Part shown: positions 1-64,000 of the stretch, in pieces
How positions within the stretch are numbered: position 1 is the stretch's first letter
Layout of the letters: every line of letters starts with the position of its first letter
Source: Geosiphon pyriformis
Lineage: Eukaryota > Glomeromycota > Glomeromycetes > Archaeosporales > Geosiphonaceae
Direction: 5' to 3'
Assembly: GCA_016748015.1 (NCBI GenBank)
Contig: JAAOMT010000263.1
Span: 176,302-240,301, forward strand
DNA length: 64,000 bases
Notes under the pieces: model-generated
Seen by the model: the letters and a program-made list of their open reading frames with translations, nothing else
Database searches by the model: none
What the model was told of the DNA's origin: nothing
Program-made: the position numbers and the translations under genes

Positions 1-301
1 CTGATTTAAAGACTTGGAGATTATCATTTCTATAAATCCTTGATTCAGTTTCATATTGAAAAGGGCTTCCTTCAGCTTTGAGCACTAAATCCAAAGTAGT
101 CTTTTAATAAGATCACATTCCTTTTGTGTTTGACCTCAAGGATGTTTTTATTCATAAAAGAAAAAGCGAAGGGTTTATAATGATAAGGAATTGTAGTCAA
201 AAAACCTGGGTAAGTTTCTGAACCAATCTCAAATTAAAAGAGAACAAGATATCTTTTACTCAAATCATCTTTGAATTGCTAAACTCGAAATAATTTTTTT
301 G

Positions 302-1897
302 TTAAAATTCAGCGATAGCGTAATCGCCATACATATCGAACCAAAGGTTTTCGACAAACTCCAAGATTTTTTTGGCCTCGTCTAAAAGCTCGGTATCAAA
401 TATTGAACAATCAAATTCGAAGGCACCAAAACCAACTCGTCTAAGATTCCCTTTTTCCTTTGCGAATTTCACAATCATTCTCAAATGTTCGTTGCTGAGT
501 CCAACCTCTTCGGCAATACCGAGCTGTTGTAGTGGGGCCCGGCAAAATGCGAGAAATACACCCAGAGCTTCAATTGACATGGAAAAGTGTATGTTCAAAT
601 GAGTGATGTTGACGGGAAGGAGCCAAGCAAGTTGAAATAAAAACGGATCTGTGTCGATAATATATTGGCCATCATATCTAAGTGAAAACTGTCGTAAGCT
701 CCCGCAATTATTAAAGATCTTTTGCAGTGATCTGGCAGTTGATTTATCGACAAGGATACCAAAGCGAACCAAGTTAGGGCAATGGTCGGCGATAGTCTCG
801 AAAAGCGAAGCAGAACAATTTTGAATCATTACAACTAAATCGGTTAAATTTTCACCTGCAAGCCTAATTAATGGTGAGCAATCAGATGACGAAATAGCAT
901 CAGTATTTTCTTTGTTCAAAAAATAAAGTTTCTTTAATTTGAAGGACGCAGATAAAAGGGGAGTCCAAATTTCTGATTTCATTTTGCACTCAATGAATAC
1001 GAGGGTATCCAATTTTGAACAAATCACAAGTGCCTCAAGGGAAGCTTGACTGAGGTAACTCCATTTAAACTCCAGTCTGGTGAGAGAGTGAGCTTGACAC
1101 TGCATGGCAAAGATAAAAGATCTCGGGTCAACGGACCATGCCTCAATAATCACGCGTCTAATTTCATTTTGAACACGAATGAGACGAATAAGAGATTTTT
1201 CCATTTCTTGACTGAATCCATCAATTTTAATATATAGATAATTGATACTTTGGCAGACGTGGGCCATTGAGGCAAATGTCCGCGCAATATTGCCTTTTTC
1301 GGATTCTTTGTATTCCGCTGAATATTGGCAGATTGTGAAGCGTTCGAGATGTGACAAGCTAATTAATGCCCCTGTAAATCCAGTTATTTCTGGGATATTT
1401 ATTGTCTCTCGTGTTTTTTCAAATTCAAGACTTAATAATCTCTTTGAGCGTGACAAAATCATTTTTAATACTTGAATGAATACAATGGATCCTTTGCCAA
1501 GGCGAATTATTTTTGGTGTTTCTTTTAAAGTGCTGGAATACCATCCACGTATAGCGAGATCCAATTTTCGATAATCAAGCTCAGTGATGAATGCTGGATA
1601 ATCAAATATTGGACGTATCGGTTTCTTCTCATATGTTCTGATTTTTTCCCTGTCTAAAACCCCCCTTTCATAACGGCTTAAACATGAAATCAGCGTAGAG
1701 GCCAGTCGAGTGTCAGCTGTGTTATGGTTAAAAAAGAAAAAAGGATGACTCCATAATATTGGTACAATCCGTCTGCACCAACAACGATTGACTAACAAGC
1801 AAGAACAGAGCGAATTTCCATCATATTCAAGGTGCTTGAAAATTTCATCGAGACATTCGAGTTCTAAACGTACAATATAAGATTTTGATTTTTCCAT
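302..1897 (-). CDS. F-box protein with leucine-rich C-terminal region
   Basis: Single open frame of 531 residues without introns. The N-terminus (about residues 10-50) has the F-box pattern: LECLDEIFKHL, then a CLLVNRCW segment and IVPILW, the usual F-box order of leucine/proline-rich helix followed by a Cys/Trp-rich helix. The rest is a long run of leucine-rich segments (for example LTRLEFKW, LDTLVFIECK, LKKLYFLN) that resembles degenerate leucine-rich repeats. Such proteins are known to act as substrate adaptors of SCF ubiquitin ligases: the F-box binds Skp1 and the repeats bind the target. The target cannot be inferred. F-box genes are strongly expanded in Glomeromycotina. The start is the first ATG of the frame and gives a complete F-box. 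It is transcribed away from the AFG2-type gene, 142 bases upstream. Confidence 0.85.
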   Translation of the reverse strand: MEKSKSYIVRLELECLDEIFKHLEYDGNSLCSCLLVNRCWCRRIVPILWSHPFFFFNHNTADTRLASTLISCLSRYERGVLDREKIRTYEKKPIRPIFDYPAFITELDYRKLDLAIRGWYSSTLKETPKIIRLGKGSIVFIQVLKMILSRSKRLLSLEFEKTRETINIPEITGFTGALISLSHLERFTICQYSAEYKESEKGNIARTFASMAHVCQSINYLYIKIDGFSQEMEKSLIRLIRVQNEIRRVIIEAWSVDPRSFIFAMQCQAHSLTRLEFKWSYLSQASLEALVICSKLDTLVFIECKMKSEIWTPLLSASFKLKKLYFLNKENTDAISSSDCSPLIRLAGENLTDLVVMIQNCSASLFETIADHCPNLVRFGILVDKSTARSLQKIFNNCGSLRQFSLRYDGQYIIDTDPFLFQLAWLLPVNITHLNIHFSMSIEALGVFLAFCRAPLQQLGIAEEVGLSNEHLRMIVKFAKEKGNLRRVGFGAFEFDCSIFDTELLDEAKKILEFVENLWFDMYGDYAIAEF

Positions 1898-2039
1898 TTT
1901 GGATTTCAGTTCAGATTTGCAAACTGAATTTATAAGAATAATCAGTCATATGCAAATCATCTCAAAAATCAACTCATTATATAATATCACTAAATTGACG
2001 ATCTTTGATCAACTTAAAATTTTGTGCTCATCCTAAAGA
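1898..2039. promoter_or_regulatory. Shared divergent promoter region
   Basis: The 142 bases between the start codons of the F-box gene (-) and the AFG2-type gene (+) must hold both promoters and both 5' leaders. The stretch is AT-rich, with TATA-like strings near 1930 and 1977. No specific factor site is claimed. Confidence 0.5.
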
Positions 2040-5427
<3,388 letters not shown>

Positions 5428-7689
5428 AAGCAATTGCAAAAGATGTTCTTGATCCTCAAAAAATATCAGAAAAGGCTATTTACATCTTGACTCTGAGTCC
5501 ATATTGAAATTTGCTTTCAATACTTATATGAATACAGCCTTATTTTAATGTCTGCCCAAATCTATTGAAAGCCCATAGGATAATCCATGTAGGAAACGAC
5601 ATTTTGCGTAGTTTTCATAATATACGAAATTGAGATGCAAATTGTGGAACATGTCTTTTCACTTTTAAAATGGGTCAAATCTTCTGGCATCCAAAAAAAA
5701 ACCTAGGAAGTGATAAGCTGAAAAGAGCTAGAACAATTTTTTAAAGTGTTTACAAATATGTTTAAGGAGTCAAGTTTAGCCTGAGTGCAGATTCCTGCCA
5801 AAAATCCCCTTGGTCTGCACGTTTGGCCCTAACGGATTAGGTAACAGTGCTGACCTTTAAAGGTATACTTACATCTTTAATTTTTCGCTCCAAATGACAT
5901 TAGGGTAATTTAGGTTTCATAGGTAGGCTCATATTTCTGGTAGAATTAGGGAGTTACATGAATAATTGAGATTAAGTGAATGCTTTGTTCATTAGGCAAA
6001 AGACAAAATCCTTAGTTTTATTTATTAATTGGGTTCAGTGTGTCCATAGTATTTATATATATAATGTGGCTCTTTATGGAATTATCAAGACGATGTTAAT
6101 TTTATCTTTTATCAAATGTAAAAAAGCATCCAAAGAGCCTTCATAGAAAGGGTGGTTGTAATCTCAAATGCTTGGCATATTTAGTCAAATGATCAGATAT
6201 TCATCTTGGAAAAAGAAAAGAAATAACAAGCAAAAATAATCTAGAGAAATGTCCATGAAGCCTCGGAACGAAATTTCTGATATTTCAGTCAAAAAATTTT
6301 GTACCGATTAATTATTATTAGGATTTATTTTAATTGATTAATTATTCTGAGAAAAGTTAAATCATTCAATATTAAAACTGAATTGGAAATGATTTTAATA
6401 AGAAATGTACTTCCATATGATTTACACTTTGGATTTCATATGAAAATTATTATCGTAAAAATTATGATTACAAATGCAGAATTTTAATATTACGAAATCA
6501 AACAATTTAATTTTTTTCTTAATTCCAAAGGTTCCTTGAAATTTTTAAATTTTAAAGCAATTTTTGAGTTAGTATTTTTATTTTTATTATTATTTTAATA
6601 CAATATTTTTTTGATATATTTTGAAAATAAGTTATTGAAAATGCATTAAGATTCATGTTATCTGGAAATATTTAGGTTTATTGTTTTATTAAGCAGAATA
6701 TATAAAGAGCAAGTTTTTTTATTAAATTAAGATAAAGTGATAAGAGAAATTTTCTCATTAGCCTTTCTTGGAAATTTTAAAATGAGTGGCTAATTTTTAA
6801 TTTTCACATGCAAAACCTTTAAGGGGCCGGCCATCTGAAAATCATAATACATCAACATGAGATTCAACCCAATTGTCTGTATTGACATGTGCATTAAAAA
6901 GTCCGAAATGTACTTGGAAATAAAGAATTTAAGTTTTATTATTGCTTCATTGGTTCTCTGGAAATTTTTATAGAAGACTCTAAGTACATGTATTATAATT
7001 AGTACTTATAAGTACTTTTATACAGGATCAAAGGTATTCATAGTGTTATGGGTTTGAATAACAAGCTAACGGATAGCAAAGGAAAAGGCTATTGAGGGTG
7101 ATGGAAATAATCAAAGGGGAAATTCAATCAAAGGAGCGAATTGAATTTGTAAGGATCCAATGTGCGTGATCAGTCTCAAAATCACAGTCGCTTAATCTTT
7201 TCTGGGAAATCTGAAAGTAGAGGAATAGTTCGTCAACAAGATAACACCGCTGCTATTAGTCTATGCCTCACTTGGCGATTCTTAGAATCAATAACAGGTA
7301 TCATTGTGCTTTTCAATAATTTCTTTATTCAATGAGTTACAAGAGCAAACAAACGCTTCTCAGGCTAATGCCAACAAGTAATCCTTTATCAGATACTTGA
7401 AGGTAAGGAATTGGGAAAGGGGAATAAGCGATATGGAAGGAGTATTGGATGTAAAGAAGTTGTTTTTATTACTTTGATTTCATACTTTTCTACAGCTGAG
7501 GGATTTATCGCTTATATAGCTATTTGAAGGGGTCAATGATCAGGTCAACGATCACTATCTAAAAATAGGTTGGCTAATTATATGACCTCATTGTTAATAC
7601 ATGTAATAATTAATAAAAGCTATGGTTTTTAGCCGTAAGAATAGAAAAATATAAATTATCATATTTTTGAAACTTGACATATCTTACTG
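5428..7689. other. Intergenic, no gene recognised
   Basis: This holds the 3' region of the AFG2-type gene and the upstream region of the BTB-TLDc gene. I found no long frame, RNA gene or clear transposon motif. GC is moderate near 5.76-5.87 kb and 7.0-7.5 kb and very low at 6.3-6.8 kb. The less AT-rich patches could be old element remnants, but nothing supports a name. Confidence 0.6.
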
Positions 7690-9197
7690 ATGGCACCCAA
7701 ACAACTCTTTGACGCTTTATCTCAGGATTTTGGGAGATTATTCAATACCCAAAATCTCTCTGATGTTACACTTATCGTTGGCAAAACGCCTAATACTAGA
7801 ACCTTTCATGCTCATACGCAAATTTTAGCAGCAAGATCATCGTATTTTGCTTTAGCACTCTCTAAAGATTCGTTTAGAAGAAAAAATAACATCATTCTTT
7901 TGACCAAACCTAATATATCACCTAATATTTTTGAGGTAGCTCTCAGGTAATTTTGTTTTATTTACACTCTTTGAAAGTATTTTAACCAAAAGTAATTCAT
8001 TCGTTTTATCCTCTGGATAGATATATTTACAATGGCGAAATTTCTATTGACAAATTCAAAGTATCTGAAATCTTAGAATTGCTTATTGTAGCTAACGAAT
8101 TTATTCTGGAAAACCTTATTAATTACCTTGAAGACTATATAATTGAACACCATGAAAAAGAGTTGAAAGAAAATTTCGCCAATTTACATGAAATATCCTT
8201 TAAGCATGAATCATTTAAAAAGCTACAAGGGTTCTGCACAGAAGTCGCAGCTAAAAATCCAGCTATAATCTTCAAATCCCAAGATTTTACCTCCCTCAAT
8301 AAAAGCTTTCTTGTCTCGATTTTATCCCGGGATAACCTTCTTATGGAAGAATCTCAAATATGGGAAAACGTAGTGGAATGGGGAGTTGCGAAATTGGGCA
8401 AAAATATTAAGGTAGAAGAAATTCTTAACTGGACAGATGAAGATCGTAACGCCTTTAAGGAAATAATTGAAGAGCTTGTACCTTTGATCCGGTTCTTTCA
8501 CATGTCTTCAGTTGACTTCTATCACAAAGTAAAACCATTTGAGAGAATCTTGCCCGGAACTTTGTATGAAGATCTTTTGCATCATTATCTAGTACCGGGG
8601 AGTCATCAAAAGTCTGTAGACGCTCAGTCATTCCGACCAATTGGTTCAAAGCTTCTTCAATTGCATAATATAAAACAGCTCGATAATTGGATTCAAGGCA
8701 AAGACGAAAATACTCCTTTTAAAGATCAACTTGGAAATGATTTTAGTTTGTTACTACAAGGCAGTCGAGACGGATTTACTCCAGCTGATTTTCATCGATT
8801 ATGCGATAATAAAGGAGCAACGCTAACTGTTATTAAAGTGAAAGGAACCGGTCAACTAATTGGCGGGTATACCCCAGAATCTTGGCATTCTCGTGACAGT
8901 TGGATAGATGGAAAAGGGAGTTTTATTTTTTCCCTTGGAGATGGCAAAGTTGAGAATGCTAAATTTGGCAAATTTGTTAGCGGAAAGGGAACTTATGCTG
9001 GCCTCAAATATGGGCCTTATTTTGGCTCTAAGAGTATTTTAATGGAAGGTGATGATTTTCAAAATAATTATGGATGCTCTTGTCAAAAGGATTCATCTTA
9101 TGAACACGTTATAATCCCTGGTTCAGAAAATCAACGAGTACCCTTTTCTGTGGAAGATTATGAAGTCTTTCAAATCAAAAGTACCCTTTTCTGTTGA
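7690..9197 (+). CDS. BTB-BACK-TLDc domain protein
   Basis: Two exons, 7690-7946 and 8021-9197, joined across a 74-base GT..AG intron that splits an Arg codon (477 residues). The BTB domain is at about 20-100 (NLSDVTLIVG, FHAHTQILAARSSYF), followed by a BACK-like helical region with VANEFILENL. A TLDc domain fills the C-terminal third: FSLLLQGSRDGF, FHRLCDNKGAT, a GGYTPESWHS segment and YGPYFG. BTB proteins commonly act as Cullin-3 adaptors, and TLDc proteins are linked to oxidative-stress responses and V-ATPase binding. BTB-TLDc genes are amplified in arbuscular mycorrhizal fungi; the specific role is unknown. The intron position is identical in the paralogue at 10938-12423. The last residues are altered by a 43-bp tandem duplication, so translation stops at 9195-9197 instead of 9241-9243. 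Confidence 0.9.
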
Positions 9198-9223
9198 AGA
9201 TTATGAAGTCTTTCAAATCAACA
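9138..9223 (+). repeat. 43-bp direct tandem duplication at the 3' end of the BTB-TLDc gene
   Basis: Two head-to-tail copies (9138-9180 and 9181-9223) differ at two positions. 43 is not a multiple of three, so the second copy is read in a shifted frame. The G-to-T difference inside the second copy makes the TGA that ends the gene. Only the last few residues change; the TLDc core lies upstream. Confidence 0.93.
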
Positions 9224-10937
9224 GCCTACAATTCGTAGAATAAATTTTACTCTAGAACTCGATTAAGAGTTTTCTAACAATGGAGTTATTTTTTGAATAT
9301 AATGATTCCAACAAAGCCAATGGAACTAGAAGTTCTTGTTATCACTTCTTTCTCCTTATTTTATTTTAATTCATTTAGAAATTTGGGAATATTTTTCAAT
9401 TTGGGCTTTCCAAAATTTAAAGAAAATATAATTCAAAACCTTTTGTAACATTATATTTGTTACTCTATTCGTCCAAACCTTTTTTTCATTTCGTGAAGTT
9501 CAATTTCATGAATCAAATTTAAGGATGCTTTCTAGGTAAAGCCCTTTATATAATTTATCTTAATATTCCACACGTTAGAAAAAACCTTATTTCGAAAAAT
9601 GAGATAGAATATTTCTTACACTTGTGATATTCTAGGTTTGACAATATGTACCATTCAATACTTGTCATTTCAAACGCTTATATTATCCATTAAATTTTAT
9701 TTGTGCACTTATAGTTTCCTTGAGTTTTAAGTATTGAGGCTAATTTAATGCTACCCAAACCCCCAAGACTGTAGCTTTAAAGTGCAACTTTTATTGAAAT
9801 AGTGTTTTAATAAATTTTCTATATTTCTGTATAGAATTTAAATTAAAATTCATAATTCTTATATGGTATGGTTTTTCTTTAAGTAGCCAAAGAAGTGTAT
9901 AAGTATAATTTAGAATATGCACAAATAAAACAAATCATTCAATAAGTTTATTTCAAATTTTTAACTTCTAATAATCTTAAATATTAAAAAATATCATTAC
10001 AAAACCTTAATCACCATAAATTGTATTTGAAAATTAGTGATTGGCTATTATATAAAATTTTACCACAATGTAATTGCAAGATTTTCTGCGCAACAAAAAA
10101 ATTATATAGCATTTAAATAAAAAATGTAACTATTTTCAACTAAAATTTTGCTATTTAATATTTCTTAAAAATGTAAATCAAGTTGCTAAATAATCTGATG
10201 TAATTTTTCAATAAAAAGTTTTATTTGCTTTGGGTTAAAAATAAATCCATTTGGTTCGTATCTTACAGAAATTAAGATGAAATATAATATATTTTGGATT
10301 GAAATAATTTAAAAGATTTTGGATGCAAACGATATTAGCATAAAAACGTTATAAACTATTGATTAGATGACCCAAGCCACGATACATTAGCTCTGAAGCA
10401 ATCAACTCTGATCTCTCCCTTTCAAATCTTAAAATATAACATAAAGAAAAAAGTTATATTCTAGTTTTTTGAAACAGAAGTTTTCGTCTCTTCGAGTGTG
10501 ATATTAGGGTAAATGATTAAATGGATGTTTGAATTTAATTTAGAAAGTTGATATTGGCCTAAAATATCATAACAGTTTGAAAAGCTTCTATTTTGAAATC
10601 AAATGAATTAAAATAAAGATTCAAAGTTAGGATTTCAAGTTGTATTTAGCTTTATTAGAATGCACTATATATCCGTAAAAATAAATATACTATTAAAAAA
10701 ATTGGCTGCAAAGGAATCTCCTTTATTCCAAAATTAGCGAAATAGATACCAATTCATTAAGTCTCTCAATTCTATTTTAAAGTTTCCTTTTTAAAAGTTA
10801 ATCACGTTCTTTCTTTTCATTCCTATTGTCCAGTAGCCTAGATAATAAACTATAAAAAACTCTTTTTGTGTAAATTACCTAAATAGGATGCCCCATTTGA
10901 TCTAAAGCTTATAAAGTGTAAAAAAACTATATAAAAG
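9224..10937. other. AT-rich spacer between convergent BTB-TLDc genes
   Basis: It holds the 3' ends of both paralogues. An AATAAA string lies at 9239-9244, just beyond the plus-strand stop codon, and may serve as a poly(A) signal. I found no open frame, RNA gene or repeat family. Confidence 0.6.
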
Positions 10938-12423
10938 TCAATTCAAGTTTTCGATTTGAAAAACTTCATACTCCTCGACAAAAAAGTCTACGCTTTGATT
11001 TTCTGAATCAAGCATTATCGCGTGCTCATATGATGAATCCTTTCGGCAAAAGCATCCAGGACTATTTTGACAAACATCACTTCTCACTACAAAACTATAC
11101 TGACCAGATTCGGGTCTATAACGTAAGCTAGCATAAGTTCTCTTTCCGCTAACAAATTTGCTATTTTCAGCTTTGCCATCTCCAAGGGAAAAAATAAAAC
11201 TTCCTTTTCCATATAAATAGTTATTGTAAGAACGCCAAGATGCTTGGGTATACACACCAATCAGTTGACCAGTTCCTTTCACTTTGATAACACTGACTGT
11301 TGCTCCTTTATCATCGCATAATCGATGAAAATCCGCTGGATTGAATCCGTCTGGACTGCCTCGAAGTAACAAATTAAAATTATATTCAAGTTGGTTTTGG
11401 AAAGGAGTGTTTTCGTCTTTGCCCTGAATCCAGTGATCAAGCTGCTTCACATTATGCAATTGAAGAAGCTTTGAACCAATTGATCGGAATGGCTGAGTCT
11501 CAACAGACATTTGATGACTCCCCGGTACTAGATAATGATGTAAAAGATCTTTATACAAATTTCCGGGTAAAATTCTCGCAAATGGTTTTACTTTGTGATA
11601 GAAGTCAACAGAAGATATGTGAAAGAACCGGATTAAAGGTAGAAGCTCTTCAATTGATTCCTTAAAGGTGTCATAATTTTCATCTGTCCAATTAACAATT
11701 TCTTCTACCTTAATATTATTATCCAATTTAGCAGCTGCCCATCCCACAATCTTTTTCCATATTTCTATTTCTTCCATCATAAGGTCATCCCGAGATAAAA
11801 TTGAGGAAAGAAAATTCTTATTTAGGGAGGTGAAATCTTGGGACCTGAAGATTATAGTTGGACTTTTAGCTGCTATTTGGGTGCAAAATTCTTGTAGCTT
11901 TTTGAAAGAATTATGCATAAATGATGTTTCATGCAAAGAGGCAAAGTTTTCCTTTAGCTCTTTGGCATAATGTTCAATTAGGTAGTCTTCAAGGTGGTTA
12001 ATAAGATTTTCCAAAAGGAGCTCATCAGCGGCAATAAGTAATCCTAGAATTATAGGTATTCCGTATTTGTTAAGAGATATTTCACCAAGATATATGTATC
12101 TAGACAAAACAATAATCAAATGTATGAATAAAATATTAACAAATATTTTGACCGAACTAAACTCACCGAATTATCACCTCAAAAATTTGGGGTGAAATAT
12201 TAGGCTTAGAGAAGATAATGATGTTATTTTCTCTTTTAACCCAATAATTAGAGAGCGCTACAGCAAAGTACGAGGATCTTGCTGCTAAAATCAGCGAATG
12301 AACATGAAAAGTTCTGGGATTAGATCCATCGCCAACGACAATTCTAACATCAGAGGCTATTTGATTATTCAATATGCTCCCGAAATTATGAGATAAATCG
12401 TGTAAGAGTCGCTGGGACGCCAT
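10938..12423 (-). CDS. BTB-BACK-TLDc domain protein, paralogue in opposite orientation
   Basis: Two exons, 12423-12167 and 12099-10938, with a 67-base GT..AG intron (472 residues). The first exon is 257 bases, exactly as in the 7690-9197 gene, and splits the same Arg codon, so the two genes are duplicates. Domains: BTB (ASDVRIVVG, FHVHSLILAARSSYF), BACK-like helices (ADELLLENLINHLEDY), then TLDc (FNLLLRGSPDGF, FHRLCDDKGAT, IFSLGDG). The TLDc tail differs: the YGPYFG motif of the sister gene is replaced by YRPESG and the following residues diverge, while the final KDSSYEHAI and VFQI segments are kept. The C-terminus is the normal form without the 43-bp duplication. Its specific function is unknown. 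Confidence 0.9.
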
Positions 12424-13059
12424 AAATATCTAGCTAGCACAATTCTTGGGTTTTTATGATACAATATAGCTCAGAAGCCATTATAGTGCGCCCATTTGTT
12501 TATGTTTGCCTTGTGAGTCACCAGTGGTGGATTCTTATCAGATCTAATCATAATTGATCATCATAGATAACCAGATCTCAATTAATTAAAGTTGCAGATG
12601 GTGAAAAAAAAAATTAAAATACATTTTTTAAGATATTTAAGCATATTATTATCCAGCTTTTTACATTTTCTATTAAGAAAAAATGTTTACTATTCTTAAA
12701 TACATATGAATATTATTAATTTTTTTTAATATAAAATTGTGTCATAAGCAATGAATTTAAAATAAATAAGTTTTTTTAATATTTTATGTAAAAATATCCT
12801 TTTTTCAAACAGTAATCATTTTTGCCTTTAAATTTTTTGACTAAATTGTGTTGTTCTCGGGGCAAAAATTCTTGATCAATCGGAATAGCTCATTGTGTTA
12901 ATTCTAAAAATGTAAAGATACAACACACATTAGAAATATACAAATTTTTTATGGTAAGTACAAAAAATACCGGTTGTATCAATTTGTGTTCAGATTATTT
13001 AATACTAATTGTTTTTAAACATAATATAAACAAATTTTTTGAATTTAATGTTAAATTCA
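12424..13059. other. Upstream region of the minus-strand BTB-TLDc gene
   Basis: Very AT-rich in 12.6-12.8 kb. It must contain the promoter of the BTB-TLDc gene read leftward. A 75-codon frame starting at 12951 runs into the Sel1 pseudogene in the wrong frame and is not called. Confidence 0.5.
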
Positions 13060-14370
13060 TGCAAGGGAGAGCCAAAGAAATTATATTAAACTTGTTATTA
13101 AAACTATCACTGATATTAAAGAAGCAGTTAGCGCTAGCGAAAACCATCTGCAAGCTTAGAATTAGATTATGCACCTAAAGAAATCTATCAATGAGCGGCA
13201 GAGTGTAACTTAATTTTAGGTTTACATTTAACTAAAATAGTAATAAGACAATGACAAGCATAGTCGGCCTTTGTGACCCTTGAGTTTCAGACGATCTCTA
13301 TCCGTTTAAGAATGTAAACGAGGGAATGAAGTAAGTGTCTATTTTCAGAACATTCTAGCATTCCAGATTTCTTTAAATTATAAATTGAAATCTTTATTTA
13401 TTAGCTACAAAAAATTTGGCCATTTTCCCAGCTAGTAAATATTCAAAAGTTGCTAACTTGGTGAAAAAACATCTTGAGAGCAATCAGAAAAAACCTGAAG
13501 ACTTTTTCAATTATTTGAATAATTAAAGTTCAAAGTGTTCGATAGACTATGTTTTCCTCGGCTTTTCTTTAGAACATGGAATTGGAACTATTCCTAATCT
13601 AACAAAAGCATTTCTAGAATTTCAGAAAGCAGCAAATTCCAAAGATTTTTTTGGACAATTCTTCTTGGGTCATTGTTATGAAAATGGCATTGGTACTTCA
13701 AAAGATCGAAAAAAGCATATGACCTTTTCAAAAGCAGCAGAGGTGGGTAATACAAGTGCGCAAATCAATCTTGGATGGTGCTATCGAAATGGATTAGGAA
13801 CAACGAAAAATGAGGAAAACTCTTTTCAAAAGCAGCAGAGGTGGGACATTCAAAGGCACAAAACAATCTTGGATGGTGCTATCAAAATGGAATAGGAACA
13901 ACGAAAAATGATAAAAAATCATTTGAATTCTATTCAAAAGCAGCAGAGGCGGGACATTCAAAGGCACAAAACGATCTTGCGTTTTGTTATGATAATGGAA
14001 TAGGAACAACGAAAAATAAAAAAGCATTTGAGTTTTATTCAAAAGCAGCAGAGGCAGGAGATCTAGATCCACAATACGATCTTGGATGGTGCTATCGAAT
14101 GGATTAGGAACAACAAAAAATGAGGAAAAAGCATTCGAACTCTACTCAAAAGCAGCAGAAGCGGGAAATATAAGCGCACAATACAACCTTGGATGGTGTT
14201 ATCAAAATGGATGGGGAACGATAAAAAAGGTGAAAAAAGCATTTGAGCTATATTTAAAAGCAGCAAAGGGAAATGACTTTATTTCTTATAGTGATTTTCT
14301 TGATTTAAATGCCCATAATTTCACTTTAAAAAATCAAGATGACTTGGAACGTTTCATTTTACAATTCTAA
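13060..14370 (+). pseudogene. Sel1-repeat (SLR) protein, frameshifted
   Basis: The 13080-13260 stretch encodes, across two frames, a helical N-terminal segment (KEAVSASENHL, then LELDYAPKEIYQ, a stop and AAECNLILGLHLTK) like that of Sel1/kinase-type proteins of these fungi. From 13550 come about six Sel1-like repeats of roughly 36 residues, each with the G-CY-NGIGT core followed by [11 protein letters not shown]. Two indels break the run. Near 13815 about ten bases of a repeat unit are missing, and near 14092 one A is missing relative to the sister unit at 13785. The last frame ends at 14368-14370. Sel1 repeats are alpha-solenoids used as adaptors, and in Glomeromycotina they often occur with protein kinases. 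Several frame changes make a functional product unlikely, although unrecognised introns in the N-terminal part cannot be excluded. Confidence 0.8.
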
Positions 14371-15817
14371 AATCAAGGTTTAAAATTTGCAGATAATTTT
14401 AAAGGAGAATTTTGGGAATTTGACACTTTCTTTGACCAGCTTTCAGATGAATTCAAGTGTCTTAAATGTGGCAACTTATATATTATTATAAATGGCTTCC
14501 TGATATGTTCATTTTGTGACACCGATAAAATTAATAATAATATATTTAAAGCCGGCTTGCCGAAATGTCCAGAATGTTATTGCATATTAAAAGATTCACT
14601 TTGGTGTAAAAATTGTGAATCATCACGATTTTTCAAGACTTGGGGAAGATGGATCTAATAGTTTTAATCAGTATATAGGATACACACAGCAAATTTCTGA
14701 AAGCTGCAGGGGATACCTGGGAAAGGTTTTTTTCGCCACGAAAACATATTTTTAGATAAGGTGGTGAGAGAAAGAGGATTTAGTGTTGTTAAAAAAGGTA
14801 TATGGAAGAGAGGAAAAATTTTATTTTAGAATAAGAAAAATTAAAATTATGACTGAAGTAGAGTTACGAAATTTGCTTTAAAACATCTTAAAAATAGCTA
14901 AAAGATGGAACATATCTATACAAATGAGGTATTTTCCTCTGAATGAACTTATCAAATTTTTATTATCCCGATTTCTTTTCTAACACCAAAAAACCGTATT
15001 TGTGTAGTTTATTGCGCATCTTAGAAGCGTCCCTTGTAGCTGTATCCTTGAATGTTATGGAATGACAAAAGACGTTGCAACCGATTAATTTATCATGGTT
15101 TTACCATTTGCAGAACACGGGAACCTCAGAGCTTTTCTAAAGATGAACGAGACCATTCTTACTTGGAGCATGTTTCTTCGTATTCTTCTTCAAATCGCTG
15201 GTGGCCTAAGGTTTAGACATGATTCAAATATGGTGCATGGGGACTTACATCCTTGTTTTGAAAACAAACCCTTTAAAAGTGGTTATTTCTGATCTTGGAC
15301 TCTGTCGTCTCGCTGATTACTCTTCACTTTTTGGCAAAATTTATGGTGTTCTTGAATATCTCGCACCCGAGATTTGCAGGGGGAATCCTCAAACTAAGTA
15401 CAGCGATACATATAGCTTTGCTATCATTTCCTGTGAAATTATTTCAGGAGAAAGAGCTTTGAATAATACGCATCCTATTTCACGTGCGAATTGACATAAT
15501 TGATGGAAAGCGCCCTATAATCAAAAAACATACACCTCAATGTATTGGGGAAATGATTGAAAAAAAATTGGCAATATGATCCGTATTCCCGTGATAGTTT
15601 GGAACAACTTCAACAAAGAGTTATTGCTGCTCGCGATAATTGTAACTTAAATCAAGGTATCCCTGAAAAAATACTTTATACCGAAAAGATACAAGATGCT
15701 ATCCGATATAGTACAAGATATAGAAGCCGGTTATTATGTTTAATATTAAAAGACTTGGGTCTAACACCTGTTTTAGAGTTGGATTTGGATTTGGATTTGG
15801 ATTTGGGGATTAATTAA
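14371..15817 (+). pseudogene. Zinc-ribbon/tyrosine-kinase-like protein, broken
   Basis: 14371-14660 encodes a cysteine-rich segment with CLKCG, CSFC, CPEC and CKNC pairs, the zinc-ribbon-like lead-in common before kinase domains in these fungi. After a frame change come YTQQISESCRGYL and a decayed N-lobe near 14755-14815 (GFSVVKKGIW, where a glycine loop GxGxFGxV is expected). The C-lobe is clearer: 15095-15290 has EHGNLRAFL, IAGGL and the catalytic loop HGDLH; 15270-15490 has SDLGLCR (DLG in place of DFG), YLAPEI and DTYSF; 15557-15817 has the C-terminal helices. In-frame stops and at least three frame changes separate these parts. The Ser/Thr-Tyr kinase function is inferred from family resemblance only. 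It lies directly after the Sel1 pseudogene on the same strand, so the two may be pieces of one ancestral gene. Confidence 0.8.
15781..15804 (+). repeat. (GGATTT)4 microsatellite
   Basis: Four perfect 6-base units near the 3' end of the kinase pseudogene, read there as alternating Leu-Asp. A slippage-prone coding microsatellite. Confidence 0.9.
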
Positions 15818-18814
15818 ATTATTAATGATGGATTGATACGTGTGTGTGTATACAATCAAAGAATTCAAGTTCTGGTTAAACAGAAGAAATTCAGTAAGCA
15901 CTTTAATAATTGAAACAGTTATGTTTGAAAATCTAGGTATTAACTATCATATATAGCTTCAATTTTATATCTTTTTAAAAGAAATTTTTGAGTGTGAGAG
16001 TTACTGAGTGTAAAACGTTTCCTTTTCAATTGAAATTTATACATAAATATATATTAAAATGTTATAGAAATTTTTAGTCTTATAAAAAGCGAAGCATTTT
16101 TATTTTTCGACCCATTTTTAACTTATGGCAACTCACAAGGAATAGAAATGAGCACGGAAATATAAGTGAAAAGATAAGTTTTAAGTCTTTAACAGACCAG
16201 GTTTCCAGATTATTAAAAATCCAAATAATATTTTAATTTACGGAGGTTAGCCGTTTTCATTTATAATCATAAGATTAGTGGGGTTTTTGATATGAAAATA
16301 ACCAACTAAATAAATTTGAAATAAGACATAAAATAATGAATCTTTTACTCTGAAATATTGTATATATACAGCTATTTTTCCAATCATAGTACAAAATCCT
16401 AATTTTTGATACACTTTTTGAGCTCGGGCTTTTAGATTAACAAAGTTTCATTTGAAAGATTTGATAGCTTTTTATTTACACTATTTAGGCTGCTATTATT
16501 TGGTTTTTAATAATAATAATAAAAAAATCTTTCCCCGAAAAATTTTTAGTATTTCCCAATTTGACTTTTTTAGCCATAAAGACTTGCATGATTTATTTCA
16601 TTCAAAACAAAAAGTTAAGTCTTTGTATTCAATTGTTTTTCTTATTGTATTAGATTTTATCATTATGTTTAGATTTTCCATTTTTTTTGATTAATGAAAT
16701 CAACTTTTCTCTCATTTTTCATTTTTTATAGGTATGGTGTTAATAATTCTTTAAAATTATTCAAAGTCTAATATTATAACTGATAATTTGCTACATAAAA
16801 AAGGAAGAATAAATATTAAACCAGTATATTAGAGATATAAAAAAAGAAAGTTTTAATTCCAAAAAACATCATTGAATTGATTGGTTTTACATTAGGGTAT
16901 TATTATAATATTAATTATTAGAGCGGTAATATTGAATTGAAAGGGAGAATAAGTATGTTTTTTTTATATTTTCTTGATTTAATTTGAACATATACTGAGT
17001 GTTATATCTCATTTATTGAAACATCTTTCCCTCTTTGTAACAGTCACATTTCACTGAGATTAAAACACTTTTATTAGAAAATTTTGAATTTTGTTATTCA
17101 ACTAAAATCTATAACAATAATTTGTTGACTCTAAGTCTTTTTAATTTGATTTTTGAGTTTGAACATCAAAACCATTAATTATAAGCCTATTAAATTCAAA
17201 AACGGAACAGCAGACTGTTTCAACAAGTGATTTTAGAAATCTCATAAAAATGGCAAATAATCATTATGCAATGATCAAAGTTAATGGTTTATTCCAATTA
17301 GTTTTTACTCATATACCAATTCTTAGATGAGGGCTTAATATTTTAAGTTAAACATGAGTGATAATAATTTAATCTTTAACATTTAATGAATATTAAATTT
17401 CATTATATCACATTTAATAACAGTAATATTAATGCTCTATATTTTATAAGAAAAATGAAAGATATCAAGGTTTTTTATTTTTTGCAATTATATTGTGGCA
17501 ATTATTATTATTATTTTAATGAATCTTATTTATTTAGGGTATATAGTTTTGCAATTCCCAATACTAAGAATGGCATACATTATAATCACAATAATTAACA
17601 TAAATGATTAATATGTTTTGTATTTTCGCTCATATGAAAACCCCACTGCCTTAATTACATTACTTTCTGCTGCTGAAAGTACACCAATTTCAATCTTTTT
17701 AGTGCCTAAATGCCCGATAAAGTTAAGATTTCATCTTCTAGGATAGTATCAATATTTTTATTGAAGATATTTCACAATTCGTAATTTTAAAAATTTTATG
17801 CTCCATCAAATCATCATCATTATTCTCAACTTAGTTATTTTATTATTAAAACGCTCTGGCCGATTTAATTATTTATATAATAATTTTAACAATTAATTTT
17901 ATTGCTCGATTTGTGACATCGTAATTTGGTTCCGTATTCGAAACACTTGGTCATCATTTAACGAATGAATAAGGTCCAACTTTTAGACTAATTATGATAA
18001 ATGAAAATGTATTTTCTTAGTTATCACTTAACTGCATTGACATTTTTATTGGTTTTTTAATTTTGATTAGAAATAGCATGAAGATTCACTCTTATAAAAA
18101 TTTTTATTTGAACATTAAAATTTTAGATTTAGTTAATTTTTATTTTAATATATGTCTATCTTTTATTAAGACTTAGCATTATTATTATTATTTAAATATT
18201 GGAGTTTGAAACTCTTTTTTTACGGTTGAAAATTATTTCTTAACTTTTCTTTTTGATTAACTAACATAGTTTCTATATTATATATATGGTCTTTTTTTAT
18301 TAACAAAATTTTTAGTTTGATTAAAACTAACTCTTATTTTTATTGAAAATTTTGTTTTCTTTGAATTTTGTTTAAAAGAAATATAATAATAGTTTAATTT
18401 AATAAATATATTGATAATGTAATTCAAAAAATATAATAATTTTAATCTGAATATTTTAATATTTTTATTAAAAAAATTATAAAATTTAAATGATAAAAAT
18501 AATTGAAAATAATAATTAATAACAAAACAAACTAAGTTAAAAATAACAAAATTTTATTATAAATTTTAATTAACAATTGATTTATTAACTTATTTTATTT
18601 AACAAATTTAATCATCAATAATCTAAAAACAAAAAAAATTCTTTAAAAAAAAATGAAAAAACATGAAAGCAAAATTTTTTTCTTAAACCTTTGAATTTCT
18701 ATTATCTTATTTATTAATTAAAATATATAATATAAAACATTAAATAAATATTTAAATGATAAAATTGATTAAAATTCAAAATTAATAATAATATTTTTTT
18801 AAAATTATATTTAA
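15818..18814. other. AT-rich gene-free stretch
   Basis: Short frames near 16452 and 17386 have no family signature and a composition like the surrounding AT-rich DNA. No RNA gene or element boundary was recognised. It marks the start of falling GC between the gene cluster and the membrane-protein gene. Confidence 0.55.
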
Positions 18815-18990
18815 CATTTATTGACCATCGATTGTTATATATTTTGGTCACCATATTTTTAAAATTATTATTTACTTAATTATTGACCCTAATCATTAAT
18901 TTGGTTATTAAATTAATTATTGATTCAATCATTTTAAAAGATATATAAATGACCTCTTTAAAAGTGTAAAAAGTATTTAACAAACAAAGA
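18815..18990 (+). repeat. LTR-A fragment, copy 1
   Basis: A 5' part of the LTR-A family: a GGTCACCATATTTTTAAAA segment like the GCCACCCTATTTTTAAAA of the 55.7-kb copy, then five 12-bp units and a TATA-like box. The 3' half of the family sequence is not recognisable here. Confidence 0.6.
18876..18936 (+). promoter_or_regulatory. 12-bp tandem array (5 units) with TATA-like box, LTR-A copy 1
   Basis: Degenerate units of the form TTAATTATTGAC, with one extra C after the first. A TATAAA string follows at 18944-18949. Confidence 0.65.
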
Positions 18991-20422
18991 TTATTTAATA
19001 TATGTGACTCAATACTAATTTTCTTACTTGATTATCCTTATACAATAATTGTTTTCTTTGCTATTTGTTAATATATTATTCTAATCTATAAAAATATATC
19101 CAAGAAAAAATAATTTTATTTGGCCAAAAACTTTTTTAATAAATATTTTCGATTTGAATTTAAAAAGAAAGAATAATTTTAGTTAACAAAAGTAATTTTA
19201 TTTAATATAAAGAGAATTTAATAATTTTAAATGGTTTTAAACAAAAACACTTTTTATATATTCAATAATATTTAACGAATATGATATATAAAAACTTTAT
19301 TTAGATGTTTAAAGTACATTTTGAAAAAAACCAATATTTGAATTAAAAACAAAAAATGTTTTATTTAAGTAAATTTTAGACCATAATTGAATCATTTTTT
19401 AAATTTTTTTAATTTAATGAATAATATATTGTAACATTTTAATTAAATGATGAAGAAAAAAATTTCAAATTAATTACAAAATTTATTTTATGTATTTTTT
19501 ATCTTTTTAGCTAAATATAATAAATTCATAAATTTTTATATGTTAAAATCAAATGTCTTATATTTATTAAAAGTTTTAATTTATAAGCAAATTATAAGAA
19601 TTATAATTTAATATAATTTGATTATTAATTTTTTATGGTTGTGATTTTTTTTAATGCTATTAAAATGTTTTTTTATTTCATTATTTTGTTTAAATAATTT
19701 TTGTATTGTTTATTTATATTATTGTGTTTTTTTATAAAACATTATTTTACTTAAAATAATATTTTAATTTATTTGAATTTATGTATAACTTGTAATGCTT
19801 TTCATATAAGAATATCGAAGTTTATGGCTTTAATCATAGATATTATATTTATTGATTAGATTTATTATTAAAATTTCAAGAATTTCTCTATTTTTACATT
19901 AAATATCAAATGTTGACACTACCAATAAATAAGTAGATTAATTAGAATTAGAAAATTATTATTAAAAAATTTGATACTCTTAAAATTTTAAATCAAGATT
20001 TATAACTACTTAAATTGAATACAAAAGTGAAAGTTGATTTTATAAGGTATATATTATATTATAATTTAACATATATAACTCAATAAAAACTGTGGTAGAA
20101 ACAATTTTTTATATAGATAACTGTAATTTTTTTTTAAAAAGTACTAAAATAAAATTATTAGCATATTTTTCAATTTAATTAAATGTGGCCTTTAATCAAA
20201 ATTTGATCCAATTCATACTTTAAATATTTTAAAATCATTTTTATTCTAACTAGAAAATATTCATGTGAATTTAGCAAGATATACATGTAATTGATGTTTT
20301 GAAATTTTTAAAGAAAAATTTTGTCCATTACTTTCTCTTTTTACAGACTTACAAGTCTGAATACTGGGTGCAAAAAATTTTAAATTCTGAACTAAAAACA
20401 ATTATATAGAAACTCCTATATG
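18991..20422. other. Very AT-rich spacer
   Basis: Nothing recognised. Its composition resembles the decayed retroelement zone at 25-64 kb, so it may hold remnants too degraded to read. Confidence 0.5.
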
Positions 20423-21427
20423 TTAAACATTACTATGGACACTTTCTTCATCATCAACAGAATTATTGCTGAGCCTTTCATATTCAGGGTCATTAGTGGT
20501 CATCAGTTTCTGGTTTATTTTGTAACGTCTGAAAGCAACAATCCCAAAGATGGCAAATAATAATACAGATCCTAGCATTATTGGATGAATCATGGCATTC
20601 CAGACGTTATTTGATTGATAAGTTTTAGTTTCTGATTCGTTTGATAAAATGATTGTGGAGGGAGAAACTTCAGGAAGCTCGTTGGTGTTAGTCTCATTCG
20701 ACGATTTTTCATTTGTTAATTCCTTGATGCCGTTTGTGGATGATTCACTCGTCGGGATTATCAATTGGGTTTCATTTGTTTGACTGTTCTTATCTTCTTT
20801 TTCAACCCTATTGTCATTTTCGTCATTTTCATTCTTATCGAAAGATAACGTATCACTCAAATCGTCAATTAAGTCAAGTAACATTGATTCAGCAGCAATA
20901 GTTTCAAGATCATCAAGCAAACTTTGTTGCGGCTTTGGATGATGTGCAGTAGTTTTGAAATTTGGATTCATAAAAGGGGCATTATTTCCAAATGGTGAAG
21001 AAAGAAAATTGTGTGATGCAGTCCAAGGTGGAACAGGGAATGCAGATGGTGGTGTAGAATGAGAGAAAGGGAGCGGACCAAGAAATGGTGCGGGCATTAT
21101 GCTAAAAATATCTTCCATTTGATCAAGAATTGAAGGTTGGTGCTGCTTGTAATTATTAGTAAATGGAAATTCTGGTTTAGTATCTTGCTGATCATCAAAC
21201 GAAGGCTCGTAATTTTGTTCCCCGTGACCGATAATCGTTAACGTAATCTCAGTTGTGCTATCATCATCTTCATTATTATCAATATTGGAATCTGAGGCCG
21301 GGATGGTTGTTTCGATTTCGATTATTTCTTCGTAGACTTGGTTTGGATCAGAAATAGCGGAGGAAATCACAAAGTGTGATGAAATGATTATTAGAAGGAA
21401 AACGAAAAAAGAATGAAGAAATAACAT
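20423..21427 (-). CDS. Predicted type I membrane protein with acidic, low-complexity ectodomain
   Basis: Intronless frame of 334 residues; no known domain was recognised. Residues 1-24 form a signal peptide (a hydrophobic run ending HFVISSA). Residues 25-270 are polar, Asn/Asp/Glu/Ser/Thr-rich and low in complexity, with a Pro/Phe-rich section around 110-160 (MPAPFLGPLPF) and several N-x-S/T sites (SNET, TNET, SNES). A single membrane helix lies at about 283-299 (IMLGSVLLFAIFGIVAF), followed by RR, so the 35-residue tail should be cytoplasmic. The tail has YERL at 316-319, matching the YxxPhi endocytic sorting pattern. This suggests a surface or secretory-pathway membrane protein of unknown function. 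A TATA-like string lies just upstream of the ATG at about 21443-21453. Confidence 0.75.
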   Translation of the reverse strand: MLFLHSFFVFLLIIISSHFVISSAISDPNQVYEEIIEIETTIPASDSNIDNNEDDDSTTEITLTIIGHGEQNYEPSFDDQQDTKPEFPFTNNYKQHQPSILDQMEDIFSIMPAPFLGPLPFSHSTPPSAFPVPPWTASHNFLSSPFGNNAPFMNPNFKTTAHHPKPQQSLLDDLETIAAESMLLDLIDDLSDTLSFDKNENDENDNRVEKEDKNSQTNETQLIIPTSESSTNGIKELTNEKSSNETNTNELPEVSPSTIILSNESETKTYQSNNVWNAMIHPIMLGSVLLFAIFGIVAFRRYKINQKLMTTNDPEYERLSNNSVDDEESVHSNV

Positions 21428-22551
21428 TTTCCACTAGTATTCTTTATATATAAACAAAAAATTTTGAGTCAAATTATACACAATTTTAATAAATGGTTTA
21501 TTAAAAGAAAGCAATTCTTTTATAAGGCCTCAATTTTCTGCATCAGTATAAACCTTACCTCTATAGCATTATAATCATAATCATCATCGAATTGAAACAA
21601 TGATTTGGATAGATTCCTGCCATTAATTTTTTAACCACAAGTATTTGTAATAACTGGGTTAATGTTTTATTGTGCGAATTTTTTTATCGGTCCATAAAAG
21701 TTTTGAGATATCAGAACCCAAAATAATTTATTTGTCTGAATAATTTAATAAATATTGAAACTTTGAAAAATAATAATAATTAAATACAGGCTCAAATTCT
21801 TATGATATTTACAATTCAGAAGATTTAAATCTCAAGATTTTGTCAAAAGCAGTAGAATAGATAAATTTCTTAATTATTAAATTTGTGATTAATTCCTAAA
21901 TTGCCAAAATCATCTTGATATCTTTATAAATATAAATAATCTAATCATATTTATTATGCAATCCTTTGAAGATAAAAAACATGAATTACTAATATATGAA
22001 ACTTCAAAGAAATTTAAACACAACCTAAAACTTTTATTTTGAAAATAAGAACAGAATTTTTATTTGAATGAATTATCTTAAATTATTCTTTTTTAGAATT
22101 TTTAAATGCAGTGTAACACTTTGAACAGCTTTTATTATAATCTTTAAATAAATTGATCACACTAAAAAGGAAATAATAATTAGGATTTTCAAGTGCTTTA
22201 TTCATGTTAACACTCAAAAGCTAACAGGTTTATTAGAATCTATTTTTAATATTTTTCATTTTTGAGGATTTTGAATTCTAATGAATATGCTAACTTAACT
22301 ACTTTGTAATTTTGGTTTCCATATTATAACTTTTTGAAATTTTTACTTTTTTTTAAAAAATTGCCGTCCAGCAGCATCTCAATTGCCCCTAGACCTTGAA
22401 GGCCCTGATTTTGAGAAGCAATTGGCGAAAGCCTATATACACTTGAATATGAGATTTATAATACATTCCTATCTAAAAGCTAAAATTATTAATTAAAGTA
22501 GAAAAATTAAATTTTAAGAAAAGTTCTAGCCCATTTTTCACTCGTTTCAAT
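21428..22551. other. Intergenic, nothing named
   Basis: Between two minus-strand genes; it should contain the promoter of the membrane-protein gene and the 3' end of the transporter gene. The stretch at about 22364-22440 is clearly richer in GC than its surroundings and contains CAATTGC and GCAATTG in inverted orientation, but no reading frame or RNA family was recognised. Confidence 0.5.
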
Positions 22552-23803
22552 TCATTCCTCATGTGAGATATTTCGTTGTTCTATCAATCGTACTAGTCCA
22601 AACGCAGCTCCAGCAGCTAATATTCCAACCATCGCAGTTTGAAGTGCACCCATCAATGCTCTTCGTTTTGAAACAAAGTAAGACTTTGCGTAGCCGAACG
22701 CCGCCAGACAACAAACTGTAACAATAATACTCATCCATAATCCTGTTCCGGAATCGGAGACGAAAAAGTAAGGGAGTAATGGTATGAGCCCACCGATAAA
22801 ATATGACGTTCCTATTGTTATTGCACTTATCTTATGATATCAATTAGAATTAGAAAATTGATTAATTGAAGTATGGGATTTGATTAATCTCACGATTTGA
22901 TTTGATTTGATTTGATTTGATTTGATTTTATGATGATATAAACATTTACCCAAATTCTTCTAGGATCGGGTTTTTCCAAGTTTAATTCAAATTTCATCAT
23001 AAAATCAACAAACTTTTCCGGATTTGATACCATTTTATTAATCAGCGGCTGTAGGGTACATCTATCAATCCCATATGGTACGAGAATATCTGAAATCAAT
23101 CAATAACTTAGATATATGAAAACCTAAAAGAAAAATGTTAAGATGAATATTGAATAGCGTCTCCATTTACCAATCACTTCTTGAATTTCTTCGTCCAGAC
23201 ACTCTTCAACTTCTTTTTCCTCACGTTTCCTTTCACTGTCATAATGATCAGCCTCTGATTTTGCACCAAGATACCCACCAAGACCCATTGAAATTGCCCC
23301 TGATACTAACTCTGAAAACCATTTAAAAGGGTTAAAACTATTGAATTCCCAAAAAATTTTTCCCTAGTAATTCTCTCAAAATTCTCTCACTCAATCTTTT
23401 TGATAAAATCTGGTTTTATCTTGTTTACCTGCTAAACCAGCTGTGACAACCAGTGTTGGATCCCCAAAATTCGCAAGTCCTGCAGCTAAGGCGAATGGAA
23501 CCTAGATATCATCCACACATTGAAGAACAGTTCAAATTCATATTAAAAAACCCTCCCCCCCCCCCATATATAATTATCACTAGTAATTTTTTCAATTTCT
23601 TGTACTCAACACACCGTTAAACCATCACTTAATCCAATCACAATATCACGAACAACTTCAGGGGATTTAAAATGTTTTTCATGGTGTTTAATTGGTAATG
23701 CTGGATATACATAACTATATTCATCTTTTTCATTTGGTGTTGATTCTGGTCGACGATTCGGAGGAAAATATGCGGACTCTGGTCGAACATTTATTAGTGA
23801 CAT
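22552..23803 (-). CDS. CCC1: CCC1/VIT1-family vacuolar iron/manganese transporter, 5 exons
   Basis: Exons in order of transcription: 23803-23615, 23501-23429, 23311-23171, 23089-22950 and 22830-22552. All introns are GT..AG and the phases agree, giving 273 residues. The first membrane helix has the family signature GLSDGLTVPFAL (Asp60) spanning the exon 1/2 junction. It is followed by ELVSGAISMGLGGYLGAKSE, then an acidic cytosolic helix rich in Glu (residues about 108-135), which in this family is the metal-binding domain. The C-terminal half has GTSYFIGGLIPLLPYF and two further helices. Family members move Fe2+ or Mn2+ into the vacuole in exchange for protons and protect against metal excess. 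Whether iron or manganese is the main substrate cannot be read from sequence. The intron-4 acceptor was chosen because it restores the frame at ISAITIGTSYF. Confidence 0.92.
22894..22928. repeat. (GATTT)7 microsatellite in intron 4 of the CCC1-type gene
   Basis: Seven perfect 5-base units inside the 119-base intron; a likely length-polymorphic site with no visible effect on the coding frame. Confidence 0.95.
23551..23565. repeat. Poly-C tract in intron 1 of the CCC1-type gene
   Basis: CCCT followed by 11 C. Such a tract is striking in this AT-rich DNA and is prone to sequencing or replication slippage, so the true length may differ. Confidence 0.85.
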
Positions 23804-25650
23804 CTTTTCTTTAGAATTTTAATTTTTTGATATTTCTCTTTGATGTTTCGCTAAATATATCAAAACTTTTTTATTAATTTTAAATAGCAACGGTACAAGA
23901 GACAGCAGATAGACGGTCTTTTTAATTTATTATTCCAACAGCTTTTTTCATTATCCACTAATTTTCGACGCGAAAAAATCTATCTACCAATATAAACAGA
24001 AGACGGATCACAGCTAAGATCTAACAAAGAATAAAAAATTTACCCCGACGATTTACGACGGATACTTGACAACAATATAAATGCCATGGCTTTTTCTTCT
24101 ATCTTCCGTCAGGTTCATAAAAAAATATCAAACAAGGTGAATATTTGGAAAACCCACATGGTACATTAAACGGGATATTCTGTTCCAAATATTGAAATTC
24201 ACCGGTGAATGAATCGAATTACAAAACTATGTTCTGGGAAATAGATTTTGCAAGTTTTGCTTTAATTTGTTTGAATTTACCTGTTTCACCTGATAATGAA
24301 CACTTACTATTTGTATTGCATTTCTATTTGATCAGCTAAACACACGAATAAGCAAACAAATAAAATGATCGAATCTGTTCGGATTCTGGTGTGCCGATGT
24401 TTGGTCAACATTAAACTTTTCTGGACAGATTCAATTGGTGAGGAATTGGAAAAATGATGTTTGAAACGACGCTTCATTATCATCAAAATATGATCAAGAT
24501 TGCCATATGCAAGCTGTTAGGTCACAAACGTGACGTTTAATAGTGAACTAAACCGTTTCAACTTCAGAAATTTTTGCCCCAATGGTTTTTATATTTATTT
24601 CCAAAGTTTGATTTTCATACTGGCCATAAAAGGGATCAGTGGTTGAGTTTGGGTTTCAAGATTTCAAAGGCTCTGATCCATTCCAAAATGACCATTGTTT
24701 TAATTTCTTAGGGATTCTCCAGCTTTTCAAAACTGTGTGAACATTTAAATATGATTTTACAAACACTTGATCATTATTTGGTATATTGTAACATGCATGA
24801 AAATTTCATTGACCAAGACTTGGAAACTAGGAAAATGATCAAATTAACCATTAAAAGGATATGTCAAATTAAATTTTGATATATAAAATTTACAAAAGTA
24901 TCATATAAAACACATTTAATTCAGTCTTATCAAGAATGAAGTTCAATTTATGCAAACTCAAATCATGTTGTAAAGTAAAATTATTTACGAATATTTAAGC
25001 TGTTTTTTACTTTTTTCAATTTAATTATTATAAATTAAAGAAAATACATGATAATATTTTTTATAAAAAATTATAATTTTAATATAATTTTATACTTTAA
25101 TCAATATTCTTAAAATTCAATAACGAGTAATACTCATTAAGTTGTTTTTACAAAACTAACTATTTTATTTTTAATCTGATTTTAATTGAAAACAAAAAAA
25201 AACTCTTTTCTTTTGCATTTTTATGACTACAACCAGAATAAAAAGTAAAAAAAAGAAGCTCACCTATTTTTTCTGTTGTTTTAATAGTTTTAATACTTAA
25301 AAAGCCCTCTCAAAAATAGAGACAGATAGATATTATTTTTTTAAAATGGTTTTTTTAAATATTGAAAATACAAAACAGCTTTCAATTACAGTTATAAAGT
25401 TTTTTAAAATACTAAAAAAAAGTTTTTTTTTGATGTTTTTTAAAATAGCACTTTAATTTTGAAGTTTGCTTCTTTTTTTATAAAAAATTAAGCATTGGCT
25501 TTATCTATTTTTGATATTTATACTAATTCTATAATATTTGCATTATTTATGATATTTAATCTGAATTTAATTGTAAAAAATGGCTTCTTTTTCTATTCAG
25601 ATAATAAAAATAGCAATATATTTGCCAAAATTGGTTCTAATTAAAATATA
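23804..25650. other. Promoter side of the CCC1-type gene, grading into the AT-rich zone
   Basis: 23.8-24.8 kb has gene-like composition, with CpG present, but no gene was recognised. A short Met-led stretch at 24085-24135 ends at a GTGAAT string and could be a first exon, but no continuation was found. From about 24.85 kb AT content rises steeply toward the Gypsy relic. Confidence 0.5.
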
Positions 25651-28329
25651 ATTAAATTGTTTAATATATTAAATTTTGATTAATTATTACCAGTTTTGAA
25701 AACAAAACAAGCTATATTCTTATACATATTTTTAAAAATTAAGCTAATTATATTAAAACTAAAACATTTTTCCTTTTTTGTTTTTTAGTAATATTGTTTT
25801 TAATAGTATTTAAAAAACTATAAAAAATTATCAAAAATTTTTAAGTTAAGTTTTTTAAAGTTATTAAAGCTGTTTTTGCTTGCTAATTAATTCTGATAAT
25901 AGAAAATAATATTGAAATTTTTTTTGTCAATTAAAAAAAAATATTTATTTTTAAGTTTAAAAAAACTTTTAATAAAACTGTTTTTATTGTTTTTTTTAAA
26001 CAAATTTTTATTTATTTATATATTTATTAATAATTGCAATTTAATTAATATTTATTACAATATAATTACTTAAAATAAACATGATTTATGCTTTTTTTAT
26101 ACATAACTAAACTGGTCAAGACAATACTAAAAATTTATATTATAAATAATATAAATATTATTATAAAACTTAAAAGATCAAAATTAACTAAAATATTATA
26201 ACTAAAGTCTAAATACATAAATATTAATATCTAAATTACAAAAAAACAAAACTTTTAACATTAAACAAAACCAATTTATTAACAATTAACAATTTATAAG
26301 TTTTATAAAATATTTTTAGTTTAATATTTAAAAGTTAAATATTCGATTTGTGATAAGTTGTTACTTTATTTGCAAATTAAATGATTTTTGTAACAGTTTT
26401 TAAATTATCAATAAACATATTAAAAGTCTCTAAAAACCAATTTTTTAAGACAAAATATTTTATAATAATTATATAAAACAGCTATTAGTTTTTATATTAT
26501 GTAACAATTAAATTATTAAAAAATTTATAATTAATTAATTAATTAAACTTTTTATTTTATTATAGTATTAATAATAATACTTTTTTTAGCAATAAAATAA
26601 AAATTATACAAAAAAATATAATCAGAATTTTTTAATATATAATTATATAAACAATAGTATTTAGATATAATAAATTATATAGCTTTTTTTAAAGTAATTA
26701 ATAATTTTTATATAAAACTTTTATAAAATAAAAATAAAGAACAGCAAAAACCAAATCAGTTAAATATATTTATTTAAATATTATATTATTATAATATATG
26801 CTAAATTAAAATCACAAACTAGAGATTTATTTATATATTTTTTAGTATATCTAAATTTTCAATTAATAAAACTAATAGAATTAAACAAACTTTTCATAAA
26901 ATAACAAGCATTTTTAAAAACAAATTAATTTTTGACAATTAAATACTAATTATAAATATTAAACTACTAAATATAATATAAATTTATAAAATATATTTGT
27001 ATAATTATTGTTAAAAATACTAACATAGTCATTAATTTTATTTAATAAATTAATAAATATTTATTTATAATAATATTATTAATATAATAAAACTTAATTT
27101 AATATTTATCTTAAAAAATTAGGATTAACAACAATATTAATTAAATCACATATTTTCAAAAAAATCTGATTATTTAAGATATTTAAAACTGTATTTTTTA
27201 TTAAGATACAGTCTAAAATTAAAATTATTATTTTTAATTCAGTTAATATTAATAAAAAAACTCATAAATATTCAAATTTATATTAATAAAAAAATAAAAA
27301 CATTAATAATATTATTATAAAATCTTAAACTTTTAATTAAACAAAAACTAGATTTTTAAGATTTAATTTCTTTAATAATAAAAGTTTTTCTAAGTAAAAC
27401 ACAATTTATAGCAGTTTAAAAACTGGTTAATAAAAACAATTTTAAATTTTTTTAAAATCTGATTATATTAAAGTAATTTAAATAACTCAATATATTTGAA
27501 ATTAAAATTTTATTTTTTAAATAAAAAATTTAAAGTAATTATTTGCCAAAAATAAATTATACTTTAAAAAAATACTAGTTATATTAATCAAAAAATTATT
27601 TTTAAGATTATAAACAATTTAACAAAAAACTATAACAGATACTATAATATTCAATTTATAATTTACAAATCTATTATTTTATAATTAAAAAGTTTTTTAA
27701 AAATAATAAATTTTTTTATTAGAATATTTTTTAAATAAATTGGCTTTAAATTTTAACTTACTTTTTATGATTAAATCTTATTTATATAAATATTTTTAAG
27801 CATAAAACTAAATTTGAATTTTAAATCTTAATAATTAGTTATAAAATTATTAAAACTAAATACAAAAACTGTTTATTTAAATTAGTTGTTTTTAAATTAT
27901 ACTCATAAAAACTTGATATTCAAATAAGCTTTTTTTAAAGTAAGTTTTAATATATTATTAGTTATTAAAAAAATCTTAGATATTTATATGTTTTTTTTTA
28001 GTAATAAAAATAGATATTTTATTAATGTTTAAGACAAATTTTTTCATTTAATAGTTATAGTTACTGTTTTTTATTATTTATTAAAATATTATTAATTTAA
28101 AAAATTATTAGCAATATTTAAAATATATTATAAAACAATTTGAAAATATTAATCTAAATTATATTATTAATAAAAAATTTTAATAACCAAAAAAAATTAG
28201 GCCAGTTTTAAATTTAAATTTTTTAGTTTTTATAATAAATTTCAAATTAACTCTATAATTACACAAATGCTTTTGTCTTTTAATTTTACATAAAAAAATC
28301 ATAAAAAATTCTTAAACAAAAAAAAAATT

Positions 28330-29090
28330 TTTTTAATTAAAATTATTATAAATTTTATACTTATTTAATAAATTAAAGTTTGTTATAACTTTATAATAAA
28401 AACTTTGTTTTAGTTTATTTGAATGATATAATTGTGTATTTAAAAATCTAGAATAAATATTTTAAATATTTGCAAAAGATTTTTAATTTTTTAAAAATTG
28501 TTGACCTAAAAATCAATTTAATTAAATCTTTTTTTGAACATTAATTTACTTAATTTTTTGGTTATTTTATTACAAAAAATAGAATCTTTTCTAATTTTGT
28601 TAAGATAAAAAAAGTCTAAAATCTTAAACAATTAATAAATATTTTTAAATTGTATTTTTTCTTTGGTTTGACCTTTTATTATAAAAAATTTGTCAAGTTT
28701 TTTTCCAAAATTACTTTTTTTTTAAATTAAGTATTTAAGAAAAATATCAATTACTATTAAAATATATATTAACAAAAAGTCTTTGAAACTTTAAAAAAAA
28801 ACTTACTATTAAATTTATTTTTAAATAATCTAATTTGAATTGATTTTTTATTTTTTATATTAATATATTTGGCTTTAAACTTAGTATTGTCTTCTTCCAA
28901 AAAAATAAAAATAACAAAAAATATATTATAATTTATATTAACAAAATATTTACTTTAACATAACAAAACTATTTAATTATTAAAAAAAATGTTTAATAGT
29001 AGTTTAAACTATTAATTATTAGAACAAATATTTTTTGATGTTAAATTTTTAGTAATAATAAATTATTAAATCTTGGTTTGGTTACACAAC
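28330..29090 (+). pseudogene. Gypsy reverse transcriptase and RNase H, decayed
   Basis: The RT active site reads FVLVYLNDIIVY at about 28404-28439 (YLND at 28416-28427), where Gypsy elements have YLDD; the first catalytic Asp is Asn. RT-thumb-like residues follow. At about 28850-28895 comes FIFYINIFGF, corresponding to the FxLxTDAS start of Gypsy RNase H, again with Asp changed to Asn. IFFDVKFLVITNY near 29026-29065 matches the later TDH-type RNase H motif, also with Asn. Several TAA and TGA codons interrupt the frame. Confidence 0.82.
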
Positions 29091-29559
29091 AAAAAAAACT
29101 AGAATATAAACAGTAATTTATTAAATACTTTAATTGAACAAATTGACTATAATATACAATACTGCAAAAAAGCTAATTATTAAAACGTTAACACTTTTTT
29201 TAAATGTATTACCAATTAATAATACAACTATTTAAACTAAATTTAACTAATTATTAGTACAACTGTTTTAATTAAACACAATAATAAACTTAAACAACTA
29301 CTCTGTACTAATAAAATTTTTGAATAAAAAATAATACCTATTAAATTATATTTAACAACAAAAAAATATTTGCAAAAACAATAAATTTTTATTTGATTTA
29401 TTAGAACCAATTATATAAAAGAGATCGAAAAAATTTTAACTATTTTTAAAAAATTATAAAATTTAAAAAAATAATAATTGTAATTTACAATATATATACT
29501 AATTTATTAACTAAATATTTTGACAAAACAAAAACAATTCAAAAAATTTTAATTTGCTA

Positions 29560-30235
29560 TTATTAGTCTATTTTAGAAAAAAAATTGTTAAATACATTAA
29601 AACTTGTAATATCTGCCAAAAAAAAAAAATCCAATAGAAAAAAAATATATATCTAATTTTTGTTAATTAATTATTTAACAGAATTAATATTAATTTTGTT
29701 AAACTTTTAATAATAACTCTTAATAACAATTAATATATTATAATACTTATTAACTATCTTATAAAATGAGTAAAACCAAAAACTATTTCTGATTAAACAG
29801 TAGTTTTTATTGCCAATTTTATTTATAAATATATTATATATTATTGTAGCTATTCTAAAATATTTGTATTCAATAAAAAAAACTTTATAGAAAATTAAAA
29901 ATACATTACAAACTTTTATATTTATATTATTCATAAATAAATAGTCTAATAAAATATTTTAATAAAATATTATGTAAAATCTTGGCCAAAACTAGTAAAA
30001 AAACAAACTTATAAAACAAAATACTGTCTTTAGCTTTGTTTATATATAAAACTGTAAATTATAACATAACAAATTATAAGTTTTTTTATCTATTCTATGA
30101 AAAAATAGCAATTCTACCAATAAAAACTAATATTAAAACAATATTTTTTGAAGAAACTATAATAAAAAAGTACAAAAATATTTTGCAAAAAAAACTTAAT
30201 ACAATTTTTAGCTTACTAATAGAGACATAAATAAT
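29560..30235 (+). pseudogene. Gypsy integrase, decayed
   Basis: The CxxC half of the HHCC zinc finger is at 29605-29616 (TCNICQKKK). The core shows INYLIK, a stop, then VKPKTISD, a stop and VVFIANFIYKYII at about 29740-29850, in the order expected of the Gypsy integrase core. The C-terminal end at about 30060-30125 has NYKFFYLFYEKIAILPI, equivalent to the Gypsy PFxLxYGxxxxLPI motif. Stops replace expected Trp and Gln codons, as C-to-T or G-to-A changes would produce. Confidence 0.85.
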
Positions 30236-31254
30236 TGTCTTTGAAAAGATAAAACAGTTCCAAAAAATACTTAAGAAAAAAAAACATACAAAATTTTTTT
30301 TTTAAGTATTAATAATTTAATTTTGAATATTGTTCAAATAAAAACAATATTTATAAAGATAAGTTTTCTAGTTAGTAAAAAGAACTTTTTATAATTAACA
30401 AAGTTTTGAATAATGGTTTTTATATTTTATAAAATCAATATAAAATAATCTTTAATAATTAATCTGTGCATAATAAATAATTTAAAAAATATTACAAACA
30501 ATTTAATTAGCTATTTGTTGTAATAATATCGACTTTAATAATTAACAAAAATTAGTTATAAATAAACGCATTATTTCTAAAACAGAAGTATTTTTGATAA
30601 TATAAACAATTATTTTCTGGATTAAAACATTCAAAATACTTTTTATATTCTTTATGAATATTAAACTAAAAATTATCCAAATAATATTTTAACTATTAAA
30701 AAACAAATCATTATAACTGATAATAATAAGACACATATTGTTATTAAGCCAAAAAAAACTATTATTAAAAAAGAAAAAATTAGTAATAAAATAGATAAAT
30801 ATATACTTAAATACATAATATTAGCTATATTATTATTTTTTAATATACTTAAAAAAATAATAAAAGAAATTTTGTTTATAAATAAAAACTTGTCATATAG
30901 AAGACAATTAAAACTCTATAATCGATTTAGTGAAATTATAGAAAACATAAAGCTTTTAAAGAAAACAATTTCAAAAATACAAATAAAAATTTTAGACATT
31001 ATATAGTTAGATATTTCAAGAGTTTTAATTATTGCCAAAAAAACCAAAAACTTTTATACAAAAATTTGGTTTTTTGAATGCAAAACTTATTTTATTTCAA
31101 ATTTATAAATATATTATCAATAAAAAACTTAATTAAACTAATTAGTTTTAAATTAGATAAAACTTTTTAATTAGAATATTTTATAAATAGTTTAATTTTG
31201 CCAAAGCTTAATTTTTTGGAAAAAATAATATTATAATTAAAAATTATAGTTTTT

Positions 31255-31790
31255 ATTAATTATTATATATATTAACTACTAATATTATATAATTAACCAC
31301 TCTATTTTTAAATAGTAATTAATAACCTAATTAATAATTTGGTTATTGACCTAATTATTAACTTAATTATTGATTTTATCACTAATTTAGTCATTAACTA
31401 TTTTCAATAGCTATATAAACAATAAGTTTTTTAATTATAAAAAGACATATTAGAAAATACAAAATATTAAAGTAATAAACTTTACTTTTAAATATTCAAT
31501 CTTTTTATATTATTTTTTGTTTAAAATATTTGAACATTTTTAAATAAAAAATTATTTGTTATAATATAGACTATTTTTCTATTTTTTAATTTTTTTATTA
31601 TCTTTTAGAAAGATTAATAACTAAGATATTTATAAAACTAATTTTATATATTAAATTTATATTAATTTAATTTGTTTTTTAAAGTTGAATTACCTTTTTA
31701 ATTATTTCTATTACTATACAATTCTATTTTTTCTTGTTATTTATTAGCTTATTACTTTAATTTGTAATATTATTAATATTCTTAAACTTA
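31255..31790 (+). repeat. LTR-A, copy 2 (probable 3' LTR of the Gypsy relic)
   Basis: Aligns along its length with the copies at 51.06-51.70 and 55.72-56.34 kb: a CTATTTTTAAA lead, the 12-bp array, the TATA-like box, then a shared GACTATTTTTCTATTTTT segment (here near 31568) and downstream AT-rich sequence. Its place after the integrase on the same strand fits a 3' LTR. Ends are approximate. Confidence 0.7.
31315..31398 (+). promoter_or_regulatory. 12-bp tandem array (7 units) with TATA-like box, LTR-A copy 2
   Basis: Seven uninterrupted 12-base units such as CTAATTATTAAC and TTAATTATTGAT. TATAAA follows at 31414-31419. Confidence 0.75.
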
Positions 31791-32829
31791 TATTTTCAGT
31801 AATTTTTGTTAATATATAAAATAATAAAATATGTGTTTAACAAATTATTCAATCTAAAAACAGAAATAACTTTATAATTAATATTAAAAAACTCAAATTT
31901 TTTCTTTACATATTGACTAATAATTATAATTATTAAAAATATATTAATAAAAATATTATTAATAATTTTTTGTATTTTTTTAAAATTGTTTTAAGTTGAA
32001 ATTTTTGTTATAAAACTATTAACAAAAAAATTATATTATATTAAATTAAGATATTTTTTAAAATTAATATTGCAATAGATATTATTTTTATTAAAATTGC
32101 TTTTTAGTATTACAAATATATTATTTTTAATAGTATATATAATAAAAAAATTAACATTAAAAATCTGAATTAATTTAATTTTAAAAGATATATTTTAATA
32201 TACAATTCAAAAAACATAATTGAAAATTTGTTTTTAAACAGTAAATAAACTAACATAGCATTTTTAAAATTTTAAATATGTGTTTAGTTAAACAATTGTT
32301 TATAATTATTATAATATTAAACCTTAAAAAACCCATGTTTAATTCAAATATAAAAACTTAAATCTTATTAAATTTGTTTATTATTTAAGACTTAATACTA
32401 TTTTTAAGCTTAATTTTAGTAATAATTATGTTTTACAAAAATATTTATATTTTTTATATCATAATTCCAATGTTTTAAATGTAATTATTTATTAAAAAAA
32501 ATTTTATTATAATTAAAAAAACTATTAACTTTGTTTAATTATGTTAAAATACTTATAATTAATTGTAAAAAACTTTTAATTTCAGTTTTAAGTTTTTTAA
32601 AATACACAAAATTCTGTATCATTACAATTTTATTATTAATAATTATATTTAAATTTTTTTTATTACTATATTATTTATTTGATTTTGCAAAAAAAATTAT
32701 TAATAAATTATATGTAAAATAAAACTAAAAAACTATTAACATAAATATATTTAATAAATTTGCTAACTTATTAATTTGTTTTGTAAACATTAAATATTAG
32801 TAATATAGATTTAACAACCAAAAAAAATT
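31791..32829. other. Extremely AT-rich stretch, unassigned
   Basis: Nothing recognisable. A 63-codon frame near 32531 is low-complexity Leu/Ile/Lys/Phe and is compositionally expected. Confidence 0.5.
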
Positions 32830-32950
32830 ATTAATTAACATATAATTATTTTTAATTTCTATTATTAATTAGCATATATTATCTTTTTAAATTATTACTT
32901 ATTATTTTATTAAAGTATTAAATATTATTATTTAATTAATAATCCGTATA
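32830..32950 (+). repeat. LTR-B copy 1, left part (split by a LINE)
   Basis: Matches the start of the undivided LTR-B at 58.67 kb, including ATTAGCATATATTATC and the AATTAATAATCC string. It stops at the LINE tail; the remainder of this copy continues at 39.71 kb. Confidence 0.7.
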
Positions 32951-34163
32951 ATTTTTTTTTATTCATTTAATGAGTGAAATCCAAATGCTATTTAGCATAA
33001 TACATCAAACTAAGTAATCTAAACTAGGTGCAAATTATGCTTTTTTTATATGCAATTAGCCACTTGAGCCAATTAAAACAATATTATAGATCTATCTTAA
33101 TAGTAATTGTACTATTTGTATCAGAAAAAAATAACAGAGTTTATAAAAACCAAAGCTTATATTATGTGTCTCTGCAATTTTAAGCAATCTTACTATACTA
33201 TCAGAAAGCAAAAATAAAGAACCATGAATATTTAAAAACACAGACTTATTACTAACAATCATATTTTTTTGCTTTATAATTGTTTTATGCTTAGTTCTTA
33301 TCAACTATATCTCAGTTCAATGACCCATATTTAAATTTTATATCAGATTGACAACTTTTTTACAGGCCAATTTAGCACAACCAAAAACAGAAACAGCTTT
33401 CAAATACCAATTTTTAAACACAAAATTCTTATACAAGACAGTATACATAGTTTTATTGAAAGAACACAAAGAAAAAAATTGAAGAATACACAATAATAGC
33501 AAGTCTAGGCCCAATCTAAAACTCTATCAAGCTGAATACAAACCAAGCAGTTTCTTATAAGTGGTAAAGTCTATCGGACAAATAAAGAAGTGATCAAAAA
33601 GTTTTACTTTTTTCCAAAGTAAACACAACATATTGGAGTACTCTTTATTATACAAATATTTTTTAATAGTAACAGACAACTAGCAATGCAAAGCCTTTAT
33701 AAAGTATAAATAAAAACCCATAGTAGACCTACTTGTAAACCCAGATGTCATATACAAATTAGAATGCCAAACCAAAGATATATGAGACCAATTTACATCT
33801 CCAATCATATTCTTACTAATAACATTAGAACCAGATTCAACTTTTTATTGAACACACTGAACTGTTCTAAAAACATTATGAGTAAAATGGCAAATATTTT
33901 TAGGCACTGTTATCCCACTGGCCTTAATAAATGTTTTTTTCAACAGGAACAGAAAATTTCAAATTAGAATGTGGAATCAAGTTAGCAAGCATATTAGTCT
34001 GGTCATTACCTAAGACATCCAAATGGTCTTTAACTTTAATCTAAAAGATATTAAGCTCTTTACACTTTATAAAATTAGCAATATTATATCTTTCAAACCA
34101 ACAGCAATTACAAAAGTCAGATATAACCAAAGTCAATTTTGCAGCACATGTATTCAAAGCTGC

Positions 34164-34409
34164 CTAACTATTTGAGTATACCACAACAGAGCTAGAAGTT
34201 AGAACACATTTTAAGACCAAAGCTATTATTTGCAATTCTGCCATTGTGGAAGAAACCAGATCTTTAATCTTAACACTAATACCAAGATTTAGATCAGAAA
34301 AAAATACAGTCATATTACATTTCATTCTATATATACCTAAGTTTTTCAAAAACTTATCTGTGTAAACATTAATGATATTCAAAGTAGCATTAAAAAAACA
34401 GCATTGCAT
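34164..34409 (-). pseudogene. LINE copy 1 RNase H domain
   Basis: SSTMAELQIIALVLKCV holds the conserved catalytic Glu helix of type I RNase H, and the frame ends VVVYSNS, where SDS is expected. It sits between the RT and the C-terminal zinc-finger region, as in the other copies. Confidence 0.75.
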
Positions 34410-35054
34410 AACAGAAAATTTTACAGAACTAAAATCATTTGAAAGTCATGAGCTGCCACTAAAAGATTGGGCAACAAAATAAAAAAAAAGCTTAACCAAA
34501 TAATCACAGACCAACTTAAACCAAACAGAAACTGTATCTTTAGAATTAAGCTACTTCCAATAACAAAAACTCTTTCAATCAAAAATAGATCTTTTTTTAT
34601 TATACAATTGGTCAGCAAAAGCAATATCAAACTTCTTAAGTAACTTAAAAATATTATAGAATATTGAGTCTTCCAAACTTGAAGACATAGGAATGTCACT
34701 TGAAAATTAAAAGACAGAAAAAAAGTTATTGTTAAAAAACATATTACAGTTCAAAAAAATTTTAACCACACTAGCCAGAAAATTGTTGACTGGACTAACT
34801 TTCAGCCTAGTAGAAACTCATAAAAGATGTATAGAAAATCAACTTAAAACTTGCAGATTCAAGAACTTATGAGTGAACAGATGACCAAAGACCTCAATAG
34901 CATTAAAAAAACACAACATAAAAGCCATCTTATTCTCTTCTTGTACTTGTTTGAAAAACTTCAGACTATATAAAGACAGATAATAAAAAGTCTTATTGAA
35001 AAAATTTCTAAACAAACCAATCTTTATTTTTAAACTCTTTTTAATTATTGTATT

Positions 35055-36038
35055 TTATTTATTGTATATACTCTTAGAGATAAAACTAAACTGGATTCTG
35101 TATTCAATAATAAAATACAGCACTACTAAGACCAGATAAAGAAACTGTTTATTAGAAATAGTCTTTTTCAAAACAATATTAGCAAAGAACTTGACATCCA
35201 AATAAGCTTTAATTAAACTAGGCTTGGACAAACTCTTAGAAAACAAGAAGATACCAAGATATCTATAAAACTTTCTTTTTTGTACAATCAAAATTGGCCA
35301 ACCACTAATTAATAATAAGGTATCTTTGACTCTCTGATTAATGAGAATAACCACAGTTTTTTCATTGTTAATTGAAATATTATTAATACCAAAGAATTCA
35401 TTCATAATGTTTAATATATATTGAGTTGTAGTCTAACTATTTTTCACTCAAATTGTGTTATTAACAAATGTATCAGCAGCCAAAAATAAGGTCAACTTAT
35501 TCTGGGCCTTTATTCTGCCTGTTTTGGCAACAAACCTAATGTTGATACAATAACTACACAAATTTTCATGTTTTTTAACTTTACACAAAAGAGGATTATA
35601 AAAGATTCTTTAGAGCAAAAGGAAAAAAACTTCACCTTAATCTAAACTATTATGTACACAATACTTATTAGTAAACTCAAAGTTTGTTATAATTTAGTTT
35701 ATTCTATTATTGTAAATATTTCTAAAAAATTTAATAAAACATTTGCACATTTTAATTTAAACCAAACTGTTTTTTAAGTAGTACCTGTCTACAAAATCAT
35801 AAACTTTTCTCATATCTTGCAAAACCAACCAAAGTTTATGACTTTTCTTTAAAGCATCTTTAATCACCAAGTTCACTGCAAAAATAGAAGACTGAATGGT
35901 AATATCCTTCAACACAAAAAAATTGTCATTACATAAAATGTCAAATCTGCTATATGTCAATAAAATTCTATCAAAAAGTATCTTAGAAAAAATCTTCTGA
36001 GCAGTCTCAATTAAAGCAATTGGTCTTGTATTAGTCAA
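35055..36038 (-). pseudogene. LINE copy 1 reverse transcriptase
   Basis: The first frame (36038-35757) has TNTRPIALIETAQKI, the non-LTR RT start (RPIxLxxxxxK), and LVLQDMRKVYDFVD, the motif carrying the first catalytic Asp. The active site at 35457-35468 reads FVNN instead of FVDD. The next frame (35405-35055) has SINNEKT and YRYLGIFL, the RT palm-end and thumb motifs of LINEs. Both active-site Asp codons are Asn, so the enzyme is dead. Confidence 0.85.
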
Positions 36039-37375
36039 AACTCCTTTTCATTCATAAGGCTTAGAAATTATTAATATTCAAGCTTTTTTCCAAAAACAAG
36101 GTACTGATTTACACACCAACAAAAATTTAAAAGATCTGAGCATCATAAAAACAGAATATTACATCATTTCCATCGTTTATTGGCAATATTAAACAAGTCA
36201 GCAGCTTTTCTATTAGGCAATTACTTACAGCAATTCATCAAAAGTAACAACAATTATAATATTAGAGAAAGCAGCATCATTAATATAAGCCAACAGCAAA
36301 TATTAACTACTCTATCAATTAGAAATCTTATTTATTACCAGTTTTTTTTTCATCCAACTCTTTATTATTATATCAATCTTAATTTTAAATTCATTAGAAT
36401 CCAAAACTAGTTTATTATCTACCACCAAATAATTTAAGACCACTTTTTAAAAAGGGCATTTCAATACACTTCTGATTGTGTGGTCTTTATTGGTAGCAAA
36501 ATTTTCTATATGCTTGTTAATAGCCAACTTGATTTTTGATTCTTTAGCTCTCAAAAATTCAGCAAGCTTAAAAACTCAGTATAATTTTTTTACACCAGAA
36601 AAAACAGACTTAACACAATTAAAATCAATATTAAAGTCTAACAAAACCCCAACTTTAGAGGTTTTTCTATTATTCATAGATGTTCAACAGCACATTAAAA
36701 ACACAAATTATTATTGGGTCCCATACAAAAAAACTTGAGAATCTTAGAAATCAGAACTTTTAGTTTGTGATATTTCAATGATTTTTTAGTGAAAACATTA
36801 TCAAAGTTCTTGAACTATTTCTTTTTAAATACTCCATTAGCTAACAAACACACAATTTTATGAATACTATTTCACATAGCATCCAGATCTAAGAATCTCT
36901 TATGTGTAACAAATGTGTCTGAAACTATAGCTGTATTGGTTTTCATAGCTTTTTTAAATCTGGTCCATTTAACATTATCAACATTTTTAAAATCAAACTT
37001 TTAATGGTTCCTATTTGTTTGCTTATGAAGAAAATTCAAACATATATCCAAAAGTCTACTCAAACTTATTAACATAAACACAGCTTAATAATTGGTATTA
37101 AAATAGTTACCAATATTCAAAATATCATAACTTACTATAGTATTGATTAGATTAGAGATGAGCATATAATTAATTGTTTTCTTAACACCTCTTAAATTTT
37201 TTTAAGTTGGGTTGCTTACAACCAAATTTTTTGACAAAAAATTGACCAGCCCTAAATTAAGACACTTTTTAAAACTAGCATATCTACAAGAACCATTTTC
37301 ATTGAAATCACTATCCATAATTACAAAAAAAGATTTATTTACAATCTTTGCAATCATTGAATTTATCTTACCAAT

Positions 37376-37755
37376 CTAAGCAAAGTGTATTGTTAAAACA
37401 GCATCAACATATAATTCCAAGATTAAAACAGAGATCTTATTTTTGAAAAAAAGTTTGATAAATAACAGCTGACCAGCTATCTCAAAAATGTTGTATATAT
37501 ATTGTGCCAATACAACATTTATCACAATAGTAATACCAGAACCTAAGTAATCAGAGTTCAAACCAGAGGTAATTATTTAAATTCTGTCAAATCTATTAAC
37601 AATTCACAGATAAACTTTTTTTTCGGTTTCATTTTAGTAATAATAGAAACCAAATTGTTTATTTTTTTATGCCAACAAATAATATTTTTTTGCTTAGCAA
37701 GATTGTTTATATCTCTAATGTTATATGTGACAATTTTCCAAATCAGATCAGTCAT
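37376..37755 (-). pseudogene. LINE copy 1 AP-endonuclease-like domain
   Basis: WKIVTYNIRDINN matches the N-terminal beta strand of AP-type endonucleases (family form: xxTxNIRGLN, with the metal-binding Asn). A second frame (37561-37376) continues the domain with YLGSGITIVIN and ISVLILELYVDA. A stop and frame break lie between them. Confidence 0.7.
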
Positions 37756-39504
37756 TAATAAGAAGAGACATTAGATATTATTCCAAATTTGTCTACTTTG
37801 ATCATTAGGCTGTTTACCAGATTAGACAGTTTTTCCAAAGTCACTTCCAACTTAACAATATTTAAAAGAGATAAAAACAAAGGAACCCCACAAATTATAG
37901 TCTTACCATTAGTAATCACATCCGAACTTTTATTCATTGTTATATTTGTCTCTTGATCCTGCAATAAAAGAGTCATTGATGGCTAACATCTAGGGCAAGA
38001 CTGGAGAACTATTAGTCTAAATATATTCAATCTCTTTGCCAACTTGTTAATTTGTTTTACAAGACTGTTAAGATTGTACTGCAAAACTGTAAATCTTTTA
38101 TTAATATTTAATATAACCAGCAGAGAAGATTTTATTTCTAAAAAGGAGCCAGAACTCATAAAATTATTTCATGCTGAAGAAAAAAAAAAAGAAAATCTAC
38201 TGACAATTTTTGTCCAAAAAACACCACCAAAAAAATAAAATAAGCTATAAAAGCTAATTATTTGACATAAATAGTGGCCAGTCTGTTTTTATTAATCTTT
38301 GAAAAGACTCTACATAACAAGTTACCAAAAAAAGCTTTCTTACCAGTAGTATACTTTAACAATGTATAACTAGATTTCTTATACTTAACATATTTAACAG
38401 AAACAAGACATGATCAACACAGATTGGTGTCCTTCAAAACTGGTGTGATTTCTATAACAACATCTAGTGACTTAGCAGAATTAAAACAAACAACCACATA
38501 CCTAGTCTTTACATATGTAACTGAATAACAATCAATAACACAAAAGATTTCTTGTCAACTAAACCAATAAAATTCCAAATATTATGAGCATTTGTTCTTA
38601 CAGACAATATATAAAGCAGTGTCCTATGACTGTTCCTAATATTTCAAGATTTTTTGTCTTTATTGGCTCTTATGACACACATAACATCTTTCTTAATCAA
38701 AATAGACTACTCAGCTGTAACCAAATTAGCATAATCTAAATGCTTAAACTTAATTACAGCTTTTTGTTATAGTTTTACCAACTGCATATTGATCAACTTA
38801 ATTTGTTTAAACTCAGATAGTGCAGTATGTACAGCCTCAGTTAATGTTCCAATTAAAATTTTTTTCATTACTACAGTCTAATCTGAATGCTTAGCAGATT
38901 TTTTAATATTAATATTTATGGAAATATTTTCAGCCTTTGCCAAATTAGTTGCCTATGCCAAACTAGATTCAGAAGTGAATATTACTTTAATAATTCTAGC
39001 AAATTTTAAAGGAGTAAAGACCTTTCCAAAACTATTGACTTTTAAAAATAATTTCTTGATTACTACTAGCTTTTCTTGAAAAAACTTTCTAATTACCTTA
39101 TCCAAATCAATATTTAGAGCAAATAACTTTCTAATAGAAACGTTGACCAAATTTTTTAAAGAAAAGAGAAAAGTCAGTAGAACATTTAACAAAATATTAT
39201 TATTATTATTATCATTACTCAAAAAGTTGATTTTTTCTAATAGCTTCTTCAGAGCTTTTTTGATCTTAATACATAAACTTTTGAGTGTCTAATCAATATT
39301 TTTATTATTCAAAGAAGTTTTATTACTATAATTAAAGCTTGTTTTTTCAATTAAACACTTTTTCTCTATGTCAATACTATTAGACTCAGTAGTATTACCA
39401 GTTTTCAAACTCCAAAAGTGATTACCAAAACTTCCAACAGAAACTTTTTTAGCTTTAACCTTGTTTTTCAAAACACCATCTCTCCTTTTTTTTCTTAATA
39501 ACAC
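37755..39504 (-). pseudogene. LINE copy 1 ORF1 remnants
   Basis: Basic and acidic frames at 39504-39289 (KKRRDGVLKNKVKAKK), 39222-38953 and 37976-37755, separated by stops. They occupy the ORF1 position before the endonuclease. The RRM and zinc-knuckle part is clearer in the copy at 48.5-50.8 kb. Confidence 0.6.
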
Positions 39505-39705
39505 AGGCTTGACAATTTTGACATGACCAGATTCTATAAGACTTTTTTAGAATAGCAATACTAAAGTCAACAATAGTCTTGTAATCAAGCAAAAATAGTT
39601 TGAATTTATCATATTAAATAATAAAAACTTCTTTTTAAAAAAAACTTTTTTAAACTTTTTTTTGGGAATTTGAGATGAAGAAAAGAAAAAAGTTTACTTT
39701 AATTA

Positions 39706-40080
39706 AAACAATATGTATAATATATAAATATAATTAATATAATAATTAGATCATATAAATACTTTAAATTATATAATATTTAAAAATTTGCCAAAATATT
39801 TAAAAATTCAATAAAATAGTTTATAGAAATAACTTATAGTTTGTTTAAATATATCTTTAATTTGCAAAATACTATTAAAAAAAACGAAAAATCATAAAAT
39901 AATATATAATAAGTTGTATAAAAAAAAGCTTTTCTTATTAAAAAATATTTTTTTTTTAAAATTTTAGCTTAAAATAATTAATTAATTACTATAAATTAAT
40001 TCAGAAAAAAAAGAGAAACCAATTGTTAAAATTTATATAATATTCAATTTATGATTTAATTAAGCTGAAAAAATAGAACA
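39706..40080 (+). repeat. LTR-B copy 1, right part
   Basis: Continues the copy interrupted at 32.95 kb. The order matches 58.78-59.05 kb: an AT-rich lead, roughly 20-bp repeats containing TTTGCCAAAATA, then AAGTTGTATAAAAAAA (TATAAA at 39917-39922) and TTTTAAAATTTTAGCTT. The end is uncertain. Confidence 0.65.
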
Positions 40081-40244
40081 ACTATTCAAAACATCTTAAT
40101 CATAATCAATATTTTTTTGGCCAAAAACATTAAATTAGAACAATAAATTAATATTATTAGTTAAATACATATGTAATTAATATTGTTAAAATTAAATATA
40201 ATACATAAACAAATAGCAAAGAAAAATAATATTGTATAAAAAAG

Positions 40245-40479
40245 TAATTAAACTTTAATAAACGAATTAAATTAGTAAAAATTCAATATACAATATTAAT
40301 TTCATAAATATTTTAATTATTATTTTTTTAAAAAATAATAAAAAAATCTGAAAATAGATAAATAGTTCATATTGTTGTTAATACATTAATATAATTTTAT
40401 ATTTTATATTAATGTTTTTAGAATTTAATATTAAGTATTAATTATACTTTTCAATAAATATTTATTCAATATACAAATC

Positions 40480-40512
<33 letters not shown>

Positions 40513-40750
40513 TATTATTATATTAATTTTAGTATAGATTTGAATATAAATAAATTTCTATAACTTTAAAAAATCTTGCTTATATACTCTTAAAAAAAAT
40601 TAATAATCAGAACAATAAATATATTAACAATTTGGTTAATAATTTAGTTAATAATTAAGTTAATTATCAAGTTAATAATTACATTAATAATTAATTTTAA
40701 AAATAAGAGAGCTAATTAATAATATTAGTAACTAATATACATGACTAATT
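40245..40750 (-). repeat. LTR-A, copy 3 (reverse orientation)
   Basis: Its reverse complement matches the 51-kb and 55.7-kb copies along its length, including the lead around 40690-40740, the array, the TATA-like box (near 40580) and the downstream ATTGAATAAATATTTATT segment. Confidence 0.7.
40599..40682 (-). promoter_or_regulatory. 12-bp tandem array (7 units) with TATA-like box, LTR-A copy 3
   Basis: Seven consecutive 12-base units on the minus strand, for example GTAATTATTAAC and TTAATTATTAAC. A TATATAAG string follows at about 40586-40579. Confidence 0.7.
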
Positions 40751-41244
40751 ATGAATAAGTAAATAAATAAAAAATATAAGTTTTAACTCTAACAATATAT
40801 CTTCTACTTAAAAAAAAACCAAAAAAAAATTTATTTATATTCTATTTAAATACAAAAATTATAATAAAAAATTTTATTTATGAATGTTTTTATATTTTTT
40901 AAAAAAAAATATAAAAATTATATTTGTTATTACTATAAAATTTATTATAAAAAATAATTTAGCCACTAAAATAAAGTGGAAAATAAAACAATAAACTATA
41001 TTTTACTTGTAAACAATTATAATACAATTAAATTAATATTTGTAATTGGGCTACATTTATTAAATGCTTTAATAATATTTTAATAGAAAAAAAGTTTGTA
41101 ACTAAACTAACCAATATGTTTTATTTATTTCAGAAAAAACAAAGAAAAAAAATTTTATTTACAATAGTTTATAATAATGCTTTAAAAAATTTTATTATTA
41201 TTTTTATAATGCTAAAATAATTTATAAATTAATAAAGTTTTTAT
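40751..41244. other. AT-rich spacer before LINE copy 2
   Basis: No feature recognised; poly-A and poly-T runs only. Confidence 0.5.
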
Positions 41245-42149
41245 TAATAAGAATGGTTCTCGTGTTGTGGCTGATAGTTTGCATACTGATGTTAATTGGG
41301 TTAAGTCTTCTATGGTATGGCCCACCGATTCTCACTTGGTCTCCAGTTTCCCCAGCATACGCACGGCAAGCTGTCACACTTACTTTATGAAGGCTCTCTA
41401 TCATCGGCTTTCTGTTGCTGTGCGCAAGTATTTATATGATAGGAGATACCCCAATGTGGTCTGTCTGTTCTGTGGTAATGTTGAGATCTCAGATCACATT
41501 TTTTCGTGTTCTCAAGATGCCATAGGCCATGTTCGTTTGTTGGACACTCATGCTTCAGCTTGGAAGGCTCTTTCTGGTCTATCTCGCTCTTTTTCATGTG
41601 TCTCACAGGTGTTGGCTTCTTGTATTTCTGAGGTTAAAATTGGTGTTGCTCTGTGTAAGGGCTTTGTTTTCAATGACTGGTTTCAGGAGTCTGTCTCAGT
41701 TTTTAAAGATTCTAAGGAAGATACTAAAAGGATAGTGGGCTTTGTGCATGAGTTTTGTCTTGCATTTCAGGATGACATCTGGTTGGTCTGTGCCAAACAC
41801 CGGGCATTTATAGAGAGGCATGGTTTGATCCCACATGATGGGTTTGTTCCCGTGTCAATTTCTGGTTTGCCTGTGGCATTTTCGGCTGATATGATTAGGC
41901 TGTTGAGTATTGCTGAAGCTTTTGGAGTTAGTTACGGGTTTCGCAAGCTTTGTTCGTTCTTTTCGGGTATTGAGGACACAATCTCTGTGCATATAGGTGT
42001 GTAGTGTTGTTCTGACTGGCCCGAATGGCTGGTCATGTGTAGAAAATGCATGATTCACACCTAGTTTAGATCATTTGTATAATGTATAGTGCTAGGTAGT
42101 ATTTGGACCTCATTCATAAAATAATAATAAAAAATAATAATAATAAGAA
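41245..42149 (+). mobile_element. LINE retrotransposon copy 2, 5'-truncated, young
   Basis: A sharp island of normal composition in AT-rich DNA: the C-terminal end of ORF2, a 3' UTR ending GTATTTGGACCTCATTCAT, and a tail of ATAA/TAA units. TAATAAGAA occurs at 41245-41253 and again at 42141-42149 after the tail, a plausible 9-bp target-site duplication, although the second overlaps TAA repeats. It retains about 17 CpG in 0.8 kb. 5' truncation is typical of LINE insertions. Confidence 0.88.
41267..42004 (+). CDS. LINE ORF2 C-terminal fragment with zinc finger, still open
   Basis: About 245 codons without a stop, ending at 42002-42004. The true 5' end is missing, and the first codon shown is GTG, so this is not expected to be an independent gene. 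CLFCGNVEISDHIFSC gives the Cx2C...HxxxxC zinc-binding pattern found after RNase H in many non-LTR ORF2 proteins. The segment before it (MKALYHRLSVAVRKYLYDRRYP) is the usual linker. The protein ends SVHIGV. It can serve as the undecayed reference for the other copies in this window. Confidence 0.8.
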   Translation: MADSLHTDVNWVKSSMVWPTDSHLVSSFPSIRTASCHTYFMKALYHRLSVAVRKYLYDRRYPNVVCLFCGNVEISDHIFSCSQDAIGHVRLLDTHASAWKALSGLSRSFSCVSQVLASCISEVKIGVALCKGFVFNDWFQESVSVFKDSKEDTKRIVGFVHEFCLAFQDDIWLVCAKHRAFIERHGLIPHDGFVPVSISGLPVAFSADMIRLLSIAEAFGVSYGFRKLCSFFSGIEDTISVHIGV

Positions 42150-42820
42150 AATCCAAAAAAATAAAAAACAAATAAAAAAAACTAAATATATTAAATATAT
42201 TTTAGAACTTGTTAGATTTAATTATAAAAATAAAGATATTCTATTTTTTAATATTCAATTATGCTTATTTTTTAAATAAAACTAAATTTAATAATTAAAA
42301 CAAATAAATATTTAATTATATAAAAAATACATCATGTTTTATAATAATTAATATATCTAAAATATTATTTTCTTAATATATTATTATCTATTAAAAAACA
42401 AATATAAAATTGAATTAGAAAACTAAAAAAATTATAATTATATTTTAAAATAAAACCAATCAACTGTTTCAAATTAAATATACTAAAAAATTACACAAGC
42501 TATTTATCTATTTTTAATTAATATTTTGGGTTTGCAATTAATTAAAAACAAAAAAAATTAAACAGTAAAAAAAATTAAAGTTTTAAATTAACTAAATGAT
42601 TTATAGTTCTGATAAATATAGTTTTTAATATATAGTATAAACTTTAACAAATTTTTAAATTTTTTAGAACAATAACAATTCTATTTTTTAAAAAATATAA
42701 ATATTTATATATTTGTACAAAAATTATTACTATTCAACAAATATTTAATCTTAATAAAAAAATTTACAAAAAACATTTACTTAAAAAAATCAAAGAATTT
42801 AATTGGAGTTTTAAGTTATC
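42150..42820. other. AT-rich spacer between LINE copies 2 and 3
   Basis: Nothing recognised. Confidence 0.5.
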
Positions 42821-43254
42821 TTTTTGCACATAGATCATATGACTTACAGGTGCTCAACTAGTATCTATGCTATCCTCTGCTTTTTCCAGCACATATCAAT
42901 ATCAATTTGTTAAATAATTTTTTGGCTAGTATAGTCTATATTTTTCTAGAGCATGATATATCTTTGTGTAATCTTATAATTAATGCTTTTTGTTTTTGGG
43001 ATGGTGCCTCTATGTTGCTTGTTCTTAATGAATCAATGTATTTTAAGTGTACTTTTTTGCTTTGACAATATGGAATTGCTTTCATAGACCAACTTTGTAA
43101 CCATACTGGTACAGTCTTTAATTAGAAAACATTTAAAAAGTGAAAAAAATTGAACCCATGTGGTTCAGTTCCTAATTAGTTTGGGCTTTTTGTTTGTTTT
43201 TTTAATAATATAGCCTCTTTTTCTGTTTGTTTTTCTTTCTTAGGAGACATTAAC

Positions 43255-43518
43255 TTGTCATATACTCTTAGTTTTCATGAATTTAGAATCATTCATAATT
43301 GTTTGTTGGATGTTAATGCCAGTCACTTTTTTGTATATATGGATAGATCTTTGTGTAATCTGAAGACTGTTAATATGAAGACTGGTGCAGCTGTTTTTTT
43401 TAAGAATATTAATTTTGGTTTGGGTGTTAGAGTTTCTGGTTTGGTGTTTTCTATTATGATGGAGTTGCAGACTATTTTACTGGTGCTTGAATGTGTTCTT
43501 TTTTTTAGTTTAATTTAA
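43255..43518 (+). pseudogene. LINE copy 3 RNase H fragment
   Basis: FVYMDRSLCNL corresponds to the xYTDGSL motif with the catalytic Asp kept and neighbours changed. AAVFFKNINFGLGVRVSGLV and MMELQTILLVLECV (Glu helix) follow. A frame change ends it before the last catalytic Asp. Confidence 0.75.
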
Positions 43519-43947
43519 CTTTTCTTGAACAGCCAGGCTGCTTTAGATGCTTGCAAATCAGAATTGGGTTTGATATATCCAGACTTCCAAAACAGATGTT
43601 GGATTGAATGTCATCACATTGTGAATATTATTTATAAGAAGAATTTGAATATCAGCTGACATAAAATAAAAGATTATTTAAGTGTTTCTGGCAATAAGCA
43701 TGCTAATATACTTACAAAGACTGCCTTTCTTTCTGATTAGTACCCCCCTTATTGAGTTAGAAAGTATTATATCAAAACTGATGGTGGCATTGTTTCTGGT
43801 AATTTTAGACATTTTACTCGTGATGTTTTCTGCTCTATTTATCATATGTGCTAGAAGGTTGGTTCTGGTTCTCAGATTATGACAAACAGTCTGTATGTAG
43901 ATGTTAATTGGTTTAGATTTTTCTTGCTATAGCACTCCAATTCTCAC

Positions 43948-44576
43948 TTGGCTGCCAGTTTTACTAGTAAGTATACTGCTGGTGTTTGCATATATTTTAT
44001 AAAGGCTTTATATTACTGGCTTCTTGTTGTTGTTTGTAAGTGTTTGTATGACAAGTATTATTTTAGTGTGGTGTATTTGTTCTATGGAGATGTTGAGGTC
44101 TTAAACTATGTTTTTTCTTGTTCATTTGACTCTGCTGCTCATATTTGATTACTGGACACTTATGTAATTAATTAAAGGTTGCTTTCTGGTCTTTCTTATT
44201 TTTTTTATATATAATGTAGTTATTGTCTTTCTGTGTTTTTGACATTATAGTGTACATAGCTTTGTGTAAGAGTTTTGTTTTTAATGATTGGTACTGAAAG
44301 TCTTTTTTTGTTTTCAAGGATTCTAAAATTACAGGCCAAAAAATTATGAACTTTGTACACAAGTTTTGTCTTACATTTCGAGATGAAATTTGGTTGGCTT
44401 GTATTAAATACTGGACTTTTATAGAAAAAAATGAATTGATTTTACATAATAGGTTTATTTCTGTTTTAATAGCTGGGCTTTTTTTGGTGTTCTTAGCTGG
44501 TATGGTTAAATTATTGGATGTTGCTAAAGCTTTTGGGGTTAGTTTTAGTTTACATAAATTTTGTTTGTTTTTTTGA
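43948..44576 (+). pseudogene. LINE copy 3 C-terminal zinc-finger region
   Basis: Frames 43948-44148 and 44346-44576 align with copy 2: YFIKALYYWLLVVVCKCLYD, then VVYLFYGDVEVLNYVFSC, where the second Cys and the His of the finger have become Tyr. VHKFCLTFRDEIWLA and GVSFSLHKFCLFF follow. The changes fit C-to-T and G-to-A decay. Confidence 0.8.
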
Positions 44577-44745
44577 ATATAGATAACTTGGTTTCAGTTT
44601 ATATAGGTGCTTAGTGTTGTTCTAATTAGTCTGAATAGCTAGTCACATGTAGAAATACATGATTTACACTTAATTTAGATTACTTATATATGATATATTG
44701 TATTAGATAGTGTTTGGACCTCATTCATTAAATATTAATAAAATA

Positions 44746-47700
44746 AAAAATTTAATACTACTATTTATAATTTTAAGTTGTTTTATTATTTTAATTAATT
44801 ATCTAAAAATTAAAATTATATATTACAATATTTTTTAAATAAAACTATTACAAAAAGTTTTAAATTTTACAAAAATTATTAAATATTTATTTTTAAAATT
44901 TAAGATAATTTACTAAAAATTATTATATTATTATTAAAAAATTATTCTGAATTAATATAAAACAACTTAAACAACTTATTGTAAAATATACTAATATATT
45001 TGTAAATAATAATAATAATTTAAGAAGAAATAATTTAGTTTAACACCAAAGTTACACAAAAAATATTAAACCAAAATAAATCTATTAAATACTATTTATT
45101 AATAATTTATCAAAAAAATATAATAAATACTTAAAAATAAACTTATACAACTTTTAATAAGTTCATAAACTTTTTTAATAGTTTTTATTAAAAAAAAAAT
45201 TTTTTTAATTTTATGTTAATTAGTATTAAGTTAATAGTTTTATATTTAAAAATGTTTATTTTTTATTATAAATTAATAATATATTAAATAATATTGGCAA
45301 ATTTAAGTATTTTTTAGCATTAAATTTAAAAAACAGATATTATAAGTTATTATAGATTTCAAAAATTGCTTAAAAACAGCTTTTATTAATTAAAAAAACT
45401 ATAAGTTTAATGTAATATTTTTTGAATTATATAATATATTAGCAATATTCTAATAGCTTATAAATATTGTTTATATTAAACTTTTATAATAGTTAATAAT
45501 TGTTTATTTTGACAATATTAATATTTATTCTTATTTTTTAAAGCTTATTTAGTTTATTTGAAAAAAGTTTTTTAACAATTATAATAAGTAAAATTGAAAT
45601 TAAATATTAAAAAATAGTGCTTTAGCAAAACAAGTTTAGTTTTTTGATTATATTGTTAATAAAAATAGAATTAAACCAAATTTAAAAAAAATTAGCATTA
45701 TTAAAATTTTTAAAATTTTTTTAAATTAAAAAAATTTACAGAATTAGTATTTTATTATTAAGAATTCATTAAAAATTTTTCAAAATTACCAAACCTCTTA
45801 ATTACTTGATTAATAAAAATATTAAATATTAATAAACAACAAAACAACAAATTGTTTTTAACATTATTAAAAAAAATTAATAATAGCTTTAATTTTGGTT
45901 TATTATAATATTAATAAAAAATTTCAATTAATATTTAATGTTTTTTATTTAATTTTTAATGTTATTTTATTTTAATTGAATAATAATGACAATAAAAAAG
46001 TAATTATATATGTCAATTAATTCAATAAATTTAATAACTCAATAGATTAATAACAATTAATGAATTTTAAAACTTATAACAATATTAAAATCTATTTAAA
46101 AACTTTTACAATATTAAAAAATTGGTTTTAAAGTAAAAAACATTATTTACAATATTAATTAAAACAATATTTTATAAACAATAACACTATTTATTATTGA
46201 AATTGCAAAAATTTAAACAATTATTCAAATTAATTTAAGAACAAAAAATAAAACAATTTTATACAACAGAGATTTAAATTTATTTTTAACATATTTTTAA
46301 TTTTGTAATAGTTATTAAAAAAAACTTGCTTCATAAAATTCTTAAATTCAATTAAAGTTAACCAATTTTTTAATAATTTATTTAGACTATTATTTATTAT
46401 AACTTAAGAAGATTAATATATTGTAGTTATTATAAATTATTTTACAAAATAACTTAATGCAAAAGTTATTTAAAAAGCAAATGCAAAATCAATAGCAAAT
46501 TTTATTTATAAAAACATTATTTGTAAACATAAATATCTAATTGAATTTTTATACAATTAAAAAACACATTTTGTAAACAATCTAATACAAAAAAACTGTA
46601 AATAATTCAATGTCAAAAGATTTTTATTTTTATTTTATTATTCTTAAACAAATAGATTTATAGAATATTTTAACCAAATACTTTGTAAATTACTAACCGA
46701 AATTTCAATCAATTTTGAAAAAAAATAAAATATCTTTATTCTATTATTATTATTAGTATATAAAATACTGAAACAAAATACAATAAAACACATATTATTT
46801 AACTTAAATTATAAAAAAATAGCATTATTAATTAATATTTTAGTGGAAACTTATCTAGTTCAATTAATTACAGAAAAAAACTTTCTGAAAATATTTTAAC
46901 AAAGAGCTTATGCTTTTTTTAACACTTTGAAAAAAAACAATAAATTGCAGTTATATATATTAAATATTTTTAAAATCAACAAAAAAAATAGCATAACAAT
47001 AAATTACTACTTATCAACAACAAATTTTAAGTTAAAAATAAGGTTTTTTTACACAAAACTAAGACTAAAAAACAATAAAATAGATTATTTTATATTTACG
47101 AAATTTTAAACAAAAAATTATATAAGTAGAAACTTAATAATAAAATATTAAAGAAAGTTGTACATAATAACAGACTAAAATATTATTATTTAAGAACCAA
47201 TTCCGAATTTTTAATTTCACAAATTGGTACATAATTTTTTTAATTAATCCAAAAGATATTCTCCAAAACTTAAAACCAATAGTTATTATTAAACAACTTT
47301 TAAAATTAAACATTTAATTTTTAATTTACATTATATTTATTCTTTATCTTTCTATAGAAAATAAAAAATTGTTAAAAATAATTAAAATAACCACAAAAAA
47401 ATTGGTTAAACTAAAAATATATAGAAACTATAGACTAAAAATAATTTTATTTTCTCTTTTTATATTTTATAATTTTATAATAATAATTATTTTTTCAAAA
47501 CATTCAACAAATATTACAAAAATTAATGCTAGCTTTATAAACACTTTTTAATTTATTCATAATAATTAATAAAAGCCAAATTAATTATATTTAAAAAAAA
47601 TTACAGTTTTAGTAGTAAATTCACAAAATTTTTATTTTTATAGAAAAAACACAAAAGATTATTTTGGAATTTACCTATCAGAATTTTTAAAACAAACTTT

Positions 47701-48180
47701 AAAAAAAATAGATTGTTTGTTATTAATATTTTACTAAATATCACAATTTAAAAAAAATTTTAATTGTGACTTAATAAATAAAACAATAAATACATCTTAA
47801 TTTATGAATATTTTTATATTAAAAAAACACTTTATAAAAAAACTAGAACTTAAAACAACAAATTTCATCTCAAAAGTTATTTAAAAGCAAATACACAATA
47901 AATTTAAGACAACAAAAAAATTAATAAATATTTATTATAAAATAAAAGCTATTTTTAAATTTTGTAATTTATTTAATATCTGTAAAAATATTTTACAATA
48001 TCTAATTTTACAATTTTTAAAAATTCAATATATTAAAAAGTTTATAAACTGAAATTTCAACAATTTTCAAACCAAATTACTTCAATAATTTTGGATTATT
48101 ATCTGAAAATTACAGATAGTATTTGGAACTTTAATAAAGTTTAATCATAAAAAAAAATTATATTATCAATAGAAATTTAA
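44746..48180. other. Extremely AT-rich stretch, unassigned
   Basis: No protein motif could be followed on either strand; the few short frames are Lys/Asn/Ile/Phe-rich and expected from composition. It is probably retroelement DNA decayed past recognition, by analogy with the readable relics on both sides. Confidence 0.45.
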
Positions 48181-48184
48181 GTTA

Positions 48185-48500
48185 TTAATTAAAATTACTC
48201 TTATAATTCTTATTATTGATTAATATATATTTTTATTTTAAATTATTACTTATTATTTATTAAAGTATTAATTATTATTATTTAATTAATAACTTAATTT
48301 ATATAATATTCCAGTATAATTAATTGTAAATAATCAGATTGTATAATATTTTAAACTATATAATATTTAAAAATTTGTCAAAATATTTAAAAATTTAACA
48401 AAATATTTAATAGTTTATCAAAATAATTATTAATTTATAAAAATAACTTGTAGTTTGCTAAAGTATATTTTTAATTTGTAAAATTTTTTTTTTTTTATTA
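48185..48500 (+). repeat. LTR-B copy 2, left part (split by a LINE)
   Basis: Matches 58.67-58.95 kb: AAATTATTACTTATTATTT, AATTAATAA, then the roughly 20-bp repeats (ATTTGTCAAAATATTTAAAA and variants). It is interrupted by the tail of LINE copy 4 at about 48.5 kb. Confidence 0.65.
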
Positions 48501-48504
48501 AAGT

Positions 48505-50770
48505 TTAACAAGTAAGACCCAATTACTATCTAAAAATTAGAAACAAATTAAGAGTTTCAGGACTAAATATAGTTTACACACTTTTTACATATAATCAGCT
48601 ACTCAAGCCAGTTCAGGCTATACTATATTAATGTACTAGAAAAAAACTTACCCAAAGATAATATTTTTTGAATAACAAAAAACAAAATAATACTGCAAAG
48701 AACCAATTCAACCAGCTATTTAACTGTTTTTAAGGCATTAGCTTTAATATCAATAGATTCATGTTTCCAAAGTGACATTAAGTTGGAAAACACTTCATCA
48801 TTCAAACCAACAGAATGTTTTGAATTACTAGACATATTAATATTCTCTATATAATACTTTTTTTTTAAAAAAACTACTTCTCTTTCCAACTTACCAACAA
48901 CTTTATTAAAGAAACCCATATGTACTATAATCTCATTAACTTTAAGGCCAAGTTTACTGCTTGAGGCCAAATTCTTATTAATAAAATATTCAAACAATTT
49001 GACCAAAAAACCAACTGGTTTAACAATAGACTCAACCAAAGCAAAAAGCTTAACCAAATTAGACTCCAAAGAAGCCAACCAAGAGAGCACTAAGGGATCA
49101 TCAACAACCATAGAAGGAAAAATAGAAGCTGCCAAGAAGGGAAACTCAAAAAAATTCAGGAAGGCAGAAGCTTTTACATAAGAAACACCACTCACAAAAT
49201 ACAGTTTAAACATCTTGAGAGCCTTGGGAGAAGAAAGTGGAAAAACTTTGCAGTTTACAGCCAAATAGCCTACTTCTTAACACCTAAAACAGTGCTGACA
49301 ACCAGGAGTTTCTCACCAAATATGGCATTTTCTTAGGGTACTAGTCTTGATAACTGCAGAGTCCAAATCAATTTAGAAACCAAATATAATCAGAGCAAAT
49401 TGGAAATGACAACCAGAATCAGGTGAACAAGGAATAAAACAAGTCTGGTCACCAACTTGAGAGATCATATCACTGATTTCAAAGACAGTGCAGTTAGAAA
49501 AAAGGTTGACCAACTTGGCCTTAAATTGATTACAAGACAAAATTGTCTCATTTTGATTGATAAAGGAAAAAATCTGAATACTATCTTTGCCCACTAAAAC
49601 TGACTAGTGAGTAAAAGCAGATGCAGCAGCATTCAATTCTTTAAAATAAACCACCACGTATTGCCAAATACTAGTAGGCTTTAGCACAACATAAAAAACT
49701 TCACCAAAAACACCAAGAGCTGACTTAATATTAGCAGCTGACATACTCAAAGACATGTCATGTAGTACTATAGCAGCAGGAAAAGAACCAAATTCAGAAA
49801 TTACCAAAAACTTGGCAATTTTGAGAGTGGCTAAGTAAACAGAGCTCATAAGCTCAACTAGAAATACAGCATCCAAAGAACTTTGGGAAGCAAATTCCAC
49901 ATAAAAAAGCTTCACATTGTTCTTAAAACAGATTTTGCATCTAAAAAACCATGTATAGACTGAAAAACAGTCTTAACATGAGCCAATTTAATTTTAAAAG
50001 TAGCACCAAGCACCAGAGTAAAAGCCACTTATTTAGCAAATCTTTGATAACTAGTATTGTTTCTCAAGTACCACCATCAGCAGCATCAGAAACCAGAAGA
50101 GAAGATGATTCAGTTTCTATTTGGTCAGCCCAGTTTTCAAGAACAAATGACATTATAGAAAATAATTGTTTTGCTTTTAAAACTGGTGATAATCTGCCAA
50201 AAAACACCACATTAGACAATACAGCCAGTGGTTGATCTTGACTTATCTTGGATAATATGCTGGATAATACTATGGAGATCTCACTTAAGATCTTATTGAG
50301 AACCACAAAGGGATTTGGCATAACAATAGCAAAGACAAGTAACTGCCCCCACTTTTCTGAACTTTTGGTCTTTTTAACCATTTTTTTTGAGGAAGTAATA
50401 CTAGTAGCACTAAGTGTTGAAACAAGAAAGGGGAAAACCAGCTTGTTTACAAATTTATTATTAAAAACTTTTGGGTTTTTAGTTGAAATGAAGGCAACAC
50501 TAGGACTAATCCAAGTGTGTTTCTTTGAGGGAATTTTGACTGGTGAAAAACCAGCCAAAGATGAAAAAATTGCTTCAGTAGCTATCAAAAGCAGCTTTTT
50601 ATGATTATTAGGTAAAAAAAAGACTTTTAAAACGTTCTGCCTAGTTGTTTTTACAACAGAGAGAGCTTTTCTGATTGAAATTTTATTAGATATCTCAAGA
50701 AAAATATTAAGTACAGCTTTTTTATTTTTTGCTCTGGTCATGGTCATAAAATTAAGGAGACAAAGAGTTT
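48505..50770 (-). mobile_element. LINE copy 4, internally deleted (ORF1 joined to 3' UTR)
   Basis: On the minus strand an ORF1 relic (50747 to 48716) runs almost directly into sequence like the LINE 3' UTR: at about 48.55-48.62 kb the reverse complement has ACTGGCTTGAGTAGCTGATT and TTTTAGATAGTAATTGGGTC, comparable with ACTGGCCCGAATGGCTGGTC and CTAGGTAGTATTTGGACCTC of copy 2. The whole of ORF2, several kilobases in copy 1, is missing. It sits inside an LTR-B copy. The junction is approximate. Confidence 0.7.
48716..50747 (-). pseudogene. LINE ORF1 with RRM-like domain and CCHC knuckle, decayed
   Basis: Four frames in order: 50747-50064, 49915-49604, 49594-49373 and 49264-48716. The first is a long Ser/Lys/Leu-rich N-terminal region. 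The second (IVLHDMSLSMSAANIKSALG, then VVLKPTSIWQYVVVYF) has the beta-alpha-beta pattern of an RRM. At 49291-49250 the frame reads C-x2-CFRC, a stop, then EVGYLAVNC: a CCHC zinc knuckle in which the His is Tyr and a Gln is a stop, both possible by C-to-T. The last frame is a coiled-coil-like tail. ORF1 proteins of this type bind LINE RNA. Stops at each break make it a pseudogene. Confidence 0.78.
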
Positions 50771-50774
50771 GTTA

Positions 50775-51040
50775 TCTATATTTGTAAAATATTAGCAAAA
50801 AAAATACAAAATTATAGAATAATTTTATAATAAATTACATAAAAAAAGCTTTTTTCTTTAAGAAAATATATCTTTTTTAAAATTTTAATTTAGAATAATT
50901 AATTAGCTATACAAATTAATTTAATAAAATTTACTTAAAAATTTAAATTTTTTTTATAATCATTATTGTTTAAAAATTTACAATTATAACTAATATTTTA
51001 AAATTAATTAACTTTTAATTTCAATAATCTTTTAATCAAT
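50775..51040 (+). repeat. LTR-B copy 2, right part
   Basis: Continues the LTR-B copy after the LINE: TTTATAATAAATTACATAAA (the TATA-like box has decayed to ACATAAA), then CTTTAAGAAAATATATCTT, exactly as at 59.01 kb, and an AT-rich end. Confidence 0.7.
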
Positions 51041-51059
51041 TTTAAACTTAAACCAAAAA

Positions 51060-51700
51060 CAAATATTATTATATATAGTTACTTATATATATTAATTAAT
51101 AATAATATTAATTAGTTATTTTATTTTTAAAATAGTTATTAATGTAATTATTAATTTGATTAATAACTTAATTATTAATTTAATTGTTAACTCAATTATT
51201 AATTTAATTATTAACTAAATTATTGACATAATTATTAATCTAATTATTAATTTTTTTTAAAAGTATATAAATAAATTTTCTTAAAATTATAAAAATGATT
51301 TATATACAGATTAAGTTTATTTAAAATAAAAATTAATACAATAATAACAACTTTTTTATTTTTTTTCACTATTTTTTTTCTTAATTTGTATAATTGTTAG
51401 TTTTTGTAAAATATATTAAATAAATATTTACTAAAAAATACAATTAATATTTAACATTAAATTTTAAGAACATCAATATAAAACATAAAATTATATTAAT
51501 ATATTATTTTTATTAACAGTACAGACTATTTTTCTATTTTTAAATTTTTTTGTTATTTTTTTAAAAAAATAATAACTTAAATATTTATAAAATTAATTTT
51601 ACATATTGAATTTTTATTAATTAAAGTTGAATTATTGTTTAATTATTTTATTATTATATAATACTGTTTTTTTTATTATATATAAATATGTTATATTTAA
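51060..51700 (+). repeat. LTR-A, copy 4
   Basis: A full-length match to the 55.7-kb copy, including the lead, the array, the TATA-like box, AAATATATTAAATAAATATT and the GACTATTTTTCTATTTTT segment near 51527. It lies between two LTR-B-related segments (50.83-51.04 and 51.70-51.88 kb) that resemble each other. Confidence 0.75.
51144..51251 (+). promoter_or_regulatory. 12-bp tandem array (9 units) with TATA-like box, LTR-A copy 4
   Basis: Nine uninterrupted 12-base units, the longest array in the window. TATAAA follows at 51266-51271. Confidence 0.8.
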
Positions 51701-51704
51701 TTAA

Positions 51705-52060
51705 TAATATAAAAAAAAACTTTTTTTTAAAAAAAATGTATTTTAATTTAAAATAATCAATTTAATTACAACAAAAAAAATTAAAGAAAAACTATTTTTG
51801 AAATTCAAATTTTTTTCAAAATTATTATTGTTTAAAATTTAGTATTTTGACTAATATTTTGAAATTACTAAATATTATTAAAAAGTTTACAGACAAAAAT
51901 TTCTGTAAAAAAATTAATTTTTCTACAAAATAATTATATAAAATAATTGATACAAAATTGGCTATTCTATTATAAATCCAATAACAAAAACAATTTAATA
52001 TATAGAAAAATACTTTGAAAATAAATTAACTTATTAAAAATTTATTAAATTTTATTAACA
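51705..52060 (+). repeat. LTR-B-related fragment with adjoining internal sequence
   Basis: 51.71-51.88 kb resembles 50.83-51.01 kb. 51.90-51.98 kb resembles the sequence after LTR-B at 59.36-59.47 kb: CTACAAAATAATTATAT against CTACAACATAACTACAT, and ATTGGCTATTCTATTATAA against the undecayed ATTGGCCATTCCACTTATAA. The differences are mainly C-to-T. Confidence 0.6.
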
Positions 52061-55000
52061 ACAGAATTAAAAACAAAATAACATTAATAATATTTTAAAA
52101 AATGATTAAAATTTTTAATAACACTATAAAATTGTTTTATTTATAGTATTAATATTATTCAACTTATTTAGATTAATATAATAAAACTTTTTTATAATAG
52201 AATTATTCAATCTATTAGTATTTAATATATTATTACAACTATTAATTTTACTATTTATTTTATTATTTTTAAAGTTTAACATATTTATGACCAAAAATTA
52301 GCAAATAAGTTAATTATATCAGCTTTAAAAACAAGTTTTTTAGTTAATATTTTTATAAATATAGATAAGTATAACTTTTTTTTTAATATTAAAGCAAATT
52401 TTTATTTTAGCTTTGTTTATAATTAAATTATCAGTAAAAAAGCCTATTAATTTTATAGTCATAAATAAAAGTCTATTAAAAAAAATAATTTACAAAAAAA
52501 CAGGACTAAAAAAAAGTAAAATATTTTTTCAGTTTTTATTAATTTTTGTTACAATTTTTTAAGTTTAAATTTTTATTTTATATTAAAACTATTGCTTTTT
52601 AATTTGGTTTTTTTGCTGGTTTTACTATAAATATATAAATTTAAGTAGTTTTCTTAAAATTTAAGCTGTAAAATTTGTTTGATTTAGTTAAATTTATAAT
52701 AATAAAAATTGGTTTTTTGATAAATTTGGTTGCTTTTTTTATAGTTTTTATGATTAATTTTATTATGAATATTTAAAAATCGTTTTAAATTTTTTAATTT
52801 TAATTAAATATATCATGAACTTAATTATTATTATACTTAAAAATTTTAATTAATTAAACATTAAGAATAAAATTTAAATTATAAAGTTTATAAATTTATA
52901 AATTATAATTTAATTGTTATTAGTTATAAAAATAAAATTATATTTAATAAAAATACAATTAAAAAATAATTGTATAAACATATAAAAAATAAACAAATTT
53001 TGTTAAATACTTTGATATATATATTTTAAATTCAGTTTTTTAATTGTTATTAATTATTAACAACTAATAATTTTGTAATATTATACATATATTATAAAAA
53101 TATATATTAATATTGTAATAAATAACAAAAAATCAAATAATTTTAATTTAATATTAAAATAATAGGTGTAAAATTTACATAACCTTTTATTAAACATAAC
53201 AATTTTGTAATATATACTTAGAAAAAAACATTAATTAATTAAATTATTATACAATTATAATATTTTATATTCAAAAAAAATTATAATATTTATATAATAT
53301 TAAATTTAAATTTAAAAATAACATTTAATAGATTGAAATTAATAAAATATTTAATTGTTATTTAATTATTATTTAGCTATAATTAATGTAATATTTTATT
53401 TGTAATTTTATTATTAATTGATTTGTTTACAATAATTTGTTAATTAAAATTTTCAAATTTTGTCTTTAGTCAATTTTTTGGTTATTTAATAATATAATAA
53501 TATATAAATATCTTTTTGTTAATTTGTTAATTATATTTGTAATTATTAATTATTATTAATTATAATATTTTTAATAATATTAACTTTAATATTAAATAGT
53601 GTTTTACTTATTTTATTAAACTAATAAAATATTGTAATTATATTATTTTGAGTTTAAAGCTATATTAGTATTATAAATTATTTTAAAATAGTTTAAAATA
53701 ATATATTAATTAATAAACAATAAAATAATTAAATTTAACTAAAAGAATCTTAAAAAAAAAGAAAATTAAGTTATTTATAAGCAATTTAATTAATATTATT
53801 ACAAATTAAAATAATAAGCTAATAAATAACAAAAATAATTTTTACAAAAAGCAAATTAAAAAGGTAAGTAATTGTTAAAAAAATCTGAAATTTGAAAAAT
53901 AGTTTGTGTTTATTAACAAAAAATAATACAATTAATATAATTGTATGTTTTTTTATTAGCAGTCTCGAAAACTCTACAAAAACAGAACAAAAAAATTGCA
54001 AAACATATGTTTTATTTAAAATTTCTTAAAATTTAATATAAATATTTATTGAAAATGTTTTTTATTACTATTTTTTATTTGCATTTAGTATAATTTTAAC
54101 TACCAACTATTTTTAAACAACACAATTATTATGTATTATATATAGATTGCACAATATAATCAAGCACTTAAACTAACAAAAATTATTTTATACTATATTA
54201 AAAAACTTTTTATTAATATTATATTTAAAAGTTTTTAACCAAAAAACTATTAACTTTAATTATTATTTCTAATAAATTATATACACCTATAATACATAAA
54301 TAATTCAACTATAATTACCATATTTTATTATTTTTTACTACTTTTTTTATTTTCTTCATATTTATATAGTATATTATTTAAAATCTAAATTTTATACATT
54401 ACAAAAATACAAAATACTTAACCATTTGCACAATTCTTTTATTAGCCATTTAAAATTCTTAAATCTGTTAAGAATATTTGCATATTACTTTTTATTTATA
54501 AAACTCTTACAAACAATTTTTTATTAGAATTTGGTATTTTTTTATTTAGAACTATTATTAAATATTGTTAAAAATGATTTGTTAATTTATTTTTGGTAAA
54601 TAAGAAGTTATTTTGTTCTTAATTAGGTATAAAAACAATAATTCTGTTTTTTTTACATTGCTATTATATTTATATATTTTTTGTAAATTTTCTATTTTGT
54701 TTATATATTAGCAATTTCTTGTTTATTATTTGGTATTTGTTTTAAAATTATGGTTTAAAAAATTATAATCAATTTAAGCTATTTACAATAGTTTTTATAA
54801 AAGTTCAATTTATATTATTTATAATATAATGAAATTTTTAGTTTTTTTTAATTTTTTTTCTTCCACTTAAGGTATAGTCAACATAAATATTATATATTAG
54901 ATGGGAATCTGTGCAATTTCATATAATCACGATCTTTTATATTAATTTATTTTAACAATTTTGTTAATAAATAGCTAATTATATAATATGTAGTAATTAA

Positions 55001-55720
55001 TACAAATAAAACAACTATTTTTTTATAATGTTTTAACAAATTATGGCCTAATTATTAATTATAATATAAAACTAAGATATTCTATAATAGTTATGAATCA
55101 TGTGTTTTCTATATATAATTAGCTATTAGAAACAACTATTATAAAAATCAGAAAAAAATATTAATTATAACAATACAATTAGTATTAAAATTATGATCAA
55201 TAACTTTTTAAAAAAAATAAAAAAATAAAAAATAAAAACAGCTCAACAACATTTTTTTAAAGTGTTTTTTTAATAATAAAAACCCAAAACAGTTTAACAG
55301 CTATTAAAGCAAATTTTTTTGCTTTAAATAAAGTTTTTCTTATTTAAAGTTTTTTTCAAATATTTAGTTAAATTTTAGCATAATTGTTATAATTATAAGA
55401 AGTTTTAATATTTTTAACAAAAAACTATCAGCAAAGCTATTTTTTATTGTTAAATCCTTTTTTTGCTTAAATAACTAAAAAAATAAAACAAAAAAATTAA
55501 TTTTTTCTATATTTAAAACAAACAGCCTTTTTAAAATACAAAAAAAAAATGTTTTTGATATTTTTATCAATCTTATAATAACTATATTAGTTATAATATA
55601 TAATTTTAATCAGATTATAAATAATAGTAATAGCAATAAATTTGTTAAAACTAAATTAATTAATATATAAATAAGTTGCTTAATATTATTATGATTAAAA
55701 CTTTTACTTTTTAGTTTTAT
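52061..55720. other. Extremely AT-rich stretch, unassigned
   Basis: No motif could be followed. A slightly less AT-rich patch near 54.88-54.95 kb has no recognised content. Confidence 0.45.
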
Positions 55721-55724
55721 TTAT

Positions 55725-56335
55725 TTATTTAGCCATAGTTAATCATTTATATTAGCCATTAATATTATTAATTAGCCACCCTATTTTTAAAAGTAGTTAT
55801 TAATATAATTATTGACTTAATTATTGACTTGATTATTAATTTAATTATTAACCAAATTATTAATATAATTACTAACTTAATTATTGATTTTTTTTTAAAA
55901 ACATATAAACAAAACTTTTTAAGACTATAAAAATTTATTTATACTTAAATTAAATTCATTCAAAGCAAAAATCAAAACAATAATATAATTTTTTCATTTT
56001 TTTTCAAATTTTTATTTCTTTTTTAATTTATATAATTATTAGTTATAAAATATATTAAATAAATATTTATTAAAAAATACAATTAATATTTAATATTGAA
56101 TTCTAAAAACACTAATAAAAAACATAAACTTATATTAATGTATTATTTTTTGTTAAAAATATAAATCATTTTTCTATTTACAGATTTTTTTGTTATTTTT
56201 TGAAAAAAATAATAATTAAGATATTTATAAATTAATTTTATTTGTTTATTAAAATTAAATTATTTTTTTATTATTTTTATTGTTATATAATATTGTTTTT
56301 TTGTGCTATTTATTAACTTGTTATATCTAATTATT
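55725..56335 (+). repeat. LTR-A, copy 5 (probable 5' LTR)
   Basis: Contains all family parts: GCCACCCTATTTTTAAAA, the array, the TATA-like box, then AAATATATTAAATAAATATT and a CATTTTTCTATTTACAGATT segment. It is followed by the segment that starts the Gypsy internal region at 25.66 kb, so it should be a 5' LTR. Confidence 0.75.
55805..55888 (+). promoter_or_regulatory. 12-bp tandem array (7 units) with TATA-like box, LTR-A copy 5
   Basis: Seven exact-length units, for example TTAATTATTGAC, TTGATTATTAAT and CAAATTATTAAT. TATAAA follows at 55904-55909, 16 bases after the array. Confidence 0.8.
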
Positions 56336-57855
56336 ACAATATATTAAATTTTATTTAATTATTACCAGTTTTAAAAACAAAACAAGTAATATTTTACATA
56401 TAATTTTATTTAATTAATTTATTAAGTTATTTAATTTTAAAAATTAGATTAATAAAATAAAAACTAAAGTGTTTTTAAAAAATACTAATTTTAATATTTA
56501 AATAATAATTACAAATTTCAAAAAATTTTTAAGTAATTTTTACTTTTGTGTTTAATAAAACTGCAAATATTAAATTAATTTCTATTAAAACTGTATTTTT
56601 AATTATTAATATAAAGTTTATTAGTTAATAACATGATAATATTTTTTATTTTAAGTTTTATATATTTTTTAATATTGTTTTAACATATTAATTAATTATA
56701 ATAAAAAAACAATATTAAAATTTCTTTTTTAAATAAAAAAAGTTATTATATTAAGAATTATATTCAAAATCAAATTAGTTAATTTTTTTGGCTAAATTAA
56801 ATTGGTTTCTCAAATAAATGGCTTTTAAATTTTGTTTAATAATTAAAATATATTATTATTATTATTATTATTATAATTAATACTTTAAAAAAAATTATAT
56901 TTAATAAAAAATTCTTAGTTTTTTGTGTTTTTTTAAGTATTAAGATTTAAATTATTTGGCTTTTAAGTATAATTTTATTTATAAAAACTTTTACTTAAGT
57001 TATAATTAATTTTTAAATTTTTTAAAATTAATTTATTAGTATAAAATTATATACAAAAACTGTTATTTTTTTTTGGTTTTTTGGCTTATTATTATTGATA
57101 AATTTATAATTAAATTAAAATTAATTTTTTTAAAATTTTAGTTAACAAGTTGTTTTTGTTAATTAGATTTATTATTAAGTTTATTAGCTTTTTAATTGAA
57201 TAATTATAATATTAATAAATATTTTATTTGTTAAAATTATTAAAGTAAAAAAAAAGTAATTAAAATAAAAAAATTTTTGTTAATAAAAAAATAGTTGCTA
57301 AAATAATAATTATATAAAAACTTTAAATTATTTAGTTTAATACAAATATAATAGTTAAATAAACAGAAAATTTAGTTTTAAATAATATTATTTGTGTTAA
57401 TATTATAATTAAAATATATAAGTTAAATAAGTTTATTTTATAATTTAATATAGTATAAATTTAACTAATTTAAATAACTAGTAAAATATAAAAATTACTA
57501 AATTGTATTTATATTAAAATATATATTTTGTTATATTATAATAAATAAATAAAAATAAAATAAAATTTAAATAAAAAAATTTTAAAAACTTTTAAAACTT
57601 AATAATTTAATATTATTTAAATAATTTAAAAAAATTTATTTATATAATTAATAAAAAACTTATAATTAAATTAATTAAATTATTAATATAATTTGATTAA
57701 TAATTAATCTAGAAAATAAATTAGTTAATTATATAATATTAATAATTAATACATAATCAAAACAATTAAATTAAATATTATAGATAAAAATAACATAATT
57801 TTAATTATAATTTTTTATTTTATTTTATTTAATAAGTACAGTTTAACTGTTACTT
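56336..57855 (+). mobile_element. Gypsy internal fragment after LTR-A copy 5
   Basis: Its first 70 bases match 25.66-25.73 kb (ATTACCAGTTTT, AAAACAAAACAAG), and weaker similarity continues. No protein is readable; by position it would be the leader and gag part. A TTA-type microsatellite lies at about 56850-56874. It stops where the 3' end of LINE copy 5 begins. Confidence 0.55.
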
Positions 57856-58664
57856 AATATATAGAAACAAATAAATGAATCAAATTAAATATGATTTATG
57901 TATTTTTTATATATAACTAGTTATTTAAGCCAATCAAAATAATACTATACACTATAAGAACTTTTGCACTATTGTTTATATTAGAAAAAAACAAATATGG
58001 CCTATACAAATTCAAACTAACAGCAAAAAATTTAATAATACTAAGTAAATAAATCACTTTCTTAAACAAAAAACTAAACAAACCACTCAACAAATTAAAC
58101 ACTATATTTATATTATAGACCAGATTATTTTTCTCTATATTTGTCCTAAACTTAAATCTTAATAATTATAATTTATTATAATATTTATTAGCCAAATGGC
58201 AAATAAAATCAACTATTATAGATTTTATTCTCTTTTATTACCAAAAATTAATACCACCTTATCTATTTATTTCCTAAAAACAAAATCTTTGTATAAGACT
58301 ATATAAATGTTAATATTTAAAGCTTCTAAAGAAAAAGTGTTCAACACTAAAAATAATAAAACAAAACAATCTTCTACCAAATATTTTTACAGTTCAATAT
58401 AACCAAAAAAAATATTAGAGCATACAAAAATATCTTTAAAACAAATAAAAACATGATTAGACAACTTAATATTATTATATATTAAGCACAAAACACCTAA
58501 GTAATTCTTGTTATAAAGTCTTTTGTAAATAACAACTGGTAATCTCTTATAAATAGCCTATATCAAATATATGTACAAAGCAGTTGACTTTTCATTGGTG
58601 AATTTAACCAATATGTGAAAATCTAAATGCTATTACCAGACGAAATTAGAGATATTATTTAGCA

Positions 58665-59175
58665 TGAAATTATTTTTATTCTTATCATTAATTAGCATAT
58701 ATTATCATTTCAAATTATTACCTATTACATTAGCAAAATATTCAAAATTATTATTTAATTAATAATCCAATTTGTATATAACACAAATATAACCTAAGTG
58801 CAATGATCAATCATGCAATACCTCAAAATATGTAATATTCAAAAGTTTGCTGAAATTTGTAGAAATTTGCCAAAATAATTGACAGTTCACTGAAATATGT
58901 AATAGTTCACCAAAATATATCTTTAGTTTAGTGAAATTGTAGAAAAGAATAAAGTTCAAGTTCATAGAATAGTGTTATAATAAGTTGTATAAAAAAAGAG
59001 CTTCTCTCTTTAAGAAAATATATCTTACTTTAGATTTATTACTTAGAACCATTTCTACACACACAAAAAGAAATAAATATCAAATAATTCGAAAAACCAA
59101 ATTCTTTAATTATTGCACTTGGAAAAATTCCCAAAACTTAACTAACGTTTTAAAATTGATTAGCTACCAATTTCA
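58665..59175 (+). repeat. LTR-B copy 3, undivided
   Basis: The best-preserved LTR-B. It starts TGAAATTATTTTTATTC and may end at TTTCA (59171-59175), a TG...CA form, although the right end is provisional. It carries the repeat array and a TATA-like box, and is followed by less AT-rich internal sequence. Confidence 0.6.
58822..58993 (+). promoter_or_regulatory. Roughly 20-bp tandem array and TATA-like box in LTR-B
   Basis: Five or six degenerate units such as GTTCACTGAAATATGTAATA and GTTCACCAAAATATATCTT, then AAGTTGTATAAAAAAAGAGC with TATAAA at 58988-58993. Confidence 0.6.
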
Positions 59176-59246
59176 GTAAACTGTTAGTGACTCCAGGCCT
59201 GGATAGAAAACGTTTCCCTTGACAGAATTCTATTTCTTTTACATTT

Positions 59247-59278
<32 letters not shown>

Positions 59279-59640
59279 AATCATTAGGGTAGCCTACAAA
59301 CAAGATTCCTGTAGAAGAGTTGACTTTCACAGCAAAGTAACTATACATTTTTAGTGAGCTTCCAGATGAGCAATTCCTGGGAAAGAGTTGATGTTTACTA
59401 CAACATAACTACATAAAGCAACTGGCATAGAATTGGCCATTCCACTTATAAGCCCAGCAGTTCAAATTATAGGAGATAATTTGAAGATAAAATTCAGTTA
59501 TCGAAGGTTCAAACACTTCTCATAGTTGTGAATTAACAGCATTACAACAAACATACAAAAGCTAAGAAGAGACCAAAAATCTCTGGTAACAATGCCAAAA
59601 TAAAGCAGTATAATTCTAATTTATGTGCTGAATAAATAAA
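59176..59640 (+). mobile_element. LTR-B element internal fragment
   Basis: A less decayed stretch after LTR-B. The plus strand around 59.36-59.55 kb has a short coding-like run (NSWERVDVYYNIT, then HRIGHSTYKPSSSN) with one or two stops. The protein family was not recognised; by position it would be the 5' part of an LTR retrotransposon. A decayed relative lies at 51.90-51.98 kb. Confidence 0.5.
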
Positions 59641-60101
59641 CTGTTTAAAATTTTTGTATTAAAACCTATCTTTTACTAAGCATAATAAACAGTTCAATAG
59701 ATATTGTAAACAAAATAGCAAATATTGTCTAAAACTAATTGACTATCTGCTATTAAAACTTTTTTATGAACTCTAATAAGAAAAACCGAATATAACTGTA
59801 TAGTAACACAAGCAAAAACATCTGTCTAATTATTGCCCAAATCTCTAAAATAGTTTTTATCTTTATTTATCTTATAGAAATATTTTTTAACTTAACCAGA
59901 TTAGTTATATAATGTTTTTTTATCCAATATCTAAAGTCAGACTAACAAAGCTTAAGTTTTAACATATATGTATTTATAGCTGCTTGGCTATTTGTATACA
60001 AAACCACTAAACAAAATGAAAAAGCATATTCCAAGACCAAAACAATTATCTGTAATTCTAATAATATTGAAAATAATATCTCATACATCTTTATACCTAT
60101 A

Positions 60102-60894
60102 TTATTACTCATAAAAATTAGAAATTATAATAAATAAATAAAATAACTAATTAAAAATAGGTATAGTAAAAAAAAATTCCAGAATTTTAGGATTTCTGTT
60201 AAAAAAATTGAAAAATTTCAAGAAATTTTACATAACACAAATTATGTATATATAATAAAAGAGTTAAAAACAAAAAAAAACAGACTTAAATAGAACAATA
60301 CCTAGTAATAACTACTCATTCTATATTTTTTTCTTTAAAAAATAGTTTTCTATAATTTAAAATAGAATTACATCAATATTAATAAAATATTTAATTATCA
60401 TTCAATTTATATTATTATTGTTTGCTTCAGAATATTAATTACTTTTTCTATTATCAACAATTTATATTAATAATCTTCAATACTTAATTATACTAAAACA
60501 ATAGCTCTTAATTATGACTATTAAGAAAATAATAATTTTTTATTTTTTTTTATTTTTTTTATTTTATTTTGTTTTCTTTATTGTTTACTAATTGATTAAA
60601 AATATTAAGCACTAAGTAATTAATATCAAGAATAGCTTAATAAAAGACCTATAAAACAAAGATAAAAATTTAAAAATAGTTTACTAAAAAAACATAACTG
60701 TTAAAATAAACCAGTTACTATACTAAAAAACAAATTCATAAAAGAAACTATCAATTGAATCTCTGTTTATTATACAAAAGACTTAACCAAAACTTTTAGA
60801 CTCTAAAATCTTCAAAAATTATCAGCATCAATAGCTATTAAGCATCAAGTTACAGATTTGTTATTTGTTTTAAAACTTCAAATAATTACCTATA
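60102..60894. mobile_element. Unclassified insertion inside the LINE copy 5 RNase H
   Basis: The RNase H reading breaks after VNVVIG (minus strand, about 60.89 kb) and resumes at about 60.10 kb with the segment leading to the Glu helix. TACCTATA occurs at both borders (60094-60101 and 60887-60894), as an 8-bp target duplication would. Terminal inverted repeats are not convincing. The interior is AT-rich with poly-T blocks and no protein. Confidence 0.5.
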
Positions 60895-61660
60895 ACAACA
60901 TTCACTTTAATATTAGAAAAGTAAACTGTTGTCCTATTAGCCATCTTTGAAGTATTCAGATCTTTTAACGAACTATTAATATAAATATTAATTGTTTTAG
61001 ACAACAATTTATACAAATATTCATGAATATCTAAGAACTTATTTAAGCAAAAAAAATTTGAACAAACCAAATTAGCAACAATCTTATTAAATTCAACAAA
61101 AAGATTGTTCATATATACTGATGTTTTTTTAAATTATAAAAGTATTAAATATTTTGGGCTTAGCTTTTTTTAATATCAAAAAGTTTTCTAATCTATAACC
61201 AAACCATGCTTGTTTAATAAATAATCTCTAAAAACAATACCAAAATATTTTAAAGAATATACTATATCAAAATAATAAACATTTTTCAATATTTGAATAT
61301 TAAAAAACAGCTGGGTTTACAAAATGCATTAAACAAATTATTAGTCAAAAAAACTTAAGTGTTCAAAAAAATCTTAATAATTCTCATTAAAAAATTGTAT
61401 ATAGAATTAATTTTCAATTTGACTAAGTACTACAAAGAATTTAAAAGCACCAAAACTTGCAAATCCAAAGTATAGTGTTTGAACAATTGGCCAAGAATTC
61501 CAGCAAAATTAAAGAATCCAACTACCAAAACTATCTTAACTTTAGCTTACACTTGCTTAAAAAACTTCAAACTATATAGAGATAAGTGATATAAAGTCTT
61601 ATTAAAAAAATCATTTGGCAAATTGGCTTTAGATCTGAATCTCTTTTTTATTATAATATT

Positions 61661-62075
61661 TTATTTGTAATATATATTTTTAGATACAAAGCTGAATTGT
61701 ATTTGATAGCTAATTATAAGTTGCAAAACTGTTGAAACTAAATAAGCAAACTGTTTTTTTAACAATATCTTTTTAAAAATCATATTTGAAAAAAATCTAA
61801 TATCTGAGTATGCTTTAGCAAGACTTGGCTTAAATAAGCTTTCTGATGATAAAATTTTTTTTAGATATTTATAAGATTTACCAAACTTGGCCATAAAAAT
61901 TGGTTGGCTATTAATATGTAAAGAAGCTTTTATTATCTTCTGGTTAATAAAAATAGCTACTATCTTGTTATTATTAATAAAAATATTATTGATCCAAAAA
62001 AATTCACTTGTAATGTTCAAAATATACTGTGTTAATATTTAACTATTTCTTACTTATATTGTATTATTAACAAAA
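61661..62075 (-). pseudogene. LINE copy 5 reverse transcriptase part
   Basis: The active site at 62063-62074 reads FVNN (FVDD expected). The frame 62020-61661 follows with INNNKIVAI and YKYLKKIL, where YLGI is expected, and QFAYLVSTVLQLIISYQIQF, matching the end of the RT thumb region in copy 1. Confidence 0.78.
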
Positions 62076-64000
62076 ACACCAACTATAAAAAATAAAAAAA
62101 TACCTTTATTAATCTCTATTCTGCTTGATTTTGCTACAAAATTAGAGTTAATTCTATATTTACATAAATGTTTATGTTTTTTAATTTTACACAACAAAGA
62201 ATCATAAAAAATTTTCCAAAAAAGTGGTAAGAAAACTTCACACTAATCTAGTTTATCATAAACCACATAGTCATTTAAAAAACCAAAATTAGTTATCACT
62301 CTGTTAATTTTGTTTTCATAAATATTTCCAAAAAACTTGATAAACCTGTCATATATTTTGATATATTTCAAACTAGATCTTAAATAATACTATTCAACTG
62401 AATCATAAGCTTTACACATATCTTGCAAAGCCAACCAAATTTTTTGGCTCTTTTTCAGAGTGTTTTCTACTATTAAACTAATAACAAATATGAGAAACTA
62501 AGTTAAAATATTTTTCAAAACTGAAAAATTATTATCATAAAGAATGTTAAATTTGTTATAAATAGATAAGCTCTGATTTGACAGAACTTTAAACAAAATT
62601 TTTTTTGTAGTCTTAATTAGTACAATAAGTCATGTGTTAATCAAAATGTCATTCTATTTATAAAACTTAAAAATTATCAAAACTCATGTCTTCTTCCAAG
62701 AATTTAGAATATCACTAAGTTTAAGACAAAAATTCAGTAGATTCAAAAAACATTCTATTATTTTATTATGATAATATTTTTACAGCTTATTTGATATGTT
62801 AAAAAGATTAATGACTTTTTTATTAAATAATTTATTGATTATCAAGACCAATTTTCCTAAGCTAATGTTGTTTATTATGCCAGAAAAAGTATTATCCTTT
62901 ATATGCTCTAAAGAAGCATATTGACAAGTCCAAAAATCAAACAGAACCAAAGAAATTTTCTGCTTTTTTGTCTAATCTATTATAATATTGTCTATTTTAG
63001 ATTTTATTTTATCTGGTTCTAAAATCAATTTTTTCTCAATTACCAAATAATCTAAAACAACTTTGTGAAAAAGTTATTTCAAAACATTTCTTATCATGCT
63101 TTTTTTATCCAAACTAAAACTTTCTATTTGCTTCTTAATTGTATTTCTAATAGATGTATTTTTGGTCATTTTTAATTCATAGTATTTTGATTTTTAATAT
63201 CTTTTTTTAATCTTTGACAAATGTTTAATAATTTTTGTTAGTCTTACATTATTACAAAATATGATAACAATTTTGAAAGTCTTAGTATTATTAATAGTTA
63301 ACCAAACTCTAACAAGCTGTTTGAAATTAAACATCTTATCTGAACTCAAACTCTTTATTATCTTAGCAACCAAAAACTCTAACTTAAAAAATCTCAAAAA
63401 TTGTTTGTTTTTTAAATAGTCAAAATTACAGAACCAATATTTAGAAAACACTTTATTAGCCAAACCAGTTATAACACTTTTCAAAATTTTTCATATCTTA
63501 TATAAATTTTTTTTATCTCTTGTATTCACAAAACTACTTATTATAGCCAACAATTTAGCAAAAAAACAATTTTTAAAATGCATTAATTTGGTCTTATTTG
63601 CATTTTTAATTCAAAACTTTTACTGATTTTTATTAGTCTACTTGTAAATATTGTTTAAATAAAAATTTAATAGGCCTTCTAATTCAATTAAGACAATAAT
63701 TACTTTATGATTAGTATCAAAAAACTTAGATACAGATTCAATTTTATGCTCAGTAATTGCCAAAAACAAATTTTTACTTATAAAAATATAGTTAATAACT
63801 TTTTCTATCCCTCTGAAATTGCTTTAAGTAGTCAACTTAACTGAAAAATATTTATTTAATAAGTTAATTAAACCCATATCCGAATATTTTTTAAAACTTA
63901 TATATTTTTTAAAATTATTTTATTAAAGTTACCACTCAGAATTACAAAAGAGCTAGAACTTATTGTATTAGAAATAACTAAATTAACATTAAAAGTTTGA

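Follow-up and report, generated by a model that had tools for sequence, protein, structure and literature searches.

Phased 12-bp tandem arrays upstream of TATATAA in the long terminal repeats of decayed Ty3/gypsy elements

The 64-kb window, the whole stretch of DNA analysed here, contains on its plus strand a tandem array of ten 12-bp units near TTAATTATTRAY (51132..51251), a spacer of 12 bp after the last unit (51252..51263) and TATATAA (51264..51270), a core-promoter-like box. Similar arrays lie elsewhere in the window, and the locus raises the question of what kind of sequence carries them and why the number of units varies while the distance to the box is kept. The arrays are not expected by chance: the motif of two units matches the window 25 times against 0.10 expected from dinucleotide shuffles, none of 100 shuffles reached 25, and the 12-bp arrays of the window are also listed by Tandem Repeats Finder. 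In the assembly containing the window (124.7 Mb), three perfect units in a row gave 465 matches against 49 for the reversed pattern; these matches overlap inside arrays, so that 465 is a count of places and not of arrays.

The 51-kb array lies in the U3 of a long terminal repeat (LTR) copy (51064..51709, plus strand), which ends in ATTAATAATA and of which the left ~50 bp are lost or diverged. A complete solo LTR on the plus strand at 55 kb (55687..56338) is flanked by ATAT on both sides (55683-55686 and 56339-56342) and contains eight units (55793-55888) with CATATAA at 55902-55908 after a gap of 13. Another complete solo LTR, on the minus strand at 40 kb (40184..40794), also has ATAT on both flanks, eight units including one degenerate unit (40694-40599) and TATATAA at 40586-40580 after a gap of 12. 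The LTR at 31 kb (31229..31769, plus strand) is the 3' LTR of an element of a sister subfamily, with seven units (31315-31398), a spacer of 13 and TATATAA at 31412-31418. The internal part of its element (28404..31228, plus strand; left border placed from similarity to other copies) holds a decayed RNase H remnant (1.3e-4), a weak integrase-zinc-finger remnant and, immediately before the LTR, the polypurine-tract-like (PPT-like) run TTTTTTGGAAAAAATAATA. The array at 18 kb (18876..18948, plus strand; about 4-5 units, TATATAA at 18942) has looser spacing; it aligned with the LTR profile over the array only and its flanks are without full-length relatives, so this copy is not confirmed as the LTR in question. 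The initial annotation had taken five dispersed arrays for copies of one LTR, which holds for all except the one at 18 kb. Its count of seven units at 31 kb is correct and its count of five at 18 kb compares with our 4-5, while the recount gave ten and not nine units at 51 kb and eight and not seven at 55 kb and 40 kb, mostly by one edge unit that had been overlooked. Another partial LTR copy on the minus strand (7036-7548) starts near the TATA region and is without an array.

The repeat carrying the 51-kb array is a dispersed unit of ~700 bp with at least 40 copies of about 73-86% identity, and its boundaries are sharp over 36 left and 35 right borders. The termini are T[GA]TTATRRTTA...TAAYYATAA[CT]A, that is, of the TGTTAT..ATAACA type, beginning and ending with TG...CA or, often in these copies, TA...TA. 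They fit the published LTR end motif TGTTRNR...YNYAACA (PMC3601003). Over 11-15 bp the two ends are also imperfect inverted repeats of each other, and most copies are solitary; on these features a MITE-like DNA transposon bounded by terminal inverted repeats was favoured at first. The insertion sites point the other way. A 4-bp target duplication with an NTAN preference is exact in 7 of 27 flanks (3.2 expected, P 0.011), and a solo LTR with only two units (locus L029, 1010-1660) splits a gypsy reverse-transcriptase gene with GTAT on both sides, the related locus L105 being the matching unsplit (empty) site; this is one filled/empty site.

The arrangement of the copies relative to one another is also that of LTRs. 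Two elements of the sister subfamily (C279 and C175) have LTRs in the same orientation about 6.3 kb apart, and the main family provides a probable LTR pair 5.15 kb apart (C359). The sequence TAAAA[GA]T[AG]GTGCTYYC follows the right end of some copies, and a purine-rich run precedes the left end of others, which is the pattern expected of 5' and 3' LTRs, respectively. The G/A-rich run at the left edge of 3' LTRs, such as GGAAAAAATAATA, is a putative polypurine tract, judged by its position and composition only. The sequence conserved after the 5' LTR contains no TGG; no clear primer-binding site beginning with TGG was found, and a search with the initiator-tRNA pattern gave no match. A search for 5' LTRs 1.4-2.4 kb and 4.7-6.4 kb upstream returned mostly internal sequence, the window had no match in Rfam, and a plasmid collection gave none either. 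A MITE-like transposon does not account for same-orientation copies at both ends of gypsy elements, for the shared internal start that follows some copies, for the PPT-like runs that precede others, or for the duplication, the filled/empty site and the termini of LTR type; it was dropped on the internal start, the PPT-like runs and the gypsy domains described below, and we consider it highly improbable. The 700-bp repeat is an LTR, as the initial annotation had proposed. An array outside the LTR, the case which that annotation had set against its own reading, was not what was found: the array belongs to the LTR.

The element type was identified from internal stretches translated piecewise on the LTR strand, each stop being written as X. 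L105 contains RVT_1 (1.9e-18) and RNase H (2.3e-24), and L029 contains RNase H (2.5e-21) followed by Integrase_H2C2 (4.4e-7) in one frame, all on the LTR plus strand; these two loci bear out the order reverse transcriptase, RNase H, integrase on the LTR strand. RNase H was also found in L025 (2.8e-12). In L050, of the main family, the matches were weaker and lay in different frames (Integrase_H2C2, 2.6e-4; RNase H, 0.16). The element is a decayed Ty3/gypsy element with a main family and a sister subfamily. Every copy seen is decayed, and present activity is therefore doubtful. The internal parts of L050 have 10-14% G+C and no long frame, against a G+C content near 22% and retained domains in L029, which belongs to the sister subfamily; decay toward A+T seems to have gone further in the main family. 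Open reading frames near the LTR copies (41267-42004, plus strand, and 48716-50747, minus strand), which we take to resemble parts of LINE-type elements, gave no significant Pfam match. The idea that the array repeat is part of these LINE-like frames was rejected, their orientation to the repeat being inconsistent.

Within the LTRs, the number of units is variable and the distance from the array to TATATAA is retained, in both the main family and the sister subfamily. In the main family, the distances from a conserved TATTTTTA block to TATATAA form clusters near 100, 111, 123, 135 and 148 bases. Among the regions of 100-150 bases, 24 of 28 have lengths in three adjacent residue classes modulo 12 (P about 3e-10); with all 41 regions taken unselected, including those in which the TATTTTTA block or the TATA anchor was placed elsewhere, 26 do so (P about 3e-6). 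The ladder is cleaner in the sister subfamily, where 21 of 23 regions fit a length of exactly 13 + 12n bases with n = 2-13 (P about 6e-20), or 21 of 25 when two mis-anchored or truncated regions are included (P about 2e-18). Between the last unit and TATATAA lie 11-13 bases in 36 of the 41 LTRs of a set drawn almost entirely from the main family; in the sister subfamily, 22 of 23 LTRs have a gap of 13 bases. The initial annotation had recognised that this gap is nearly constant and had given it too wide a range (8-16 bases). Unit number ranges from 2 to 13 across the LTRs, and none of those with both anchors properly placed has zero units. A count of 14 in four main-family copies includes unit-like matches upstream of the array; for this family, a maximum of 11 is better supported.

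At the time of insertion an element has two identical LTRs, a consequence of the mechanism by which LTR elements are reverse-transcribed. In C279, the 5' LTR now has nine units and the 3' LTR six, and the two are 79.9% identical to each other versus 69-72% to other LTRs. Since such paired LTRs now differ, units have been gained or lost after insertion in whole 12-bp steps. This change in unit number rests mainly on the C279 pair. The C175 pair has ten and nine units, with 80.0% identity versus up to 79.6% to other LTRs, which makes the proof of pairing weaker, and the C359 pair, with five and eleven units, 73% identity and the flanks ATAA and GTAA, is uncertain as a pair.

Such changes in dead copies would also be produced by a neutral minisatellite lying by chance in U3, with slippage alone setting the number of units and the fixed distance to TATATAA reflecting few indels in a short spacer. 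In agreement with this, the similarity between units hardly depends on their rank in the array (0.76 for different ranks versus 0.74-0.85 for equal ranks), and indels are rare elsewhere in the elements, most full-span matches to a 1267-bp internal query staying within about 15 bases of that length. On the other hand, both subfamilies retain the array and its register though their spacer and downstream sequences have diverged, and LTRs without any unit are missing where both anchors are properly placed. A purely neutral array is the main alternative, and we regard it as somewhat unlikely.

The degree to which the parts have diverged was compared between the subfamilies. Identity is 0.67 for the last unit (0.49 shuffled), 0.59 for the spacer (0.50 shuffled) and 0.64 for the left part of U3, which is above the shuffled level; the stretches after TATATAA (0.58 and 0.56) are near the shuffled level. 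The value for TATATAA itself is 0.98, which is biased, since the region had been positioned by means of the box; ranking of heptamers in alignments for which the TATA box did not serve as a guide is fairer. By this measure, TATATAA is the best-kept of 567 heptamer windows in the sister subfamily, a rank somewhat biased by the exclusion of a few LTRs without a recognisable array or box, and ranks 8 of 687 in the main family. In the main family, AATAAA is most frequent 130-160 bases past TATATAA, as expected for the order U3-R-U5, and in the sister subfamily its positions are scattered. The conservation of the array could be explained by plain common descent, and the length of the spacer may have been kept only through the rarity of indels there.

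We consider it fairly probable that the arrays are promoter-proximal repeats of U3, in which the register to the TATA box is held, the number of units is free and the units raise transcription. In this scheme, the tandem units directly upstream of TATATAA would be the promoter-proximal part of U3. The RNA of the element would begin about 25-40 bases past TATATAA and have its 3' end near an AATAAA that lies about 130-160 bases past the same box. Slippage or unequal exchange would add or remove whole units, both between insertions and after insertion, and the unit register, the spacer about one unit long (11-13 bp) and the TATA box would be retained during drift. The units would bind a host activator, or keep the DNA nucleosome-free, and in this way raise transcription. 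Activation, the start site and a bound factor, suggested by the initial annotation to be homeodomain-like or bZIP-like, are what we infer from the nucleotide sequence. A stricter version, a length-tunable promoter in which unit number sets the strength of the LTR, selection keeps the spacing and a graded series exists genome-wide, appears doubtful.

The array may alternatively act as an AT-rich stretch that is nucleosome-free or easily melted and not as a set of factor sites. The units are mostly A and T and their number is loose, as such a stretch would allow, while the units retain a definite sequence and phase. Since the LTR is very rich in A+T over its whole length, an A+T stretch needs no 12-bp order. 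We consider this explanation unlikely.

The promoter-proximal arrays can be compared with known systems. The elements share with Ty3/gypsy elements (Metaviridae) the LTR end type, TATA and AATAAA, the 4-bp duplication, and reverse transcriptase, RNase H and integrase on the LTR strand. They differ in being very A+T-rich and decayed, in having no recognised TGG primer-binding site, and in a U3 with a long phased 12-bp array. Direct repeats are also found in the U3 of retroviruses such as murine leukaemia virus, where they are enhancers and their units are longer than the 12-bp units here; any enhancer activity of the present arrays is a prediction. The U3 of the tobacco copia element Tnt1 contains fewer repeats than the present arrays. 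Its BII boxes bind defence-induced factors (PMC3316501), and tandem repeats in it have been noted (PMC3601003). In both Tnt1 and the present LTRs a short motif is repeated in U3, here upstream of TATA; Tnt1 belongs to another superfamily and host, and a factor binding the 2-13 phased units here is likewise predicted. By analogy with Tnt1 and retroviruses, tandem arrays in U3 are an already known kind, of which the present case is unusually regular.

The host is probably a fungus, and the very low G+C outside genes, the Sel1-like repeated coding units and the long BTB-like proteins described below suggest an arbuscular mycorrhizal one. According to passages of two reports on Rhizophagus irregularis, Gypsy families are abundant there and are active both in spores and in colonised roots, where they are expressed (PMC8647823, PMC11075540); they resemble the present elements in superfamily and in probable host type, and those passages give no LTR promoter anatomy for them. 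The passages also describe high-copy kinase, BTB/POZ, Sel1-like and Kelch-like genes in R. irregularis (PMC8647823) and about two thirds of the repeats as unclassified in a mycorrhizal fungus (PMC11075540). If the host here is a mycorrhizal fungus, the array would provide a sharp mark for decayed gypsy LTRs. The natural series of 2-13 units before one TATA box would allow the relation of site number to output to be read from existing RNA data, and even a neutral array would be a clear example of a minisatellite staying in phase with a core promoter.

Outside its genes, the window has very low G+C. The repeated coding units in its tandem-repeat table are presumably Sel1-like, and its long proteins are taken to be BTB-like. 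Two related BTB-like genes lie in an inverted duplicate of about 1.5 kb with 79% identity (7690-9180 and 12423-10949). Further dispersed repeats, of about 66% identity, are present at 34719-36096 and 61331-62702, and at 27703-28391, 34980-35695 and 61620-62300. Perfect short tandem runs are formed by GATTT (seven copies, 22894-22928) and TTGGAT (4.7 copies, 15779-15806).
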